The notes under the pieces: generated by a model
What the model saw: the letters and a program-made list of their open reading frames with translations, nothing else
Told to the model about the DNA's origin: nothing
Database searches by the model: none
Made by a program: the position numbers and the translations under genes
Assembly (NCBI GenBank): GCA_017518185.1
Contig: JAFWWB010000010.1
Span: 1-61,519 of the forward strand
Length of the DNA: 61,519 nucleotides
DNA from: Lachnospiraceae bacterium
GTDB taxonomy: Bacteria; Bacillota; Clostridia; Lachnospirales; Lachnospiraceae
Reading direction: 5' to 3'
Shown: piece by piece, positions 1-61,519 of the stretch
How the letters are laid out: every line of letters begins with the position of its first letter
Numbering within the stretch: the stretch's first letter is position 1

Positions 1-980
1 ACAATCCCACGGAGGGGACCACCACCTTCCATGACGAGATATACGGTGATATAAGCGTGGACAATTCCGAGCTGGACGATATGATACTCATAAAGTCTGA
101 CGGCTATCCCACCTATAACTTCGCCAACGTGGTGGACGACCATCTCATGGGGATAACCCATGTGGTGAGGGGAAACGAGTACCTTTCCTCTTCGCCCAAG
201 TACAACAGGCTCTACGATGCCTTCGGCTGGGAGATACCCAAGTACATACACTGCCCGCTGATCACCGATGAGGAGCACAGGAAGCTTTCCAAGCGCAGCG
301 GCCATTCCTCCTATGAGGATCTTATAGAGCAGGGCTTTATCTCGGAAGCGGTGGTGAACTTTGTGGCGCTGCTTGGCTGGTCGCCGGAGGGCGAGCGGGA
401 GATATTCTCTCTGAAGGAGCTGGTGGAGGTCTTTGATTACCACAGGATAAACAAGTCGCCTTCGGTATTCGACTTCACAAAGCTCAAGTGGATGAATGGG
501 GAGTACCTGAAGGCTATGGATGAGGAACGCTTCTTTGAGATGGCAGAGCCTTATCTTGAGAAGTATCTGAAGCCAGGCCTGGACAGAAAGAAGATCTCCG
601 CAATGGTGAAGACCCGTATAGAGATCTTCCCGGATATCGAGGCACTGGTGGATTTCTTCAACGAGCTGCCTGAGTATGACACGGAGATGTATGTCCATAA
701 GAAGATGAAGACCACGAAGGAGAGCTCCCTTGAGGTACTGAAGGAGCTGCTGCCCCTGCTGGAGGCCCATGAGGACTATACCAACGACGCCCTCTATGCA
801 ATGCTGCAGGAATTCGCGTTTTCACATGAGTACAAGAACGGCTATGTGCTCTGGCCCGTGCGTACCGCTGTCTCCGGAAAGCAGATGACACCTGCCGGAG
901 CCACGGAGATAATGGAGATAATCGGAAAAGAGGAAAGCCTTGCCCGTATCCGCAAGGGCATAGAGCTTCTGGGAGCATAG
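1..980 (+). CDS. gltX: Glutamyl-tRNA synthetase, 3' part
   Basis: This is the C-terminal part of a class I glutamyl-tRNA synthetase, the cytoplasmic enzyme that charges tRNA-Glu. The reading frame is already open at base 3, so the gene begins left of the window; the GTG at 57 is an internal Val. The visible part has the Rossmann-fold segment with HCPLITDEEH, then the KLSKRSG form of the class I KMSKS signature, then the helical anticodon-binding domain to the stop at 978-980. A MoxR-type ATPase gene follows after 9 bases, so the two are probably co-transcribed. The identification is firm; only the N-terminal half is missing. Confidence 0.95.
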   Translation, partial: NPTEGTTTFHDEIYGDISVDNSELDDMILIKSDGYPTYNFANVVDDHLMGITHVVRGNEYLSSSPKYNRLYDAFGWEIPKYIHCPLITDEEHRKLSKRSGHSSYEDLIEQGFISEAVVNFVALLGWSPEGEREIFSLKELVEVFDYHRINKSPSVFDFTKLKWMNGEYLKAMDEERFFEMAEPYLEKYLKPGLDRKKISAMVKTRIEIFPDIEALVDFFNELPEYDTEMYVHKKMKTTKESSLEVLKELLPLLEAHEDYTNDALYAMLQEFAFSHEYKNGYVLWPVRTAVSGKQMTPAGATEIMEIIGKEESLARIRKGIELLGA

Positions 981-989
981 GAGGGAACC

Positions 990-1799
990 ATGAGAGAAGA
1001 ATTCAGATCCACCGGGGAATATGTGGCAAGTGAGGCCCTTATGGGCAGCGTGAACGTGGCGATAGCCCTTCAGAAACCTCTTCTGATAAAGGGGGAGCCC
1101 GGCACCGGCAAGACCATGCTGGCGGAGGCCGTGGCAAAGTCGCTGGGAAAGAAGCTGCTCATCTGGAACATCAAATCCACCACCAAGGCCCAGGACGGCC
1201 TGTATATGTACGATACCATACAGCGTCTCTACGACGGACAGTTCGGCGAAGAGGGAGTTGACGATATCGCTAGGTATATCAAGCTCGGCAAGCTGGGGGA
1301 GGCCTTCGAGAGCGAGGAGCAGGTGGTGCTGCTCATAGACGAGATCGACAAGGCGGATCTGGAGTTCCCCAATGACCTGCTGTGGGAGCTGGATCAGATG
1401 GAATTCTATATCCATGAGACCAAGCGCACCGTCAAGGCAAAGCACAGGCCCATAGTGATCATAACCTCCAATGCGGAGAAGGAGCTGCCGGATGCGTTCC
1501 TGCGCCGCTGCATCTTCCACTACATCGAGTTCCCCGATGCGGCGCTCATGGAGGAGATAGTGAAGGTGCATTTCCCGGATATAGAGGAGAACCTGCTGAA
1601 GAATGCGATGGAGGTGTTCTACTGGATAAGGGGAATAAGGGATGTTAGAAAGAAGCCCAGCACCTCCGAGCTCATAGACTGGGTCAACGCTCTCCAGATG
1701 GGGGGCATACCCACAGATACGCTGAAGGAGAAGCTTCCCTTCCTGGGAGTCATAGTCAAGAAGGATGAAGATCTGGAGACGGTTAAACATTACGTCTAA
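990..1799 (+). CDS. MoxR-type AAA+ ATPase
   Basis: A 269-residue AAA+ ATPase of the MoxR class. The Walker A motif GEPGTGKT lies near residue 35, Walker B is LLIDEIDKAD near residue 115, and sensor 1 is the ITSNAEKELPDAFLRRC segment. An AGGAGG site sits 5 bases before the ATG. The next gene, 11 bases downstream, encodes a VWA-domain protein. MoxR ATPases are usually paired with VWA proteins and act as chaperones that insert cofactors or mature complexes. The client cannot be read from this locus because no obvious metalloenzyme is adjacent. Confidence 0.9.
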   Translation: MREEFRSTGEYVASEALMGSVNVAIALQKPLLIKGEPGTGKTMLAEAVAKSLGKKLLIWNIKSTTKAQDGLYMYDTIQRLYDGQFGEEGVDDIARYIKLGKLGEAFESEEQVVLLIDEIDKADLEFPNDLLWELDQMEFYIHETKRTVKAKHRPIVIITSNAEKELPDAFLRRCIFHYIEFPDAALMEEIVKVHFPDIEENLLKNAMEVFYWIRGIRDVRKKPSTSELIDWVNALQMGGIPTDTLKEKLPFLGVIVKKDEDLETVKHYV

Positions 1800-1810
1800 C
1801 GGAGAGGCAC

Positions 1811-3013
1811 ATGTTCCAGAATTTTTTCAATGCGCTGAAAAACAGAGGGGTGAACGTTTCCCTGAGTGAGTGGCTGACCCTGCAGCAGGCCCTGGATGAG
1901 GGACTGTGCGAGTCGTCGCTGACCCGTTTTTATCATGTGGCCAGATCAATACTGGTGCACAGCGAGGCGGACTTCGACAAGTATGACCTTGCCTTCGAGG
2001 ACTGCTTCAAATCCCTTAAGATGGAGACGGAGGTAAGCGCTCAGATGCTCAGGTGGCTGGACAAGCCGGATGAGAATGCCATGCTCCACGAGAAGGACAA
2101 GGAGTATCTCAATTCCGTGGAGAGCTTTGAGATAGACAAGGACGATGTGGAGAAGCAGTTCAAGCAGCGTCTGAAGGACCAGGACAGCGAGCACAACGGC
2201 GGCGCCTACTGGATAGGCACCATGGGAAAAACCTCCTTCGGAAACACCGGCGGCAACATAGGAGGCATAAGAGTGGGAGGAGCCACGGGCTACCAGAGCG
2301 CCTTCCAGGTCATAGGAGCCAGACGTTACCGGGATTTCAGGGATGACAGGGTGCTGACGGGACGTCAGTTCATGACGGCCCTGCGGAGGCTTCGGCAGTT
2401 TTCCACGAAGCTGGACATACCCAAGACCGAGCTCGATATAAACAGTACCGTGGACCGGACCTGCAATAACGGGGGCTGTCTTGAGATAGTCATGGACAGG
2501 CCCAGGAAGAATTCCGTGAAGCTTCTGCTGCTCATGGATTCCGGCGGCACCATGATACCTTACTGCCAGCTGCTTAACGAGCTGTTCCAGTCGGTGCATA
2601 AATCGAACCATTACAGGGAAGTAAAGACCTATTACTTCCACAACTGCATATATTCGCATGTCTACAACACCCCGGCCTGCGAGAACGGGGACTGGACGGA
2701 GACCGAGTGGATGTTCAGGAACCTGGACAAGGATTTCAAGGTCATAATCGTAGGGGACGCGGCCATGGCGCCGGAGGAGCTCTACGCAAGGGACGGCAAT
2801 TACAGGGGACCGAACGGAGGCTATTCCGGGCAGGAGTGGCTGCTGAGGCTCAGGCGGAAATACAGGCGGGTGGTATGGATGAACCCCAAGATGTCACCGA
2901 CTCCCGCACCCTGGCGTGAGGCCGAGACCGCCATCAAGGAGATCTTCCCCATGCTCCCCCTGACAGTGGCGGGGCTTAACGCGGGGATGGAGATACTGAT
3001 GCAGAGGCAGTAG
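1811..3013 (+). CDS. VWA-domain protein, MoxR partner (CoxE-like)
   Basis: A 400-residue protein with an N-terminal helical region and a C-terminal von Willebrand factor A domain beginning around LLLLMDSGGTM. The metal-site motif is D-S-G-G-T rather than canonical DxSxS, so the MIDAS is atypical but may still bind metal. A glycine-rich segment (about residues 138-160) precedes it. No signal peptide or membrane helix is seen, so the protein should be cytoplasmic. It follows the MoxR ATPase directly, the usual two-gene arrangement, and the two probably form a chaperone complex. The family resembles CoxE-like/DUF58-associated VWA proteins; the exact subfamily is uncertain. Confidence 0.8.
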   Translation: MFQNFFNALKNRGVNVSLSEWLTLQQALDEGLCESSLTRFYHVARSILVHSEADFDKYDLAFEDCFKSLKMETEVSAQMLRWLDKPDENAMLHEKDKEYLNSVESFEIDKDDVEKQFKQRLKDQDSEHNGGAYWIGTMGKTSFGNTGGNIGGIRVGGATGYQSAFQVIGARRYRDFRDDRVLTGRQFMTALRRLRQFSTKLDIPKTELDINSTVDRTCNNGGCLEIVMDRPRKNSVKLLLLMDSGGTMIPYCQLLNELFQSVHKSNHYREVKTYYFHNCIYSHVYNTPACENGDWTETEWMFRNLDKDFKVIIVGDAAMAPEELYARDGNYRGPNGGYSGQEWLLRLRRKYRRVVWMNPKMSPTPAPWREAETAIKEIFPMLPLTVAGLNAGMEILMQRQ

Positions 3014-3021
3014 ACAGATAC

Positions 3022-3050
3022 TTGAAAAAGAAAATCCGGTGTAGTATAAT
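3022..3050 (+). promoter_or_regulatory. Sigma-A promoter for argH operon
   Basis: TTGAAA at 3022-3027 and a perfect TATAAT at 3045-3050 are separated by 17 bases. Transcription should start near 3057, giving a leader of about 170 nt before argH. Confidence 0.8.
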
Positions 3051-3072
3051 CAAGCTTTAGTAATTTGCGACA

Positions 3073-3186
3073 GGCGCAAAGGGGAAGCAAGCGACGCGAA
3101 GCGGCATTTGCTTCCACTGCGCCGGCACCTCGAAAAGAGTTCTGCGTAAGCAGAACAGTAAGCTGCGAAGCAGCGGCTTTTCGAGG
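3073..3186 (+). ncRNA. Highly structured argH leader, two stem assemblies
   Basis: Two consecutive foldable units lie in the argH 5' UTR. Unit A (3073-3123) has an outer helix GGCGCA/TGCGCC (3073-3078 with 3118-3123), an inner 8-bp helix GGAAGCAA/TTGCTTCC (3083-3090 with 3108-3115) and a terminal CGC-GAA-GCG hairpin. Unit B (3128-3186) is a three-way junction. It has a perfect 10-bp closing helix CCTCGAAAAG/CTTTTCGAGG (3128-3137 with 3177-3186), a 7-bp hairpin with a GTAA (GNRA) tetraloop (3139-3156) and a GCTGC-GAA-GCAGC hairpin (3162-3174). TTGCG at 3065-3069 could instead pair with CGCAA at 3075-3079, opening unit A. No T-box motif and no terminator T-run are present. The pairing is seen; a regulatory role is inferred. 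Confidence 0.55.
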
Positions 3187-3228
3187 TTAAGCGGGGATTG
3201 TGAGAACTGCGATAAGGAGAAATAAGAC

Positions 3229-4635
3229 ATGGCACAGCTGTGGGGAGGAAGATTTACAAAAGAGACGGATAAGAACGTGTATCTCTTCAATGCCTCCGTG
3301 GGCTTTGACAAGAGGCTGTACCGGCAGGATATAGAGGGCAGCATAGCCCATGCCATCATGCTGGAGAAGCAGGGTATCATAAGCCTTCAGGAGAAAGATG
3401 CGATAGTCAAGGGACTTACGGAGATCAGGGAGAAGCTGGAGTCCGGAAGCCTTGAGATAAGCGAGGATTACGAGGATATACACAGTTTTGTGGAGGCGAA
3501 GCTCACGGAGATGGTGGGTGACGCCGGAAAGAAGCTGCATACCGGACGGAGCCGCAACGACCAGGTCGCACTGGACATGAAGCTCTATGTCAGGTCCGAG
3601 ATCATAGAGATAGACGAAGAGCTGAAGGCTTTCCAGGAGATACTGCTCCGGATAATGGAGGAGAACCTTGAGACCGTGATGCCGGGCTTCACCCATCTCC
3701 AGAAGGCTCAGCCCGTGACCCTGGCCCATCACCTGGGGGCATACTTTGAGATGTTCCTGCGTGACCGTTCAAGGCTCACGGACATATATAAGAGGATGAA
3801 CTTCTGCCCTCTGGGCGCAGGGGCCCTGGCAGGCACCACCTATCCTCTGGACAGAGGCTACACTGCCTCGATGCTGGGTTTTGAGGGGCCTACCCTTAAT
3901 TCCATGGACAGCGTGTCCGACAGGGATTACGTGATAGAGCTGCTTTCGGCGCTTTCAACCATAATGATGCACCTTTCCCGTTTCAGCGAGGAGGTCATCA
4001 TCTGGAATTCCAATGAATACGGCTTTGTGGAGATAGACGATGCCTTTTCGACCGGCTCCTCCATAATGCCCCAGAAGAAGAATCCGGATATAGCCGAGCT
4101 GGTGAGGGGAAAGACCGGCAGGGTCTACGGACACCTTATGGGAATGCTCACCACCATGAAGGCGATACCTCTTGCCTACAACAAGGATATGCAGGAGGAT
4201 AAGGAAGGCACCTTTGATGCCATAGATACGGTAAAGGAATGCCTGCTCATGTTCATGCAGATGATGGACAGCATGAAGTTCAATAAGGATGTGATGAAGA
4301 GAAGCGCCGCCAGGGGCTTTACCAACGCCACGGATGCGGCCGATTACCTGGTGGGAAGGGGAGTGCCCTTCAGGGATGCCCACGGTATCATCGGCGAGCT
4401 GGTGCTCAAGTGCATCGAAAAGAACAAGTCTATCGAGGAGATGAGCATAGGGGAGCTTAAGGAGATATCGGAGGTCTTTGAAGAGGACATCTACGATGCC
4501 GTATCCCTGAAGAGCTGCGTGGAGCGCAGGATGACCACCGGAGCTCCCGGACCCGAAGCCATGAAGGCAGTCATTGCCGACTACAGGAAGTATATGGAGA
4601 AGGATTATTTAGAAAAGGGAGGAAAAAAGAAATGA
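3229..4635 (+). CDS. argH: Argininosuccinate lyase
   Basis: A full-length (468 aa) argininosuccinate lyase, which splits argininosuccinate into arginine and fumarate in the last step of arginine synthesis. The superfamily signature [12 protein letters not shown] is near residue 280. The N-terminal WGGRFTK and the catalytic TGRSRNDQV segment are also visible. GATAAGGAG lies just before the ATG. It is the first gene after the promoter at 3022 and overlaps the next gene, asd, by four bases (ATGA). No argG is in the window, so arginine genes are not clustered here. Confidence 0.97.
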
Positions 4636-5720
4636 GTGAGAGATTAAAGTGTGCCGTACTCGGCGCAACCGGAATGGTAGGACAGAGATTTATATCCATA
4701 CTGGAGAACCACCCCTGGTTCGAGGTGACCTGCGTTGCAGCCAGCCCCAGGAGCGCGGGCAAGAGCTATGAAGAGGCAGTGGGAGACCGCTGGAAGATGG
4801 ATACCCCCATGCCCGAGAGAGTTAAGAGCCTGACCGTTGCCAATGTCAACGAGGTTGAGAAGATCGCAGCCCAGGTGGATTTCTGCTTCTCGGCCGTAGA
4901 TATGACCAAGGACGAGATAAGGGCCATTGAGGAGGCTTATGCAAAGACCGAGACTCCCGTGGTCTCCAACAACAGCGCTCACCGCTGGACCCCCGACGTG
5001 CCCATGGTAGTGCCCGAACTGAATCCGGAGCACATGCACGTCATCGAGTTCCAGAGAAAGAGACTGGGCACCAGCCGCGGTTTCATCGCCGTAAAGCCCA
5101 ACTGCTCCATACAGAGCTATGCTCCCGTGCTTACCGCATGGATGGAGTATGAGCCCTACGAGGTAGTGGCTACCACCTACCAGGCTATCTCCGGCGCAGG
5201 CAAGACCTTTAAGGACTGGCCCGAGATGGTAGGGAACATCATCCCCTACATCGGCGGCGAGGAAGAGAAGAGCGAGAAGGAGCCTCTCCGTATCTGGGGT
5301 AAGATCGAGAACGGCGTCATCGTGCCCGCAGAGAGCCCGGTTATCACCTGCCAGTGCATAAGAGTGCCCGTGCTCAACGGACATACCGCTGCGGTATTCG
5401 TGAAGTTCCGCAAGAAGGCTTCCAAGGAGGAGCTCATCGAAAAACTCCGTAATTTCTCCGGCGAGCCCCAGAGGCTTAAGCTGCCTTCAGCGCCCGCGCA
5501 GTTCATCCAGTATCTGGAGGAGGATAACAGGCCCCAGGTAGCCCTGGATGTGGACTATGAGAGAGGAATGGGCATCTCCGTGGGCAGGCTCCGCGAGGAT
5601 ACCGTATATGACTGGAAGTTCGTGGGCCTTTCCCACAATACCCTGAGAGGCGCCGCAGGCGGAGCCGTGCTCTGCGCAGAGCTTCTGAAGGCACAGGGTT
5701 ATATCGAGGCGAAGAATTAA
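4632..5720 (+). CDS. asd: Aspartate-semialdehyde dehydrogenase
   Basis: A 362-residue NADP-dependent aspartate-semialdehyde dehydrogenase that reduces aspartyl phosphate on the route to lysine, methionine, threonine and diaminopimelate. The N-terminal [10 protein letters not shown] is the nucleotide-binding loop and the catalytic cysteine is C158 in PNCSIQSY. Length and sequence fit the archaeal/fungal-type ASADH subclass rather than the E. coli type. Its start overlaps the argH stop (ATGA), implying translational coupling. Confidence 0.95.
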
Positions 5721-5723
5721 GAT

Positions 5724-7109
5724 ATGTTTACAGGCAGAAAAAAAGAACTTGGTTTTCTGGAAGAGCATTACGGGAAGGGGGGAAGTCAGCTCCTGGTGGT
5801 CTACGGCCACAAGGGAGTGGGCAAGACCTCCCTTGCCCTTCGTTTCGCCAGGAATAAGTCCCTGCGCTACTATATAGCCAGGGCCTGTTCCGAGGAGGAG
5901 CAGCGTCTCTGCTGGCAGAGGGAGGTGGAAAAGCTTCCCGAGGTTCCGGGCAGGGAGACCCTGAGCCGTGCCGCAAGGGAGAAGGAGGGCTTCGAGTCAA
6001 TCCTCTGCCGTATCGCGGCTTCCTCTGAGGATAAGCCCGTCATCGTCATAGACGAGTTCCAGAATATCATCAAGTATTCCACCGGCTTTATGCCGGCGCT
6101 TTCGGAGTTCCTGAAGAAGAGCGACGTGCCCTGCCTGGTGCTGCTGCTTTCTTCCTCCATCAGCTTTGTGGAGACGGATTTCGTCCCCAGGATAGGCGCG
6201 CTTGCCCTTGGGATAACGGCGTTTTATAAGCTGCCGGAGCTGGGCTTCATGGACTGCGTGAATTTCTTCAAGGATTACACCACACGCCAGTGCATGGAGG
6301 TATACAGCCTTCTGGGCGGCATCCCGGCCTACTGGAACTGCTTCCGCGGGGATATTTCCGTGGAGGAGAACATAAAGAAGAACATACTTGCCCCCGGCTG
6401 CCTCTTAAGGGAGGAAGCAGAGAGGGTGGTTGCGGCTGATCTCAGGGAGCTGAACGTATACTGCACCCTGCTCGGAGGCCTTTCGGACGGTAAGAACAAG
6501 CTTAACGACCTGCACCTCCACACGGGCTTTTCACGCGCCAAGATCAGCGTATATCTGAAGAACCTTATGGAACGGGAGCTGGTCGAAAAGGTATTTCCCT
6601 TTGACAATGCCTCCAGCATCAATGCCAAGAAGGGCATATACAGGATGGAACTGAGGCTCCTGGAATTCTATTTCCGTTTCATGTTCAAGAACCTGAGCGC
6701 CCTTGAGATAACGGATACGGAGGAGTTTTACGCAAAGTACGTGGCTCCCGGCCTGGATTCCTTCCATCAGGGGAATTTCCGCAAGGTATGCGGTGAGTAC
6801 CTGGATATACTCAACCAGAACAAGATGCTTCCTTTCGTTGCCACCAGGAACGGTGAATGGGTGGGCAAGGAAGGCAGTATAGACATAGTAATGCAGGATG
6901 ATGACTGGGAAAGCCTCCTGGCCTTCTGCAACTGGGAGCTTCCGGAGGTCGGTGAGGACCAGCTTAAGAAGGCTCTTAAGGTTGCGGAAGCGGCAAGGCT
7001 CCATCCGGATCATCTTTATATGTTCGCAGCGGGACATTTCAGTCAGGAGCTCAAGGCTTTTGCGGAAGCAAATGCCTACGTCACGCTCATAGATATAGAC
7101 ACCCTCTGA
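5724..7109 (+). CDS. Archaeal-type ATPase with degenerate DUF234 domain
   Basis: A 461-residue STAND-like ATPase. Walker A is GHKGVGKTS near residue 28, Walker B is VIVIDEFQN near residue 107, a winged-helix-like middle follows, and the C-terminus resembles DUF234, a PD-(D/E)xK-type nuclease fold. In that region, where I would expect E-I-D and E-C-K signatures, the protein has GSIDIV and LAFCNW, so the catalytic E and K appear replaced. The function is unknown; such proteins are often proposed to be mobile or defence ATPases. It begins 3 bases after asd and ends one base before topB. Confidence 0.75.
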   Translation: MFTGRKKELGFLEEHYGKGGSQLLVVYGHKGVGKTSLALRFARNKSLRYYIARACSEEEQRLCWQREVEKLPEVPGRETLSRAAREKEGFESILCRIAASSEDKPVIVIDEFQNIIKYSTGFMPALSEFLKKSDVPCLVLLLSSSISFVETDFVPRIGALALGITAFYKLPELGFMDCVNFFKDYTTRQCMEVYSLLGGIPAYWNCFRGDISVEENIKKNILAPGCLLREEAERVVAADLRELNVYCTLLGGLSDGKNKLNDLHLHTGFSRAKISVYLKNLMERELVEKVFPFDNASSINAKKGIYRMELRLLEFYFRFMFKNLSALEITDTEEFYAKYVAPGLDSFHQGNFRKVCGEYLDILNQNKMLPFVATRNGEWVGKEGSIDIVMQDDDWESLLAFCNWELPEVGEDQLKKALKVAEAARLHPDHLYMFAAGHFSQELKAFAEANAYVTLIDIDTL

Positions 7110-7110
7110 G

Positions 7111-9158
7111 ATGCAGAATAAAAAGTCCCTTTATATAGCAGAAAAACCGTCCGTAGCCAGGGAGTTCGCAAAAGCGCTGAAGCTGAACGCCGCGGGCAGG
7201 GACGGGTACATGGAAGCTGATGATGCCCTTATCACCTGGTGTGTGGGGCATCTTGTTACCATGAGCTATCCGGAGGTTTATTCTGCGGAGCTTAAGCGCT
7301 GGAGCTTCAATACACTTCCCTTTATCCCCGAAGAATATCGCTATGAGATCATAGAGGCTTCAAAGAAGCAGTTTGGCATCGTCAGCTCGCTGATGAAGCG
7401 GGATGACGTGGAGACTATCTATGTCTGCACCGACTCCGGGCGTGAAGGAGAATACATCTACAGGCTGGTGGAACAGATGAGCGGCGTCAGCGGCAAGACC
7501 CGCCGCCGTGTCTGGATAGACTCCCAGACAGAGGAGGAGATACTACGCGGCATCAGGGAGGCGAAGGATCTTTCGGAATATGACGACCTTTCAGCGGCAG
7601 CCTATCTCAGGGCCCAGGAGGACTATCTCATGGGCATCAATTTTTCAAGAGTACTGACCCTGAAATACGGAAACAGCATACAGGATTACCTGAAGGTGCA
7701 GAAGCGGCCTGTGGTGGCCGTGGGCAGGGTCATGACCTGCGTGCTGGGCATAGTGGTACTCCGGGAACGGGAGATAAGGGCCTTCAACAAGACACCGTAT
7801 TTCAAGGTCTATGGAAGCTTCAGCGCCGGAGAGGACAGCTTTAAGGCACAGTGGAAGGCGGTGGAGGGCTCGAAGTATTTTGGCTCCCCCGTGCTCTATA
7901 AGGATAACGGTTTTAAGAAAAGAGAGGACGCTGAAGCCCTCATAAACCTGGTGAAGGACGAGCCTGAAGCCGAGGTCGTAAAGTGCGAGAAAAAGACGGA
8001 GAAGAAGAACGCTCCCCTCTTATATAACCTGGCGGAGCTTCAGAACGTATGCTCAAAGTTCTTCAAGATAAGCCCGGACGAGACCTTAAAGATCGCCCAG
8101 GAGCTTTATGAAAAGAAGCTTACCACCTATCCCAGGACCGATGCCAGGGTGCTATCAACGGCGGTGTCAAAGGAGATAGACAAAAACCTGCGGGGGCTTA
8201 CGAAGTACCCTCTCTGCGCGGACTTTGCAAAGGAAGTCCTGGATAAAGAGCTGTACAAGGGGCTTGCAAAGAGCAGATACGTAAACGATAAGCAGATAAC
8301 TGACCACTACGCCATAATCCCCACGGGACAGGGCTTCGAGGCCTTAAGGGGACTGTCTCCCCTTTCCGCAAAGGTCTACGAGCTGATAGTCAGGCGTTTC
8401 CTGGCCGTGTTCTTCCCGCCCAGGGAGTTCCTCAAGCTTTCGCTTGCAGTGAAGGTGGCGGGAGAGAGCTTTTTCGCAGCCTTCCGTACGGTAAAGGAAG
8501 AGGGCTGGAATAAGGTGATGCAGTACTCCTTCTTCGGAGAAAGAAGGAAGAGGCCGAGGAACAGAAGGATGATGATAAGGATGAGGAGACCGACGTAGGG
8601 GATCCCGGCATCATCGACAGACTGAAGAAGCTGAAGGCCGGCGATAAGATAAAATGCGGGGAGTACGGCATAAAAGAGGGCGAGACCAAGCCCCCCGGAA
8701 GGTATAATTCCGGAAGCCTTATCCTTGCAATGGAGAACGCGGGGCAGTTTGTTGAAGATGAGGAGATGCGGGCCATGATAAAGGGCAGCGGCATCGGCAC
8801 CTCGGCCACCAGGGCAGGGATACTGGAAAAGCTGGTGCGGAACCAGTACCTGGCGCTGAATAAGAAGACCCAGATCATAACCCCCACACTGCTGGGAGAG
8901 ATGATATTCGATGTGGTGAGATACTCCATAGGTTCACTTCTTAATCCGAAGCTCACGGCCAGCTGGGAGATGGGGCTGGCGGAGGTTGCGGAAGGCAGGG
9001 TGAGCCGGGAGGAATACACCGGAAAGCTGAACAGCTTTGTGACCAAGCATACACAGAACGTAAAGACACTGCAGAATGCGCCGCAGCTTAAGAAATGCTT
9101 TGACTATGCGGCATCATACTACAAACCCGCCGGGGGAAAGAAGAAGGAGAAAGCCTGA
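7111..9158 (+). pseudogene. topB: DNA topoisomerase III, frameshifted
   Basis: Together the two frames encode a ~680-residue type IA topoisomerase that relaxes and decatenates DNA. The first frame (7111-8598) holds the TOPRIM domain (CTDSGREGEYIYR) and the active-site Tyr340 in LTTYPRTDA. It then runs into a low-complexity basic tail and stops. The homologous continuation is in the -1 frame from about 8541, with KEGETKPPGRY and GIGTSATRAG, ending at 9158. One missing A in the GAAAGAAGG stretch near 8540 would explain the break; no canonical slippery heptamer is present. It may be a true lesion, a sequencing error or, less likely, recoding. Without the second part the enzyme should be inactive. 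Confidence 0.8.
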
Positions 9159-9160
9159 AG

Positions 9161-9835
9161 ATGAAGAGTGCGAGATGTGAGGAACTGTTTGACTTAAGCC
9201 ACAGTATTGCGGCTGAGTACATTAAGAAAGCGGAATATCCCTGGGAACTGCTCTCCGGGATAGCCGGCTATATCAGGGAGCTGGGGCCCACCCTGGATCC
9301 GGAGCTCTTTGAAAAGAAGGGGGAGGATATCTGGATCGCAAAGAGCGCAAAGGTGGCGCCCACGGCCTGCCTTAACGGTCCCCTCATCATAGACGAGGAG
9401 GCGGAGATAAGGCACTGCGCCTTCGTAAGAGGCAGCGCCATAGTCGGAAAGGGCTGCGTGGTAGGCAACTCCACGGAGCTTAAGAACGTGATACTCTTCG
9501 ATAAGGTGCAGGTACCGCACTACAATTATGTGGGCGATTCCATACTTGGCTTCAAGGCCCACATGGGGGCTGGCTCCATCACCTCCAACGTAAAATCCGA
9601 CAAGACCCTTGTGGTGGTAAAGGACGGTGAGGAGAAGATAGAGACCGGGCTTAAGAAGTTTGGCGCTATGCTCGGCGATAACGTGGAAGTTGGCTGCAAC
9701 AGCGTGCTGAACCCCGGCACCGTGGTAGGCAGGGGGAGCAGCATCTATCCCACATCCTGTGTCAGGGGCGTTATACCTGCCGGGAGCATCTATAAGAAGC
9801 AGGGCGAGATAGCCTTAAGGGAGAAGGCAGATTGA
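9161..9835 (+). CDS. Left-handed beta-helix (GlmU-like) nucleotidyl/acyltransferase homologue
   Basis: A 224-residue protein with hexapeptide-repeat pattern from about residue 60 to 210 (IAKSAKVAP, GPLIIDEEAEI, GSAIVGKGC, MLGDNVEVG, GTVVGRGSSIYP), forming a left-handed beta helix. The N-terminus is a short helical region without the GlmU pyrophosphorylase GxGxR loop. It resembles the stand-alone GlmU-C-like proteins of Clostridia annotated as UDP-N-acetylglucosamine pyrophosphorylase, but an acyl or nucleotidyl substrate cannot be assigned. It starts 2 bases after topB and its stop overlaps the next start. Confidence 0.75.
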   Translation: MKSARCEELFDLSHSIAAEYIKKAEYPWELLSGIAGYIRELGPTLDPELFEKKGEDIWIAKSAKVAPTACLNGPLIIDEEAEIRHCAFVRGSAIVGKGCVVGNSTELKNVILFDKVQVPHYNYVGDSILGFKAHMGAGSITSNVKSDKTLVVVKDGEEKIETGLKKFGAMLGDNVEVGCNSVLNPGTVVGRGSSIYPTSCVRGVIPAGSIYKKQGEIALREKAD

Positions 9836-10338
9836 CCGCTGAGGAGAGAAATGAGACAAAAGTCTGTCTCTGGAGGGCACAGAGCGCACTTTCGGCACTT
9901 GTATTAAAGCTTGAGGCAGACAGGCATATAGCCACCGCTCATGCGGGGGACGCCGCGGGAAGCCTCTTCCCGGAGCTTATTGCCTATACCCTTTCCAAAG
10001 GCGGTGAGCCATCAGTGCTGGAGGAGCTCCTGCCTTTCTTTGAAGCAGGGGAAAGAACGGAGGATATAAGACAGGCCATACTTAAGCGCTGTGCCGCATT
10101 TAAGGCGGGAAAAGAGGAGGAACCGGGAGTGTTCACCCTGCTCAAACGCTTTGATGCCATGGCTCGTGAATATGACGGGGCTTTCTATTCCACCATGAAG
10201 GTGGAGGATCCGGGAGCCCTTTCGGACAGATACATTGAACTGGCGGAGGCGGCCTTCGCCCTTTTCGGGGTGAAAGGCACAGGCGGCCTTACAGGATTTC
10301 AAGGGGTATATTTTGACGGAAATGAACAGACTGGGTAA
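9832..10338 (+). CDS. Uncharacterised protein
   Basis: A 168-residue, mainly helical soluble protein that I do not recognise. It starts with TTG at 9832, overlapping the previous stop as TTGA. Its 3' end overlaps the HD-domain gene by 26 bases. No signal peptide, membrane helix or metal motif is seen. Its position between the beta-helix protein and the HD protein suggests co-translation with them but gives no function. Confidence 0.6.
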   Translation: MTAEERNETKVCLWRAQSALSALVLKLEADRHIATAHAGDAAGSLFPELIAYTLSKGGEPSVLEELLPFFEAGERTEDIRQAILKRCAAFKAGKEEEPGVFTLLKRFDAMAREYDGAFYSTMKVEDPGALSDRYIELAEAAFALFGVKGTGGLTGFQGVYFDGNEQTG

Positions 10339-10843
10339 GGAAAAGACGGATTTTTTCAGGAGCATGGTAAGGAAGACAAGGCAGGGCTCCCGCTTTGATA
10401 TGATGGATGAGTTCATCCAGCACGGGGATACCACGGTGAGGACCCACTGCCTGCATGTGGCGCAGACAGCATACTACATCGCCATGCGTTTTAACATAAA
10501 GGTGGATGAGGCATCCCTCATAAGGGGAGCGCTGCTCCACGATTATTTCCTTTACGATTGGCACGAGAAGAGCTGGGCCAACAGCATCCACGGCTATACC
10601 CATCCGGGAAAGGCCCTTAAGGAGGCGGAAAAGGATTTTGACTTAAACGACATCGAGAGGGATATGATAAAGCATCACATGTTCCCCCTGACCATCTTCC
10701 CTCCGAAGACAAAGGAAGGCTGGATACTGGTGCTGGCGGATAAGGTCTGTGCCACGGGAGAGACTATAGGTGACAGATACCGTTCGAGGCAGCGAAGCGG
10801 GCGAGATTACGGGATCGTCTCCGTGAACAGGAAAACGGCGTGA
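10313..10843 (+). CDS. HD-domain phosphohydrolase
   Basis: A 176-residue HD-superfamily metal-dependent phosphohydrolase. The conserved H (RTHCLHV), HD pair (LLHDYFLYDWH), HH (IKHHMF) and distal D (LADK) are all present, so it should be active on a nucleotide or similar phosphoester; the substrate is unknown. I chose the TTG at 10313 because AAGGGG lies 6 bases upstream; ATG at 10322 is the alternative, at 15 bases. The C-terminal tail after GDRYR is basic and looks less conserved, and the DNA there contains GCGAAGCGG, a string also found in the structured elements near 3100 and 16020. Confidence 0.8.
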   Translation: MTEMNRLGKEKTDFFRSMVRKTRQGSRFDMMDEFIQHGDTTVRTHCLHVAQTAYYIAMRFNIKVDEASLIRGALLHDYFLYDWHEKSWANSIHGYTHPGKALKEAEKDFDLNDIERDMIKHHMFPLTIFPPKTKEGWILVLADKVCATGETIGDRYRSRQRSGRDYGIVSVNRKTA

Positions 10844-10873
10844 TACAGGGATACGGAGAGGTGACAGAATAAA

Positions 10874-11659
10874 ATGAGTGTTGAATCATTCTTCGCCGGG
10901 CTGGATTTCCCCGGCTGGACCATAGCGGCAGTCATATATGCCTTTATAGGCTGGTTTTACGAGTCTACGATCTTTTCCCTCTGCGAGCAGGGAAAGTTCA
11001 TGGACAGGGGGGCTTTCTTAAGCCCGGTTTGCCCCATCTACGCCATGGTATGCACCTTCAGCTACGACCTTTTCCATCCCATAGAGGAGTGGTGGCTGCT
11101 GGTGATACTCGCGGGCACCATAACCAGTCTGGTGGAGCTCCTTACCAGCATAGGTATGGAGGCCATATTCCATAAGCGTTACTGGGATTACAGCTATTTT
11201 CCTCTGAACTTTGACGGGCGCATCAGCGTGGTTGCGGGAGCCTTCTTCGGCTTTGCGCTCATGGCCATGGTTAAATGGATACATCCTGCCATGATGGGCT
11301 TCGTCGGGGGCTTCAGCTTTACCCAGCGCCTCGCTGCCTGCCTTGTGATATGGGCGTTTTTCGGAACAGACCTTATCTGGACCTTCTTAAGCGGCTTCTT
11401 CCCGAAGAGCGGCCTTGCCAGGGCCCATAAGGGAGTGGAGGATTTCAAGCAGAGAAGGTTCGATAAGCTGAATGAAAAAAAGACCGTCATGGAAAAGTGG
11501 CTTCCGGTCCGGGGCTTTATATGGGGCCTTAACAAGGGAAAGGCGATGAACAGAAAGATCGTGGCCGTGGAGAACAGGCTTAAGGGAAAGAAGGAAAAGC
11601 CGGAGGAGCAGACCGCTCCCGCAGAGGCAGGAGAGGAAGTTCAGTCCCCTGAGAAATAG
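10874..11659 (+). CDS. Putative ABC-transporter type IV membrane protein (CmpB-like)
   Basis: A 261-residue integral membrane protein with about five hydrophobic segments in the first 190 residues and a charged cytoplasmic tail. The pattern GWFYES, RGAFLSPVCPIYA, E..TS..ME..F and YWDYS..PLNFDGRI fits the PF06541 putative ABC-transporter type IV family, common in Lachnospiraceae. The substrate is unknown and no ATPase is adjacent. Its last 19 bases overlap the convergent lipoprotein gene. Confidence 0.8.
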   Translation: MSVESFFAGLDFPGWTIAAVIYAFIGWFYESTIFSLCEQGKFMDRGAFLSPVCPIYAMVCTFSYDLFHPIEEWWLLVILAGTITSLVELLTSIGMEAIFHKRYWDYSYFPLNFDGRISVVAGAFFGFALMAMVKWIHPAMMGFVGGFSFTQRLAACLVIWAFFGTDLIWTFLSGFFPKSGLARAHKGVEDFKQRRFDKLNEKKTVMEKWLPVRGFIWGLNKGKAMNRKIVAVENRLKGKKEKPEEQTAPAEAGEEVQSPEK

Positions 11660-12090
11660 GATCCGATCTCGGAAAGCTTCTCCATGGCGTTCAGGTACTG
11701 GCTTCTGGCCTGGGCGCTTAAGCTGCTGTCGGGAGTTTCTCCCGCGTAGGCGTCATGATAGAGGGATACGGCGTCGTTCATGAGCGCCGAAGCCTCAAAG
11801 GCCATATCACCGGCTTCCTTATATTCGGCAGGAGCCTCGAGAGCCGCCATTTCGCTGAAGGCTTCGTTCATATGGTCGAGATCCGTGAGGAGCCAGGCAG
11901 AGGCATCAGCAGAGGAGGGATCGATGGCGTCGATGGCCTGTCCCAGCTCGTTAATGCGTTCGCAGCAGCTGCTCATGCCGTCATGGTAGCTTATGAGGGC
12001 AGGATCCTCGGTGTTTCCGCAGGCGGATAATGCCAGCATCAAAATTATGTAATTGACAAATAAGCCCGATATATGGATAATCTTTTTCAT
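11641..12090 (-). CDS. Small lipoprotein of unknown function
   Basis: A 149-residue predicted lipoprotein: a lysine-containing N-terminus, a hydrophobic segment and lipobox LSAC with Cys at residue 24, so the mature protein should be anchored on the outer face of the membrane. The rest is acidic and helical. The family is not recognised. It is one of few - strand genes here. Its signal-peptide region on the other strand contains the ilvB promoter, so the two transcription units may interfere. Confidence 0.75.
   Translation of the reverse strand: MKKIIHISGLFVNYIILMLALSACGNTEDPALISYHDGMSSCCERINELGQAIDAIDPSSADASAWLLTDLDHMNEAFSEMAALEAPAEYKEAGDMAFEASALMNDAVSLYHDAYAGETPDSSLSAQARSQYLNAMEKLSEIGSYFSGD
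12053..12081 (+). promoter_or_regulatory. Promoter for ilvB operon
   Basis: TTGACA at 12053-12058 and GATAAT at 12076-12081 are 17 bases apart; transcription should start near 12088, about 75 nt before ilvB. The promoter lies inside the 5' coding end of the divergent lipoprotein gene. The leader shows no leader peptide, T-box or terminator. Confidence 0.75.
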
Positions 12091-12162
12091 GACTCAATAG
12101 GTTAACATATTATTGGGGAATATTCAACATAATTCATTATATTGCAGTGGAGGAAAGTTTAG

Positions 12163-13776
12163 ATGACCGGTGCCGAACTGATGGTAAAGAGCCTCGAGGC
12201 GGAGGACGTGAAGTATGTCTTCGGCTATCCCGGGGTTGCCATATGTCCTTTTTATGATGCGATACTGGATTCGGAGATAAAGACCGTGCTCATACGTACG
12301 GAGCAGAATGCAGCCCATTCCGCTTCGGGAATGGCCAGGATGACGGGAAAGCCCGGAGTCTGCGCCGTGACCTCGGGGCCGGGGGCCACGAACCTTATCA
12401 CGGGCATAGCTACGGCCTTTGCGGATTCCATTCCCCTGGTGTGCATAACGGGACAGGTAAATTCCGAGCTCATAGGCTCAGACGTGTTCCAGGAGGCGGA
12501 TATCACCGGCGCCGTGGAATCCTTTGTGAAGTATTCCTATCTGGTCAAGGATGCGAAGGAGCTTCCCAGGATCTTCAAGGAGGCTTTCTATATCGCGAAT
12601 TCGGGACGCAGGGGCCCTGTGCTCATCGACGTTCCGATCGACGTGCAGCAGGCCGAGGCCGGGGATTTCGAATATCCGGAAGAAGTGAAGCTCAGGACCT
12701 ACAAGCCTACGGTAAAGGGCAACGTCCTGCAGATAAAGAAGACCATAAACCAGCTTGAGAAGGCAAAGAGGCCCCTTATCTGCGTTGGCGGCGGCGTAAG
12801 CCTGTCCGGTGCACAGGAAGAGCTTAAGGCTCTTGCCGAGGAGTTCCGCATCCCTGTGGTATCCACCATGATGGGTATCAGTGTTATGCCTACCGAGCAT
12901 CCCCTTTATTACGGCATGGTGGGAAATAACGGCTTCCCCTGGGCCAACAGGGCCATGAACGAGGCCGACCTCATTATGATGGTGGGAGCCAGGGTGGCTG
13001 ACCGTGCAGTGAACCAGCCGGAGCGTGTCATGAAGGATACGGTGCTCATCCATATAGATGTGGATCCCGCCGAGATAGGTAAGAACGCCGGCGCCACCAT
13101 ACCTATAGTGGGTGACGCAAAGCATATATTAAAAGAGATAAGCGAATACGAGATGGACGGCGAGTTTGACGGCTGGATAAAGTCCCTGGACGAATACCGC
13201 CGGACCATGCCTCTTACAAGGACACCGGATCCCGCCTTTGTGGATCCCGCGGAGTTCATAAGAAGGCTTTCCCTGAAGCTGGAGGATAATGCGGTCTATG
13301 TTGCGGATGTGGGACAGAACCAGATCTGGTCCTGCAAATATCATGTGGTAAGGAACGGACGTTTTCTCACCACCGGCGGCATGGGCACCATGGGCTATTC
13401 CATTCCCGCAGCCGTAGGCGCGAAGCTTGCCTGCCCCGACAGGCAGGTGGTTGCCGTATGCGGCGACGGCTCCTTCCAGATGAGCATGATGGAGCTGGCC
13501 ACCATGAGCCAGTACGGCGTGAAGGTAAAGATAATAGTCCTTAAGAACGACTACCTTGGAATGGTGAGGCAGTATCAGCATTTTACCTATAAAGACAGGT
13601 ATTCCGTGGTGGATATAGCCGGAAACCCGGAGCTTGAGCATATAGCTGCCGCCTACGGGATGAAGTTTTTGAGCATTGAAAACATGGAGGGGCTGGATGA
13701 GAAGCTTGACGAGCTGCTTTCCAAGGATGAGAGCTGTCTCTGCCGCTGTATCATAGACCCCATGGATCTGGTATAG
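12163..13776 (+). CDS. ilvB: Acetolactate synthase, catalytic subunit
   Basis: A 537-residue ThDP-dependent acetohydroxyacid synthase large subunit, which joins two pyruvates, or pyruvate and 2-oxobutyrate, in the first common step of valine, leucine and isoleucine synthesis. The catalytic glutamate lies in RTEQNAAHSASG, and the ThDP/Mg motif is GDGSFQMSMMEL...NDYLGMVRQ near residue 430-470. TGGAGGAAAG precedes the ATG. The protein is slightly shorter than E. coli IlvB/IlvI. Two regulatory subunit genes follow. Confidence 0.95.
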   Translation: MTGAELMVKSLEAEDVKYVFGYPGVAICPFYDAILDSEIKTVLIRTEQNAAHSASGMARMTGKPGVCAVTSGPGATNLITGIATAFADSIPLVCITGQVNSELIGSDVFQEADITGAVESFVKYSYLVKDAKELPRIFKEAFYIANSGRRGPVLIDVPIDVQQAEAGDFEYPEEVKLRTYKPTVKGNVLQIKKTINQLEKAKRPLICVGGGVSLSGAQEELKALAEEFRIPVVSTMMGISVMPTEHPLYYGMVGNNGFPWANRAMNEADLIMMVGARVADRAVNQPERVMKDTVLIHIDVDPAEIGKNAGATIPIVGDAKHILKEISEYEMDGEFDGWIKSLDEYRRTMPLTRTPDPAFVDPAEFIRRLSLKLEDNAVYVADVGQNQIWSCKYHVVRNGRFLTTGGMGTMGYSIPAAVGAKLACPDRQVVAVCGDGSFQMSMMELATMSQYGVKVKIIVLKNDYLGMVRQYQHFTYKDRYSVVDIAGNPELEHIAAAYGMKFLSIENMEGLDEKLDELLSKDESCLCRCIIDPMDLV

Positions 13777-13782
13777 GAGGGC

Positions 13783-14268
13783 GTGATGAGAAGGATCTTT
13801 TCGGTACTTGTGGAAAACCGTTCCGGTGTGCTCTCGAAGGTGGCAGGGCTCTTCTCAAGAAGGAGCTTCAACATCGATTCCCTGGCAGTGGGCGAGACGG
13901 AGGATAACGCTGTCTCACTCATGACCATAATGAGCTCCGGCACTGAGCAGACACTGGAGCAGATAGAGAAGCAGCTGAACAAGAAGCTGGATGTCATCAA
14001 GGTCAAGACCTTTGATGAGAGCCGGGCCGTGAGCCGCGAGCTCATGCTTGTGAAGGTCAAGTGTACCAAGGGGAACCGCCGCGAGATCATGGAGATCTGC
14101 GAGGTTATGAAGGCGGAGATAGTGGATATGTCCGAGCATCTGATGATACTGCAGATCTGTGATACTCCAGACAAGATAAAGCTGATGCTGTCGCTGCTGT
14201 CACAGATATCGATAGTGGAAGTGGCACGCACCGGCACACTTGCACTGCAGAAATGCATGGATGATTGA
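13783..14268 (+). CDS. ilvN: Acetolactate synthase, regulatory subunit 1
   Basis: A 161-residue small subunit that activates IlvB and confers valine feedback control. It has the N-terminal ACT domain (SVLVENRSGVLSKVAGLFSRRSFNIDSL) and the C-terminal AHAS-specific domain. It starts 6 bases after ilvB. A second, clearly different paralogue follows, so the organism has two regulatory partners for one adjacent catalytic subunit. Confidence 0.93.
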   Translation: MMRRIFSVLVENRSGVLSKVAGLFSRRSFNIDSLAVGETEDNAVSLMTIMSSGTEQTLEQIEKQLNKKLDVIKVKTFDESRAVSRELMLVKVKCTKGNRREIMEICEVMKAEIVDMSEHLMILQICDTPDKIKLMLSLLSQISIVEVARTGTLALQKCMDD

Positions 14269-14293
14269 CATAATGCATTTATGCTGTTAAAAT
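14265..14293 (+). promoter_or_regulatory. Internal promoter before second regulatory subunit
   Basis: TTGACA at 14265-14270, overlapping the end of the first small-subunit gene, and TAAAAT at 14288-14293 are separated by 17 bases. Initiation near 14300 would drive the second regulatory subunit and ilvC independently of ilvB. Confidence 0.65.
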
Positions 14294-14330
14294 CTTTGAC
14301 GTTGCGGTTGTTTGGACAGGAGAAGGAACA

Positions 14331-14834
14331 GTGAACAGAAAAGTATTTCAGCTTCTGGTGGAAAACTCTTCAGGCGTGCTGAGCCGTGTATCGGGGCTCT
14401 TTTCAAGAAGAGGTTATAATATCGAGAGCATCACCGCCGGCGTGACTGCAGATCCGAAATTCACACTTATCACCATAGTCGCATTCGGTGATGATGAGAT
14501 ACTGGAGCAGATAGAAAAGCAGGTGGCTAAGCTCGTGGACGTGAGGAATGTCAAGGTGCTCGAGCCTCATGATTCCGTTTACAGGGAGCTCTGCCTTATA
14601 AAGGTGCAGGTCTCCGAGCAGAGCAGGGAGGGGCTGATCGCCATCTCCAATATCTTCCGTGCCAGCATAATAGATGTGGCTGCGGAGAGCATGATCATCG
14701 AGCTTACGGGCAACCAGTCCAAGATAGAGGCATTTCTCGGGCTGCTTTCGGGCTATACCATACTTGAGCTGGCCAGGACAGGCATCACGGGTCTTTCGAG
14801 AGGAAGCTCCGACGTGGTCTGGCTGGAGGAATGA
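14331..14834 (+). CDS. ilvH: Acetolactate synthase, regulatory subunit 2
   Basis: A 167-residue paralogue of the preceding protein, again ACT domain (LLVENSSGVLSRVSGLFSRR) plus C-terminal domain, starting with GTG after AGGAGAAGG. The two share the general scaffold but differ in the valine-binding ACT region and in the C-terminus, so this is not a recent duplicate. It may give IlvB a different feedback response. It lies downstream of its own promoter and upstream of ilvC. The ilvH symbol marks the second paralogue only, not E. coli orthology. Confidence 0.88.
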   Translation: MNRKVFQLLVENSSGVLSRVSGLFSRRGYNIESITAGVTADPKFTLITIVAFGDDEILEQIEKQVAKLVDVRNVKVLEPHDSVYRELCLIKVQVSEQSREGLIAISNIFRASIIDVAAESMIIELTGNQSKIEAFLGLLSGYTILELARTGITGLSRGSSDVVWLEE

Positions 14835-14863
14835 GAACGCTGTTATTATAAATCTTTTTATAA

Positions 14864-15898
<1,035 letters not shown>

Positions 15899-15903
15899 AG
15901 CAT

Positions 15904-16047
15904 AAATGCAAAGCCGTGCACAGGCGAGTATCAGCTGCAGACCGGGAGCTTGCTCATGGGATGCAGCTGATACGAAGACTGTATAGGGCGCACAGCGCCC
16001 GCTGCCGGCGGAGCGCGAAGCGGTCCGCCGGCTGGCACGGCGTATTT
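15904..16047 (+). ncRNA. Four-way-junction structured element after ilvC
   Basis: A closing helix GCCGTGC/GCACGGC (15913-15919 with 16035-16041) encloses three perfect hairpins. These are a 12-bp stem GTATCAGCTGCA/TGCAGCTGATAC (15928-15939 with 15962-15973), a 6-bp GGGCGC-ACA-GCGCCC (15986-16000) and a 9-bp GCCGGCGGA/TCCGCCGGC (16004-16012 with 16024-16032). The last is capped by CGC-GAA-GCG, the same cap as in the argH leader. AAATG at 15904-15908 can pair with TATTT at 16043-16047. No T-run follows, so it is not a simple terminator. It could be an ilvC 3' element, the leader of the next gene or a free RNA. Confidence 0.55.
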
Positions 16048-16061
16048 CGCGTCTATATTAT

Positions 16062-17270
16062 ATGAAACGTCCTAAACGTATTTCTTTTGCGAGAGAGATC
16101 AATCAACTGGTGGTGGCGGGTTTCGGCATCGCCTTTTTTCTTATCTTTGCCGCCAGTGTCCTGCTTCTCTATCTTTCGGAGGACGTCTTCAGGGATTTTC
16201 TTATAAAAGCGGCGGGTATGCTCCTGGTATACCTGGCCCTGTATGTTTTCTACAGCATTTTTATCACTAAGCGGATCAAAAAGATGTTCCTGCCCCTTGA
16301 CCGTCTGGCTTACGGCCTCATCAGGGAAAGGGTGTACGTGGACAGCGGGGACGCGGATCTTAAGAACCTGGCTGAATCGCTGAAGGCCCAGGCCGAGCGC
16401 ATGAACGGGCTCTCCCGTGAACTGGAGGATACCCGGAGCAATCTGGATGATGCCTTCATGGAATCCAGGATGAGCAGGGACGAAGAGCAGAACCGCCTGC
16501 AGAAACTTTTAAGCGAAACGGAGAGGCTGAGGAACAGGGAAGAAGAGCTTTCGGCCATAGCATCCGCCATATCGGATTCCCTTAAGGAAAGTTTAAGGGC
16601 AGCCGCCCAGGTAGAAAAGGGCGGCGGCGTACTGTCTTCAAAGACGTCGGACATTAATGAAGAGGCCGCTGACAGCATGGGTGCCATGCTGGATATGAAG
16701 GAACTGTTCACGGAGCTTAAAGGTGATATAGAGCTTCTGAACAGGATGACGGGAGATGCAGGCGAGGGCGTGGAGGAACTATACAATTCCCTTACGGAAG
16801 CACAGAGCCAGATAGCACAGATAAATCTATATGCCATGAACACCTCCCTGGATATCGCAAGGTCGGGAAACAGCATCTCGGCCATCACGGCGCTGAACGA
16901 GATCAAGGATCTTACGGGGAAGCTTAACGAAAAGAGCGATGAGATACTCATCGGGGTCATAAGGATCAGGAATGCCATAAAGCTCCTGGCGGACCAGACG
17001 GGAGAATGTCTGGAGAGAGAAGGCGAGTGCGCCGAAGACCATGCCGTATGCCTTGAGAGGCTTACGGGCATAAGGGAACACAGCGGGGCTATGAAGACGC
17101 TGGGGACGGAGATCGCAGAGGGCGCCTCGGTATCACTGCTGGGACTTAAGAAGGCGGATTCCTTCAGGGGAGAGCTTGAACGGGAAGAAGAAAAGCTTAA
17201 GAACGATATTGAACGCCTGGGAGGAGCGCTGAGGGAATGGCGCGACGATCACGGCGATAAAGAAGAATAA
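16062..17270 (+). CDS. Degenerate chemoreceptor-like membrane protein
   Basis: A 402-residue protein with two N-terminal membrane helices (about residues 14-37 and 44-70), a HAMP-like stretch and a long coiled coil. The segment QINLYAMNTSLDIARSG...EIKDLTGKLNEKSDEI around residue 250-295 resembles the methyl-accepting chemotaxis signalling domain (usually NLLALNAxIEAARAGE...EIRKLAE). The invariant E/R tip residues are not evident, so coupling to CheA is unlikely. No chemotaxis gene is nearby. The start lacks a clear ribosome site. Its place between ilvC and leuC is unexplained. Confidence 0.55.
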   Translation: MKRPKRISFAREINQLVVAGFGIAFFLIFAASVLLLYLSEDVFRDFLIKAAGMLLVYLALYVFYSIFITKRIKKMFLPLDRLAYGLIRERVYVDSGDADLKNLAESLKAQAERMNGLSRELEDTRSNLDDAFMESRMSRDEEQNRLQKLLSETERLRNREEELSAIASAISDSLKESLRAAAQVEKGGGVLSSKTSDINEEAADSMGAMLDMKELFTELKGDIELLNRMTGDAGEGVEELYNSLTEAQSQIAQINLYAMNTSLDIARSGNSISAITALNEIKDLTGKLNEKSDEILIGVIRIRNAIKLLADQTGECLEREGECAEDHAVCLERLTGIREHSGAMKTLGTEIAEGASVSLLGLKKADSFRGELEREEEKLKNDIERLGGALREWRDDHGDKEE

Positions 17271-17285
17271 AGGAGGCAGGTTGTT

Positions 17286-18542
17286 ATGGGAATGACGATG
17301 ACACAGAAGATTCTTGCCGCTGCGGCAGGGCTTGAAAGTGTGGAGGCAGGGCAGCTGATACAGGCGAAGCTCAGTCTCGTGCTGGGCAACGACATCACAA
17401 GTCCGGTGGCCATCAAAGAGATGGAAAAGATGAAGACGGAGGGCGTCTTCGATAAGGATAAGATAGCGCTGGTGCCGGACCATTTCGTGCCCAACAAGGA
17501 TATCAAGTCCGCGGAGCACTGCAAATGCGTCAGGGAATTTGCCAAAAAGCATGAGATAAGCAATTATTTCGAAGTGGGCGAGATGGGAATAGAGCATGCC
17601 CTGCTTCCGGAAAAAGGCCTTACGGTGCCCGGAGACGTGATAATAGGCGCCGATTCACATACCTGTACCTACGGCGCGCTGGGAGCTTTCTCCACCGGCG
17701 TCGGTTCGACGGATATGGCTGCCGGCATGGCTACGGGAGAGGCCTGGTTCAAGGTGCCCGCCGCCATCCGCTTCAACCTTACCGGCAAGCCTGCAAAGTG
17801 GGTCAGCGGAAAGGATATCATCCTTCATATCATAGGCATGATAGGAGTGGACGGAGCCCTGTATAAGTCCATGGAGTTTACCGGTGACGGTATCGCCGAG
17901 CTTTCAATGGATGACCGCTTCACTATTGCCAACATGGCGATAGAGGCCGGCGGAAAGAACGGCATCTTCCCTGTGGATGATAAGACAAAGGCATATCTTG
18001 CAGAGCATGCAAGCCGTGAATATAAGATCTTCGAGGCCGATGCTGATGCGGTTTACGACGAGGAATACACCATAGAGCTCGACAAGCTGAAGCCCACCGT
18101 TGCCTATCCCCATCTGCCTGAGAACACTCACACAGTGGATGAGGCAGGGGACATAAACGTGGACCAGGTGGTCATAGGCTCCTGCACCAACGGCCGTATC
18201 GAGGATATGCGCATCGCGGCAGAGATACTCAAGGGTAAGCACATCAAGGCAGGCATGCGCTGCATAGTGATACCCGCGACCCAGGCCGTCTATATGGAAT
18301 GCCTGGAAAAGGGATATCTCAAGACCTTCATAGAGGCAGGCTGCGTTGTATCCACGCCTACCTGCGGTCCCTGCCTGGGAGGCTACATGGGCATACTCGC
18401 TGAGGGAGAGAGATGCCTCTCCACCACCAACAGGAATTTCGTAGGCCGCATGGGACATGTAAAGAGCGAGATCTATCTGGCTTCACCCGCCGTTGCGGCG
18501 GCTACGGCCATCAACGGATATATTTCCGCGCCTGAAGCATAA
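17286..18542 (+). CDS. leuC: 3-isopropylmalate dehydratase large subunit
   Basis: A 418-residue aconitase-family large subunit that isomerises 2- to 3-isopropylmalate in leucine synthesis. The three [4Fe-4S] cysteines are in IGSCTNGR and [20 protein letters not shown] is the substrate motif. The ATG follows GGAGG. Length and a separate leuD fit the bacterial/archaeal HacA-type two-subunit form. leuA and leuB are not in the window. Confidence 0.96.
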
Positions 18543-18555
18543 AGGAGGGAATGAA

Positions 18556-19041
18556 ATGAAAGCACAGGGAAGCGTGTTCAGATTCGGAGACAATATCGAT
18601 ACGGACGTTATAATACCCGCAAGGTATCTTAATTCCTCGGATCCCGCAGAGCTTGCGCAGCACTGCATGGAGGATATCGATACGGAATTTGTGAAGAAGG
18701 TAAAGCAGGGAGACATGATAGTGGCCGACAAGAACTTTGGCTGCGGTTCTTCCAGGGAGCATGCCCCCATAGCCATCAAGGCTGCGGGAGTGAGCTGCGT
18801 CATAGCAAAGACATTTGCCAGGATCTTCTACAGGAATGCCATCAATATCGGACTTCCCATCATGGAATGCCCCGAGGCAGCGGATGCCATCAGCGCCGGG
18901 GATACCGTGACTGTGGATTTCGACAGCGGCATAATAACCGATGAGACCACGGGACAGAGCTTTAAGGGACAGCCTTTCCCGCCCTTCATGCAGGAGCTCA
19001 TCGCCGCAGGCGGACTGGTAAACTACATCAATAAGAAATAA
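18556..19041 (+). CDS. leuD: 3-isopropylmalate dehydratase small subunit
   Basis: A 161-residue swivel-domain partner of LeuC, with the [15 protein letters not shown] and [12 protein letters not shown] motifs. The frame is open to 18493, but the start is the ATG at 18556, preceded by AGGAGG at 18543-18548; upstream residues overlap leuC and lack homology. The stop shares one base with the next ATG. Confidence 0.95.
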
Positions 19042-19427
19042 TGAAAAGCTGCTCATTCTGCAGAAGGGATGCGGTATTGGCGGCCGTGATACTGTTTACG
19101 GCCCTGAACCTCTTCCTGGCGGGCATCATAAGGGTTTCAGCCATGCCTGCTGCGGAAGAGATCACGGTAGGAGTCTATGTGGACGGGGTGTGCCGTGAGA
19201 GCTGCAGCCTGCAGGATGAAAAAAGCTTCAGCATAAGCAGTGAGGGGGGCTTTAACGAAGTAGTGGTCTCCGGCGGGACTGTGCATGTGGAGAGCGCGGA
19301 CTGCCCCGGGCAGGACTGTGTTAAGGCCGGGAGCATATCAAAGCCCGGACAGGAGATCATCTGCCTGCCCCATAAGCTGGTGGTGCGCATAGAGGGGGCG
19401 TCCGATACGGACGCGGTTACCAGATGA
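19041..19427 (+). CDS. NusG domain II-containing protein
   Basis: A 128-residue protein with one N-terminal membrane segment and a NusG-II-like beta domain with CPGQDCVKAG and ICLPHKLVV signatures. It should sit on the outer membrane face. It is typically found just before the Gx transporter gene, as here. Its biochemical role is not established. Confidence 0.82.
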   Translation: MKSCSFCRRDAVLAAVILFTALNLFLAGIIRVSAMPAAEEITVGVYVDGVCRESCSLQDEKSFSISSEGGFNEVVVSGGTVHVESADCPGQDCVKAGSISKPGQEIICLPHKLVVRIEGASDTDAVTR

Positions 19428-19939
19428 AGAGCGTAAAGAAGCTGGCAGAGCTTTCCGTGCTCCTGGCCGCAGCGGTGCTCCTGGGCTATGTGGAGGCCCT
19501 GGTGCCCCTGCCCATGCCGGTCCCCGGGATCAAGCTGGGTCTGGCCAATGCGGCAACGCTTTTTATACTGTACCGCTACGGGTACAAAGAGGCACTTCTG
19601 GTATCGCTCATCAGAAGCTTTATCGTGACGATGCTGATGCTCAATTTTTCCATGCTGATATACAGCGCACCGGCGGCATTCTTCAGCGTGACGGTGATGG
19701 CGCTAGTGAAGAGGAGCAGAGCCTTTTCGATATACGGAGTGAGCATGGCGGGAGCGGCAGCCCATGTTACGGTGCAGATCTGCGTGGCGGCCTGCCTTTA
19801 CGATCCGGAATTTACCTGGCCCGGGCTCTTCTTTGTCTATCTGCCCGCATTGCTTGCGGCGTCGGTGCCCACGGGCTGCATAAATGCTTTTCTTTCAGGG
19901 AGTCTTATAAAATGTACGCATACATCAGAGGCCGCATAG
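19424..19939 (+). CDS. Gx transporter family membrane protein
   Basis: A 171-residue polytopic protein of the Gx transporter family (PF07456, sometimes labelled heptaprenyl diphosphate synthase component I). It has five or six hydrophobic segments and the family motif VPGIKLGLANA..L. It overlaps the NusG-II gene by four bases and the ruvA start by 28. The two are a recurrent pair in Clostridia, perhaps an ECF-type or electron-transfer-linked system; this is inference. Confidence 0.8.
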   Translation: MKSVKKLAELSVLLAAAVLLGYVEALVPLPMPVPGIKLGLANAATLFILYRYGYKEALLVSLIRSFIVTMLMLNFSMLIYSAPAAFFSVTVMALVKRSRAFSIYGVSMAGAAAHVTVQICVAACLYDPEFTWPGLFFVYLPALLAASVPTGCINAFLSGSLIKCTHTSEAA

Positions 19940-20508
19940 CGGCAAAAAAAGCAGACAGGATCATAATGGAGGCCGGCGGGATAGGCTACAACGTCTTCTT
20001 TCCGGCTGAACGTATAAGCACCCTTCCGCCCCAGGGCAGCGAGTGCACGGTCTATACCTATACCAGCGTCAGGGAGGATGCGATCCAGCTTTACGGCTTT
20101 TCTACTGAGGATGAGCTGGAGCTCTACAGACAGCTGCTGACTGTAAGCGGCGTAGGCCCCAAGGTGGCCCTGTCCCTCATATCGAGCCTGACTACTTCCC
20201 AGATACGCCTGGCCATAGTCTCGGCGGATGTGAAGAGCCTGTGCAAGGCGCCGGGGCTCGGAAAGAAGAATGCGGAGCGCATAATAGTGGATCTCAAGGG
20301 AAAGATCGATCCGCTTACGGATGTCTACCCGGCGGATGAGGTGGAGCAGCCCGCGGCAGAGGAGGGAGCAGCTTCAGAGGCGGCACAGGCCCTGGCGGCC
20401 CTCGGATATCCCCTGAAGGATGCAAGGCTTGCGGTATCAAAAGCGGCTGCGGAAGGGGCACAGGATACGGAAGCCCTGCTGAAGGCAGCTTTGCGTTATA
20501 TGGTTTAA
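19912..20508 (+). CDS. ruvA: Holliday junction DNA helicase RuvA
   Basis: A 198-residue RuvA: N-terminal OB fold (MYAYIRGRI), central helix-hairpin-helix pair (LLTVSGVGPKVALSLIS; APGLGKKNAERIIVDLKGK) and a small C-terminal domain that contacts RuvB. It targets the RuvB motor to four-way junctions. It overlaps the preceding gene and lies 10 bases before ruvB. Confidence 0.96.
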   Translation: MYAYIRGRIAAKKADRIIMEAGGIGYNVFFPAERISTLPPQGSECTVYTYTSVREDAIQLYGFSTEDELELYRQLLTVSGVGPKVALSLISSLTTSQIRLAIVSADVKSLCKAPGLGKKNAERIIVDLKGKIDPLTDVYPADEVEQPAAEEGAASEAAQALAALGYPLKDARLAVSKAAAEGAQDTEALLKAALRYMV

Positions 20509-20518
20509 GGAGTAAACA

Positions 20519-21535
20519 ATGTCCGGAAGGATGATAGAGACAAACTTCACGGAAGAGGATGTGAGGATAGAGGGGACCCTGCGTCCCCAGTTCCTCAAGG
20601 ATTACGTGGGACAGGAAAAGCTCAAGTCCAACCTCCGTGTATATATCGATGCGGCAAAGGAGCGTAAGGAGCCCCTGGACCATGCCCTTTTCTATGGTCC
20701 TCCCGGCCTGGGAAAGACCACACTGGCGGGGATAATAGCCAATGAGATGGGAGTGCACATAAAGATCACCAGCGGTCCTGCGATAGAGCGGCCCGGTGAC
20801 CTGGCGGCAATACTGAACGGCCTTCAGGAAGGCGACGTGCTCTTCATAGACGAGATACACCGTATGCCCAGGCAGGTGGAGGAGGTGCTTTATCCCGCCA
20901 TGGAGGACTACGCCATCGACATCATGATAGGCAAGGGCAGCGGGGCCAAGTCCATAAGGCTGGATCTTCCGAGATTTACCCTGATAGGCGCCACCACCAG
21001 GGCAGGCCTGCTCACGGCGCCGCTCCGGGACCGTTTCGGCATGGTATCAAGGCTGGAATTCTATACCACGGCAGAGCTTAAGGAGATCATAAAGCATTCG
21101 GCGTCCAAGCTTTCAGTAAAGGTTGAGGATGACGGAGCGGAGGAGATGGCGAGACGCAGCCGCGGCACACCGAGACTTGCCAACCGTATGCTTAAGAGAG
21201 TACGGGATTTCGCACAGGTAAGGTTTGACGGCGTCATCACAAAAGAGGTGGCTTCCCAGGCCCTGGATCTTCTGGAGGTTGACAGGCTGGGACTGGATAA
21301 TACCGACAGGAAGCTCCTTACGACCATGATAGATAATTTTTCCGGCGGCCCTGTGGGACTGGATACCCTGGCAGCCGCCCTGGGTGAGGACGCGGGTACG
21401 ATCGAGGATGTGTACGAGCCCTATCTCCTTCAGAACGGCCTGATCAACAGGACAGCCAGGGGAAGAGTGGCCACAAAAGCGGCTTATCTTCATTTCGGGC
21501 TTGAAAAAATGACGGAAGACGATTATAATAATTAG
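20519..21535 (+). CDS. ruvB: Holliday junction branch-migration ATPase RuvB
   Basis: A 338-residue AAA+ motor with Walker [10 protein letters not shown] (near residue 61), Walker [10 protein letters not shown] and the C-terminal winged helix. The [10 protein letters not shown] sensor segment is typical. With RuvA it drives branch migration; RuvC is not present here, though ruvX is at 37787. Confidence 0.97.
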
Positions 21536-21555
21536 GATTGTGGATATAATCCTAA
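21532..21555. promoter_or_regulatory. Perfect inverted repeat, possible operator
   Basis: TTAGGATT (21532-21539) and AATCCTAA (21548-21555) form a perfect 8-bp inverted repeat with an 8-base spacer. It overlaps the ruvB stop and a TATAAT at 21545-21550, just upstream of zapA. It could be a repressor site; there is no T-run for a terminator. Confidence 0.35.
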
Positions 21556-21570
21556 CCGCGGAGGGGTGAC

Positions 21571-22179
21571 ATGGCAGAGAAAAAAGTCATCAAAGTGCTG
21601 ATCGCCGGCAAGGTGATGACCATGAGCGGCTACGAAAGCGAAGAGTACATGCAGAAGGTAGCCGGATATATCAACAGCAAGATCGAAGAATATGAGAAGA
21701 TGGATTTCTTCCGTCATGCCTCCAGCGATATCAAACACAGGATGCTGGAGCTTAATTTCGCGGACAACTATTTCAAGGAAAAAGAGCACAGTGAGGAGCT
21801 TGAGAGCAATCTCAAGGAAAAGATAAACGAGCTGGATGAGATGAAGCACCGCTGCGTCAACAACGAGATGAAGGTTGAGACGCTGCAGAAGGAAGTTGAA
21901 AAGCTTCAGAAAGAGCTCAGGGAGAGCGAAAAAGCGGTGGCAACCCTTACCACCACCCTTAATGAGCGGGGCAGAAATGCCGAGGCTTCCGTAAAGCAGG
22001 AGGAAAAGAGGGAAGAGCCCCGTAAGGAAGAAGAGAAAGAGAACGAAAACGATAAGAAATATACCCAGCGGAGCATAGAGGATATCTTTCCCGGGGAGGC
22101 GGAGGAAGATCCGGGCCCCAGGATATTGACGGTATCGGAACAGTTCCAGACACGCAGGAATGGAAAACACAGAAGATAA
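21571..22179 (+). CDS. zapA: Cell division protein ZapA with long coiled-coil tail
   Basis: A 202-residue protein whose first ~95 residues match ZapA (KVLIAGKVMTMSGYESEEYMQKVA..IN), which bundles FtsZ protofilaments at midcell. The remainder is an acidic/lysine-rich coiled coil and a disordered tail, about twice the usual ZapA length. GAGGGG lies before the ATG. Its 3' end overlaps the U32 gene by 20 bases. Confidence 0.85.
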   Translation: MAEKKVIKVLIAGKVMTMSGYESEEYMQKVAGYINSKIEEYEKMDFFRHASSDIKHRMLELNFADNYFKEKEHSEELESNLKEKINELDEMKHRCVNNEMKVETLQKEVEKLQKELRESEKAVATLTTTLNERGRNAEASVKQEEKREEPRKEEEKENENDKKYTQRSIEDIFPGEAEEDPGPRILTVSEQFQTRRNGKHRR

Positions 22180-24343
22180 GAACATCAGGCAGCCGGGTAC
22201 ACCGGCTGCTTTAAATTATACACATGACAAAAAAAGGCCGGAGCTCCTTGCCCCTGCGGGGGATATGGGATCGGCCCTGGGGGCGTTTGCTGCCGGGGCG
22301 GATGCCGTATATCTGGGAGGACCGGCTTTTTCCGCAAGGGCCTATGCCAAGAACCTGAGCATAGAGGAGATCTGCTCGCTCTTAAGCATTGCCCATCCCA
22401 AGGGGAAAAAGGTTTATCTGGCCTGCAACATCCTTATCAAGGCGGATGAATCTGAAGAGGTCCGGGCAATGATGGACCCGCTCTACGAGGCGGGACTGGA
22501 CGGTGTCATAGTACAGGATATCGGACTGCTGGAATGGCTTCACATACGTTACCCCCATCTTCCCCTTCACGGCAGCACCCAGATGGCCGTGCTCTCCGAG
22601 GGAGGCGTGAACTGGCTTAAGGAGCGCGGTGTTACCCGTGTTGTCCCCGGAAGGGAGCTTTCCCTTAAGGAGATGGAAGAGCTTAAGAAATGCGGCATAG
22701 AGCTGGAATGCTTTATCCACGGCGCCATGTGCTATTCATATTCGGGACGCTGCCTTTTAAGCTCCCTGGCGGGAGGCAGGAGCGGCAACCGGGGAAGGTG
22801 TGCCGGGCCATGCAGGAAGTCATATACGGCAGAGGACGGCAGGGAGGCTTATTACCTAAGCATGAGGGATATGTGCAGCCTCGAGGACATAGGCGGCATG
22901 ATAGATGCCGGGATCGATTCCTTCAAGATAGAGGGACGCATGAAGGCTGCGGAATACGCCGCCGGGGTCAGCGCTGTTTATAGAAAATATATAGACGAAT
23001 ATCTGGAGCGCGGCAGCATAAATGTCCGTAAAAAGGACATTGAGCTGCTTAAAGGACTCTATATGCGCAGCGGCCCGGGAAACGGCTATCTCTTCAGGCA
23101 TAACGGGCAGGATATGATAAGCCTGGATTCTCCTGCCTATGACAAGGTCTCGGAGGAGAAGAAGCAGGAGATAAGAGAGAAGTATATAAAGGAGCCGGCA
23201 CGCCCCGTAACGCTGAGAGCGGTCATTAGGCTGGGAACCGAGATGAGCCTGGAGCTTCGCTGCGGGGATACCAGTGTATCCGTAAGCGCAGGAACGCCAG
23301 ATGAGGCAAAGTCCAGGGCAGTGACGGAAGCCGACTGCGAAAAACAGTTCAGGAAGAGCGGCGGCAGCGGCTTTGAGATAAAGGAATGCTATATCGATAC
23401 CGACGGAAAGTGCTTTGTACCCGTAAGCGTACTGAACGAGCTGAGGAGAAAGGGACTTGCGGAGCTTGAGAAGGCCCTTGCGGCAGGCAGGAGAGACAAG
23501 CCGGCTGAAGTTCCGGAGCCGGTGATAGCAGCCGTAAAGAAAGCGCCCGGGGGCCTGGTCGCCGGAGTACGGGATCCGGAGCAGTTTGGAGCGCTGCTTG
23601 GTTGTGAAGGTATAGACGGGATCATAGTTCCACTTAGGGATGCGGAGGCCGCGGCCGGAAGGCACGGGAACAAGGCGTTCTATGTAAGGCTGCCGGAGAT
23701 CATAAGACAGAAGGATGTGAAAAAAGTACGGGATAAGCTCAGGGTCCTGACGGGGCTTGAGCCGGAGGGCGTTTACTGCGGGAGCCTTGACGCGCTCTAT
23801 CTTGCGTCGGAGTTTTTTGCTGCGGATATGATATACGCCGATCAGGGCCTCTATGTCACAAATCCGTATACCGAGGCAATCCTTTCCGGAATGACCGCGG
23901 GCTATACGGTCAGCGCCGAGCTCTCGGGCAGGGAGATCGCGGGGCTTAAGGCTCCGGAGCGGTGTCAGCTGGTCATCTACGGCTATACCCCCGTGATGTA
24001 TTCCGCCAACTGCATATATATGACAAAGGGAAAATGCGATAAAACGGCGGGCTCATACATTTTAAAGGATGAGAAGGGACATTCCTTTACCATAGTCCCT
24101 GAGCATGAATACTGTTACAACATAATGTACAACTGCGTGCCCCTTTCCCTTTATGACGAAGCCCGTGAGCTTATAAACAGGGGCTTTAAGGGAGGCTTCA
24201 GGCTGGAATTCACCACCGAAGCACCCGCGGAGTGCAGGAAGATCGCGGAGGGCTTTTCCGGGCTTTTTGACGGAGGAAACGCGGAAGGTGTACCTGAGCG
24301 CAGCAGGACCACAAGAGGACATTTCAACAGGGGAGTTATGTGA
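22160..24343 (+). CDS. U32 family protein, long form
   Basis: A 727-residue U32 'peptidase' homologue. The N-terminal barrel has ELLAPAGD, the U32 signature ECFIHGAMCYSYSGRC near residue 180 and FKIEGRMK; the Cys residues shared by RlhA/TrhP proteins are present (GNRGRCAGPC). A C-terminal extension of about 380 residues is typical of the long clostridial form. U32 proteins known in bacteria act in prephenate-dependent hydroxylation of RNA rather than proteolysis, so an RNA-modifying role is more likely. A second, short paralogue lies at 41663. Confidence 0.85.
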   Translation: MENTEDKNIRQPGTPAALNYTHDKKRPELLAPAGDMGSALGAFAAGADAVYLGGPAFSARAYAKNLSIEEICSLLSIAHPKGKKVYLACNILIKADESEEVRAMMDPLYEAGLDGVIVQDIGLLEWLHIRYPHLPLHGSTQMAVLSEGGVNWLKERGVTRVVPGRELSLKEMEELKKCGIELECFIHGAMCYSYSGRCLLSSLAGGRSGNRGRCAGPCRKSYTAEDGREAYYLSMRDMCSLEDIGGMIDAGIDSFKIEGRMKAAEYAAGVSAVYRKYIDEYLERGSINVRKKDIELLKGLYMRSGPGNGYLFRHNGQDMISLDSPAYDKVSEEKKQEIREKYIKEPARPVTLRAVIRLGTEMSLELRCGDTSVSVSAGTPDEAKSRAVTEADCEKQFRKSGGSGFEIKECYIDTDGKCFVPVSVLNELRRKGLAELEKALAAGRRDKPAEVPEPVIAAVKKAPGGLVAGVRDPEQFGALLGCEGIDGIIVPLRDAEAAAGRHGNKAFYVRLPEIIRQKDVKKVRDKLRVLTGLEPEGVYCGSLDALYLASEFFAADMIYADQGLYVTNPYTEAILSGMTAGYTVSAELSGREIAGLKAPERCQLVIYGYTPVMYSANCIYMTKGKCDKTAGSYILKDEKGHSFTIVPEHEYCYNIMYNCVPLSLYDEARELINRGFKGGFRLEFTTEAPAECRKIAEGFSGLFDGGNAEGVPERSRTTRGHFNRGVM

Positions 24344-27153
24344 TGAGCAGAGCCCTGACAGAGTTTTCAGGTTATATCTTTACGCTGGTGATGGCGTTTT
24401 ACATAGCGGGAGTTTTTCTTGCGCTGAAGAAAAGGGACGAGGACAGGGGGAGGGCGCTTTTTGCCTTCCTGCAGGTGCTGTGCGCGGTATTTTACGTGCT
24501 GGCCCTGGCCATACTTCTCAATCTCAGGAAAGGTACGGACAGCTTCGGCCTGACCTACGGCCTGGGAGGCGCGGAATTCCTGACCCTCATGGCCTTTCCC
24601 ATACTTTTCAGAAAGCTCTACAGGGATACGGACGAGCTGCTGCTCTGCCAGATGCAGATGCTCCTGGCGATGGGCTTTATCGCACTTCTGAGACTCCGGC
24701 CGGATCATGCCCTGAGACAGTTCTACATTATAGCGGCATCACTGGTACTGTTCTTCTTTGTACCCATTTTTTTAAAGAAGCTGAAATTTATCAAGAACAT
24801 CTGGTTTGTCTTTGCGGGAGCTGGCTGCGCGGCACTGCTGATCGTTCTGCTCACGGGACGCATGGTGAACGGCTCACGTCTCGCTTTTACGCTTTTCGGC
24901 TTCAGCATACAGTCTTCAGAGGCTGTTAAGCTGATCTTCCCACTGTGCATAGCGGGAATGCTCAAGAAGCACAGGGATCTCAGGACCATAATATTTTCGG
25001 CGGCAGTGGGAGCGGCCCATGTGCTGATACTGGTATTCTCCAAGGACCTGGGCAGCGCACTGGTATTGTTCATCATGTATGCGGCCATGCTCCACGTAGC
25101 CACGGGAAAGCAGAGATATCTCCTGGCAGGCCTCGGGGCCGGAGCGGTATCCGCAGCGGCGGCGTTCATCCTTTTCTCACATGTGAGACAGAGAGTGCTG
25201 ACCTGGCTGGATCCCTGGGCTGATATGGACAACAAGGGCTACCAGCTTACCCAGTCCCTGATGGGTATAGCCACCGGCGGCTGGATGGGCATGGGCCTCG
25301 GAGGCGGCGCGCCCAAGAGCATACCATACGTGGAGGAGGATTTTGTCTTCTCGGCCCTGGCTGAGGAATTCGGCGCCCTCTTTGGTATACTGCTCATACT
25401 CTTATGTCTTTCGGTGGTGCTGAGGGTGCTGCTGCTGGCGGCCAGGATAAAGGACGGCTTTTACAGGATAGCGGCTTCGGGCCTTGCGGTCTGTTACGGC
25501 GCACAGGTCATACTCACCATAGGCGGAGGCACCGGCTTCATCCCCCTTACGGGAGTGACACTGCCCCTTATCTCCAACGGCGGTTCCTCGGCCATGTGCA
25601 CCATAGTGCTCTTCGGCATGCTGCAGGGCATGTATATGCTCCGGATGGAGGAATTTGACGAAGAGGCAGAGAGGGCTGAGGCTGCGGAAGAGAAGGAAGA
25701 CGGTGAGGAGCTTAATGAATTTCCCGAGGAGGATGAAGAGCAGCGGAGGGAGAATGCGGCTTCAGGGCGCTGTATCTTTGTGAACAGCCTTATCTACACA
25801 CTGGTCTATCTGGCCATGTGCATCAACATAATCAGCTTTATGCACAGCAAGGCCCCCGAGGTTGTGACCAATCCCTATAACGCAAGACGCACGAACCTGC
25901 TCCTCTCCAGAAATACCAGGGGCAGCATCTTTGCCTCAGACGGCAGCATCCTGGCTTATTCGGATGGAGATGAGCGTATTTATCCGGGGGGCGAGCTCTA
26001 CGCCCATGCCGTGGGCTATGCGGCCAACGGAGGCAGCGGAGTGGAAAAGACTCAGATGCGCTATCTCATAAGCTCGGATGTAAGCCTTTCCTATAAGCTT
26101 TCTGATATCTCCGGAAACAGAAAGGATCCGGGAAATAACGTGTATACCACCCTGGTGCCGGGGCTGCAGCGGGCAGCCTATGAGGCGTTGGGGGACAGGA
26201 GAGGCGCCATCATAGTGACCAAGGTAGGAACGGGTGCTGTGCTGGCCATGGTTTCCGCGCCGGCCTTCGATCCGGCTGAGATAGAGGAGCTCTGGAGCGA
26301 CATGATCAAGGATGAGGAGAGCGGAGTGCTGCTGAACCGGGCTTCACAGGGAATGTATCCTCCGGGCTCCACCTTTAAGATCCTTACTGCGCTGGAATAT
26401 ATAAGGGAGTATCCCGGAGAATACGATTCATATGAATTCGACTGCAGCGGCCATTTTGCAAAAGACGGGGGAAGCATACAGTGCTATCATGAGACCGCCC
26501 ACGGAAAAGAGGATCTTACGGCATCCTTTGCCAATTCCTGCAATACCTCCTTTGCTAATATAGGCCTCCGGCTGGATGCGAAGAGCTTCGGAAAGACTCT
26601 GGATGACTGCGGCATGAACAGGGCCATAGATACGGATATAGAGAGCGGACGCTGCAGGGTCAGCGTATCACAGGATATGAGCGCGAACGACATGATGCAG
26701 CTTTCCATAGGGCAGTCGGATACGCAGATGTCCCCCCTAATGCTCAATATGATCACCGCCGCGGTGGCAGAGGACGGTATCATGAGGACGCCCTACATCA
26801 CCGACAGGGTGGTGAACGCCGAGGGCAGGGTGCTGCTCTACCATAAGACGGACTCCGGGGAGCGCATCATGAGCGAAGAAGAGGCGGAGGTACTGACGGG
26901 CCTTATGCAGGCGGTGGTTGAGGGGGGCACTGCGAAGCGTATCGCCGGCCAGGGCTATACTGCAGCGGGAAAGACGGGATCGGCGGAATTCTGCGCCGAC
27001 AAGAATAAATCACATGCCTGGTTCACGGGCTTTGCTCCTGTGGAGAAACCGGAGATAGCAGTGACGGTCATACTGGAGGATTCCGGATCAGGCGGTGAGG
27101 CTGCGGCCCCGGCAGCGGGAAAGCTGTTTAAGGTCTATTTCGGGCTGGAATGA
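24340..27153 (+). CDS. Fused SEDS glycosyltransferase and class B PBP
   Basis: A 937-residue natural fusion. Residues 1 to about 435 are a FtsW/RodA/SpoVE polytopic domain with WLDPW.D..GYQ and the catalytic Asp334 in EEDFVFSALAEE. A 40-residue acidic linker and one further membrane helix (about 487-508) follow. A transpeptidase domain ends the chain, with STFK at 677-680, SCN at 733-735 and KTG at 878-880. It should both polymerise lipid II glycan strands and cross-link them. The order SEDS then PBP matches the usual two-gene cognate pair. It overlaps the U32 gene by ATGA. No frameshift is needed, so the fusion is real in this sequence. Confidence 0.9.
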   Translation: MMSRALTEFSGYIFTLVMAFYIAGVFLALKKRDEDRGRALFAFLQVLCAVFYVLALAILLNLRKGTDSFGLTYGLGGAEFLTLMAFPILFRKLYRDTDELLLCQMQMLLAMGFIALLRLRPDHALRQFYIIAASLVLFFFVPIFLKKLKFIKNIWFVFAGAGCAALLIVLLTGRMVNGSRLAFTLFGFSIQSSEAVKLIFPLCIAGMLKKHRDLRTIIFSAAVGAAHVLILVFSKDLGSALVLFIMYAAMLHVATGKQRYLLAGLGAGAVSAAAAFILFSHVRQRVLTWLDPWADMDNKGYQLTQSLMGIATGGWMGMGLGGGAPKSIPYVEEDFVFSALAEEFGALFGILLILLCLSVVLRVLLLAARIKDGFYRIAASGLAVCYGAQVILTIGGGTGFIPLTGVTLPLISNGGSSAMCTIVLFGMLQGMYMLRMEEFDEEAERAEAAEEKEDGEELNEFPEEDEEQRRENAASGRCIFVNSLIYTLVYLAMCINIISFMHSKAPEVVTNPYNARRTNLLLSRNTRGSIFASDGSILAYSDGDERIYPGGELYAHAVGYAANGGSGVEKTQMRYLISSDVSLSYKLSDISGNRKDPGNNVYTTLVPGLQRAAYEALGDRRGAIIVTKVGTGAVLAMVSAPAFDPAEIEELWSDMIKDEESGVLLNRASQGMYPPGSTFKILTALEYIREYPGEYDSYEFDCSGHFAKDGGSIQCYHETAHGKEDLTASFANSCNTSFANIGLRLDAKSFGKTLDDCGMNRAIDTDIESGRCRVSVSQDMSANDMMQLSIGQSDTQMSPLMLNMITAAVAEDGIMRTPYITDRVVNAEGRVLLYHKTDSGERIMSEEEAEVLTGLMQAVVEGGTAKRIAGQGYTAAGKTGSAEFCADKNKSHAWFTGFAPVEKPEIAVTVILEDSGSGGEAAAPAAGKLFKVYFGLE

Positions 27154-27183
27154 TTGACAGCGGCTGCGGAAATAGTGTAAATT
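27154..27183 (+). promoter_or_regulatory. Promoter for LRR gene
   Basis: TTGACA at 27154-27159 begins one base after the fusion gene's stop; TAAATT at 27178-27183 follows an 18-base spacer. The GGGGGAGG ribosome site comes shortly after. Confidence 0.6.
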
Positions 27184-27202
27184 AGCGGGGGAGGTAGAAA
27201 AA

Positions 27203-28249
27203 ATGAAGATCTTAAAAGCATTTGCAGGCGCGGCGGCAGCCGTATTCCTTACCCTGATGCTCACGGGCATCAAGGCAGAGGCGGCCCCTCATCTTACAAA
27301 GGACGGGGAATTCTTTGACTATATCTATTATGCCGATACCTATCCCGACCTTAAGGCGGCTTTCGGTTATAACTACACCAAACTCTATGAGCACTATACC
27401 GTTATAGGAAAATCCGAGGGCAGGCTGGGCTTTAACCCGGCGGAGCTTCCTTCGGACGTGCCCTATCCCGTGGAGGTGGCTGGCAGGACCGTGCTCTCCA
27501 CCACGAGAGAGCTGGATATCTCCGGCACTGACTTAAAGAGCTTCGATCTGGGAGCGGTGATCGATGCCATGCCCTATCTACAGAAGGTGACCATGATAAA
27601 CTGCGGCCTGGACAATGCAGGCTATGCGGCTCTTCAGGATGCCTATCCTTACGTCCGCATGATATGGGAGATAAAGCTCACAAAGCGAACCTTAAGGACT
27701 GACGCGGTGGGCTTCTCCACCCTTATCGCCAATGAGAGCGACGGCAGGCTCAACGATGCCGAATGCTATTATCTTAAGTACTGCACAGATCTGGTGGCCC
27801 TGGACCTGGGACATAATTATCTCCATGACATAAGCTTCCTGGAGTACATGCCCAACCTTAAGATATTCATCATCGTGGACAGCGGCGGACTGAGAGACCT
27901 TTCGCCCCTTAAGAACTGCCCGAAGCTGGAGTACCTGGAATTCTTCGTGAACAGGGTATCGGATCTCAGCTTCCTCCAGTACACGCCCCACATAAGGGAA
28001 CTGAACATAAGCTATAATCCCATATACAGCAACGAGTATCTGAAGAACCTTCCGGAGCTTGAGAAGCTGTGGTGCGAGGCCACCGGCATACCGGCAGCCC
28101 AGATCAATGAGCTCAGGGCCATTTATCCCAACGCCACGATAGTGAACGTGGGTTCCGGCTCCGTGGACCAGGGCTGGAGACAGGGCAGGCGCTGGCAGGC
28201 CATGAGGAGCATATTAAAGGAAAACAGGGTTAACGACATATTCTATTAA
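27203..28249 (+). CDS. Secreted leucine-rich-repeat protein
   Basis: A 348-residue protein with an N-terminal signal sequence cleaved probably after AEA (residue 27), so it is exported. A short domain with YIYYADTYPDLKAAFGYN resembles repeats found in clostridial surface proteins. About five leucine-rich repeats follow (LVALDLGHNYLHDISFLE, LEYLEFFVNRVSDLSFLQ). No sortase signal or cell-wall repeat is seen. The binding partner is unknown. Confidence 0.75.
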   Translation: MKILKAFAGAAAAVFLTLMLTGIKAEAAPHLTKDGEFFDYIYYADTYPDLKAAFGYNYTKLYEHYTVIGKSEGRLGFNPAELPSDVPYPVEVAGRTVLSTTRELDISGTDLKSFDLGAVIDAMPYLQKVTMINCGLDNAGYAALQDAYPYVRMIWEIKLTKRTLRTDAVGFSTLIANESDGRLNDAECYYLKYCTDLVALDLGHNYLHDISFLEYMPNLKIFIIVDSGGLRDLSPLKNCPKLEYLEFFVNRVSDLSFLQYTPHIRELNISYNPIYSNEYLKNLPELEKLWCEATGIPAAQINELRAIYPNATIVNVGSGSVDQGWRQGRRWQAMRSILKENRVNDIFY

Positions 28250-28256
28250 AAAGTGC

Positions 28257-28285
28257 TTGCAATATTATGACAACTGTGCTATGCT
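28257..28285 (+). promoter_or_regulatory. Promoter for secG
   Basis: TTGCAA at 28257-28262 and TATGCT at 28280-28285 are spaced by 17 bases; AGGAGG follows ahead of the secG ATG. Confidence 0.65.
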
Positions 28286-28316
28286 ATCTTTCGTTTGAAA
28301 TCTGAGGAGGTTTGTT

Positions 28317-28556
28317 ATGCTGCGTTCGATCCTTACAATACTGTTTATATTAGTATGTGTTGCGCTATGCGTGATAGTGCTTATGCAGAAGGGACGTGAT
28401 TCGGGTATAAGCGGACTTACGGGCGGCTCTTCCGGAGACACCTACTGGAGCAAGAATAAATCCCGTTCCCGTGAGGGAATGATGATCATGCTCACCAGAG
28501 TGTTCTCGGTGGCTGCTATCCTGCTTGCCGCAGTACTGAATATTTCGTTCAAGTAA
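28317..28556 (+). CDS. secG: Preprotein translocase subunit SecG
   Basis: A 79-residue SecG with two membrane helices (about 3-22 and 55-75) joined by a Gly/Ser-rich loop containing GLTGGSSGDTYWSKNKSRS, as in other clostridial SecG. It supports SecYE-dependent export. The order secG, rnr, smpB is a common Gram-positive arrangement. Confidence 0.93.
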   Translation: MLRSILTILFILVCVALCVIVLMQKGRDSGISGLTGGSSGDTYWSKNKSRSREGMMIMLTRVFSVAAILLAAVLNISFK

Positions 28557-28572
28557 AAGAAAGTGTTTTACG

Positions 28573-28610
28573 GGCCCCTCTTGCAAAAGAGGGGCCTTTA
28601 TTGGTTTTAA
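28573..28610 (+). terminator. Rho-independent terminator after secG
   Basis: GGCCCCTCTT and AAGAGGGGCC (28573-28582, 28587-28596) form a perfect 10-bp stem with a GCAA loop, followed by TTTATTGGTTTT. Since rnr starts 25 bases later without a visible promoter, it may act as a partial terminator that lowers rnr expression. Confidence 0.8.
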
Positions 28611-28620
28611 GAGGTATTAC

Positions 28621-30639
28621 ATGACAGAAAAAAGAAAGAAGAGCGGGAGGACTAAGACCCCGCATTATGAGGGAAGCCTCATAACCAACAGAAAGGGCTT
28701 CGGCTTTGTGGAGTGTCCGGAGCTTGAAGAGGATGTGTTCATAGCCCACAGCAGGCTTAACGGCGCATTCCATAAGGATACGGTGCGTATCGAGCTTTTG
28801 AAGAACCCTTCGGGCAGGCGCATGGAGGGAAGGGTACTGAAGATAGTGGAACGGGGCATAAAGAGCCTGACGGGAAGCTTTCAGAGAGTAAAGAACTATG
28901 GCTTCGTGGTACCTGACAATACAAAGGTGGCGGACGATATCTTCATCCCCGGCGGTTATGAGAAGGGCGCGAAGGATGGAGACAAGGTGGTTGTTTCGAT
29001 CGAAAGCTACGGCGGGAACGGCCAGAAGCCGGAAGGCAGGATCACCGAGGTGCTGGGACGCCCGGATGAAAAAGGCGTGGACATACTGTCCGTGATACGG
29101 GGGCATGAGCTTCCGGAGGCCTTTCCCGAAGAGGTGAAGAAGGCTGCGGAGGCTGTACCCGCGAAGGTATATGCCAAGGATCTTAAGAACAGGAAGGATC
29201 TGCGCCGCGTGCGTATGGTCACCATCGACGGCGAGGATTCAAAGGATCTGGACGATGCGGTGTCCCTTAGCAAAAAAGGCAGCGACTATATACTGGGAGT
29301 CCATATCGCGGATGTGAGCCATTATGTGAAGGAGGACAGCGTCCTGGACAGGGAGGCTCTGGAGAGAGGCACCAGCGTATACCTTGCCGACAGGGTTATA
29401 CCCATGCTGCCTGAGCGGCTCTCCAACGGCATCTGCTCACTTAACGAAGGTGAGGAGAGGCTGGCCATGAGCTGCATCATGCGCATAGGCAAAAACGGGG
29501 CCGTAAAGGAATACGAGATCACGCCTTCGGTCATAAAGGTGAACAGACGCATGACCTATACCGCCGTGGCCGGCATACTTGACGGCGACGAGGGGCTTCG
29601 CATAAAATATAAAAAGCTCGTGCCCATGTTCGAGGAGATGGCGGAGCTGGCTGTGATACTTAAGAAGATGCGCAGCAGGCGTGGATCCATAGATTTTGAC
29701 CTGCCGGAGACGGAGATCATACTGGATGAGGACGGGCATGTGACGGATATCAGGGCCCATGAGAGAAACGTGGCCACATCCATGATAGAACAGTTCATGC
29801 TCTCCGCCAATGAGACCGTGGCAGGCTTCATTAACGAAAAGGAACTGCCCTTTGTATACCGCATACATGAGACGCCGGATGCGGACCGTATCGAGGATCT
29901 GCTGGAGCTTCTCCGGAGCTTCGGCTATAAGGTGAAGGGAAAGGCGGCGGACATAAAGCCGAAGGAGATACAGAAGCTCCTGGCAGGCTGCGTCGGAAAG
30001 CCTGAGGAGAAGCTGATCCATTCCCTGGCTCTTCGGAGCATGAAGCAGGCCAGGTACAGCACAAAATGTGTGGGACATTTTGGCCTGGCGGCCACGGAGT
30101 ACTGCCACTTCACCTCGCCCATAAGACGTTATCCGGATCTGCAGATACACCGTATCCTTAAGGAAGTGCTTTCGGATAAGCTTAAGAAAAAGCGCAGGGC
30201 CCACTACGAGGGCATACTGGAAAAGGTGGCAAAGCAGAGCTCCGACCGGGAACGCAGGGCCGTGGATGCCGAGCGGGACGTGGACAAGCTGAAGATGGCC
30301 GAGTATATGAAGGACCACTTTGACGAGGAGTTTGAGGGAGTCATAAGCGGCGTCACAGGCTGGGGGATGTACGTACAGCTGCCCAACACCGTGGAGGGCA
30401 TGGTGCCCATAGCAAAGATCCCGGGAGATGACTTCGTTTATTCCGAGAAGGATTATGCTCTGGTGGGACGCTTCAGCAAGAGGCGCTACCGCCTGGGAGA
30501 GAAGGCAACGGTCAGGGTAGAGAAGATAGACGATATGCTCCATACCATTGATTTCGAGCTGGTATGCGATAATGTAAGAACGGCGAAAAGGGGGAAGAAG
30601 GGTGAAAAAGGACGGAATAAAGCTCGTCGCAAACAATAA
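28621..30639 (+). CDS. rnr: Ribonuclease R
   Basis: A 672-residue 3'-5' exoribonuclease of the RNB family: cold-shock domains in the first ~190 residues, the RNB catalytic domain (TIDGEDSKDLDDAVSL, metal-binding Asps), then an S1 domain (FEGVISGVTGWGMYVQL) and a basic C-terminal tail. It degrades structured RNA and partners with SmpB in trans-translation. Its 3' end overlaps smpB by 38 bases. Confidence 0.95.
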   Translation: MTEKRKKSGRTKTPHYEGSLITNRKGFGFVECPELEEDVFIAHSRLNGAFHKDTVRIELLKNPSGRRMEGRVLKIVERGIKSLTGSFQRVKNYGFVVPDNTKVADDIFIPGGYEKGAKDGDKVVVSIESYGGNGQKPEGRITEVLGRPDEKGVDILSVIRGHELPEAFPEEVKKAAEAVPAKVYAKDLKNRKDLRRVRMVTIDGEDSKDLDDAVSLSKKGSDYILGVHIADVSHYVKEDSVLDREALERGTSVYLADRVIPMLPERLSNGICSLNEGEERLAMSCIMRIGKNGAVKEYEITPSVIKVNRRMTYTAVAGILDGDEGLRIKYKKLVPMFEEMAELAVILKKMRSRRGSIDFDLPETEIILDEDGHVTDIRAHERNVATSMIEQFMLSANETVAGFINEKELPFVYRIHETPDADRIEDLLELLRSFGYKVKGKAADIKPKEIQKLLAGCVGKPEEKLIHSLALRSMKQARYSTKCVGHFGLAATEYCHFTSPIRRYPDLQIHRILKEVLSDKLKKKRRAHYEGILEKVAKQSSDRERRAVDAERDVDKLKMAEYMKDHFDEEFEGVISGVTGWGMYVQLPNTVEGMVPIAKIPGDDFVYSEKDYALVGRFSKRRYRLGEKATVRVEKIDDMLHTIDFELVCDNVRTAKRGKKGEKGRNKARRKQ

Positions 30640-31066
30640 AAAGGCCTTTCATGACTACTTCATACTGGATAAATACGAGGCGGGACTGAGCCTTGTGGGC
30701 ACTGAGGTGAAGAGCCTCAGGGCCGGCAAGTGCAGCATAAAGGAGGCATATGTCCATATAGAGAACGGAGAGGCCTTTATCGTGGGCATGAACATAAGCC
30801 CTTACGAGCAGGGGAACATCTTTAACCGGGATCCCCTGCGCACCAGGAAGCTCCTGCTCCATAAGTCCGAGATCAACAAGCTCATCGGGGACACCTCCGA
30901 GAAGGGCTTTACCATCATGCCACTGCAGGTCTACTTCAAGGACGGAAAGGCCAAGCTGGAGATAGGTCTCGCCAAGGGCAAGAAGAACTACGACAAGAGG
31001 GAGGACATCGCCAAGAAGGACATGCGCCGGGAGCTGGAGCGGGAGTTCAAGGTGAAGAACTTGTGA
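30602..31066 (+). CDS. smpB: SsrA-binding protein SmpB
   Basis: A 154-residue SmpB, the tmRNA-binding protein of ribosome rescue, with NKKAFHDYFI, GTEVKSLRAGK and the C-terminal basic tail. It starts with GTG at 30602 inside rnr. I looked for ssrA downstream and did not find it in the window. Confidence 0.95.
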   Translation: MKKDGIKLVANNKKAFHDYFILDKYEAGLSLVGTEVKSLRAGKCSIKEAYVHIENGEAFIVGMNISPYEQGNIFNRDPLRTRKLLLHKSEINKLIGDTSEKGFTIMPLQVYFKDGKAKLEIGLAKGKKNYDKREDIAKKDMRRELEREFKVKNL

Positions 31067-31069
31067 TGC

Positions 31070-31101
31070 CAGGGGGGCTGACCCCTGTCCTCATTTTTTT
31101 C
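31070..31101 (+). terminator. Terminator after smpB
   Basis: CAGGGG (31070-31075) and CCCCTG (31082-31087) enclose GGCTGA; a seven-T run follows after TCCTCA. The stem is short and the T-run is offset, so efficiency may be moderate. Confidence 0.55.
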
Positions 31102-31157
31102 TTGCATCCCGGGGGGATTTGTTATAAAACCTGACTTTCGGGGTTAAGATGAAAAAG

Positions 31158-32924
31158 TAGTGCTAAGCCATAGGCTAAAACCTATGACTTAGCATTTTTT
31201 GAATGTCGCTGTTAGTAAGAAAATATGATGTTATGGGCAACATAGTTTTTGACGCAAGATTTTTTATAAATATACTGTTGCGTGCAAGATTCATGTATTT
31301 ACGATCGGAGATCTTTGCAACTCTAAAATCTCTGACAAAAGTGAAAATATCTTCTGAGCAGAATTCGTTTTTAAGTATTTTAAACTGAAGCAGCCTTGTA
31401 AGAAGAACTGCAAGGTAGCATATCAGAAAATGACCTGTTATGGTTTCTTCTTTCTGCAAATATACCGGACGTGCATCCAGTTCGGATTTCATTATCCTGA
31501 ATGATTCTTCAATACGCCAGAGATTATGATAAGCTTTGTATATTTCTTGATCGGACATCTTTAGTTCAGATGTTACCAGCAAGTTGTATCCTGCGAGCTT
31601 ACGTGCGTTTTCAATAGCTTCTTCATTCATCGTTACTTTGACTTTGCCTTCGGTCTCTTTGCCCTTTTTATCTGTGGAAATAAAATTTACAAACTTAGCG
31701 CATTCACCGTACTCTGATTTTTTGGCTTGTGATGCTTTAAGAGAATGCGCTTTGTCAACAAGCCTGTTGATTTCATAGAGCTGTTTTTTTGCAAGAGTCG
31801 GATTATAGGTCACGACTCTTTTTTCTGTGAGTTTTACTGTTCTCTTATGGCTGTTCTTGTCAACAAACTCATAGTCGAAATCATCAACACATTCCTTTAT
31901 CATGTACAGGACATCGCCAGTATTGTTTTTTACTGTTCTGTAATCGTTGGGGAGCAGAACCCAGACCTTTTCTGTCTCAGAAAGCATCTTTACCGACTTT
32001 GAGAAGATATATCCATCACCGTTCTTTAATGCATGCATTATGTTATTGCCACAGTTAAGACCTTTGTCTGCAACCTGTATTGTTCTTCCGGTAATGTTAT
32101 TGCGCAGCTTGAGTCCGTCAATGACATCGCGCATAACAGGCTTTTCACTTTCGTTCCCGGGATATAATTTCATGCCGATAGGGATCTGGTTAGCATCCAA
32201 CAGCAGCCCCAGACCGACGATAGGATCATGTCGTTTTTCTTTTGATGGACCTTTTTTCCTGAAGTCATCTTCACGATCTATTTCAAAATAAAAGTTAGTG
32301 CAGTCGAAGTAAGTATGAGATGTATCAAACTTGTACTTAAGGTTTATCTGGTGATTATATATCTCAATGACTTTCTCGTATTCCATTCCAAGATAAGCAA
32401 GACCGCTGTATATCTGATTGAGAGAAAAATCTGCAGTCTCAAAAAGTTTTGGGAGAACGTCATCATAAGTTTTGGATTTCGAGCATGGATGAACGATACG
32501 GGAGTATATGAGAGAGGACATCATGTCGTAAACATTAAAACGGAAATCCGTTGCTGTCTGCATGATATCTAGATACTTTTTAGTACGCAGGGAATCGTTT
32601 ACATTTTTGAATGGAAAGTATCCCAGGTATTTTTCCGGAGATTCATCAGAAATGGTTTTGTTCTTATCCGCAGCTTTTTTCGCATTAGCTTTTTGGTTGA
32701 GCTCATCAACTTCAACCTGAAAATGTGAGATAGGATCATCAATCCCACTATCCATCAATTCATGAACGTATCCGATGGGTTTGTAAGAACGATGAGCGCC
32801 GCCTTTTCGCTGTGGATCATAGTAGCTCTCATAGATCTGAAGATAAGTCCCTTTTTTGTTGTTGGTTTTCTTTAAGAAATAAGCCATAAAAATCACCCTT
32901 CTCTATTATAACACTGTAGCACTA
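31158..32924 (-). mobile_element. IS1634-type insertion sequence
   Basis: A single-gene transposon, AT-rich against the GC-rich host. TAGTGCTA at 31158-31165 and its complement TAGCACTA at 32917-32924 are the best terminal inverted repeats I can see. Just inside the left end a 14-bp imperfect stem (31161-31174 with 31181-31194) is flanked by T-runs on both strands and contains the transposase stop codon, a bidirectional terminator. No target duplication could be confirmed. A further TAGTGCTA at 33035-33042, in left-end orientation, may be a solo end of another copy. Confidence 0.7.
31175..32887 (-). CDS. IS1634 family DDE transposase
   Basis: A 570-residue transposase. DDE residues are visible as TYFDCTNFYFE (first D), IQVADKGLNCG (second D) and the YHNLWRIEESFRIMKSELDARPVY block (E). 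I chose the ATG at 32887, which has GAAGGG 8 bases upstream; the frame also opens at a GTG at 32896. The gene is intact, so the element could be mobile. It opposes its neighbours, and its stop lies within the left-end hairpin. Confidence 0.88.
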   Translation of the reverse strand: MAYFLKKTNNKKGTYLQIYESYYDPQRKGGAHRSYKPIGYVHELMDSGIDDPISHFQVEVDELNQKANAKKAADKNKTISDESPEKYLGYFPFKNVNDSLRTKKYLDIMQTATDFRFNVYDMMSSLIYSRIVHPCSKSKTYDDVLPKLFETADFSLNQIYSGLAYLGMEYEKVIEIYNHQINLKYKFDTSHTYFDCTNFYFEIDREDDFRKKGPSKEKRHDPIVGLGLLLDANQIPIGMKLYPGNESEKPVMRDVIDGLKLRNNITGRTIQVADKGLNCGNNIMHALKNGDGYIFSKSVKMLSETEKVWVLLPNDYRTVKNNTGDVLYMIKECVDDFDYEFVDKNSHKRTVKLTEKRVVTYNPTLAKKQLYEINRLVDKAHSLKASQAKKSEYGECAKFVNFISTDKKGKETEGKVKVTMNEEAIENARKLAGYNLLVTSELKMSDQEIYKAYHNLWRIEESFRIMKSELDARPVYLQKEETITGHFLICYLAVLLTRLLQFKILKNEFCSEDIFTFVRDFRVAKISDRKYMNLARNSIFIKNLASKTMLPITSYFLTNSDIQKMLSHRF

Positions 32925-32970
32925 TATATGCAAGTGAAAATAAATTTTTTTGTCAAGTTTCTCCGGAAAA

Positions 32971-32996
32971 CAAAAAAGCCAGCAAATAAGCTGACT
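32971..32996 (-). terminator. Terminator reading leftward
   Basis: On the - strand, AGTCAGC and GCTGGCT pair around TTATTT (one G-T pair), followed by TTTTTTG. It would stop leftward transcripts from entering the IS. Confidence 0.5.
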
Positions 32997-33027
32997 TGAG
33001 GTGATAATGATATGATCGAAGTCCTAA

Positions 33028-33138
33028 AGAATTATAGTGCTAAATCCTAAAGACGGGAGGGTAAAAGGCAATACCATGACCTACGAGACGGGCGAAGGAA
33101 ACGACCGCTCAAAGATGATCTTCAAAAGGCAGAAATAA
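33028..33138 (+). pseudogene. Possible 3' remnant of a disrupted gene
   Basis: An open frame without a credible start runs 36 codons to TAA at 33136, ending in TMTYETGEGNDRSKMIFKRQ plus one Lys. Its composition is like host coding DNA rather than the AT-rich flank. Left of the IS, a TTAAG-ATGAAAAAG string stops at the IS boundary. These could be the two ends of a gene lost on insertion, but they share no recognisable family. Confidence 0.25.
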
Positions 33139-33164
33139 GGGAATTGCCGGCATGTACAATATTC

Positions 33165-33193
33165 TTGACTAATCGGGTGCTTTTTGATATAGT
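33165..33193 (+). promoter_or_regulatory. Promoter for amino acid ABC transporter
   Basis: TTGACT at 33165-33170 and TATAGT at 33188-33193 with a 17-base spacer. The start near 33200 gives an ~86-nt leader containing a GC-rich hairpin. Confidence 0.7.
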
Positions 33194-33208
33194 AACTCAT
33201 TGTTGTTG

Positions 33209-33245
33209 CAAGGGGGCAGACAGATAGTTTCAGCCCCCTTGTTTT
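33209..33245 (+). promoter_or_regulatory. Attenuator-like hairpin in ABC transporter leader
   Basis: CAAGGGGGC (33209-33217) and GCCCCCTTG (33233-33241) form a perfect 9-bp stem with a 15-base loop, followed by TTTTGA. It lies between promoter and first gene, the position of an attenuator. The T-run is short and no antiterminator partner was found. Confidence 0.5.
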
Positions 33246-33285
33246 GATGAAAAGTTTATTGCATAAGAGAAAAGAGGGAAAAATT

Positions 33286-34158
33286 ATGAAAAAGAGGATC
33301 GCAGCAGTACTTTGTGCGGCAGGAATGGCCATGAGCCTTGCCGCATGCGGAGGAACAGCAGAGGCACCGGCCGCTCCCGTTGAGAACAACGGCGGAAGCG
33401 ACAAGGCCGACAGCGCAGAAGAGAGCAAATCTTCCATAGATATCTCAGGCGCAACGCTCTTGAGTGACGGCGTGCTCAGCGTCGGATGCGAGGTGGGTTA
33501 TCCTCCTTTCGAGGATTTCGCAGATGACGGCACCACCCCCATCGGCTATGACATCGACATCATCACCGCTGTTGCCGACAAGCTCGGCCTTGAGGTGAAC
33601 ATCATCAACACCGCATGGGACGGCATCTTCGCAGGCATAGGCGTAAACTATGACGTTACCTGCTCCGCCGTTACCATCACCCCCGAGCGTCAGGAGACCA
33701 TGCTCTTCTCCACGCCCTATATCAACAACTACCAGGCAGTTGTGCTCCTGGCTGACGATGACAGGACTGTTTCTTCTTTTAATGATCTGGACGGACTTTC
33801 CATCGCTCTTCAGAAGGAGACCACTTCCGATATACTCATGAGCGATTACAAGTCCACCGGCACCATCGATGTACAGATCGTGGCAAACGAGAAGGTCACC
33901 AGCTGCTTCACCCAGCTCCAGAACGGAGAGGTCGACGCAGTCGTGGTTGACAGCACCGTGGCAGACGGATACATCAACAGCTCCGATGCTTTCAAGATCG
34001 TTTACAGGGATGAGAGCGAACCCGAGCAGTTCGGTATAGCAATGGGCAAGGATAACACCGGTCTTCAGACTGCCATCAACCAGGCGCTGAAGGAGCTTGA
34101 GGAAGAAGGTTATATCCAGGACACCTATGATTACTGGTTCGGATCGGCAGCAGAATAA
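33286..34158 (+). CDS. Amino acid ABC transporter, substrate-binding lipoprotein
   Basis: A 290-residue family 3 solute-binding protein: signal peptide with lipobox LAAC, then two lobes with VGCEVGYPPFEDF, GYDIDIITAVADKLG and the C-terminal YDYWFG. It captures a polar amino acid outside the cell. The frame opens at 33244, but ATG 33286 with GAGGG upstream is the start, because the extra residues precede the signal peptide. The specific ligand cannot be read. A strong hairpin separates it from the permease gene. Confidence 0.92.
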   Translation: MKKRIAAVLCAAGMAMSLAACGGTAEAPAAPVENNGGSDKADSAEESKSSIDISGATLLSDGVLSVGCEVGYPPFEDFADDGTTPIGYDIDIITAVADKLGLEVNIINTAWDGIFAGIGVNYDVTCSAVTITPERQETMLFSTPYINNYQAVVLLADDDRTVSSFNDLDGLSIALQKETTSDILMSDYKSTGTIDVQIVANEKVTSCFTQLQNGEVDAVVVDSTVADGYINSSDAFKIVYRDESEPEQFGIAMGKDNTGLQTAINQALKELEEEGYIQDTYDYWFGSAAE

Positions 34159-34170
34159 AACAGCAAACAG

Positions 34171-34209
34171 CGTCAGGACTCCGGCTCCTGCGGAGCCGGG
34201 GGCCTGACG
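34171..34209 (+). promoter_or_regulatory. Intercistronic stabilising hairpin
   Basis: CGTCAGG/CCTGACG (34171-34177 with 34203-34209) encloses CCGGCTCC-TGC-GGAGCCGG (34181-34199), nearly one continuous stem. No T-run follows. Such hairpins after binding-protein genes usually protect upstream mRNA, giving more binding protein than permease. Confidence 0.6.
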
Positions 34210-34234
34210 TGAAGTACCGGAGAAAAAGACACAG

Positions 34235-35251
34235 ATGAAATCTGAAGGGATAAGGAAGTATCTGAAAGCGATCATAGTTGCAGGCGTGATAGTCCTTGTC
34301 TGCATCATACTGGGCATTTTAAAACCCGGCAGGGATGAGGTCCTCTCCAGGACCTCCCCCGAGATGCAGAAGATGATAGATGCGGACGCGAACAGCAGCC
34401 GCAAGCGTGTGACAGTGACCTACAATGACATGCTGGTCATCAGCTACGCCTCACTCTCGACCTCGGGAGCAAAGGTGATGAGCGAGCGCTACGTGGGTTT
34501 TCTCGGGAAGGTATATCCCGCGGATGAAGGTGCCATGAAGATCGTGGGACAGATGGTGAACTACACTTACCGTATGCTGGGGTGCGGAGAGAACCTCATG
34601 CACGGCGCAAAGCTTACCATACTGCTCACCACACTTACGGTCATTTTCGGTATCCTGCTGGGTACCATACTGGCTCTGGGAAAGATAAGCAAACATAAAG
34701 TGCTAAGACACCTGTCCGGCATGTATATCTTCTTCTTCAGGGGAACGCCCCTGCTGATACAGCTTTTCGTCGTATACTTTACCGTTCCCGGAATATGCGG
34801 GTTTGCATGGAGGGATCTTTTCCCCGCTTCCGATGCGGAGGCTGTTTACAAGGGAGCTTTTACGGCGGCCCTCATCGCTTTTGCGCTGAACTCCGGAGCG
34901 TACTGCGCCGAGATAGTGCGAAGCGCGATCCAGTCCATAGATAAGGGACAGTTTGAGGCTTCGAAGGCCCTGGGCATGAACTACGCCCAGACCATGACAA
35001 GGATAATCATACCCCAGTCCGTAAGGCGCATGATCCCCAATGTCAGCAACGAGTTCATTATGATACTGAAGGACGCGTCCCTTGTATTTGCCATATCACT
35101 TATGGACATCACGACCATATCGAAGAATATAATGACCTCGGAGGGCTCCTATCTGGTGTTCATACCGGCACTGGTGATCTACCTTGTGATCACGGCATTC
35201 TTCGGCATCATATTCAATAAGATCGAGAAGAAATTCTCCGTGTACGAGTAG
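34235..35251 (+). CDS. Amino acid ABC transporter permease
   Basis: A 338-residue HisM/ArtM-type permease. The family core starts around residue 110 with GAKLTILLTTLTVIFGILLGT and includes the EAA-like loop EASKALGMNYAQTMTRIIIPQ that docks the ATPase. An extra N-terminal helix (about 11-30) and ~75 residues of probably external sequence precede the core; typical members are ~220 residues. The extension could be a fused accessory domain or contact the binding protein. Confidence 0.88.
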   Translation: MKSEGIRKYLKAIIVAGVIVLVCIILGILKPGRDEVLSRTSPEMQKMIDADANSSRKRVTVTYNDMLVISYASLSTSGAKVMSERYVGFLGKVYPADEGAMKIVGQMVNYTYRMLGCGENLMHGAKLTILLTTLTVIFGILLGTILALGKISKHKVLRHLSGMYIFFFRGTPLLIQLFVVYFTVPGICGFAWRDLFPASDAEAVYKGAFTAALIAFALNSGAYCAEIVRSAIQSIDKGQFEASKALGMNYAQTMTRIIIPQSVRRMIPNVSNEFIMILKDASLVFAISLMDITTISKNIMTSEGSYLVFIPALVIYLVITAFFGIIFNKIEKKFSVYE

Positions 35252-35260
35252 GAGGCATCT

Positions 35261-36040
35261 GTGAGCGATAATTACGAATACATTCTCAGAACGGAACATG
35301 TGAGCAAGCACTTCGGTACGCTGGAAGTGCTCAAGGATATCAGCCTCTCCGTGAAGAAGGGCGAAGTGATCTGCATCATCGGCCCCAGCGGAGCCGGAAA
35401 ATCCACTTTCCTGAGGTCCCTGAACCAGCTGGAAAAGATCAGCAGCGGAAAGATCTTCATAAGGGACGAACTCTTCCTGCACAGGGAGAATGACCACACC
35501 GTGGACAAGCTCCCGAAGGAAAAGCAGCAGGAGCTTCTGCTGGAAATGGGCATGGTGTTCCAGCGCTTTAATCTCTTCCCCCACAAGACGGTGCTGCAGA
35601 ATGTCTGCGAGGCTCCGATCATCGTGAGGAAGGAAAAGAAGGAAGCCGTTGAGGAACGCGCGAAGGAACTGCTTGCCAGGGTGGGCCTTTCGGATAAGGC
35701 AAATGAGTATCCCAGCAGGCTCTCCGGCGGACAGCAGCAGCGTGTCGCCATAGCCAGGGCCCTTGCCATGAATCCCGAGATAATGCTCTTTGATGAACCT
35801 ACTTCCGCGCTTGATCCCGAGCTGGTGGGAGATGTGCTCACCGTTATGAAGGAGCTGGCGGAATCCGGCATGACCATGCTCTGCGTTACCCACGAGATGG
35901 GCTTCGCAAGGGAAGTGGCGGACCGCGTGCTTTTTATGGCTGACGGCATAATCGCCGAGGAAGGCACACCGGAAGAGATATTCACCAATCCGAAAGCGGA
36001 GAGGACAAAGAGCTTCCTGAACGCGGTTCTCGAAGCATAA
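35261..36040 (+). CDS. Amino acid ABC transporter ATP-binding protein
   Basis: A 259-residue GlnQ/ArtP-type ATPase: Walker [11 protein letters not shown]-loop [10 protein letters not shown], signature LSGGQQQR, Walker [13 protein letters not shown] and switch H in VTHEMGFA. It starts with GTG 9 bases after the permease, preceded by GGAGG. It powers the uptake system encoded by the two upstream genes. Confidence 0.95.
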
Positions 36041-36051
36041 AGAGGTTTAAC

Positions 36052-36987
36052 ATGTCTAAGACCACTAAATACTCCCTCATGTTGCTGCTCACTGCGGCAA
36101 TATGGGGATTTGCTTTTGTCGCACAGTCTGCCGGCGGCGATGCTGTCGGCCCTTTCAGTTTTAACTCGATAAGGAACCTGATCGGCGCGGCGGTGCTGGT
36201 CCCGGTGATCGCACTGCTGGACCGTCTCGGCTACGGAAAAAAGCCTGAGGGCAAAAAGGAAAAGAAGAAACTCTGGATATACGGAAGCCTTATTGGCGCC
36301 GTCTTATTCCTGGCGACGAACCTTCAGCAGCTTGGCATAACCTACGGAAGGAGCGCGGGAAAGGCAGGTTTTATAACAGCCTGTTATCTTATCCTGGTTC
36401 CGGTCATCGGCCTTTTCCTCGGGAAAAAATGCGGAGCCCATGTATGGACTGCCGTGATCATGGCCATGGCGGGAGTATATATGCTCAGCGTGACGGAAAG
36501 CTCGGGCCTTGAATGGCCTGATATACTGCTGCTCTTAAGCGCCCTCTGCTTTGCCGTTCAGATAATACTCATAGACCGCTTTGTGACGGATGTGGACGGA
36601 GTGCGTATGGCGGCGATACAGTTCCTGGTATGCGGCATACTCACGGCTGTTCCCATGTTCATGTTTGAGTGCAGGGAAGGCTGGCTTGCGTCCTTTACGA
36701 AGCCGGAGGCCTGGGGTTCGATACTCTACGCCGGACTTTTATCCTGCGGCGTTGCCTATACGCTGCAGATAGTGGGGCAGAAGAACGTGCCTCCAACTCT
36801 GGCGTCCCTTCTGATGAGCTTTGAATCGGTATTCTGCGTTCTGGGCGGCTGGCTCCTTCTGGGAGAAAAGCTGAGCCTGCGGCAGATACTGGGATGCGTG
36901 GTGATGTTTGCGGCGATAATGCTTGCGCAGTTCGGGGAAATGATGAAGACCCGGAAGCACCCCGGTCTTGTTAAGGAAGCCGGATGA
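36052..36987 (+). CDS. EamA/DMT family transporter
   Basis: A 311-residue inner-membrane protein with ten predicted helices arranged as two EamA repeats (IWGFAFVAQSAG near residue 19; the second repeat begins near residue 160). Drug/metabolite exporters of this type often export amino acids or related metabolites; the substrate is not inferable. Its stop overlaps the HNH gene (ATGA). Confidence 0.85.
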   Translation: MSKTTKYSLMLLLTAAIWGFAFVAQSAGGDAVGPFSFNSIRNLIGAAVLVPVIALLDRLGYGKKPEGKKEKKKLWIYGSLIGAVLFLATNLQQLGITYGRSAGKAGFITACYLILVPVIGLFLGKKCGAHVWTAVIMAMAGVYMLSVTESSGLEWPDILLLLSALCFAVQIILIDRFVTDVDGVRMAAIQFLVCGILTAVPMFMFECREGWLASFTKPEAWGSILYAGLLSCGVAYTLQIVGQKNVPPTLASLLMSFESVFCVLGGWLLLGEKLSLRQILGCVVMFAAIMLAQFGEMMKTRKHPGLVKEAG

Positions 36988-37421
36988 CGGATATTTTATT
37001 TGCAGCGGCCGTATTTCTTGCCCTGGCGCTTCTGTTCGTCTTTCTTTTGTACAGAAGGCTCCTAAGAAGGCAGAGAAGGGAGATGGAGGCCGAAAGGGAG
37101 GTCTCTTACAGAAGACGGATCACGCCGAAGATGAAGCAGCGTATCCTCGAGAGGGACGGATATACCTGTCAGATCTGCGGCATTTCAAAGGATTTTATGG
37201 ACGAGCTCTGCCCCGGACTCGGGGATTACCTTCTTCTTGAGATCGATCATATAGAATCCGTGGCCAGCGGCGGCAGCGGAAAGGACGAGGATAACCTGCA
37301 GGTGCTCTGCTGGAGATGCAACCGCAAAAAAGGCGGTGAACTGACAAACGAAGAGGTCCTTGAGGAGATCGATTACGGCATAGATATGCTCTGGCCCGAA
37401 GACGAAGAAGATGACTATTGA
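36984..37421 (+). CDS. Membrane-anchored HNH endonuclease-like protein
   Basis: A 145-residue protein with one N-terminal membrane helix (about 4-23), a basic linker rich in R/K, then an HNH nuclease domain. That domain shows the CQIC pair, the IDHI core (D-H), DNLQVLC with its N, and CWRCN. The acidic C-terminus ends EDEEDDY. The metal-binding histidine and cysteines are intact, so it could cleave nucleic acid at the membrane face. HNH domains are usually soluble, so the anchor is unusual. It is coupled to the EamA gene. Confidence 0.75.
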   Translation: MTDILFAAAVFLALALLFVFLLYRRLLRRQRREMEAEREVSYRRRITPKMKQRILERDGYTCQICGISKDFMDELCPGLGDYLLLEIDHIESVASGGSGKDEDNLQVLCWRCNRKKGGELTNEEVLEEIDYGIDMLWPEDEEDDY

Positions 37422-37447
37422 AGGGCTGACCGGGAGAAGGCTTGCCC

Positions 37448-37476
37448 TTGAATTATGTATACAGTTGCGGTATAAT
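37448..37476 (+). promoter_or_regulatory. Promoter for ireB-ruvX operon
   Basis: TTGAAT at 37448-37453, 17 bases, then a perfect TATAAT at 37471-37476. Transcription should start about 25 bases before ireB. Confidence 0.75.
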
Positions 37477-37508
37477 GACCGCAGTATGCTTTTTTGTGAG
37501 GTACATAT

Positions 37509-37787
37509 ATGAACGAGAATCAGGGGAACACACAGTTTTTCAAGGTTGAGCTGGAGCAGGTGGACAGCGTCAGGACCATCATAGAGGAGGTCTACAACGC
37601 CCTGTCCGAGAAAGGCTATAACCCGGTGAACCAGATCGTGGGCTATATAATGTCCGGCGATCCCACCTATATCACCAGCTACAAGAACGCCAGGAGCATC
37701 ATCATGAAGGCGGAGCGCGACGAGCTGGTGGAAGAGCTGCTCACGGAGTATATCCGCAGCAACGGCTGGCCGGGGGCGGAAGACTGA
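37509..37787 (+). CDS. ireB: IreB family regulatory phosphoprotein
   Basis: A 92-residue UPF0297/YrzL family protein ([36 protein letters not shown]). In Enterococcus IreB is a threonine-phosphorylated target of the kinase IreK and tunes cephalosporin tolerance. Its last base is the first of ruvX. The order ireB, ruvX, DUF1292 is conserved in Firmicutes. Confidence 0.92.
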
Positions 37788-38218
37788 TGGAAAGGATCCT
37801 CGGACTGGATTACGGAAGCAAGACTGTGGGGGTGGCCATAAGCGACCCTCTGGGATACACGGCCCAGGGTCTGGAGATCATAAGGAGAGAACGGCCGGAC
37901 AAGCTGAGGAAGACCTGCGCCCGCATTGAGGAGCTCATAACCGAATATGATGTGAAGCAGATCGTCATGGGACTGCCTAAGAATATGGACGGCAGCGAGG
38001 GCGAGCGCGCCATGTGGACCAGGGATTTCAAGGAGATGCTGGAGCGCCGGACGGGCCTTGAGGTGATACTTTGGGACGAGCGTCTCACCACAGTGGCGGC
38101 GGATCGCTACATGGATGAGGCCGGAGTAAAGGGCGATAAGAGAAAGGCCGTGGTTGACGAGATAGCGGCAGTGTTCATACTGCAGGGCTATCTGGACGGC
38201 AGGGGAAACAGGGAATAG
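37787..38218 (+). CDS. ruvX: RuvX/YqgF Holliday junction resolvase-like nuclease
   Basis: A 143-residue RNase H-fold nuclease with [31 protein letters not shown] and the C-terminal [14 protein letters not shown], all catalytic acidic residues visible. It processes rRNA ends or junction DNA in studied bacteria. Translation is coupled to ireB. Confidence 0.93.
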
Positions 38219-38243
38219 GCTTTCCCGGACAGGAGATGCGGAG

Positions 38244-38498
38244 TTGGATACTATAGTACTGGAAAACGAAGACGGGGAAGAACTGGAGTTTTATGTCCTT
38301 GAGGAGACCACCGTGGGCGGGAAGGATTACTACCTGGTCACCGAGGAGGCCGAAGGGGACGGAGAGTGCATGATAATAAAGGATGTCTCCGAGCGTGACA
38401 GTGAGGAGGCGCTGCTTGAGTTCGTGGAAGACGATGACGAACTGGAGGCAGTAGGAAAGATCTTCGAAAGTCTGCTTGAGGATGTTGAGATAGAGTGA
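38244..38498 (+). CDS. DUF1292 family protein
   Basis: An 84-residue acidic protein of the YrzB/DUF1292 family (VLENEDGEELEFYVLEET). It starts at TTG 38244 after CAGGAG. Function unknown; it is regularly linked to ireB and ruvX. Confidence 0.85.
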   Translation: MDTIVLENEDGEELEFYVLEETTVGGKDYYLVTEEAEGDGECMIIKDVSERDSEEALLEFVEDDDELEAVGKIFESLLEDVEIE

Positions 38499-38530
38499 AT
38501 TTTGTTTTCTACCTTTGATAGGGGTTACAT

Positions 38531-40204
38531 ATGAAAAAATCAGATAATGTGGCGGCGCCTCTGAGGATGATCCCTCTGGGCGGCCTTGAACAGATAGGCA
38601 TGAACATCACCGCCTTTGAATACGGCGACAGCATCATGGTGGTGGACTGCGGGCTCGGTTTCCCGGAGGACGACATGTACGGCGTGGATCTGGTGATCCC
38701 GGACGTCACCTATCTTGAAAAGAACATCGACAGAGTCAGAGGCTTTGTCATTACCCACGGGCACGAGGATCACATCGGTGCCCTTCCGTATATTTTAAAG
38801 AAGGTCAATGTGCCGGTCTATGCAACGAAGCTCACTACCGGCATCATAGAGCATAAGCTGGAAGAGCATGGCATGCTGGAGACCACCGTCCGCAAGGTGG
38901 TGCGTTTCGGCTCCACCATCACCCTGGGTGATTTCCATGTGGAGTTCATAAGGACCAACCACAGCATCACGGATTCGGCGGCCCTGGCTATATACACGCC
39001 GCAGGGCATACTGGTGCATACAGGCGATTTCAAGGTGGATTACACCCCCATATACGGCGACGCCATAGACCTGCAGCGTCTGGGTGAGCTCGGTAAGAAG
39101 GGCGTGCTCGCCCTGATGTGCGATTCCACCAATGCGGAGCGCCCCGGTTTTACGCCTTCGGAGAGCACCGTGGGCAAGACCTTCAACAACATATTCGAAT
39201 CCAACCGCAACAAGCGTATCATCGTGGCCACCTTTGCATCCAATGTTGACAGGGTGCAGCAGATAGTTAACACGGCCCATGAATACGGCAGGAAATGCGT
39301 TATCGAAGGCCGCAGCATGATCAACATCATCAATACGGCCATAGAGCTGGAGTACCTTAAGGTACCGGCGGATACACTGATAGAGCTGGATGAGCTGAAG
39401 AACTATCCTGAGGAGAAGACGGTGATCATAACCACCGGCAGTCAGGGTGAGCGTCTTGCCGCTCTTTCCAGGATGGCCGGGGGCACCCACAAGAAGATCG
39501 CCATAGGCTGCAAGGATGTGATAATCTTTTCCTCACATCCCATCCCCGGAAACGAAAAGGCCGTGACCAGGATCATAAACGAGCTCTTCCATAAGGGAGC
39601 GGACGTGGTGTTCCAGGACGCACATGTATCCGGCCATGCCTGCCAGGAAGAGATAAAGCTTATATATGCCCTGACCCATCCGAAGTATTCGGTGCCGGTC
39701 CACGGCGAGTACAAGCATCTTAAGGCCCACGCCAGGATAGCGGCCCAGATGGGGGTGGAAAAGGAAAATATCTTCATCCTCCAGAGCGGCGACGTACTGG
39801 AATTCAGGGACGGGACCGCCGAAAAGGCCGGACACGAGCAGAGCGGACAGGTCTTTGTGGACGGCCTGGGCGTCGGAGATGTGGGAAATGTGGTGCTACG
39901 GGACAGGCAGAGGCTCGCGGAAGACGGTATACTGCTCATCGCCCTGGCAATGGACGGCGAGAACCGGGTGGTCTCCGGGCCGGAGATAGTTACCCGCGGC
40001 TTCGTGTACGTTAAGGAAGCCGATGAGATCATGGAAGACATCCATATCCTGGTGGGGGAGACCCTGCTGGATCTGCTGGAGAATGAAAGACAGCCGGGCA
40101 GGGGCAGGATGCGCACGGCCATAAAGGACGCCGTGGGAGAGTACATATGGAAGAAGACGGAGCGCCGTCCCATGGTGCTGCCGGTGATATTGGACATAGA
40201 GTAG
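38531..40204 (+). CDS. rnj: Ribonuclease J
   Basis: A 557-residue metallo-beta-lactamase/beta-CASP ribonuclease with HGHEDHIGALP, the DSTNAERPG segment and SGHACQEE. RNase J has 5'-3' exo- and endonuclease activity in mRNA turnover and rRNA maturation. It sits between DUF1292 and the ylbF-like gene, next to other RNA-processing genes. Confidence 0.95.
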   Translation: MKKSDNVAAPLRMIPLGGLEQIGMNITAFEYGDSIMVVDCGLGFPEDDMYGVDLVIPDVTYLEKNIDRVRGFVITHGHEDHIGALPYILKKVNVPVYATKLTTGIIEHKLEEHGMLETTVRKVVRFGSTITLGDFHVEFIRTNHSITDSAALAIYTPQGILVHTGDFKVDYTPIYGDAIDLQRLGELGKKGVLALMCDSTNAERPGFTPSESTVGKTFNNIFESNRNKRIIVATFASNVDRVQQIVNTAHEYGRKCVIEGRSMINIINTAIELEYLKVPADTLIELDELKNYPEEKTVIITTGSQGERLAALSRMAGGTHKKIAIGCKDVIIFSSHPIPGNEKAVTRIINELFHKGADVVFQDAHVSGHACQEEIKLIYALTHPKYSVPVHGEYKHLKAHARIAAQMGVEKENIFILQSGDVLEFRDGTAEKAGHEQSGQVFVDGLGVGDVGNVVLRDRQRLAEDGILLIALAMDGENRVVSGPEIVTRGFVYVKEADEIMEDIHILVGETLLDLLENERQPGRGRMRTAIKDAVGEYIWKKTERRPMVLPVILDIE

Positions 40205-40213
40205 AGGTGCGGC

Positions 40214-40540
40214 ATGACTGAGATCGATAGCGAACTGTATACCATGATAGAGGCTCTTAAGCAGTCTAAGACCTACAGGGAGTATGACAGGCGCAGAGTG
40301 GCGCTGAAGAGCGATCCGGAGCTGAAAAAGCGTGTGGATGCCTACAGGCTTGAGAATTATACCCTCCAGACACAGGAGGATGACGGCACGCTCCAGGAGC
40401 GCATAGAGGAATTTGCAAGGTCAAACATGGGCCTTTCCGAGGATCCCAGGGTGCGGCCCTTTCTGGATGCGGAATCTGCGCTCTGCAGGATGCTGCAGGA
40501 GATAACCGACAGGATAATAAACGCCATTAATTTCGAATGA
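40214..40540 (+). CDS. YlbF/YmcA family regulator
   Basis: A 108-residue helical protein of the YlbF/YmcA family (ALKQSKTYREYDRRRVALKSDPELKKRVDAYR). In B. subtilis YlbF, YmcA and YaaT form a complex that affects RNase Y and mRNA cleavage; here the gene lies directly after RNase J, consistent with an RNA-decay role. Confidence 0.8.
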   Translation: MTEIDSELYTMIEALKQSKTYREYDRRRVALKSDPELKKRVDAYRLENYTLQTQEDDGTLQERIEEFARSNMGLSEDPRVRPFLDAESALCRMLQEITDRIINAINFE

Positions 40541-40541
40541 T

Positions 40542-41027
40542 ATGACACCCCATAAAGTGGCCTGGGCCATAGTAAAAACAATATTCACCATTGTGCTTTC
40601 GGCGGTCATCATGATGCTGGTGTACCGCTTTGCCATGGATGCCTACGATTTCGGCTACCGCATCTTTGCGGAGGAGCCGGTGAGCCCCAAACCGGGACTT
40701 ACCATGAGCGTGGCCATAGTTGAAGGCAAGTCGTCGCTGGAGATAGGCGAGATACTCAAAGAGAAGGGTCTCATCAGGGACGCCTATCTCTTTTATCTTC
40801 AGGAGATGTTCTCCACGTATCATAAATCACTGCAGCCCGGAGTTTACGAGCTCAACACGTCAATGACACCGGAGGAGATGATGGCTGTCATGGCTTCCGG
40901 AGAAGGGCCGACAGATGCGGAGGAGGAGGAGAACCTGGGGAACAGTGAGGTTGCGCCGGAGCTTCAGCTTGAGGCGGAACCCGCAGCCGAAAGCGAAGGA
41001 GAGGCTGAGCCGGAGGAAACGGAGTGA
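40542..41027 (+). CDS. Truncated MltG-like membrane protein
   Basis: A 161-residue protein with one N-terminal membrane helix (about 12-32) and a LysM-like region (EGKSSLEIGEILKEKGLIRDAYLFYLQ...LQPGVYELNTSMTPEEMM), equivalent to the first external domain of MltG. The endolytic transglycosylase catalytic domain is absent and replaced by an acidic tail. It occupies the mltG position before trmR/trhP in the conserved gene order. It cannot cleave glycan itself and may bind or regulate. Confidence 0.7.
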   Translation: MTPHKVAWAIVKTIFTIVLSAVIMMLVYRFAMDAYDFGYRIFAEEPVSPKPGLTMSVAIVEGKSSLEIGEILKEKGLIRDAYLFYLQEMFSTYHKSLQPGVYELNTSMTPEEMMAVMASGEGPTDAEEEENLGNSEVAPELQLEAEPAAESEGEAEPEETE

Positions 41028-41656
41028 ACAGGGAGCGTTTCATCTCCTTTCTGGAAAGCGTATCCTTCTGGGAGCCTGAATGGCTTGAGGAACTCAGAAG
41101 CTCCTGCATAGAGCGGGGAGTGCCGGTGGTCCGCAGGGATGCCGCGCAGCTGCTCCGTTTTCTGACTGTCCAGACAGGGGCGGAAAACATACTTGAAGTC
41201 GGCACGGCCGAGGGCTATTCGTCCCTGCTCATGTGGGATGCCTCCGGCGGTAAGGTCCATATAGATACCATAGAAAATTCTGAACGGCGTCTGGAGAAGG
41301 CCCGGGTGAACCTGGCGAGAGCGGAGGGGGGCATAAGGCTCCTTGAAGGCGATGCCCTGGAGATACTGCCAGGCCTTGAGGGACCTTATGACCTGGTCTT
41401 CATGGATGCGGCCAAAGGACAGTATCTGAACTTCCTGCCGGAGGTCTTAAGGCTGCTTAAGTCCGGCGGGACCCTTGTAACGGACAATACCCTGCAGGAG
41501 GGACGGATACTCGAATCCCGTTTTGCAGTGGAACGCAGGGACAGGACCATCCATTCCAGGATGCGCGGATATATAAGAAAGCTGATGGATACGCCGGAGC
41601 TTGTGAGCACGCTGCTGGCCTGCGGTGACGGCATGTTATTGAGCGTGAAGAGGTAA
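41024..41656 (+). CDS. trmR: O-methyltransferase, probable TrmR
   Basis: A 210-residue class I SAM methyltransferase of the catechol O-methyltransferase-like family (ILEVGTAEGYSSLLM, DLVFMDAAKGQY, VTDNTL). Directly followed by a U32 protein, it matches YrrM (TrmR), which methylates 5-hydroxyuridine at tRNA position 34. It starts with GTG overlapping the previous stop (GTGA). Confidence 0.75.
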   Translation: MNRERFISFLESVSFWEPEWLEELRSSCIERGVPVVRRDAAQLLRFLTVQTGAENILEVGTAEGYSSLLMWDASGGKVHIDTIENSERRLEKARVNLARAEGGIRLLEGDALEILPGLEGPYDLVFMDAAKGQYLNFLPEVLRLLKSGGTLVTDNTLQEGRILESRFAVERRDRTIHSRMRGYIRKLMDTPELVSTLLACGDGMLLSVKR

Positions 41657-41662
41657 GAGGAT

Positions 41663-42886
41663 ATGAAGAAACCGGAGCTTTTGGTGCCTGCGGGCAGTCC
41701 TGAGGTATTTAGGACAGCCGTAAGATACGGCGCAGATGCGGTATACATCGGAGGAGAGGCCTTCAGCCTGAGGGCGAAAGCAAAGAATTTCGGCCCGGAG
41801 GAGATGGCGGAGGGCATAGCCTATGCCCACGAGCACGGGGTAAAGGTACATGTTACCGCAAATATCATAGCCCATGAAAAGGACCTTACTGAGGCGGAGC
41901 GCTACTTCAGGGAGCTTAGGGAGCTTGGGCCGGATGCGCTGATAATCTCGGATCCCGGGCTTTTTGCCATGGCGAAGGAGCTCTGCCCGGATACCGAGCT
42001 TCACGTATCGACACAGGCCAACAATACCAACAGCGCTGCTTTCCGCTTCTGGCACGCTGCGGGGGCAAAGCGTGTGGTGTGCGCAAGGGAATTGAGCCTG
42101 AGCGAGATAAAAGAGATAAGGGCGGCAGTGCCGGAGGAGCTTGAACTGGAATGCTTCATACACGGCGCCATGTGCATCTCTTATTCTGGCAGGTGCCTTC
42201 TGTCCGCCTATTTTACGGGACGCAGCGCCAACAGCGGGGAATGCACTCATCCCTGCCGCTGGAAATATTTCATTTCGGAGGAGACCAGGCCGGGAGAGTA
42301 TCTGCCGGTGGAGGAGAACGACAGGGGAACCTTCATCTTCAATTCCAGGGACCTCTGCATGGTGGAGCATATACCGGAGCTCATTGATGCGGGGATCGAT
42401 TCCTTCAAGATAGAGGGCCGCATGAAGCATGCCCTTTACGTGGCCATGGTGGCCAGGACCTACCGCAGGGCCATCGACCTTTACGCGGAATCGGAGGAGG
42501 CCTACAGGAATGCTATGGAGGAGCTGAAGTCCGAGATCAGGAAGAGCACCTACAGGCCTTATTCCACGGGCTTTTATTTCGGCAGGCCTGGGAGCGAAGG
42601 CCAGATATACACCGACAGCACCTATGTGACGGGCTGCGTGTATCTGGGCTGCGCCGGAAAGAAGGATGAGAGAGGGCTGGTGCCCATAATACAGAAGAAC
42701 AAGTTTGCCGTCGGTGATGAGATCGAGATAATGAAGCCCGACGGAAGGAATGTGAAGACAAAGGTGGAAGGAATGCTGAATGCCGCGGGGGAGGCGGTGC
42801 AGAGCTGTCCCCACGCCGCAGAGGAGATATGGCTGAAGCTGGATGAGGAGGCTGATGAGGGGGATATACTGAGGACGGTTAGTTGA
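41663..42886 (+). CDS. trhP: U32 family tRNA hydroxylation protein, probable TrhP
   Basis: A 407-residue U32 protein with ELLVPAGSPEVF, VSTQANNTN, ECFIHGAMCISYSGRC and FKIEGRMK; conserved cysteines (GECTHPC) suit iron-sulfur binding. Linked to trmR it is best read as TrhP, the prephenate-dependent enzyme that forms 5-hydroxyuridine in tRNA anticodons, rather than a protease. A strong terminator follows. Confidence 0.82.
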   Translation: MKKPELLVPAGSPEVFRTAVRYGADAVYIGGEAFSLRAKAKNFGPEEMAEGIAYAHEHGVKVHVTANIIAHEKDLTEAERYFRELRELGPDALIISDPGLFAMAKELCPDTELHVSTQANNTNSAAFRFWHAAGAKRVVCARELSLSEIKEIRAAVPEELELECFIHGAMCISYSGRCLLSAYFTGRSANSGECTHPCRWKYFISEETRPGEYLPVEENDRGTFIFNSRDLCMVEHIPELIDAGIDSFKIEGRMKHALYVAMVARTYRRAIDLYAESEEAYRNAMEELKSEIRKSTYRPYSTGFYFGRPGSEGQIYTDSTYVTGCVYLGCAGKKDERGLVPIIQKNKFAVGDEIEIMKPDGRNVKTKVEGMLNAAGEAVQSCPHAAEEIWLKLDEEADEGDILRTVS

Positions 42887-42893
42887 AAAGGAT

Positions 42894-42927
42894 AAGATTC
42901 CTCGCTTCGCGAGGAATCTTTTTTTTT
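42894..42927 (+). terminator. Perfect-stem terminator from the AAGATTCCTCG repeat family
   Basis: AAGATTCCTCGC and GCGAGGAATCTT form a perfect 12-bp stem with a TTC loop, followed by seven further Ts. The stem sequence is the same as the arms of the palindromic repeats at 46917 and 57728. Confidence 0.9.
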
Positions 42928-42949
42928 ATAAAATTTTTCAAATCCCCCC

Positions 42950-42978
42950 TTGACATACTCCATCTGCCGTAGTATGAT
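42950..42978 (+). promoter_or_regulatory. Consensus promoter for padR operon
   Basis: TTGACA at 42950-42955, 17 bases, TATGAT at 42973-42978. Initiation falls near 42985, at the first of the 15-bp repeats. Confidence 0.85.
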
Positions 42979-42985
42979 AGCCGTA

Positions 42986-43060
42986 CAACGACAGACGTAG
43001 CAACGACCGACGAAGTAACGACAGACATAGCAACGACAACCGGAGCAACGTCAGCCGAAG
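42986..43060 (+). repeat. Five tandem 15-bp repeats in padR leader
   Basis: Five contiguous copies begin at 42986, 43001, 43016, 43031 and 43046, with consensus YAACGACAGACGWAG. Copies differ at a few positions each. They occupy nearly the whole leader between the start site and the ribosome site, contain stops in + frames and are not protein coding. Confidence 0.85.
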
Positions 43061-43089
43061 TAATAAAGCATGATAAGGAGGCAAAAGGC

Positions 43090-43443
43090 ATGGGAGACGG
43101 AAATGCCGGCATCAGCAGCGATGTGATCAGAGGCTATAACGATACAATGATCCTGCACATACTCCGGAAGGGACCGTCCTACGGTTACGAGATATCAAAG
43201 ACCATAAAGAACGTCACCGAAGGAAAGTACCTCATCAAGGAGACAACACTATACTCGGCATTCACCCGGATGGAAAAGAACGGCTACATCAGCTCCTACG
43301 AGAGCGAGGGTGAAGGGAACGGAAAGAAGAGGACCTACTACCGCATCACCGATAACGGACAGAACTACTACAAAGACAAATGTGAAGAGTGGGAACTGAC
43401 CAAGGATGTGGTCCAGAGGTTTATAGAGGGAGGCGAAGAATAA
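43090..43443 (+). CDS. PadR family transcriptional regulator
   Basis: A 117-residue winged-helix repressor of the PadR family (MILHILRKGPSYGYEISKTIK..., LYSAFTRMEKNGYISSYES, RTYYRITDNGQNYY). It is first in an operon with DUF1700 and DUF4097 genes, a common membrane-stress-associated trio. It probably autoregulates the promoter at 42950. Its stop overlaps the next ATG. Confidence 0.9.
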   Translation: MGDGNAGISSDVIRGYNDTMILHILRKGPSYGYEISKTIKNVTEGKYLIKETTLYSAFTRMEKNGYISSYESEGEGNGKKRTYYRITDNGQNYYKDKCEEWELTKDVVQRFIEGGEE

Positions 43444-44447
43444 TGGAAACCATCAGAAACTATCTTGAATCGATGTTCGCAAACCTGCCCCGCACGGCAG
43501 ATGTGGAACGGGCAAAGGCAGAGCTCCTGCAGATGATGGAAGACAAGTACAGCGAGCTTATCGAAGAAGGAAAGAGTGAGAACGAGGCGGTCGGAACCGT
43601 GATCTCGGAATTCGGAAACCTGGACGAGCTGGCAGAGAGCCTGGGTCTTGAGAAAGAGGTGGAGGAAGCCTGCGAGATCATCGAAGCAAATCCCCGCCGT
43701 ATGCTGATCCTGGACGAGGTAAAGGATTTCCTCAGCTTCTCGGCTACAAGAGCAACGAGCATAGCGCTGGGCGTGGCCCTCTGCATACTGAGCGTAAACG
43801 GCCCCATCTTCTTCGGAGCGCTGGGCCTGGAGAATACCGGAGCGGTGATCATGTTCCTGATGATCTTTGCGGCAGTGGCAATCTTCGTCTTCACCGGCCT
43901 TCAGAGCGCAAAGTGGTCCTACTTCAAAAAAGAGCTCTGCAGCGTTGATTACGCCACCTCGAATTACGTGATAAACGAAAAAGAGCGTTACAAGGCTTCT
44001 TACGGAGCACAGCTGGTGGCAGGCATTCTTCTCTGCGCAGCATGCTGGATCCCCACAGTGATACTGGACGATGTGGCAAGGCTCACCGGCGCCGGAAATG
44101 ACTCTGTTTCAGTCATCCTGCTCTTCATAATGGTGGCTGTAGGCGTGTTCCTGATAATACACACCAGCATGGTGATGGGAAGCTACAATGATGTACTCAA
44201 GATCAACGACCGTGACACCATGAGCGGCAGCTACAGCAGGGGCTCCGTTCCCGAGTATGCGGGCCCTGCTATGGAAAAGGTCATGAGCGTATACTGGCCC
44301 ACCGTAAGAACGATCTACCTGGTGTGGAGTTTCCTGACCTTCGCCTGGTGGAAGACCTGGGTGATCTGGCCCATGGCAGGTATCATATTCGCGGTACTGA
44401 AGGGACTTTCAAAGAACAGCAGCAATAATGCAGCGGAGGTGAAATAA
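43443..44447 (+). CDS. DUF1700/HAAS-type membrane protein
   Basis: A 334-residue protein starting at ATG 43443 (TAATG overlap with padR); the frame runs further upstream but lacks a ribosome site there. An N-terminal cytoplasmic helical domain (EEGKSENEAVGTVISEFGNLDEL) is typical of HAAS/DUF1700 proteins. About six membrane helices follow. These partners are thought to sense or transmit envelope state to PadR-type regulators; the mechanism is not established. Confidence 0.8.
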   Translation: METIRNYLESMFANLPRTADVERAKAELLQMMEDKYSELIEEGKSENEAVGTVISEFGNLDELAESLGLEKEVEEACEIIEANPRRMLILDEVKDFLSFSATRATSIALGVALCILSVNGPIFFGALGLENTGAVIMFLMIFAAVAIFVFTGLQSAKWSYFKKELCSVDYATSNYVINEKERYKASYGAQLVAGILLCAACWIPTVILDDVARLTGAGNDSVSVILLFIMVAVGVFLIIHTSMVMGSYNDVLKINDRDTMSGSYSRGSVPEYAGPAMEKVMSVYWPTVRTIYLVWSFLTFAWWKTWVIWPMAGIIFAVLKGLSKNSSNNAAEVK

Positions 44448-44448
44448 G

Positions 44449-45288
44449 ATGATGGATAACGTAAAGATGAATAAATGGAAGAGCGGGTACATCAGCGTAC
44501 TCAATATAATAACCATAGTGGCAATAGTGCTGGGAAGCATAATCCATATCGGAGGCTTCATCGGCAAGGGCATAGTGAAGGGCATCACCGGCGGATGGGG
44601 CGAAAACGTACAGACCGTGGCTTCGGGCTCCGAAGTGGAAGCCTTCGACGATATAAGCGCAGACCTCTCCGTAGGAGGTTTCACGGTGCAGAGCGGCGAC
44701 AAATACAGCGTATCCTATACCGGCTATCCGGCAGGCAGCGAGCCCAAGATGGTCGTAAAGAACAAAACCCTGGTAATAAGCCAGAAAACAAAGGGAAACC
44801 TGAACCTTATCGGCGGTAATCATTTCAGCGAGTGCGGCGTGACCGTAACAGTACCCGAGGGCTGCGTCCCCGATATCGATCTCGACGTCGACATGGGAGC
44901 TTTTGAGGCAAAGGACATAAAGCTCGGTGATGTGAGCATAGATGCGGATATGGGCGGCATCACCCTTAAGAACTGTGAGATCGGTGATCTGGATATACAG
45001 GCAGACATGGGCGGTATAGAGATAGACGGCGGAAGCTTCGGGGACGGCAGCTTCAATGCAGACGCCGGCGGGATAGTCATAAAGGATGTTAGCTTTGACG
45101 AGGCCAGCTGTGAGGCATCCATGGGCGGTGTGGAGGTCAGCGGCGATTACAGGGAACTGAGCGCAGACTGCGATATGGGTTCCATAGAGGTAAGCAGTGA
45201 TGATCCGGGTACGGAATTCGACCTTGAGTGCGATATGGGAAGCGTCAAGGTCAACGGCAAGGACATGGGAAGCAAGTACAGCAACTGA
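44449..45288 (+). CDS. DUF4097 beta-helix protein
   Basis: A 279-residue protein with an N-terminal membrane segment (about 12-40) and a beta-helical DUF4097 region. From residue 145 it shows six or seven imperfect ~20-residue repeats built on D-ADMGGI-x-I (DADMGGITL, QADMGGIEI, NADAGGIVI, EASMGGVEV, DCDMGSIEV, ECDMGSVKV). Such proteins often accompany LiaG-like envelope-stress modules. It starts at tandem ATGs, of which 44449 is the first. Confidence 0.82.
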   Translation: MMDNVKMNKWKSGYISVLNIITIVAIVLGSIIHIGGFIGKGIVKGITGGWGENVQTVASGSEVEAFDDISADLSVGGFTVQSGDKYSVSYTGYPAGSEPKMVVKNKTLVISQKTKGNLNLIGGNHFSECGVTVTVPEGCVPDIDLDVDMGAFEAKDIKLGDVSIDADMGGITLKNCEIGDLDIQADMGGIEIDGGSFGDGSFNADAGGIVIKDVSFDEASCEASMGGVEVSGDYRELSADCDMGSIEVSSDDPGTEFDLECDMGSVKVNGKDMGSKYSN

Positions 45289-46899
45289 TCAATCCGCAGC
45301 GTGATAGGCTTTCTTCTCGTCGTACATACGCTCATCGGCTTCTTTGAAAAGAGAGCGTAAGCTTATTTCCTCATTATGATCTTCAGAGAACGCGCAGCCC
45401 GCGCAATAGGAAACGGAAAGGGGCTGCGCGTTTTTATTATACTCATCCACGCCTGTCCGGAGGTTTTTGAGAAGGTCATTTACTTTTTCTTTGGATACGC
45501 CGTTTAAGAGCGCTATGAATTCGTCTCCGCCGTAGCGGCCGAGAAATGCGCTGGCGGGCATGGTATCGCGGAAGATACGCGCGAAGTTCTCGATGAGCTT
45601 ATCGCCGGCATCATGGCCCAGGGTATCATTGGTGACCTTGAGGTCATTCAGATCCACCATGATGAGAGCGGTATGGAAGGTCTTGCCTTTGCGGTCCAGG
45701 ACATCGTCGCAGCTGTTGCGGTTGTGGATGCCGGTGCGTGCGTCGATAACGGCCCTCGCACTGAGGGAGTTGATGCTGCGGCGGCCTGCACCGATGACTA
45801 TCAGAAGAAAGGCCAGCATGGTGAATATGAGATTGTCGGTATCTCCGTAGGCGTAATAGAAAAGAAAATCTATCACCATGCAGACAGCACCGAAGAGAGC
45901 GACGGGTATGTAGAGGCGAAAACGCCGGTCGTCTTTTTCGGCGGCAAGGGAAGTGATGAGAGAGAACAGGAGTACGCCGGCGCATATGCCTGTGGTGATA
46001 TGGCAGAGGGTAAGGTCATTCCGCATATCCGAAAGACCGGTGAGCTGTGCCAGCAGGACACCGAAGCCTACGGCGAGGTGCAATGCGCTGGCAGGAAAAG
46101 AAAGATAGAAACGCTCGGAGGGTATTGAATAACGCACGCCCAGGAGCAGAGGCGTGGGCAGCAGCCACAGGGCCACAAGGGCGATATTGGCTACGAAAAC
46201 GGGATGGTGTGCGAACATGATGCTGGAGAGATCAGTGTCGAATATACGCCACACGCCGATGATCATGGAAAACATTCCGAGATAATAAAGCCTGGTGGCT
46301 ACGTGTCTGACCTGCAGGATGTTCTTTATGGATATCGAGAAAAAGATGATGCCCGTGAAGAATATGAGTACACCTACGATAACTGCCGGCACGGAACGGC
46401 TGAAAAGCCGCCGCAGCAGGACCAGCTGGTTCCCTGAATAAAAGGTTACGGATTTTGAGACCACTCCCTTATAAGTGGGGATCAGCTCAACCACAAGCTC
46501 CTTATCCATATCCTCGGCATTGAGGTCAAGGAAGATCCAGCTGTTTCCGACAGAGATCGTAACGGGATCCCCCGGAGTTGGGAGAAGCTCGTAGATGGTC
46601 TCGCCGTCCAGAGAAATATGCACATAACGCTGGCGCGACTGGAACATGAAATCAGTGTCTTTGGGAGGAAGGGAACCCGCAGGGAAGATAAAACGCTCGA
46701 TGACGCCGGCGGGGGCTGTTTCGTCGGTCACACATTCCGTGGTATAACCGGTGAGGATCTCCGCATCGTTCGTACTGCGGGTATCGTTGAATACTATATG
46801 TTCGTTAATGACCATGTAGCCGATCATCACGACAAAAAGCACTATCAGTGCCGCATAGGCCACACGTACGCCTGTTTCGAAGTTTTCCTTAGTGAGCAT
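45289..46899 (-). CDS. Diguanylate cyclase with membrane sensor
   Basis: A 536-residue protein: a membrane helix near the N-terminus, an external beta-rich domain (~150 residues, like 7TMR-DISM extracellular domains), seven further membrane helices, and a C-terminal GGDEF domain with RYGGDEFIALL. It makes cyclic di-GMP from GTP. No RxxD inhibitory site lies five residues before GGDEF. The frame continues to a TTG at 46956, but ATG 46899 has AGGGG nine bases upstream and avoids the repeat element. Confidence 0.88.
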   Translation of the reverse strand: MLTKENFETGVRVAYAALIVLFVVMIGYMVINEHIVFNDTRSTNDAEILTGYTTECVTDETAPAGVIERFIFPAGSLPPKDTDFMFQSRQRYVHISLDGETIYELLPTPGDPVTISVGNSWIFLDLNAEDMDKELVVELIPTYKGVVSKSVTFYSGNQLVLLRRLFSRSVPAVIVGVLIFFTGIIFFSISIKNILQVRHVATRLYYLGMFSMIIGVWRIFDTDLSSIMFAHHPVFVANIALVALWLLPTPLLLGVRYSIPSERFYLSFPASALHLAVGFGVLLAQLTGLSDMRNDLTLCHITTGICAGVLLFSLITSLAAEKDDRRFRLYIPVALFGAVCMVIDFLFYYAYGDTDNLIFTMLAFLLIVIGAGRRSINSLSARAVIDARTGIHNRNSCDDVLDRKGKTFHTALIMVDLNDLKVTNDTLGHDAGDKLIENFARIFRDTMPASAFLGRYGGDEFIALLNGVSKEKVNDLLKNLRTGVDEYNKNAQPLSVSYCAGCAFSEDHNEEISLRSLFKEADERMYDEKKAYHAAD

Positions 46900-46916
46900 A
46901 TCGGTTTTCCCCTCAT

Positions 46917-47007
46917 AAGATTCCTGCCTCAGCATAAGTTCGGCGACGAAGATCAAAGATCTTCTGCCTCACTTACCGACCCGCTGCGCGAAGTCGAGGT
47001 ATCTTTT
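46917..47007. repeat. Degenerate palindromic repeat, copy 1
   Basis: Left end TAAGATTCCTGCCTC, right end AAGTCGAGGTATCTTT, with a perfect GAAGATC-AAA-GATCTTC hairpin at the centre (46948-46964). The ends match the arms of the copy at 57728, so this is an eroded member of the same family. Confidence 0.6.
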
Positions 47008-47043
47008 CAATTATGATAGCTTGCGCTGTTTGTGTCAAGTTCT

Positions 47044-47072
47044 TTGACCATATGCTTCTTCTATGATATAAT
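47044..47072 (+). promoter_or_regulatory. Promoter giving a near-leaderless transcript
   Basis: TTGACC at 47044-47049, 17 bases, TATAAT at 47067-47072. Transcription should begin at about 47079, two or three bases before the ATG, and no ribosome site is visible. Confidence 0.75.
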
Positions 47073-47081
47073 ACGAAAGTT

Positions 47082-48314
47082 ATGGCTGTCGAAGAAAATG
47101 TGATAGAACTTAAGGAGCTGAGCAAGGTCTACCGCCTGTACGAGAGGAATTCGGACAGGCTCAAGGAGGCCCTGCATCTGGGGCGGAAACAGAGGCATAC
47201 GGATCACCGCGCCTTGGATAAGGTCAGCTTTTCCATAAAGAGCGGGGAGACCGTGGGCATCATAGGCACCAACGGTTCCGGCAAGTCCACGGTGCTGAAG
47301 CTCATCACCGGGGTGCTGACCCCTACCTCCGGGACGGTGACGGTTAACGGCCGCATCTCCGCCCTGCTTGAGCTGGGAGCCGGCTTCAACTATGAGTACA
47401 CCGGCATCGAAAACATATATCTGAACGGCACCATGACTGGATTTTCGAAGCAGGAGATAGACGAGAGGCTGGAGGATATCCTGAAATTCGCGGATATCGG
47501 GGATTTCGTGAACCAGCCTGTTAAGACCTATTCCTCCGGCATGTTCGTGCGCCTTGCCTTTGCCCTGGCCATAAACATCGATCCGGAGATACTCATAGTG
47601 GATGAGGCGCTTTCGGTGGGAGACGTGTTCTTCCAGGCCAAGTGCTACCACAAGTTCGAGGAGTTCAAGGAGCAGGGCAAGACCATACTCTTTGTCAGCC
47701 ATGATATGTCCAGCATTGCCAAGTACTGCGACAGGGTCATACTCCTGGACAAGGGAAGGATGCTGGGAGAAGGCGCTCCCAGGAAGATGCTGGATATCTA
47801 CAAGCAGGTGCTGGTGGGCCAGTATGACGGGGACCCCACCGCCGTGGACGAGGCCTTTGAAAAGGGAAGCACTCTGGAATACGGCTCCCGGAAGGCCCAT
47901 ATAGACGAGATATTTGTTACGGATGAAAAGGGTGAACGCATACAGGCCGTGATGAAGGGCAGCCGCTGTACCGTATACATGCGGGTCTCGATCCTTCAGG
48001 ATCTGCAGGCGCCCATCTTTGCCCTGTCCTTCAAGGATGTGAGGGGAACGGAGATCTGCGGCACCAATACCATGTTCGAGAAGACCTTTCTTGATCCCTG
48101 CAGGGCCGGGGAGAAGAAGGAGATAAGCTTTTCCCAGCAGATCGACCTGCAGGGAGGTGAATACCTGCTGTCCTTCGGGGTGACGGGTTACGAAGGCGAG
48201 GATTTCACGGTCTACCACAGGCTCTACGACGCCCTGAAGCTGACGGTGGTGTCCGAGAAGAACACGGTGGGCTTTTACGATATGAATTCCGCAGTGGAGG
48301 TCAGGGACATTTGA
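47082..48314 (+). CDS. Wzt-like polysaccharide ABC transporter ATPase
   Basis: A 410-residue ABC ATPase of the O-antigen/teichoic acid export type: Walker A GTNGSGKST (near residue 62), family-typical LLELGAGFNYEYTGIENIYLNG, signature YSSGMFVRL, Walker B ILIVDEALSVGD. Residues from about 270 form a C-terminal beta-sandwich domain (KDVRGTEICGTNT...) like the Wzt cargo-binding domain that recognises the capped glycan end. The matching membrane permease (Wzm/TagG) is not in the window. It opens an operon of glycan genes and overlaps the next gene by four bases. Confidence 0.88.
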   Translation: MAVEENVIELKELSKVYRLYERNSDRLKEALHLGRKQRHTDHRALDKVSFSIKSGETVGIIGTNGSGKSTVLKLITGVLTPTSGTVTVNGRISALLELGAGFNYEYTGIENIYLNGTMTGFSKQEIDERLEDILKFADIGDFVNQPVKTYSSGMFVRLAFALAINIDPEILIVDEALSVGDVFFQAKCYHKFEEFKEQGKTILFVSHDMSSIAKYCDRVILLDKGRMLGEGAPRKMLDIYKQVLVGQYDGDPTAVDEAFEKGSTLEYGSRKAHIDEIFVTDEKGERIQAVMKGSRCTVYMRVSILQDLQAPIFALSFKDVRGTEICGTNTMFEKTFLDPCRAGEKKEISFSQQIDLQGGEYLLSFGVTGYEGEDFTVYHRLYDALKLTVVSEKNTVGFYDMNSAVEVRDI

Positions 48315-50260
48315 AAGAGATGATCGGAGAGGTTGAACTGGACTTAAGCTTCTATCCCGGCGAGGATCTGTACTGCGACGGCGAGTCGGAGGATGTCCTT
48401 CTGGATATAGTGAAGAACGAACCTGTCTCCGCCTTTTCGGAGATCGCGGCAGAGAAAAAGAGCTGGCCCCTGCTCTATCATCTGTCGGATATAAGGGAAA
48501 ACATCGTAAGCTGGATGGACTTAAAGCCCGGGGCAAAGGTGCTTGAGATAGGCGCCGGCTGCGGAGCCGTCACAGGGGCTTTTCTGAATAAGGGTTATAA
48601 ACTTACCTGTGTGGAGCTTTCGAAAAAGCGGAGCAGCATCAATGCATACAGGCACCGTGCCGATTCCGGTTTTAAGGTGATCGTCGGAAATTTCGAGGAT
48701 ATCGAGGGCTCGCTTGACAGGGATTTTGACTATATCTTCCTGACGGGAGTGCTGGAATACGCGAAGAGCTACATCCATGCTGAAGATCCCTTCAGGGAGT
48801 TCGTACGGGTGGCAAAGAGCCATCTTAAGGAGGACGGGAGCCTCGTAATAGCAATAGAGAACCGTCTGGGTCTTAAGTATTTCGCGGGAGCAAGGGAGGA
48901 TCATCTCGGCAGTTATTTTTCCGGGATAGAGGATTATCCGGAAGGCGGTCCGGCAAAGACCTTTTCAAAGCCGGTGCTGGAGGGACTGCTTTCGGATTTT
49001 AAGGAACTGCATTTTTACTATCCCTATCCCGACTACAAGTTCCCGCTCTGCATATATTCGGATGAGAGGCTGCCGGAGCCGGGAGAGCTTTCCGTAAATC
49101 TCCTGAACCTGGACAGGAGCCGCCTGCTTCTCTTTAACGAGAGGAATGCGTATGATGCCCTTATAAAGGACGGGCTCTATCCCCTGTTTTCCAACTCCTT
49201 CCTCATAGTTGCGGGAAAGGCACAGGATGCAGTGTATTGCAAGTTCTCCAATGACAGGGATCCGAAGTACGCCATACGCACGGAAATACTCAGGGACGGC
49301 AGGGTGCGTAAATCCGCCCTTAAGCCTGAGGGCAGGGAACATCTGAAAGCCATAGTAAAGGCCTGCAGAGGGCTTAAGGAAAAATATGAGGGCAGCGGCC
49401 TGGAGGTTGTCTGCTTTGATGAAGAGGGTGACGGCATAGTGTCTCCCCTTGTAAGCGGTGTGAGCCTGGAGAGGCTTCTTGACGAGGCGGCCCTTTGCGG
49501 GAATGAGGCCCGGATAAAGGAGCTGCTGGCCCGTTACAGGGGATTCGCGGAATACAGGCCGGACTATGCGCTCACGGATCTGGACATGAGCTTTTCAAAT
49601 GTGCTCATAGACGGAGACAGCTGGAAGCTCATCGACCCCGAGTGGGTGGAATATGAGGCCGGCGGCGCTACGAAGGCCATGGCAAGGGCGCTGTTCATAT
49701 ATCTCAGCGCGGATGAGGCCAGGGGGAAGCTGACCGGACTCTTTACGCAGTGCCTGGGAACGGAGCCTGCGGAGGAGGATGTCTTCCGGAAGAAGATCGC
49801 GGGAGAGCGTGTGCCTCTCGGAAGGATGAATGCCATACTGGCAAATGAGGTAACTGACATAAAGGGTGAGATGGGAAGGCTGGATGCGGAAAAGCGACTG
49901 TCAGAGCCCAGGATATATTTTGACAGGGGCAGCGGTTTTTCCGAGGCAGACAGCATAAGACCGGAGATAAGACGCATCGCTGAAAAGAAATATGAGCTTA
50001 AGTTTGCTGCGGAAGCCGGGATAAAGACGCTGCGTTTCGATCCCTGCATGTGCGTCTGCGCCCTGGGGGTGGAGGAGGCTTCCTTTAACGGGAAGAAGCT
50101 GAAGCTTAAGACCAACGGCCGCAGCATAGGCAGAGGCTATGTTTTTAACGGGGAGGATCCCAACATTCTCTTCAGTCTTAAGGGAGCGACCGGAGAGCTT
50201 AAGTTTATATACAGCTTAAGCGTACTGCCGCCGGAGCTGGGGGATGCCCTATGTCAATAA
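48311..50260 (+). CDS. WbdD-like methyltransferase-kinase fusion
   Basis: A 649-residue protein starting at TTG 48311. Residues about 70-240 are a class I SAM methyltransferase (VLEIGAGCGAVTGAF). Residues about 300-510 form a kinase-like domain. Its catalytic loop is DLDMSFSN with D425 and N430, the metal-binding D442 is in LIDPEW, and a candidate ATP lysine lies in VRKSALKPEG. A C-terminal beta domain (from ~530) follows. The domain order matches WbdD, which phosphorylates and methylates the non-reducing end of E. coli O9a chains to stop growth. Its neighbour is a Wzt-like ATPase, as expected for cap-dependent export. Substrate unknown. Confidence 0.78.
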   Translation: MKEMIGEVELDLSFYPGEDLYCDGESEDVLLDIVKNEPVSAFSEIAAEKKSWPLLYHLSDIRENIVSWMDLKPGAKVLEIGAGCGAVTGAFLNKGYKLTCVELSKKRSSINAYRHRADSGFKVIVGNFEDIEGSLDRDFDYIFLTGVLEYAKSYIHAEDPFREFVRVAKSHLKEDGSLVIAIENRLGLKYFAGAREDHLGSYFSGIEDYPEGGPAKTFSKPVLEGLLSDFKELHFYYPYPDYKFPLCIYSDERLPEPGELSVNLLNLDRSRLLLFNERNAYDALIKDGLYPLFSNSFLIVAGKAQDAVYCKFSNDRDPKYAIRTEILRDGRVRKSALKPEGREHLKAIVKACRGLKEKYEGSGLEVVCFDEEGDGIVSPLVSGVSLERLLDEAALCGNEARIKELLARYRGFAEYRPDYALTDLDMSFSNVLIDGDSWKLIDPEWVEYEAGGATKAMARALFIYLSADEARGKLTGLFTQCLGTEPAEEDVFRKKIAGERVPLGRMNAILANEVTDIKGEMGRLDAEKRLSEPRIYFDRGSGFSEADSIRPEIRRIAEKKYELKFAAEAGIKTLRFDPCMCVCALGVEEASFNGKKLKLKTNGRSIGRGYVFNGEDPNILFSLKGATGELKFIYSLSVLPPELGDALCQ

Positions 50261-52155
50261 AGAGCGCCATACAGCAGAAGCTCCACGAACGTCAGCTGAA
50301 GATCTATGAGGCGGAGCTTGCGGCACAGAAGCGCCTGTATGAGAAGAGACTGAAGCCCGGTGACAACAGGGTTGAAGCGGGCATGAGCATAAAGCAGGGA
50401 GCCGTGGAGTTCAGGAGCTTCGACTGCAAAAGACCCGCGGAGGGAAGGTATCTCATACTGGCGGCAGCAGGCGGCTATATCGATGAAGCCGCAGGCTCTG
50501 AGACTGAAAGATATTTTTCGGAGCACCCGGAGCTTATGTGGTTCTATCCGGATGAAGATAAGCTTTCGGCAGAAGGAAAGCCGGAGAAGCCCTGGTATAA
50601 GCCGGACTGCAGCCCGGAGACGCTGATGTCCTCCGTGTACACAGGACATATACTCTGCGTGAGGAAGGAAGCTTACGAGGCGGCCGGCAGCAGCGCAGAA
50701 ACTGCAGCGGGGCTGGTATATGCACTGGCACTGCATTCGGAACCCGGGCATTACAGGGACATACTTTATCACAGCCCGGAGGAGAGCCCCTATAAGGACA
50801 GAGCTGCACTTGCGGCTTTTCTGGAAGCGAAGGGGATCTCCGCGGAGATAAGAGAGGATAAGGACGGATATCTGTATCCCGTCTTTGCGCTTAAGGACAG
50901 GCCTGAGATAAGCATCATCATCCCTTCGAAGGATCATCCGGAAGTGCTGGGACGCTGTGTGGCTTCCATAAGGAAACTGAGCAGCTATGACAATATAAAG
51001 ATTTATGTGACGGATAACGGGAGCTCCCCGGAAAATAAGGCGGAGTACGAGCACCTTGCTTCGGAATACGGCTTTGACTATCACCATGAAGAGCGGCCTT
51101 TTAATTTTTCCGCCATCTGCAATGCGGCGGCAAGGGCGTCTTCGGGAGAGTATCTGCTCTTTCTGAACGACGATACCGAGACCGTGACTCCTGACTGGCT
51201 TGAGCTCATGCTGGGACAGGCTATGCAGGAGGGCGTGGGAGCAGTGGGAGCAAAGCTCTACTATCCCGGCGGAAAGCTCATACAGCATGCGGGCATCACA
51301 AATATGTACGAGGGTCCGGTGCACAAGCTCTTCGGCATGAGCGATGAAGAAGATGTCGACAGGGGCAGGAACCGCGGCATACGCGATATGGCGGGAGTCA
51401 CGGCGGCCTGCATGCTAGTCTCAAGGAAGGTCTTTGAGGAAGCGGGCGGTTTCCCCGAGGAGCTCAAGGTGGCCTATAACGATGTGGACCTCTGCTTTAC
51501 TCTGCTGGAGCATGGGCTGCGCTGCGTTGTGAGAAATGACGTGGTGCTGATACATTACGAATCCCTTTCAAGAGGGGACGACAATATTGACGATGCCAAG
51601 CGCGACAGGCTGGCAGCGGAGCGGGGGACCTTATATGAGAGACATCCCTCTTTCTATGAGCGGGATCCTTATTACCATCCGCTGCTTACAGGGGCTTCGG
51701 AGCGTTTTGAGCCGGCGGCGCCGCTGGAGAACAAGAACCTGCCTGTCATCGGAGAGATAAAGAAGGTTTCCGTGACGCTCAGGGAAGAGGATATAAATGA
51801 GACCCTGATAATAAAGCGTGACCGTGTGGGAAAGTGTTATTATGCGGACACGGACGGAAGGCGTCAGGGTTATATAATAGACATACATGCCCATGTCCGG
51901 GGGCTGGACAGCGCGGATTATAACTACCGCATGTACGCAAAGACGGAGGACGGGAGCGTTTACGAGCTTCCGGCTGTGCGGCGTTACAGGCCCGATGTGG
52001 AAAAGACCTATTACGAGCAGCTGCACGTGGAGCTTTCGGGCTTTGCGGTAAAGCTGAAAGAAGGAGTGCTGCCGCCCGGCAGAACGGAGATCTGGATGGA
52101 AGCAAAGAGCGCCATTTCAAGACAGCGGCTGGTCAACCGGCTGGAAGCGGTATAA
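50251..52155 (+). CDS. GT2 glycosyltransferase with relic first domain
   Basis: A 634-residue protein with one intact GT2 domain from about residue 220 (ISIIIPSKDHPEVLGRC, TDNGSSPENK, FLNDDTE as the DxD equivalent, KVAYNDVDLC). The first ~215 residues contain WFYPDEDKL and PWYKPDCSPETLMSS, which line up with the second half of the first GT2 domain of the 53674 protein. They look like a relic that lost its nucleotide-binding half. A C-terminal beta domain is shared with the next protein. The start overlaps the kinase gene by 10 bases. Confidence 0.82.
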   Translation: MSIKSAIQQKLHERQLKIYEAELAAQKRLYEKRLKPGDNRVEAGMSIKQGAVEFRSFDCKRPAEGRYLILAAAGGYIDEAAGSETERYFSEHPELMWFYPDEDKLSAEGKPEKPWYKPDCSPETLMSSVYTGHILCVRKEAYEAAGSSAETAAGLVYALALHSEPGHYRDILYHSPEESPYKDRAALAAFLEAKGISAEIREDKDGYLYPVFALKDRPEISIIIPSKDHPEVLGRCVASIRKLSSYDNIKIYVTDNGSSPENKAEYEHLASEYGFDYHHEERPFNFSAICNAAARASSGEYLLFLNDDTETVTPDWLELMLGQAMQEGVGAVGAKLYYPGGKLIQHAGITNMYEGPVHKLFGMSDEEDVDRGRNRGIRDMAGVTAACMLVSRKVFEEAGGFPEELKVAYNDVDLCFTLLEHGLRCVVRNDVVLIHYESLSRGDDNIDDAKRDRLAAERGTLYERHPSFYERDPYYHPLLTGASERFEPAAPLENKNLPVIGEIKKVSVTLREEDINETLIIKRDRVGKCYYADTDGRRQGYIIDIHAHVRGLDSADYNYRMYAKTEDGSVYELPAVRRYRPDVEKTYYEQLHVELSGFAVKLKEGVLPPGRTEIWMEAKSAISRQRLVNRLEAV

Positions 52156-52157
52156 AA

Positions 52158-53681
52158 ATGTCAAGGAAATCAGACTATTACAAGCGCCTGGCGCGGTATG
52201 AGGATCCTGTTGCGGCTTATCTTGCGGATAACCCCGGAGATGAGGCCGGGGCGGAGCATATCCGTGAGCTGATGGCCCGGGCAGGCGAGCTTCCCGGTAA
52301 GACAGTGGAGCGGGAGCCGGAGGAATACGACGATTCCAAGCTGTCCGTTTTAATACCCAGTAAGGATCATCCCGGGCTTCTGTCACAGTGCCTTCAGAGT
52401 TTTGTGAAATATACGGACTACGACAAACTTGAATTCATCGTGGTGGATAACGGCAGCAGTCCGGAAAACAGGGAAAAGTACGAGGAGCTTAAGAAGAGCA
52501 TCCCCTTTACCTATATCTATGAGGCCGGTGAGTTCAACTTCTCCCGTATGTGCAACAGCGCCGTGAAAGCCTCTATCGGAAGGCTGCTGCTCTTCCTGAA
52601 TGACGATATAGAGCTGAGGCCGCTGCCGGGCAGGGAGGACATCTCAAAGTGGCTTAAGATAATGGCGGCGGAGGCAATAAGGCCGGAAACGGGAGCAGTG
52701 GGAGCGCTGCTCTATTACCCCCCCGATGAAAGCGGAGAGTACCGCATACAGCATGCGGGCGTGAGCAATATAGGCCTAGGCCCCGTGCATAAGCATAACG
52801 GTAGCCTGAGACGGCCTTCGGTGCCCAAAGAAGTCATCGCGGTCACGGCGGCCTGCCTGCTGGTGGAAAGGAAGAAGTTCAGGGAAGCCGGCGGCTTTTG
52901 CGAAGAGCTTGAGGTGGCCTACAATGATGTGGACCTCTGCTTCACCTTATACGAAAAGGGCTACAGGAATATAGTCAGGCCCGAGGCTGAGCTCATCCAT
53001 CACGAGTCCACCAGCCGGGGCTATGAGGAGTCGGCGGAAAAGCGCCGGAGACAGCTGGAGGAGTGGGTAAAGCTCTATAAGCGGCATCCGGAGATGTACG
53101 GCCGGGATCCCTATCTGGATCCTGCCATACCGATGTGGAAGCTGACTTCTGATATGAAGCCGGAATTTACGGCCGAGAGCGATGCGCCCGGGATCTCCTC
53201 CGAGGTATCGGAACTCCAGGTGCTGAAGCCTTCGCAAAGCGGAAGGCTGCTTCGGAAACTGGGTATAGATATCGCGCCGCTTTATCATATAGATCATGCC
53301 TTCAGCCGGATCTATATGGATAAGGACGGGGAACCCCGCAGACAGTGGCGCATAGAGGGCTGGGCCGCGCCGAGGAAGAAAGCGCTATGGAACTACACCA
53401 GATATCTGCTGCTCCGGGATAAGTGGGGGACCAGCGTAAGGATAAAACTTTTTGAGACCTACAGGCCGGATACGAAGGCGGTGCTCACGGAGCAGGAGGG
53501 ATATGCGCTTTCAGGCTTTGCGGCCAGGATAGATGAAGAAAAAGTTACCGAAGGAAAATATGAAGCGGGCTTTGCCTTTGATCCACCTTCGGACGGATAT
53601 GAATACATTTGCTTCACGGGCGTGATGATAGAGTTTAAGTACGGATCGGAGCCCGTGATCACGGAGGCGGAAAATGCCTGA
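52158..53681 (+). CDS. GT2 glycosyltransferase with accessory beta domain
   Basis: A 507-residue single-domain GT2 enzyme (LSVLIPSKDHPGLLSQC, VDNGSSPENR, FLNDDIE, VAYNDVDLC) with a C-terminal ~150-residue beta domain containing TYRPDTKA and LSGFAARI, similar to RYRPDVEK and LSGFAVKL in the previous protein. Its catalytic acidic residues are present. Sugar specificity cannot be read; the rhamnosyltransferase-like pattern is only a resemblance. Confidence 0.85.
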   Translation: MSRKSDYYKRLARYEDPVAAYLADNPGDEAGAEHIRELMARAGELPGKTVEREPEEYDDSKLSVLIPSKDHPGLLSQCLQSFVKYTDYDKLEFIVVDNGSSPENREKYEELKKSIPFTYIYEAGEFNFSRMCNSAVKASIGRLLLFLNDDIELRPLPGREDISKWLKIMAAEAIRPETGAVGALLYYPPDESGEYRIQHAGVSNIGLGPVHKHNGSLRRPSVPKEVIAVTAACLLVERKKFREAGGFCEELEVAYNDVDLCFTLYEKGYRNIVRPEAELIHHESTSRGYEESAEKRRRQLEEWVKLYKRHPEMYGRDPYLDPAIPMWKLTSDMKPEFTAESDAPGISSEVSELQVLKPSQSGRLLRKLGIDIAPLYHIDHAFSRIYMDKDGEPRRQWRIEGWAAPRKKALWNYTRYLLLRDKWGTSVRIKLFETYRPDTKAVLTEQEGYALSGFAARIDEEKVTEGKYEAGFAFDPPSDGYEYICFTGVMIEFKYGSEPVITEAENA

Positions 53682-55662
53682 GAACAGGGAAGAGCTTGAA
53701 AAAGAAATAAAGGATCTGAGGTATCAGAATCTGCAGCTTGCCACGAAGCTCTCGGAGGCAAAGGCCCTGGCGGATGAGAAGCAGCGCCAGCTGGACAGGA
53801 TAAAGAACTCGCTGCCCTGGAGGATGTCAAAGCCTCTCAGGGTCACCATGCATTTTTTCCTGAGGCAGGGAAGACGCCTTAAGAACCTGGGAGGCCCCAG
53901 GGGAATAGCCAGGAAGCTTAAGAGCAAGAGCATAGAGAAGAGGGCGAGGATACAGCACGGCACTGCCAGCTTCCCGGATGAGGCAGAGGCAAAGAGGCAG
54001 CGGGAGACGGTATTTCCGAAGGATATAAAGTTCTCCATACTTGTACCCCTTTATAATACGCCGGAGGGATTTTTATCGGACACCATAAATTCCGTTAAGA
54101 ACCAGACCTACGGGAACTGGGAGCTCTGTCTTGCGGACGGTTCCGATGATGCCCATGCTTACGTAGGAAAGCTCTGTCTTAAGGAGGCGGAGGCTGACAG
54201 CAGGATAAAGTATAAGAAGCTTGAAAAGAACGAGGGCATTTCCGGAAATACCAATGAATGCCTGAAGATGGCAAGTGGGGAATTTATCGGACTCTATGAT
54301 CATGACGATATACTCCATCCTTCCGCACTGTATTACTACATGCAGGCCATCTGCGAAAAAGATGCGGACTATATCTACTGCGATGAGACCACCTTCCACG
54401 GAAACAGCGTGGACAACATGATAACCCTGCACTTCAAGCCGGATTACTCACCGGACAATCTGCGGGCAAATAATTACATCTGTCATTTTTCGGTATTCAA
54501 ACGGGAACTGCTGGAGGGCACGGAGCTTTTCAGGACCCGTTTTGACGGCAGCCAGGATCACGACATGATACTGCGTCTTACCTCGGCTGCGAAAAATATC
54601 GTACACATACCGAAGATACTTTATTACTGGCGTTCGCATAAGGGCAGTGTTGCTGCAGATATAAACGCCAAGGAATACGCCATCGAAGCGGCTAAGGGCG
54701 CAGTAGCGGAGCACTTAAGAAGCTGCGGCTATGATAATTTTTCCATAGAGTCCACCAGGGCCTTTGAGACCATCTTCCGCATCCACTATCCGCTGAAGGA
54801 TTCCGCAAAGGTATCGATCCTTATACCCAATAAGGATTCGAAGGAGGTACTCAAGCGCTGCATCGATTCCATACTTGAGAAGACTACCTGGCAGGAATAT
54901 GAGATAATAGTCATTGAGAACAATTCCCAGAGCCCGGAGATCTTCGCTTATTACGATGAGCTGAAGAGCCATCCCCGTATAAGTGTTGTCACCTATGAAG
55001 GGGAATTCAATTATTCTTCTGTGAACAACTTCGGCGCGAAGCATGCAACGGGTGAGCATCTGCTGCTCCTCAATAACGATACCGAGGTCATCACCCTGAA
55101 CTGGATCGAGGAGCTTCTGATGTACTCCGGCAGGGATGATGTGGGAGCCGTGGGCGCGAAGCTCTATTATCCCGACAAGACGATCCAGCATGCGGGAATA
55201 GTGCTGGGACTCGGAGCACACCGTACCGCGGGCCACGGACATTACAAAGTGAATTATGAAAACCTGGGCTACATGGGAAGGCTCTGCTATGCGCAGAATG
55301 TTTCCGCTGTGACCGGAGCCTGCCTTATGGTGAAGAAAAGCTTATATGATGAGGTGGGAGGCCTGGATGAGGGCTTCAGGGTTGCGCTCAATGACGTGGA
55401 CTTCTGCCTGAAGCTCAGGGAGAAGGGATATCTCAACATATGGACTCCCTTCTGCGAGCTCTATCATTATGAATCCGCATCAAGGGGCAGCGATCTTTCC
55501 GGCCCGGGAGCGGAGCGTTACGAAAAGGAATGCGAGGTGTTCCGCAAAAAGTGGAAGAAAGTGCTTGATGCGGGAGATCCTTATTACAATGTAAACTTTT
55601 CGCTGGACAGGAGCGATTACAGTCTTAAGATAAATACGGAGGAGGAAGCTGATGGGCGATAA
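53674..55662 (+). CDS. Tandem-domain GT2 glycosyltransferase
   Basis: A 662-residue protein: an N-terminal coiled coil and basic patch (residues 2-90, ending NSLPWRMSKPLR), GT2 domain 1 (FSILVPLYNTPEGF, GLYDHDDILHP) and GT2 domain 2 (VSILIPNKDSKEVLKRC, LLNNDTEVI, NDVDFCLKL). Both domains keep DxD-like motifs, so one chain could add two sugars alternately. It overlaps the genes on either side by 8 and 11 bases, showing tight co-translation. Confidence 0.88.
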   Translation: MPENREELEKEIKDLRYQNLQLATKLSEAKALADEKQRQLDRIKNSLPWRMSKPLRVTMHFFLRQGRRLKNLGGPRGIARKLKSKSIEKRARIQHGTASFPDEAEAKRQRETVFPKDIKFSILVPLYNTPEGFLSDTINSVKNQTYGNWELCLADGSDDAHAYVGKLCLKEAEADSRIKYKKLEKNEGISGNTNECLKMASGEFIGLYDHDDILHPSALYYYMQAICEKDADYIYCDETTFHGNSVDNMITLHFKPDYSPDNLRANNYICHFSVFKRELLEGTELFRTRFDGSQDHDMILRLTSAAKNIVHIPKILYYWRSHKGSVAADINAKEYAIEAAKGAVAEHLRSCGYDNFSIESTRAFETIFRIHYPLKDSAKVSILIPNKDSKEVLKRCIDSILEKTTWQEYEIIVIENNSQSPEIFAYYDELKSHPRISVVTYEGEFNYSSVNNFGAKHATGEHLLLLNNDTEVITLNWIEELLMYSGRDDVGAVGAKLYYPDKTIQHAGIVLGLGAHRTAGHGHYKVNYENLGYMGRLCYAQNVSAVTGACLMVKKSLYDEVGGLDEGFRVALNDVDFCLKLREKGYLNIWTPFCELYHYESASRGSDLSGPGAERYEKECEVFRKKWKKVLDAGDPYYNVNFSLDRSDYSLKINTEEEADGR

Positions 55663-57727
55663 ACTTCTGGACATGATGGAATCCATGGCGGGCCGCAGGA
55701 GCGACTACACGCTGGAGGAGATAGAAAAGGCGGAAAAGCTGAAGAAGAAGCATGGCGGCAGCCTTACGGAGAACCTGATAAAGGTCACGGGAAGAAGGCC
55801 TTCGCCTGTGCTGGGTTCAAGCTCCCTGGCGGGGCTTGAGCTTCCGGACATGGATATATCCTCCGTTATGAGCGTGCCTTCGGGAGCGGAGCAGCTTCAG
55901 GAGAATTCAAAGCTCCTGGACGAGCAGCTTAAAGAGCTGAACGAGAACCTGGCAAAGGATTTCGGAGTGAAGCCCGCGGAGGAGGTGATACCTCCGAAGG
56001 ATCCCATGGAAGCCTTCTCCGGACTTGAGGAGGAAATTGCAAAGAGCGTATACGGACAGGAGGAGATGATCCACAAGCTGAACATCGCCTTCAAGCGTCC
56101 CTTCCTCATGCCTCCCGAGGAGGGAAAGGCAAGGAACTGCATATATCTGAGCGGACCGGAATATACGGGAAGGCACAGCGCCCTTAAGGAGCTGGTGCGT
56201 CTTCTGAATGAGAGGGGCGCTCTTAAGAGCGGCAGCATCACCACGGTGAACCTTGGGCTTTATACGGATTCCTCACAGGAGAAGATCTTCCTGCAGGATA
56301 TGTATTCCGCACTGGCAGGTGAGAATGAGGTGATCCTTTTTGAAAACTATCAGGATGCACATCCCTCCTTCCTGACCCATGTTGCGGATCTTGTGATAAA
56401 AGGGAGCTTCAGGCTCTCTGAAAGATATGTCCAACAAAACGGACAGCTTGTGGGCATACAGAATTCCCTTGCCACATCCATGGTGGGCGAGGTGAAGGCT
56501 TCGGGAAAGTATCTGGTGTTCATCAGCGGAAAGGGCCTCGGGAAAGCTGCGGATGTCTTCGGCGCGGCTTTCGTAAATGCCCTGCTGGGCGATGCCTGCG
56601 AGGCAAAGCAGCCTGATGCCGAAGTGATAAAACGTGTCGCGGAAAGAGAAACAGCTGAGCTTGTAAAGACAGCGAAGGACAGGCTTTCCTTTGAGATAAA
56701 GGCGGGAGAGGAGTTTACCGCACATGCCGCATCAAAGGGGGACAGAGGCGGGATAAAGGCGGTGCTCGGATATTTCGACAGCGTGACCCAGGCGCTGGTT
56801 CAGGCAAAGCTTGAAGGGGACTATCCTTCCGGCATGGAGCTTGAGCTCGTAGCGGACGGTAATAAGCTTACGGGTAAGTGCGAAAAGGGCGATATCGACT
56901 TGAGCGCCCTCATGCCGGGAGCATACCAGGGCGAGATCGAAGAGGTAAAGGCCGAGATGGAGAAGATCGTAGGCCTGAAGGAGATCAAGGAGTATATCCT
57001 GAGCCTGGAGGAATACTACCGCGTGCAGAAGCGCAGGGAGGAAGAGGGACTGAAGACCGGAAGCGTCAGCAAGCATATGATCTTCACGGGAAGCCCCGGA
57101 ACCGGCAAGACTACCATCGCGCGTATCATAAGCAGATATTTAAAGGCCATAGGAGTCCTGAGCGGCGGACAGCTTGTGGAGGTCTCCCGCGCGGATCTGG
57201 TGGGAAAGTATGTAGGCCATACCGCGCCCCTGACCCAGAAGGTCATAAGCTCGGCCCTGGGCGGCGTTCTCTTCATAGATGAGGCCTACAGCCTCTACCG
57301 GGGACGCGACGATTCCTACGGGCTTGAAGCCATCGACACACTGGTGAAGGGCATAGAGGATAACAGGGATGACCTGATAGTGATACTGGCAGGCTACTCC
57401 AATGAGATGGAGGAGTTCATGACCGCCAACTCCGGCTTGAAGAGCCGTTTCCCGAATGTAATAAACTTCCCGGATTATACAGGGGAAGAGCTTTTGGAGA
57501 TATCGAAGAGCATAGCCGCATCGAAGGGCTATATAATAGAAGAAGAGGCTTACGGGCCGCTGACCGCTTTCTTCGATAAGACCCAGGCGGAGGATGCCGC
57601 CGAGGCCGGCAACGGACGTCTGGCCAGGAACCTGGTGGAGGAGGCGATACTGAACCAGTCGCGCCGCCTTGCCGCCGAACCCGACGCTCCGCTGGATACG
57701 CTGAAGGAAGGGGATTTTGAACTGTAA
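55652..57727 (+). CDS. Two-module AAA+ ATPase (degenerate Clp-like plus CbbX/SpoVK-like)
   Basis: A 691-residue protein. After a helical N-terminus, residues about 125-330 resemble the ClpB/ClpC second ATPase domain (VYGQEEMIHKLNIAFKR), but the Walker A is GPEYTGRHSALKE instead of GPTGVGKT, so nucleotide use is doubtful. Residues about 440-680 are an intact CbbX/SpoVK-type AAA+ with GSPGTGKTT, ADLVGKYVGHTA, VLFIDEAYSLYRG and sensor 1 ILAGY. It is translationally coupled to the glycosyltransferase upstream. A remodelling role for the glycan complex is inferred from position only. Confidence 0.82.
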   Translation: MGDKLLDMMESMAGRRSDYTLEEIEKAEKLKKKHGGSLTENLIKVTGRRPSPVLGSSSLAGLELPDMDISSVMSVPSGAEQLQENSKLLDEQLKELNENLAKDFGVKPAEEVIPPKDPMEAFSGLEEEIAKSVYGQEEMIHKLNIAFKRPFLMPPEEGKARNCIYLSGPEYTGRHSALKELVRLLNERGALKSGSITTVNLGLYTDSSQEKIFLQDMYSALAGENEVILFENYQDAHPSFLTHVADLVIKGSFRLSERYVQQNGQLVGIQNSLATSMVGEVKASGKYLVFISGKGLGKAADVFGAAFVNALLGDACEAKQPDAEVIKRVAERETAELVKTAKDRLSFEIKAGEEFTAHAASKGDRGGIKAVLGYFDSVTQALVQAKLEGDYPSGMELELVADGNKLTGKCEKGDIDLSALMPGAYQGEIEEVKAEMEKIVGLKEIKEYILSLEEYYRVQKRREEEGLKTGSVSKHMIFTGSPGTGKTTIARIISRYLKAIGVLSGGQLVEVSRADLVGKYVGHTAPLTQKVISSALGGVLFIDEAYSLYRGRDDSYGLEAIDTLVKGIEDNRDDLIVILAGYSNEMEEFMTANSGLKSRFPNVINFPDYTGEELLEISKSIAASKGYIIEEEAYGPLTAFFDKTQAEDAAEAGNGRLARNLVEEAILNQSRRLAAEPDAPLDTLKEGDFEL

Positions 57728-57836
57728 TAAGATTCCTCGACTCCGCTGCGCTGCGCTCGGAATGACAAATGCAACTGCTTCTTCTTTGTCATCCCGAGCG
57801 GAACATCCCGTAGGGATGTGAAGTCGAGGGATCTTA
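57728..57836. repeat. Palindromic repeat, copy 2
   Basis: An outer 15-bp inverted repeat with one mismatch (57728-57742 with 57822-57836, TAAGATTCCTCGACT arm) and an inner 16-bp one (57754-57769 with 57785-57800, CGCTCGGAATGACAAA arm) flank a short loop. A CATCCC-GTA-GGGATG hairpin is inserted in the right arm (57804-57818). The motif resembles a repeat seen in many unrelated bacterial genomes. It has no ORF and could form a cruciform or RNA hairpin. Confidence 0.8.
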
Positions 57837-57853
57837 TACCTTAAAGAATAATT

Positions 57854-59242
57854 ATGTCTATAAAGAACAAGTACATCGGAAACAAAGCATTTTATACTAT
57901 GGTCCTCACTATCGCCGTGCCCATCATGGTGCAGAACGGTGTGTCCAATTTCGTGAGCCTTCTGGACAACCTGATGATAGGGCGGGTGGGTACCAATGCG
58001 CTTTCAGGCGTGGCCATCGGCAACCAGCTGATCTTTGTATACTATCTGCTGATCTTCGGCGCGACCGCCGGTGTGGGTATATTTACGGCCCAGTATCACG
58101 GCTGCGGCGATGTGGAGGGCGTGCGAAGCACCTTCCGGATCAAGCTCCTGATAAACTTTGTGCTCTCCGCGGCCAGTATACTGGTGTTCTTTGTGTTCGC
58201 GGAAAAGCTGATAAACCTTTTCCTTCAGGGGGAGGGGGCACCGGAGGACGCTGCAGAAACGCTGAAGCTGGGGCATGAGTATATGCTCATCATGCTCATC
58301 GGCCTCATACCCATCGGTATAACAAATGCCTACGCCGGAACCCTCCGGGATACAGGCGAGACCAGGGCGCCCATGAGGGCTTCCATTATAGCCATATTTG
58401 TAAACCTTACGGGGAATGCGCTGCTGATCTACGGACTTTTCGGACTGCCCGCCCTGGGAGCGGCAGGCGCTGCCATCGCTACCGTGATCTCGCGTTTTGT
58501 TGAGCTGGCGGTGCTGGTGATCTATACCGCGAAGAATAAGGATAAGCATCCTTTCATCGAAGGTGCCTTCAGCCACTTCCATGTCAGCATGTGGCAGGCG
58601 AAGAAATATATCCTGAAGTCTCTGCCGCTCATGGCTAACGAGACTCTGTGGGCTCTTGGCCAGACCATGATGAACCAGTGTTATTCGCACAGGAGCCTGG
58701 ACGCCGTGGCGGCGCTGAACATACAGTCCACTATATGGAATCTGCTTGGTGTGGCTTTTCTTGCCATGGGTGAAGCTGTGGGTATCATCGTGGGACAGAT
58801 ACTCGGAAGCGGTGATATAGAGAAGGCCAGGGATCACGCGAGAAAGATGATAGTATTTAACGTGGGACTCGGAACTGTATTCGGAGGGCTGATGCTGTTG
58901 GTCAGTCCGTTCTTCCCGCTGCTCTACAATACCAGCAACGAGATAAGGAGCATGGCCACCGTACTCATCTTTATAACGGGTATACTCATGCCCGTGTATG
59001 CTTTTACCCATGCGTCTTACTTTACCATCAGGGCGGGGGGCAATACCTTTATTACCTTTATATTTGACAGCTGCTTTGTGTGGGTGATCTCGGTCCCCAC
59101 AGCTTTCTGCTTGAGTCATTTCACTCTGCTGACCGTACCGGTGATGCTGGCCATCGTCCAGTCGATGGAACTCTTAAAGGGACTGATAGGCGGCCTTATG
59201 GTGCACAGCGGCATATGGGCGAAAAATCTGGTGGGGGAATAG
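57854..59242 (+). CDS. MATE family efflux transporter
   Basis: A 462-residue, 12-helix MATE protein (VPIMVQNGVSNFVSLLDNLMIGRVG; second half begins around residue 245). Such carriers exchange cations or drugs; clostridial members are often of unknown substrate. It has no good ribosome site. It follows the palindromic repeat and converges with the diguanylate cyclase gene. A role in the glycan locus is not supported, since glycan flippases of this superfamily (MurJ/Wzx) look different. Confidence 0.88.
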   Translation: MSIKNKYIGNKAFYTMVLTIAVPIMVQNGVSNFVSLLDNLMIGRVGTNALSGVAIGNQLIFVYYLLIFGATAGVGIFTAQYHGCGDVEGVRSTFRIKLLINFVLSAASILVFFVFAEKLINLFLQGEGAPEDAAETLKLGHEYMLIMLIGLIPIGITNAYAGTLRDTGETRAPMRASIIAIFVNLTGNALLIYGLFGLPALGAAGAAIATVISRFVELAVLVIYTAKNKDKHPFIEGAFSHFHVSMWQAKKYILKSLPLMANETLWALGQTMMNQCYSHRSLDAVAALNIQSTIWNLLGVAFLAMGEAVGIIVGQILGSGDIEKARDHARKMIVFNVGLGTVFGGLMLLVSPFFPLLYNTSNEIRSMATVLIFITGILMPVYAFTHASYFTIRAGGNTFITFIFDSCFVWVISVPTAFCLSHFTLLTVPVMLAIVQSMELLKGLIGGLMVHSGIWAKNLVGE

Positions 59243-59282
59243 GGGAACCGGTTCATTTCTGCTGCATTTTCCGGGAACAGGA

Positions 59283-60695
59283 TTATTTCCTGCGGTCCTT
59301 ATCGGGATGGTAGCGGTAGTATTCCTTCTTATCTTCGTACATCCGCTCATCTGCTTCACGGACAGCGGCATTTATATCGTAATCACCGCGGCAGTGTATG
59401 CTGCCGCAGGCAAAGCTCACATCCGAGGTGTTTATTGCCAGGCCTTTCAGCTGCATGACCCTTTCATTCATCTGTGCCTCGGTAATGCCCGGACAGAAGA
59501 TAACGAACTCATCGCCTCCGGCCCTGAATATATTATCGTCGCCGAAGGCTATCTTTATCAGGGCGGCAGCGCGTGTCAGCAGCTTATCCCCTGCTTCGTG
59601 TCCGTATCTGTCATTTACCCGCTTCAGTCCGTTAAGATCGGCAAAGACCACGCCCATGGTCTCCGGCAGCTCCGACTTTCCTTCCGTATATGCGTTCATA
59701 AAGTCGTTCATCGCATTGCGGTTGCCGACCTGGGTCAGCTCGTCCATGGTGCTCTTTATCTCAAGCCTTGAGAGCAGCTGGTGGTTCTCGATCACGGCAC
59801 CCAGGATGAAGGTCGAGAGCTCAAGGGTTTCCTTGATCTTGTTTATCCTGTCAAGGGTATAGTTTGCGACCCAGATGTAGCCTACCAGCTCCCGGTTGCT
59901 GCGGATGGAATAAAGGATCATATTCCGTATGCCATTGGTAATAAGGGATCTGTGCCAGGCGGGATCCCGCTCTTCTATGACCGTAAGATCCTCAAGGAGC
60001 AGGCAGTCGGAACCGTCAAGTATCCTTTCCCAGGCTTCGGCGGTCTCATAGGGAGTGCGTCCCATATCCGCGGCCAGGGTTTCCATGAATTCGTTCTGCA
60101 GGCCTCTTTCGTTTATCAGGCTGCACTCGTGCCTGCCTTTATCAACAGTATACAGGGAACATCTTTCCGCACCGCAGAATTCACGTATCTGTCTGGCGAC
60201 GGAGGTCATGGACTTGTAGAAATCCCGGCTTTCATGAAGCCTGATGCCTATATCCATAACGGCGTTGGAGACGTCGGAGGATCTGTGAGGCATGAACTCC
60301 GTTTCGACATCTTTGGAATATGATGCGATATAAAGGCAGTAGACTCTTTTTGCCCCCGCAGGGGGAGGGGGACAGCTTTCCGTATCCCACTGCGCCGTCA
60401 CCGGGATATAAAAGCCTTTCAGCCAGAATTCATGTGCAAATACATAGGAATAAAGCGCCTTGAATTCGGAGCCGCAGATATAGACAAATCTCTCGAAATT
60501 CAGATCCATCCAGTATTCACGGTAGGGAGTACCGGGATGGAACTCGGGAGCATCCGGCCTTAAATGGAGAATATCCTTGTTCCTGGCATTGACCGCCATC
60601 AGCAGGATCTCGCCAAAGCTCCCGTCTTCCATGATATCAAAAGAATAAAGACCGGCATAGCCGGTAAAGCTTTCGATCCACGTCTGAAGATCCAA
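59283..60695 (-). CDS. Soluble diguanylate cyclase
   Basis: A 470-residue cytoplasmic protein: an N-terminal ~190-residue domain like those found in clostridial GGDEF proteins, a GAF-like middle (FCGAERCSLYTVDKGRHECSL) and a C-terminal GGDEF domain (DELTQVGNRNAM, FRAGGDEFVIF). The frame opens far upstream at 61082, but the start is TTG at 60693-60695: AGGAGG lies 7 bases before it, and upstream codons cover the toxin-antitoxin promoter. No RxxD site precedes GGDEF. Confidence 0.85.
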   Translation of the reverse strand: MDLQTWIESFTGYAGLYSFDIMEDGSFGEILLMAVNARNKDILHLRPDAPEFHPGTPYREYWMDLNFERFVYICGSEFKALYSYVFAHEFWLKGFYIPVTAQWDTESCPPPPAGAKRVYCLYIASYSKDVETEFMPHRSSDVSNAVMDIGIRLHESRDFYKSMTSVARQIREFCGAERCSLYTVDKGRHECSLINERGLQNEFMETLAADMGRTPYETAEAWERILDGSDCLLLEDLTVIEERDPAWHRSLITNGIRNMILYSIRSNRELVGYIWVANYTLDRINKIKETLELSTFILGAVIENHQLLSRLEIKSTMDELTQVGNRNAMNDFMNAYTEGKSELPETMGVVFADLNGLKRVNDRYGHEAGDKLLTRAAALIKIAFGDDNIFRAGGDEFVIFCPGITEAQMNERVMQLKGLAINTSDVSFACGSIHCRGDYDINAAVREADERMYEDKKEYYRYHPDKDRRK

Positions 60696-60702
60696 AGTAA
60701 CC

Positions 60703-60708
60703 CCTCCT
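60703..60708 (-). promoter_or_regulatory. Ribosome site deciding the GGDEF start
   Basis: A perfect AGGAGG on the - strand sits 7 bases before the TTG start at 60695 and rules against the longer 599-residue reading. Confidence 0.8.
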
Positions 60709-60753
60709 GCTAATTCAGCACTTTCGCACGTTCTGCGTTTCCGCATCTCTTCT

Positions 60754-60781
60754 ATTTTATCATAAAATCCGCTGCGGGCAA
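60754..60781 (-). promoter_or_regulatory. Possible promoter for GGDEF gene
   Basis: On the - strand, TTGCCC and TAAAAT are 16 bases apart, about 60 bases before the start codon. The -35 match is modest. Confidence 0.4.
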
Positions 60782-60805
60782 TATTTTTTTGCGGCAACCA
60801 TTCTG

Positions 60806-60834
60806 TTGAATAATCTTCCCGGATATGATACCAT
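60806..60834 (+). promoter_or_regulatory. Possible promoter/operator for toxin-antitoxin pair
   Basis: TTGAAT, 17 bases, TACCAT precede the antitoxin. ACCAT at 60830-60834 and ATGGT shortly downstream form an inverted pair that could be the RelB-type operator. Weak by eye. Confidence 0.35.
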
Positions 60835-60888
60835 GAAATCGGAAGAAATATGGTTTGAGGGGACAGTAGACGAAAGCGGGGTGAGTTT

Positions 60889-61095
60889 ATGTCAGCTTCG
60901 GTTATGACAGCATATAACGGATTAAATGCAGAATACAGATCGTTGGTGGATGACTTTATCACTATGCTTGCGGTCAGACAGAATGAAGAGAATGAAACGC
61001 TTAAGGTTATCGAAGATGCGCGGAATGGAATAGGTTTATCTAAAGGATATGTGGGCATTGATGAACTCATGGAGGATCTCAATGCTGACGATTAG
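60889..61095 (+). CDS. RelB/DinJ-like antitoxin
   Basis: A 68-residue small acidic protein located directly before a YafQ-like toxin and overlapping it by 14 bases. The family is too short to assign by motif alone; the pairing supports an antitoxin that binds the toxin and its own promoter. ATG follows GGGGTGAG. Confidence 0.7.
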   Translation: MSASVMTAYNGLNAEYRSLVDDFITMLAVRQNEENETLKVIEDARNGIGLSKGYVGIDELMEDLNADD

Positions 61096-61366
61096 ATATA
61101 CTACTACGTTTAAGAAGGATCTGAAGAGGATTAAGAAGCAGGCCGACTCAGGCTATGATGAGGCCGAGTTCAGATATGTACTTGGAGAGCTTCAAAACGG
61201 CAGAGCGCTTGAAGAGAAGTATCATGACCATGCTCTTGTGGGGAATTACAAGGGGGTTCGTGAATGCCATTTAAAACCCGATCTGTTGCTGTTGTATGAG
61301 ATAAATGAGGGTGTCTTGGAATTGTTGCTGTTCAGGATAGGTTCACATAGCGAAGTGTTCAGATGA
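61082..61366 (+). CDS. YafQ family mRNA interferase toxin
   Basis: A 94-residue RelE-fold toxin of the YafQ type: TFKKDLKRIKKQ, then DHALVGNYKGVRECHLKPDLLLLYE and a C-terminal RIGSHSEVF, including the catalytic histidines and the conserved H-x-x-P-D. YafQ cuts mRNA on the ribosome. The start is ATG 61082, inside the antitoxin; an in-frame upstream ATG (61049) is less likely. Confidence 0.85.
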   Translation: MLTIRYTTTFKKDLKRIKKQADSGYDEAEFRYVLGELQNGRALEEKYHDHALVGNYKGVRECHLKPDLLLLYEINEGVLELLLFRIGSHSEVFR

Positions 61367-61420
61367 CCAGCTATATGTTGGGCGGCCCTTTTCAGGGCAA
61401 CGAACTGGGAGGAGGTAAAA

Positions 61421-61519
61421 ATGCTGGCAGCAGGTAATACGGCGATAGATGAAGCCGCTGAAACAGTATATCATCTTTCTGAGGATGAGCGCATACGTCA
61501 GATCTGTGAAGCACGAGAG
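61421..61519 (+). CDS. Start of a small gene resembling Rpn/PD-(D/E)XK C-terminus
   Basis: After GGAGG at 61410-61414, an ATG opens a frame that runs out of the window. The 33 visible residues (AAETVYHLSEDERIRQICEA) resemble the C-terminal helical part of Rpn-type recombination-promoting nuclease/transposase proteins. Here it starts a reading frame, so it may be a truncated or re-initiated fragment. Confidence 0.4.
   Translation, partial: MLAAGNTAIDEAAETVYHLSEDERIRQICEARE

Follow-up and report, generated by a model that had tools for sequence, protein, structure and literature searches.

The window, a stretch of 61,519 nucleotides from a Butyrivibrio relative of the family Lachnospiraceae, contains five open reading frames that follow one another on the forward strand at positions 47082-55662. 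An ORF scan and Pfam searches identify them as wzt (47082..48314, 410 aa), a methyltransferase-kinase gene whose product is referred to below as the putative terminator (48311..50260, 649 aa), and the genes of three GT2 family proteins, GTa (50251..52155), GTb (52158..53681) and GTc (53674..55662), which bears out the position between Wzt and three GT2 proteins that the first-pass annotation had given to the methyltransferase-kinase. The same annotation described these genes as all overlapping; this holds for most neighbours, but GTa and GTb are spaced by 2 bases, and the terminator, which has 649 aa when counted from a TTG start codon, may alternatively begin with an ATG at 48320, leaving a gap of 5 bases to wzt. 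A promoter-like site (TTGACC-17-TATAAT with TG ahead of the second hexamer; 47044..47072, forward strand) was found upstream of wzt by a consensus scan and by reading of the sequence. It has 11 of 12 consensus matches and is separated from the wzt ATG by 9 bases, in which no ribosome-binding site is obvious; it is not proof of a promoter, because the scanned region contains 12 such sites, where shuffled sequence gives 7.5 on average (sd 2.6).

The product of wzt carries an ABC_tran domain (Pfam, E 1.5e-24) and, at residues 265-401, a Wzt_C domain (E 1.1e-38); no other protein of the source genome matched Wzt_C. Its best match in the PDB was 8dku/7k2t (E 3.9e-80, residues 12-374); 7K2T is described as a WzmWzt template (PMC9445017). 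On these matches the protein is an ABC transporter ATPase with a predicted C-terminal carbohydrate-binding, cap-reading domain, in agreement with the cargo-binding domain proposed for it earlier. The C-terminal domain of the Aquifex aeolicus WzmWzt, the source of this best solved match, is likewise of the cap-reading type, and its ligand is given as a 3-O-methyl sugar (PMC9445017).

No Wzm is encoded beside Wzt in the window. The gene order rmlB-rmlA-rmlC-wzm-wzt-terminator-GTs, seen in relatives, is broken in the source genome: rmlB, rmlA, rmlC and wzm are located on one contig (C46), where wzm sits behind rmlC with no adjoining ATPase, and the genes from wzt onwards on another (C78). A Wzm profile of the genus, run against the permeases of this genome, gave 429 bits for the Wzm of C46 versus 86 bits for that of C87. 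The break that parted wzm from wzt might mean that the pathway is dead or has been re-purposed in the source genome. This is very unlikely, since all five reading frames are open, the terminator motifs are intact, the promoter-like site lies just upstream of wzt, and a second genome with a broken operon (G030), split between wzt and the terminator, retains both halves.

The terminator comprises a methyltransferase (residues about 1-274; Methyltransf_12 in Pfam, E 7.7e-9), a kinase (288-515) and a small C-terminal domain (530-649). None of the 12 Pfam families listed for the window terminator is a kinase family, nor is any of 25 listed of the 37 families matching the 33 members of alignment A1, and none was seen in ten selected proteins. 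Profiles of the kinase region matched protein kinases in the PDB, weakly (E 2e-4 and above; best E 0.0018 in one search and 2.3e-4 in another), with D425 and N430, and in some alignments also D442, falling on the catalytic loop. Residues T324, K334, D425, N430, D442, E444 and W445 are invariant across 74 kinase segments, the window's included, at a mean column identity of 26%; D425, N430 and D442 had been singled out as kinase residues from the window alone. Alignment A4 holds these 74 of 75 segments; L078, which matched only in part, was taken out manually, and a filter on coverage excluded two others (L146 and L147) from the list of segments. Alignment A1 has 33 rows (L044, L071, L072, L073, L074, L077 and L078 being left out), with six fused proteins trimmed to their first 545 residues, and alignment A5 has 25 of 26 rows, L057 being kept out because of unread bases. 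The assignment of a kinase fold to the central part of the terminator is based on these profiles and on the invariant catalytic residues.

The C-terminal domain is perhaps carbohydrate-binding. It matched the corresponding domain of a Pseudomonas homologue weakly in hhalign (probability 3%, E 0.015) and had no match in the PDB better than E 0.59. No coiled coil was scored in the window terminator (best 0.49) by an ad hoc heuristic with an imperfect background, which at 0.9 marks 2/98 Wzt, 0/35 RmlB, 0/36 RmlA, 0/79 Wzm and 0/40 RmlC proteins, and at 0.80 marks 33/98 Wzt. Two relatives (L049 and L068) have a coil score of 0.93, located within the kinase and not after it.

Glycos_transf_2 domains were matched in GTa (residues 221-396), in GTb and, in two stretches, in GTc (Pfam). 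Six relatives (L053, L054, L055, L059, L061 and L062) have GTa and the terminator joined in one protein. GTc begins with a predicted short coiled coil (residues about 20-47, score 0.95 by the same ad hoc heuristic), followed by two GT2 modules that carry DxDD and NxD motifs, and is 36% identical over 655 columns to the C-terminal GT2 half of the Pseudomonas protein.

This Pseudomonas protein and a Citrobacter protein were found by tblastn of the terminator (E 3e-34 and 6e-31, respectively). Each comes after an ABC permease and an ATPase, and both of these ATPases are 36% identical to the window Wzt; the Citrobacter cluster had no match in E. coli genomes. The Pseudomonas protein is 32% identical to the terminator, its kinase region matched the kinase profile in hhalign (E 7.8e-13), and it has Y28, Y66, G91, G93, E112 and Y158 at the same numbers as the SAM residues published for the methyltransferase of ORF6 of Klebsiella pneumoniae O7 (PMC11231755). 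Their counterparts in the window, by alignment to the Pseudomonas protein, are Y21, Y56, G81, G83, E102 and Y150; D425 aligns with Pseudomonas D443, and the catalytic aspartate of ORF6-O7 is given as D441 (PMC11231755). ORF6-O7 is described as a terminator-polymerase that places a methylphosphate onto the terminal rhamnose, with a kinase quite different from that of WbdD; chains are reported not to be exported in its kinase mutant, and the orthologues named for it belong to alpha- and gammaproteobacteria and cyanobacteria (PMC11231755). The closest characterised relative of the terminator is ORF6-O7, as placed by published residue numbers and architecture via the Pseudomonas homologue. According to the published description, the two systems share a methyltransferase followed by a kinase that sequence searches miss and by a small domain, counterparts to seven key residues, dual GT2 modules with DxDD and NxD motifs, and a rhamnose context. 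They differ in that ORF6-O7 combines the methyltransferase, the kinase, a CBM-like domain, a coiled coil and two GT2 modules in a single chain, whereas in the window the GT2 pair belongs to a separate protein, GTc, with the short coil located there and none scored in the terminator, and in that the host of the window system is a member of Lachnospiraceae.

The kinship with WbdD assumed at first was not supported: the measured relatives are the Pseudomonas protein with the ORF6-O7 residues and the Citrobacter protein. WbdD is absent from one 14-row match list for the window system and from the best 60 of 155, 60 of 121, 60 of 386 and 60 of 69 matches listed, and filing of the terminator in the WbdD family was rejected. 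In its working, E. coli O9a WbdD/Wzt as described (PMC3482155) is similar, with a cap made by kinase and methyltransferase, a Wzt C-domain and ABC export. It is different in that WbdD acts on mannose and carries at its C-terminus a coiled-coil region, then a membrane helix and a polymerase-recruiting region, while no coil was scored in the window terminator by the ad hoc heuristic. The Lcin_0519 family of Legionella, called only remotely related to WbdD, consists, like the terminator, of kinase-methyltransferases with typical kinase catalytic residues, and has Wzt and Wzm among its neighbours; compared by description only, it often has a coiled coil, and the groups named for it are all Pseudomonadota orders (PMC9758233).

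A search of 35 genomes of the same genus found a terminator match in 34 and a Wzt_C match in 33, and Wzt directly adjoins the terminator in 32 (31 by script plus G009), so that the pairing of the ATPase with the terminator is conserved. In 20 genomes of the genus, rmlA, rmlB, rmlC and wzm-wzt-terminator lie within one stretch. Two genomes (G004 and G028) appeared to have no kinase in the first phmmer pass, but the profile finds a separate kinase-GT fusion in both. Outside the genus, no full-length Wzt accompanies the kinase within the examined stretch at 5 of 38 loci; no Wzt was found in the stretch around L135, L137, L146 and L170, and L142 has methyltransferase and kinase with an ATPase of only 242 aa, too short for a C-domain. 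One Butyrivibrio locus was counted twice (as L044 and L154) in the terminator motif survey. Loci lacking a full-length Wzt would suit a terminator that decorates repeat units or the linker instead of the chain end, with something else as the ligand of Wzt_C, and a role in modifying other secreted glycans, for example Nod factors, has been suggested for Lani_1194-type kinase-methyltransferases (PMC9758233). We consider this quite unlikely, since the terminator is conserved beside a C-domain-bearing Wzt and resembles the O7 enzyme, in which a kinase mutation is reported to block export (PMC11231755).

Another explanation could be that the methyltransferase alone forms the cap by O-methylating the terminal sugar, as in O8 or in WsaE of Geobacillus stearothermophilus. 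The kinase part would then have some other role, if any: it might be inactive, serve the structure of the protein or place phosphate within the chain. Capping by the methyltransferase alone is consistent with the better conservation of this part (mean column identity 65% versus 47% for the kinase), and WsaE, which methylates rhamnose and has two GT domains, is taken as the cap former of the S-layer glycan of that organism (PMC2943079). Nevertheless, it is unlikely: the catalytic residues of the kinase are invariant, the product described for the O7 enzyme is a methylphosphate (PMC11231755), and the methyltransferase is the part that is lost: in four relatives (L077, L138, L141 and L153) the motif of the kinase is retained, while the examined stretch shows no intact methyltransferase of the family. 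The Geobacillus system, compared by description only, is also Gram-positive, with rml genes, Wzm/Wzt, a methyl cap for which a reader domain in Wzt is predicted, and tight gene overlap (PMC2943079). Its cap is 2-O-methyl rhamnose, and a kinase is not mentioned in the description. WsaE joins methyltransferase and GT modules in one chain, as six relatives of the window terminator do; its two rhamnosyltransferase modules are part of the methyltransferase chain, whereas in the window the methyltransferase and the GT2 modules are on separate proteins and the single chain of the relatives is formed with GTa. The earlier suggestion that a glycan of this kind was undescribed in Gram-positive bacteria was thus too wide, as the Geobacillus cap and reader had been reported (PMC2943079). 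A literature search on WbdD-like capped glycans in Lachnospiraceae, Butyrivibrio and Gram-positive bacteria, covering titles and the openings of abstracts, found no account of the present system there.

Co-variation of protein distances between the Wzt C-domain and the terminator is mixed overall. The Wzt C-domain co-varies with the methyltransferase (partial r 0.545, 0/1000 permutations, with the Wzt N-domain, Wzm and RmlC as covariates), while the Wzt N-domain does not to a comparable degree (partial r 0.07, 236/1000 permutations). A firm claim of co-evolution between the Wzt C-domain and the kinase was rejected, as it fails within the genus (-0.061, no co-variation) and with GTc as covariate (0.117, 141/1000 permutations). 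GTc co-varies with both methyltransferase (0.464) and kinase (0.551), and Wzm does so in the main set (0.196, 20/1000, and 0.229, 13/1000, respectively).

The five genes probably represent most of an ABC-transporter-dependent pathway for an end-capped, rhamnose-containing glycan. The O9a-style logic recognised by the first-pass annotation, a terminator that phosphorylates and methylates together with an ATPase whose C-domain reads the cap, is supported by the invariant catalytic residues and the conserved pairing, as far as sequence comparison can indicate; at this level, neither of the two refuting outcomes named with that annotation, a missing kinase fold or a pairing absent from relatives, came about. 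Synthesis of a lipid-linked, rhamnose-containing chain would take place in the cytoplasm, where GTc would act as the dual GT2 polymerase and GTa and GTb would supply other linkages. The terminator would phosphorylate the sugar at the non-reducing end, probably a rhamnose modified at its 3-OH, the site used in K. pneumoniae O7, and would then methylate the end phosphate, so that growth stops and chain length may be controlled. The Wzt C-domain would bind the capped end, and Wzm, supplied from the separate C46 locus that also holds rmlA, rmlB and rmlC, would export the chain together with Wzt; only sealed chains would leave the cell. Attachment by an LCP ligase was rejected, PF03816 having no match in the source genome.

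What seems to be new is that this system is a trait of a Lachnospiraceae genus, that its terminator has no coiled coil of its own, and that it has relatives with the kinase and no intact methyltransferase. A more speculative possibility, offered tentatively, is that these Clostridia use a modular capped-chain export with the kinase as its fixed core, in which the methyltransferase may be lost, giving phosphate-only caps, and the kinase, methyltransferase and GT modules separate and join without constraint. The ruler for length would have left the terminator and would now sit at the N-terminus of the dual-GT2 polymerase, so that a contact of terminator and polymerase in trans would set the chain length. 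Lachnospiraceae, as Gram-positive-type bacteria, are not known to have LPS. If the proposed pathway is correct, members of a major family of the gut and rumen would produce surface glycans with capped ends under the quality-control scheme known for O-antigens, and a surface polymer shared across a genus would become open to testing. The family would also provide an outgroup for the ways in which terminators, polymerases and rulers combine, and natural pairs, in which a Wzt of one kind has a neighbour with or without the methyltransferase, for asking what the Wzt C-domain reads.

The contig C78, which is 61,519 bases long and is one whole contig in a genome of 3.33 Mb and 92 contigs, carries a run of five genes on the + strand (47082-55662) encoding a Wzt ATPase (47082-48314), a methyltransferase-kinase (the terminator, 48311-50260) and three glycosyltransferases, GTa (50251-52155), GTb (52158-53681) and GTc (53674-55662). 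According to Pfam, the ATPase contains a Wzt_C domain and the glycosyltransferases belong to GT2, with two GT2 stretches in GTc; the best PDB match of the ATPase (8dku/7k2t) extends across residues 12-374. These genes had been described in the first-pass annotation as all overlapping, which is true of most frames but not of GTa and GTb, separated by 2 bases. The last of them, GTc, is overlapped by a gene of a SpoVK/CbbX-like AAA protein (55652-57727), and, since a homologue lies 3' of GTc in four relatives (L053, L054, L055 and L062), this protein may be part of the glycan pathway. A small ORF at the contig end (61049-61366) presumably resembles a YafQ/RelE-type toxin, judged by eye.

In the terminator and its relatives, Pfam matched the methyltransferase but no kinase family. 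A profile of the middle region of 33 relatives, compared with PDB sequences, had named kinases among the best 60 of 121 matches (best E 0.0018), and for a profile of 74 kinase segments (mean column identity 26%) the best 60 of 386 matches included serine/threonine kinases and tyrosine kinases, from E 2.3e-4 upwards. SalKC and ribonuclease L, both of which we take to contain kinase-like domains, were also among the matches listed. In these alignments, the DxxxxN motif of the family coincides with the catalytic-loop Asp and Asn of kinases, and T324, K334, D425, N430, D442, E444 and W445 (window numbering) are unchanged in all 74 segments. The earlier proposal of D425, N430 and D442 as kinase residues is supported by their invariance, the first two being predicted to lie on the catalytic loop. 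A kinase match was present in 78 of the 80 loci surveyed, with D, N, D, E and W at the expected places in 75; the other three (L078, L146 and L147) aligned only partially. The evidence for a kinase is therefore good, coming from profiles and residues rather than structure.

The first-pass annotation had compared the terminator with WbdD of Escherichia coli O9a, and its kinase-methyltransferase capping logic does fit; the closest measured relatives, however, are a Pseudomonas protein with residues published for ORF6 of Klebsiella pneumoniae O7 and a Citrobacter protein. ORF6 is described as a methyltransferase and a kinase missed by sequence searches, with a CBM-like domain, then a coiled coil and a pair of GT2 rhamnosyltransferase modules; it adds methylphosphate to the terminal rhamnose at its 3-OH, and its D441A form allows chains to be made but not exported (PMC11231755, 2024). 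A tblastn search of plasmids with the window terminator gave 29 records, two of them well ahead: a 1457-aa protein of Pseudomonas asturiensis, encoded 3' of an ABC permease and ATPase, and a 649-aa protein of Citrobacter braakii, within a gene cluster made up of four rfb/rff genes, a transposase, a permease, an ATPase, the terminator and three glycosyltransferases. Because Y28, Y66, G91, G93, E112 and Y158 of the Pseudomonas protein fall exactly at the published ORF6 numbers, it was taken as a putative ORF6 orthologue. Over 463 columns the window terminator shares 32% identity with it, and the counterparts of these six methyltransferase residues are, with few exceptions, conserved across 38 aligned proteins. 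The kinase profile matched the Pseudomonas and Citrobacter kinases (E 7.8e-13 and 8.4e-9), and both ATPases are 36% identical to the window Wzt. Glu in place of the second Asp in Citrobacter, and Arg (Citrobacter) or His (Pseudomonas) at the K334 position, count against a strict kinase reading.

GTc is 36% identical over 655 columns to the GT2 half of the Pseudomonas protein, with DxDD and NxD motifs common to both; whereas ORF6 has kinase, methyltransferase, coil and GT2 modules in one chain, the GT2 pair of the window is a separate protein. The coiled coil of O-antigen terminators sets chain length, according to the same study (PMC11231755). By an ad hoc and crude score, the window terminator is at background level (0.49), and a coil-like stretch is found at the start of GTc (0.95), which scores at least 0.90 in 15 of 30 GTc relatives, against 2/98 Wzt and 0/190 RmlA, RmlB, RmlC and Wzm proteins. 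In several other genera such a stretch lies C-terminal to the kinase (L138, L140, L143, L151, L152, L169 and others), as in WbdD and unlike the window terminator. This difference suggests that the chain-length ruler may have moved from the terminator to GTc.

The modules are also lost or fused differently. Loci L077, L138, L141 and L153 retain an intact kinase motif, while the methyltransferase profile of the family gave either no match there or one to a C-terminal fragment lacking the SAM motif; L138 carries an RgpF-type rhamnan synthesis domain (E 2.6e-17) joined to its kinase. Terminator and GTa form a single protein in six same-genus relatives, and L073 and L074 have a kinase-glycosyltransferase fusion beside a methyltransferase that is a protein of its own.

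Of the 35 genomes of the genus, the window's own included, 34 gave a terminator match and 33 a Wzt_C match (each in 36 of all 60 genomes searched); the terminator was not found in G024, a same-genus genome that is 77% complete. The ATPase-terminator pairing is kept as proposed, with Wzt directly 5' of the methyltransferase in 32 of these 35 genomes (a script counted 31 among 33 fetched genomes, and G009 adds one across a contig end), the exceptions being G030 (Wzt on a different contig), G012 (contig edge) and G024. Twenty same-genus genomes have rmlA, rmlB, rmlC and wzm-wzt-terminator within one fetched stretch; in the others the contig or stretch ends earlier or some gene was not seen. The order rmlB-rmlA-rmlC-wzm-wzt-terminator-GTs also occurs in four named Butyrivibrio records (L040, L041, L042, L044). 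The kinase profile matches 62/295 genomes of the order and 8/398 of the phylum, own included. Outside the genus, the full-length Wzt profile exceeded 300 bits in 33 of 38 fetched kinase-bearing loci; Wzt was not found in the fetched stretches of L135, L137, L146 and L170, and L142 is an exception to the cap-plus-reader pairing, since the ATPase near its methyltransferase, kinase and Wzm has 242 aa and cannot accommodate the C-domain. For L172 and L173 the fetched stretches include a Wzt that has the C-domain, whereas neither the kinase nor the methyltransferase of this family was found in them, and a different capping enzyme may operate.

Distance co-variation was computed over 39 loci, window included, as partial r with Wzt N-domain, Wzm and RmlC as covariates and 1000 permutations. 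The Wzt C-domain correlated with the methyltransferase (0.545) and kinase (0.442; 0/1000 each), the N-domain with neither (0.07 and 0.046), and Wzm weakly (0.196, 20/1000; 0.229, 13/1000). The C-domain values hold with GTa as a covariate (34 loci; 0.572 and 0.496); with GTc (28 loci) they are 0.292 (6/1000) and 0.117 (141/1000), and GTc itself correlates with both (0.464 and 0.551). Within the genus (24 loci) the C-domain values are 0.368 (1/1000) and -0.061, and RmlC-methyltransferase (0.361) and Wzm-kinase (0.449) are as strong as the former. Thus, C-domain distances follow those of the terminator and GTc, and a specific cap-reader link to the methyltransferase is suggested.

In the window's genome, wzm was not found beside wzt. 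Another contig, C46 (241 kb), carries rmlB, rmlA, rmlC and wzm without an ATPase, internally, about 16 kb from the contig end, with an acyltransferase frame immediately 3' of wzm. Its Wzm scored 429 bits against the genus Wzm profile, versus 86 bits for the Wzm of a pair on C87; other permease matches of this genome gave no match to the profile. That second Wzm-Wzt pair (L009 7781-9917) includes a 423-aa Wzt without a Wzt_C match at the search threshold. In G030 the break falls between wzt and the terminator, and wzt lies on the contig that carries wzm and the rml genes. Since the two genomes are broken at different places, the locus has been cut at two points within the genus with both halves retained, unless either assembly is faulty. 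Divergent promoter-like sites (47010-47092) separate a GGDEF-like gene from wzt; the site ending 9 bases 5' of the wzt ATG would yield a nearly leaderless message. In L007, two proteins with similar C-terminal parts (7368-10580 and 12555-13805), which by eye we take to be lysozyme-like, are interleaved with rmlB and rmlA, and both G030 and G009 have frames resembling the second at the corresponding position.

Five PF02397 initiating-transferase candidates and one Wzy_C protein were above cut-off in the window's genome. A LytR_cpsA_psr (LCP) ligase was not found in this 99.8% complete genome; across the genus, 10 of 35 genomes lack one, including several that are close to complete.

Precedents exist for capped export, for kinase-methyltransferase terminators and for a methyl cap in a Gram-positive organism. 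The open-licence literature searched yielded neither this terminator type for Clostridia nor a coil-less form with lineage-specific methyltransferase loss; relative to that literature, the new points are the occurrence of such a terminator throughout a clostridial genus, the absence of its own coil and the loss of the methyltransferase in some lineages.
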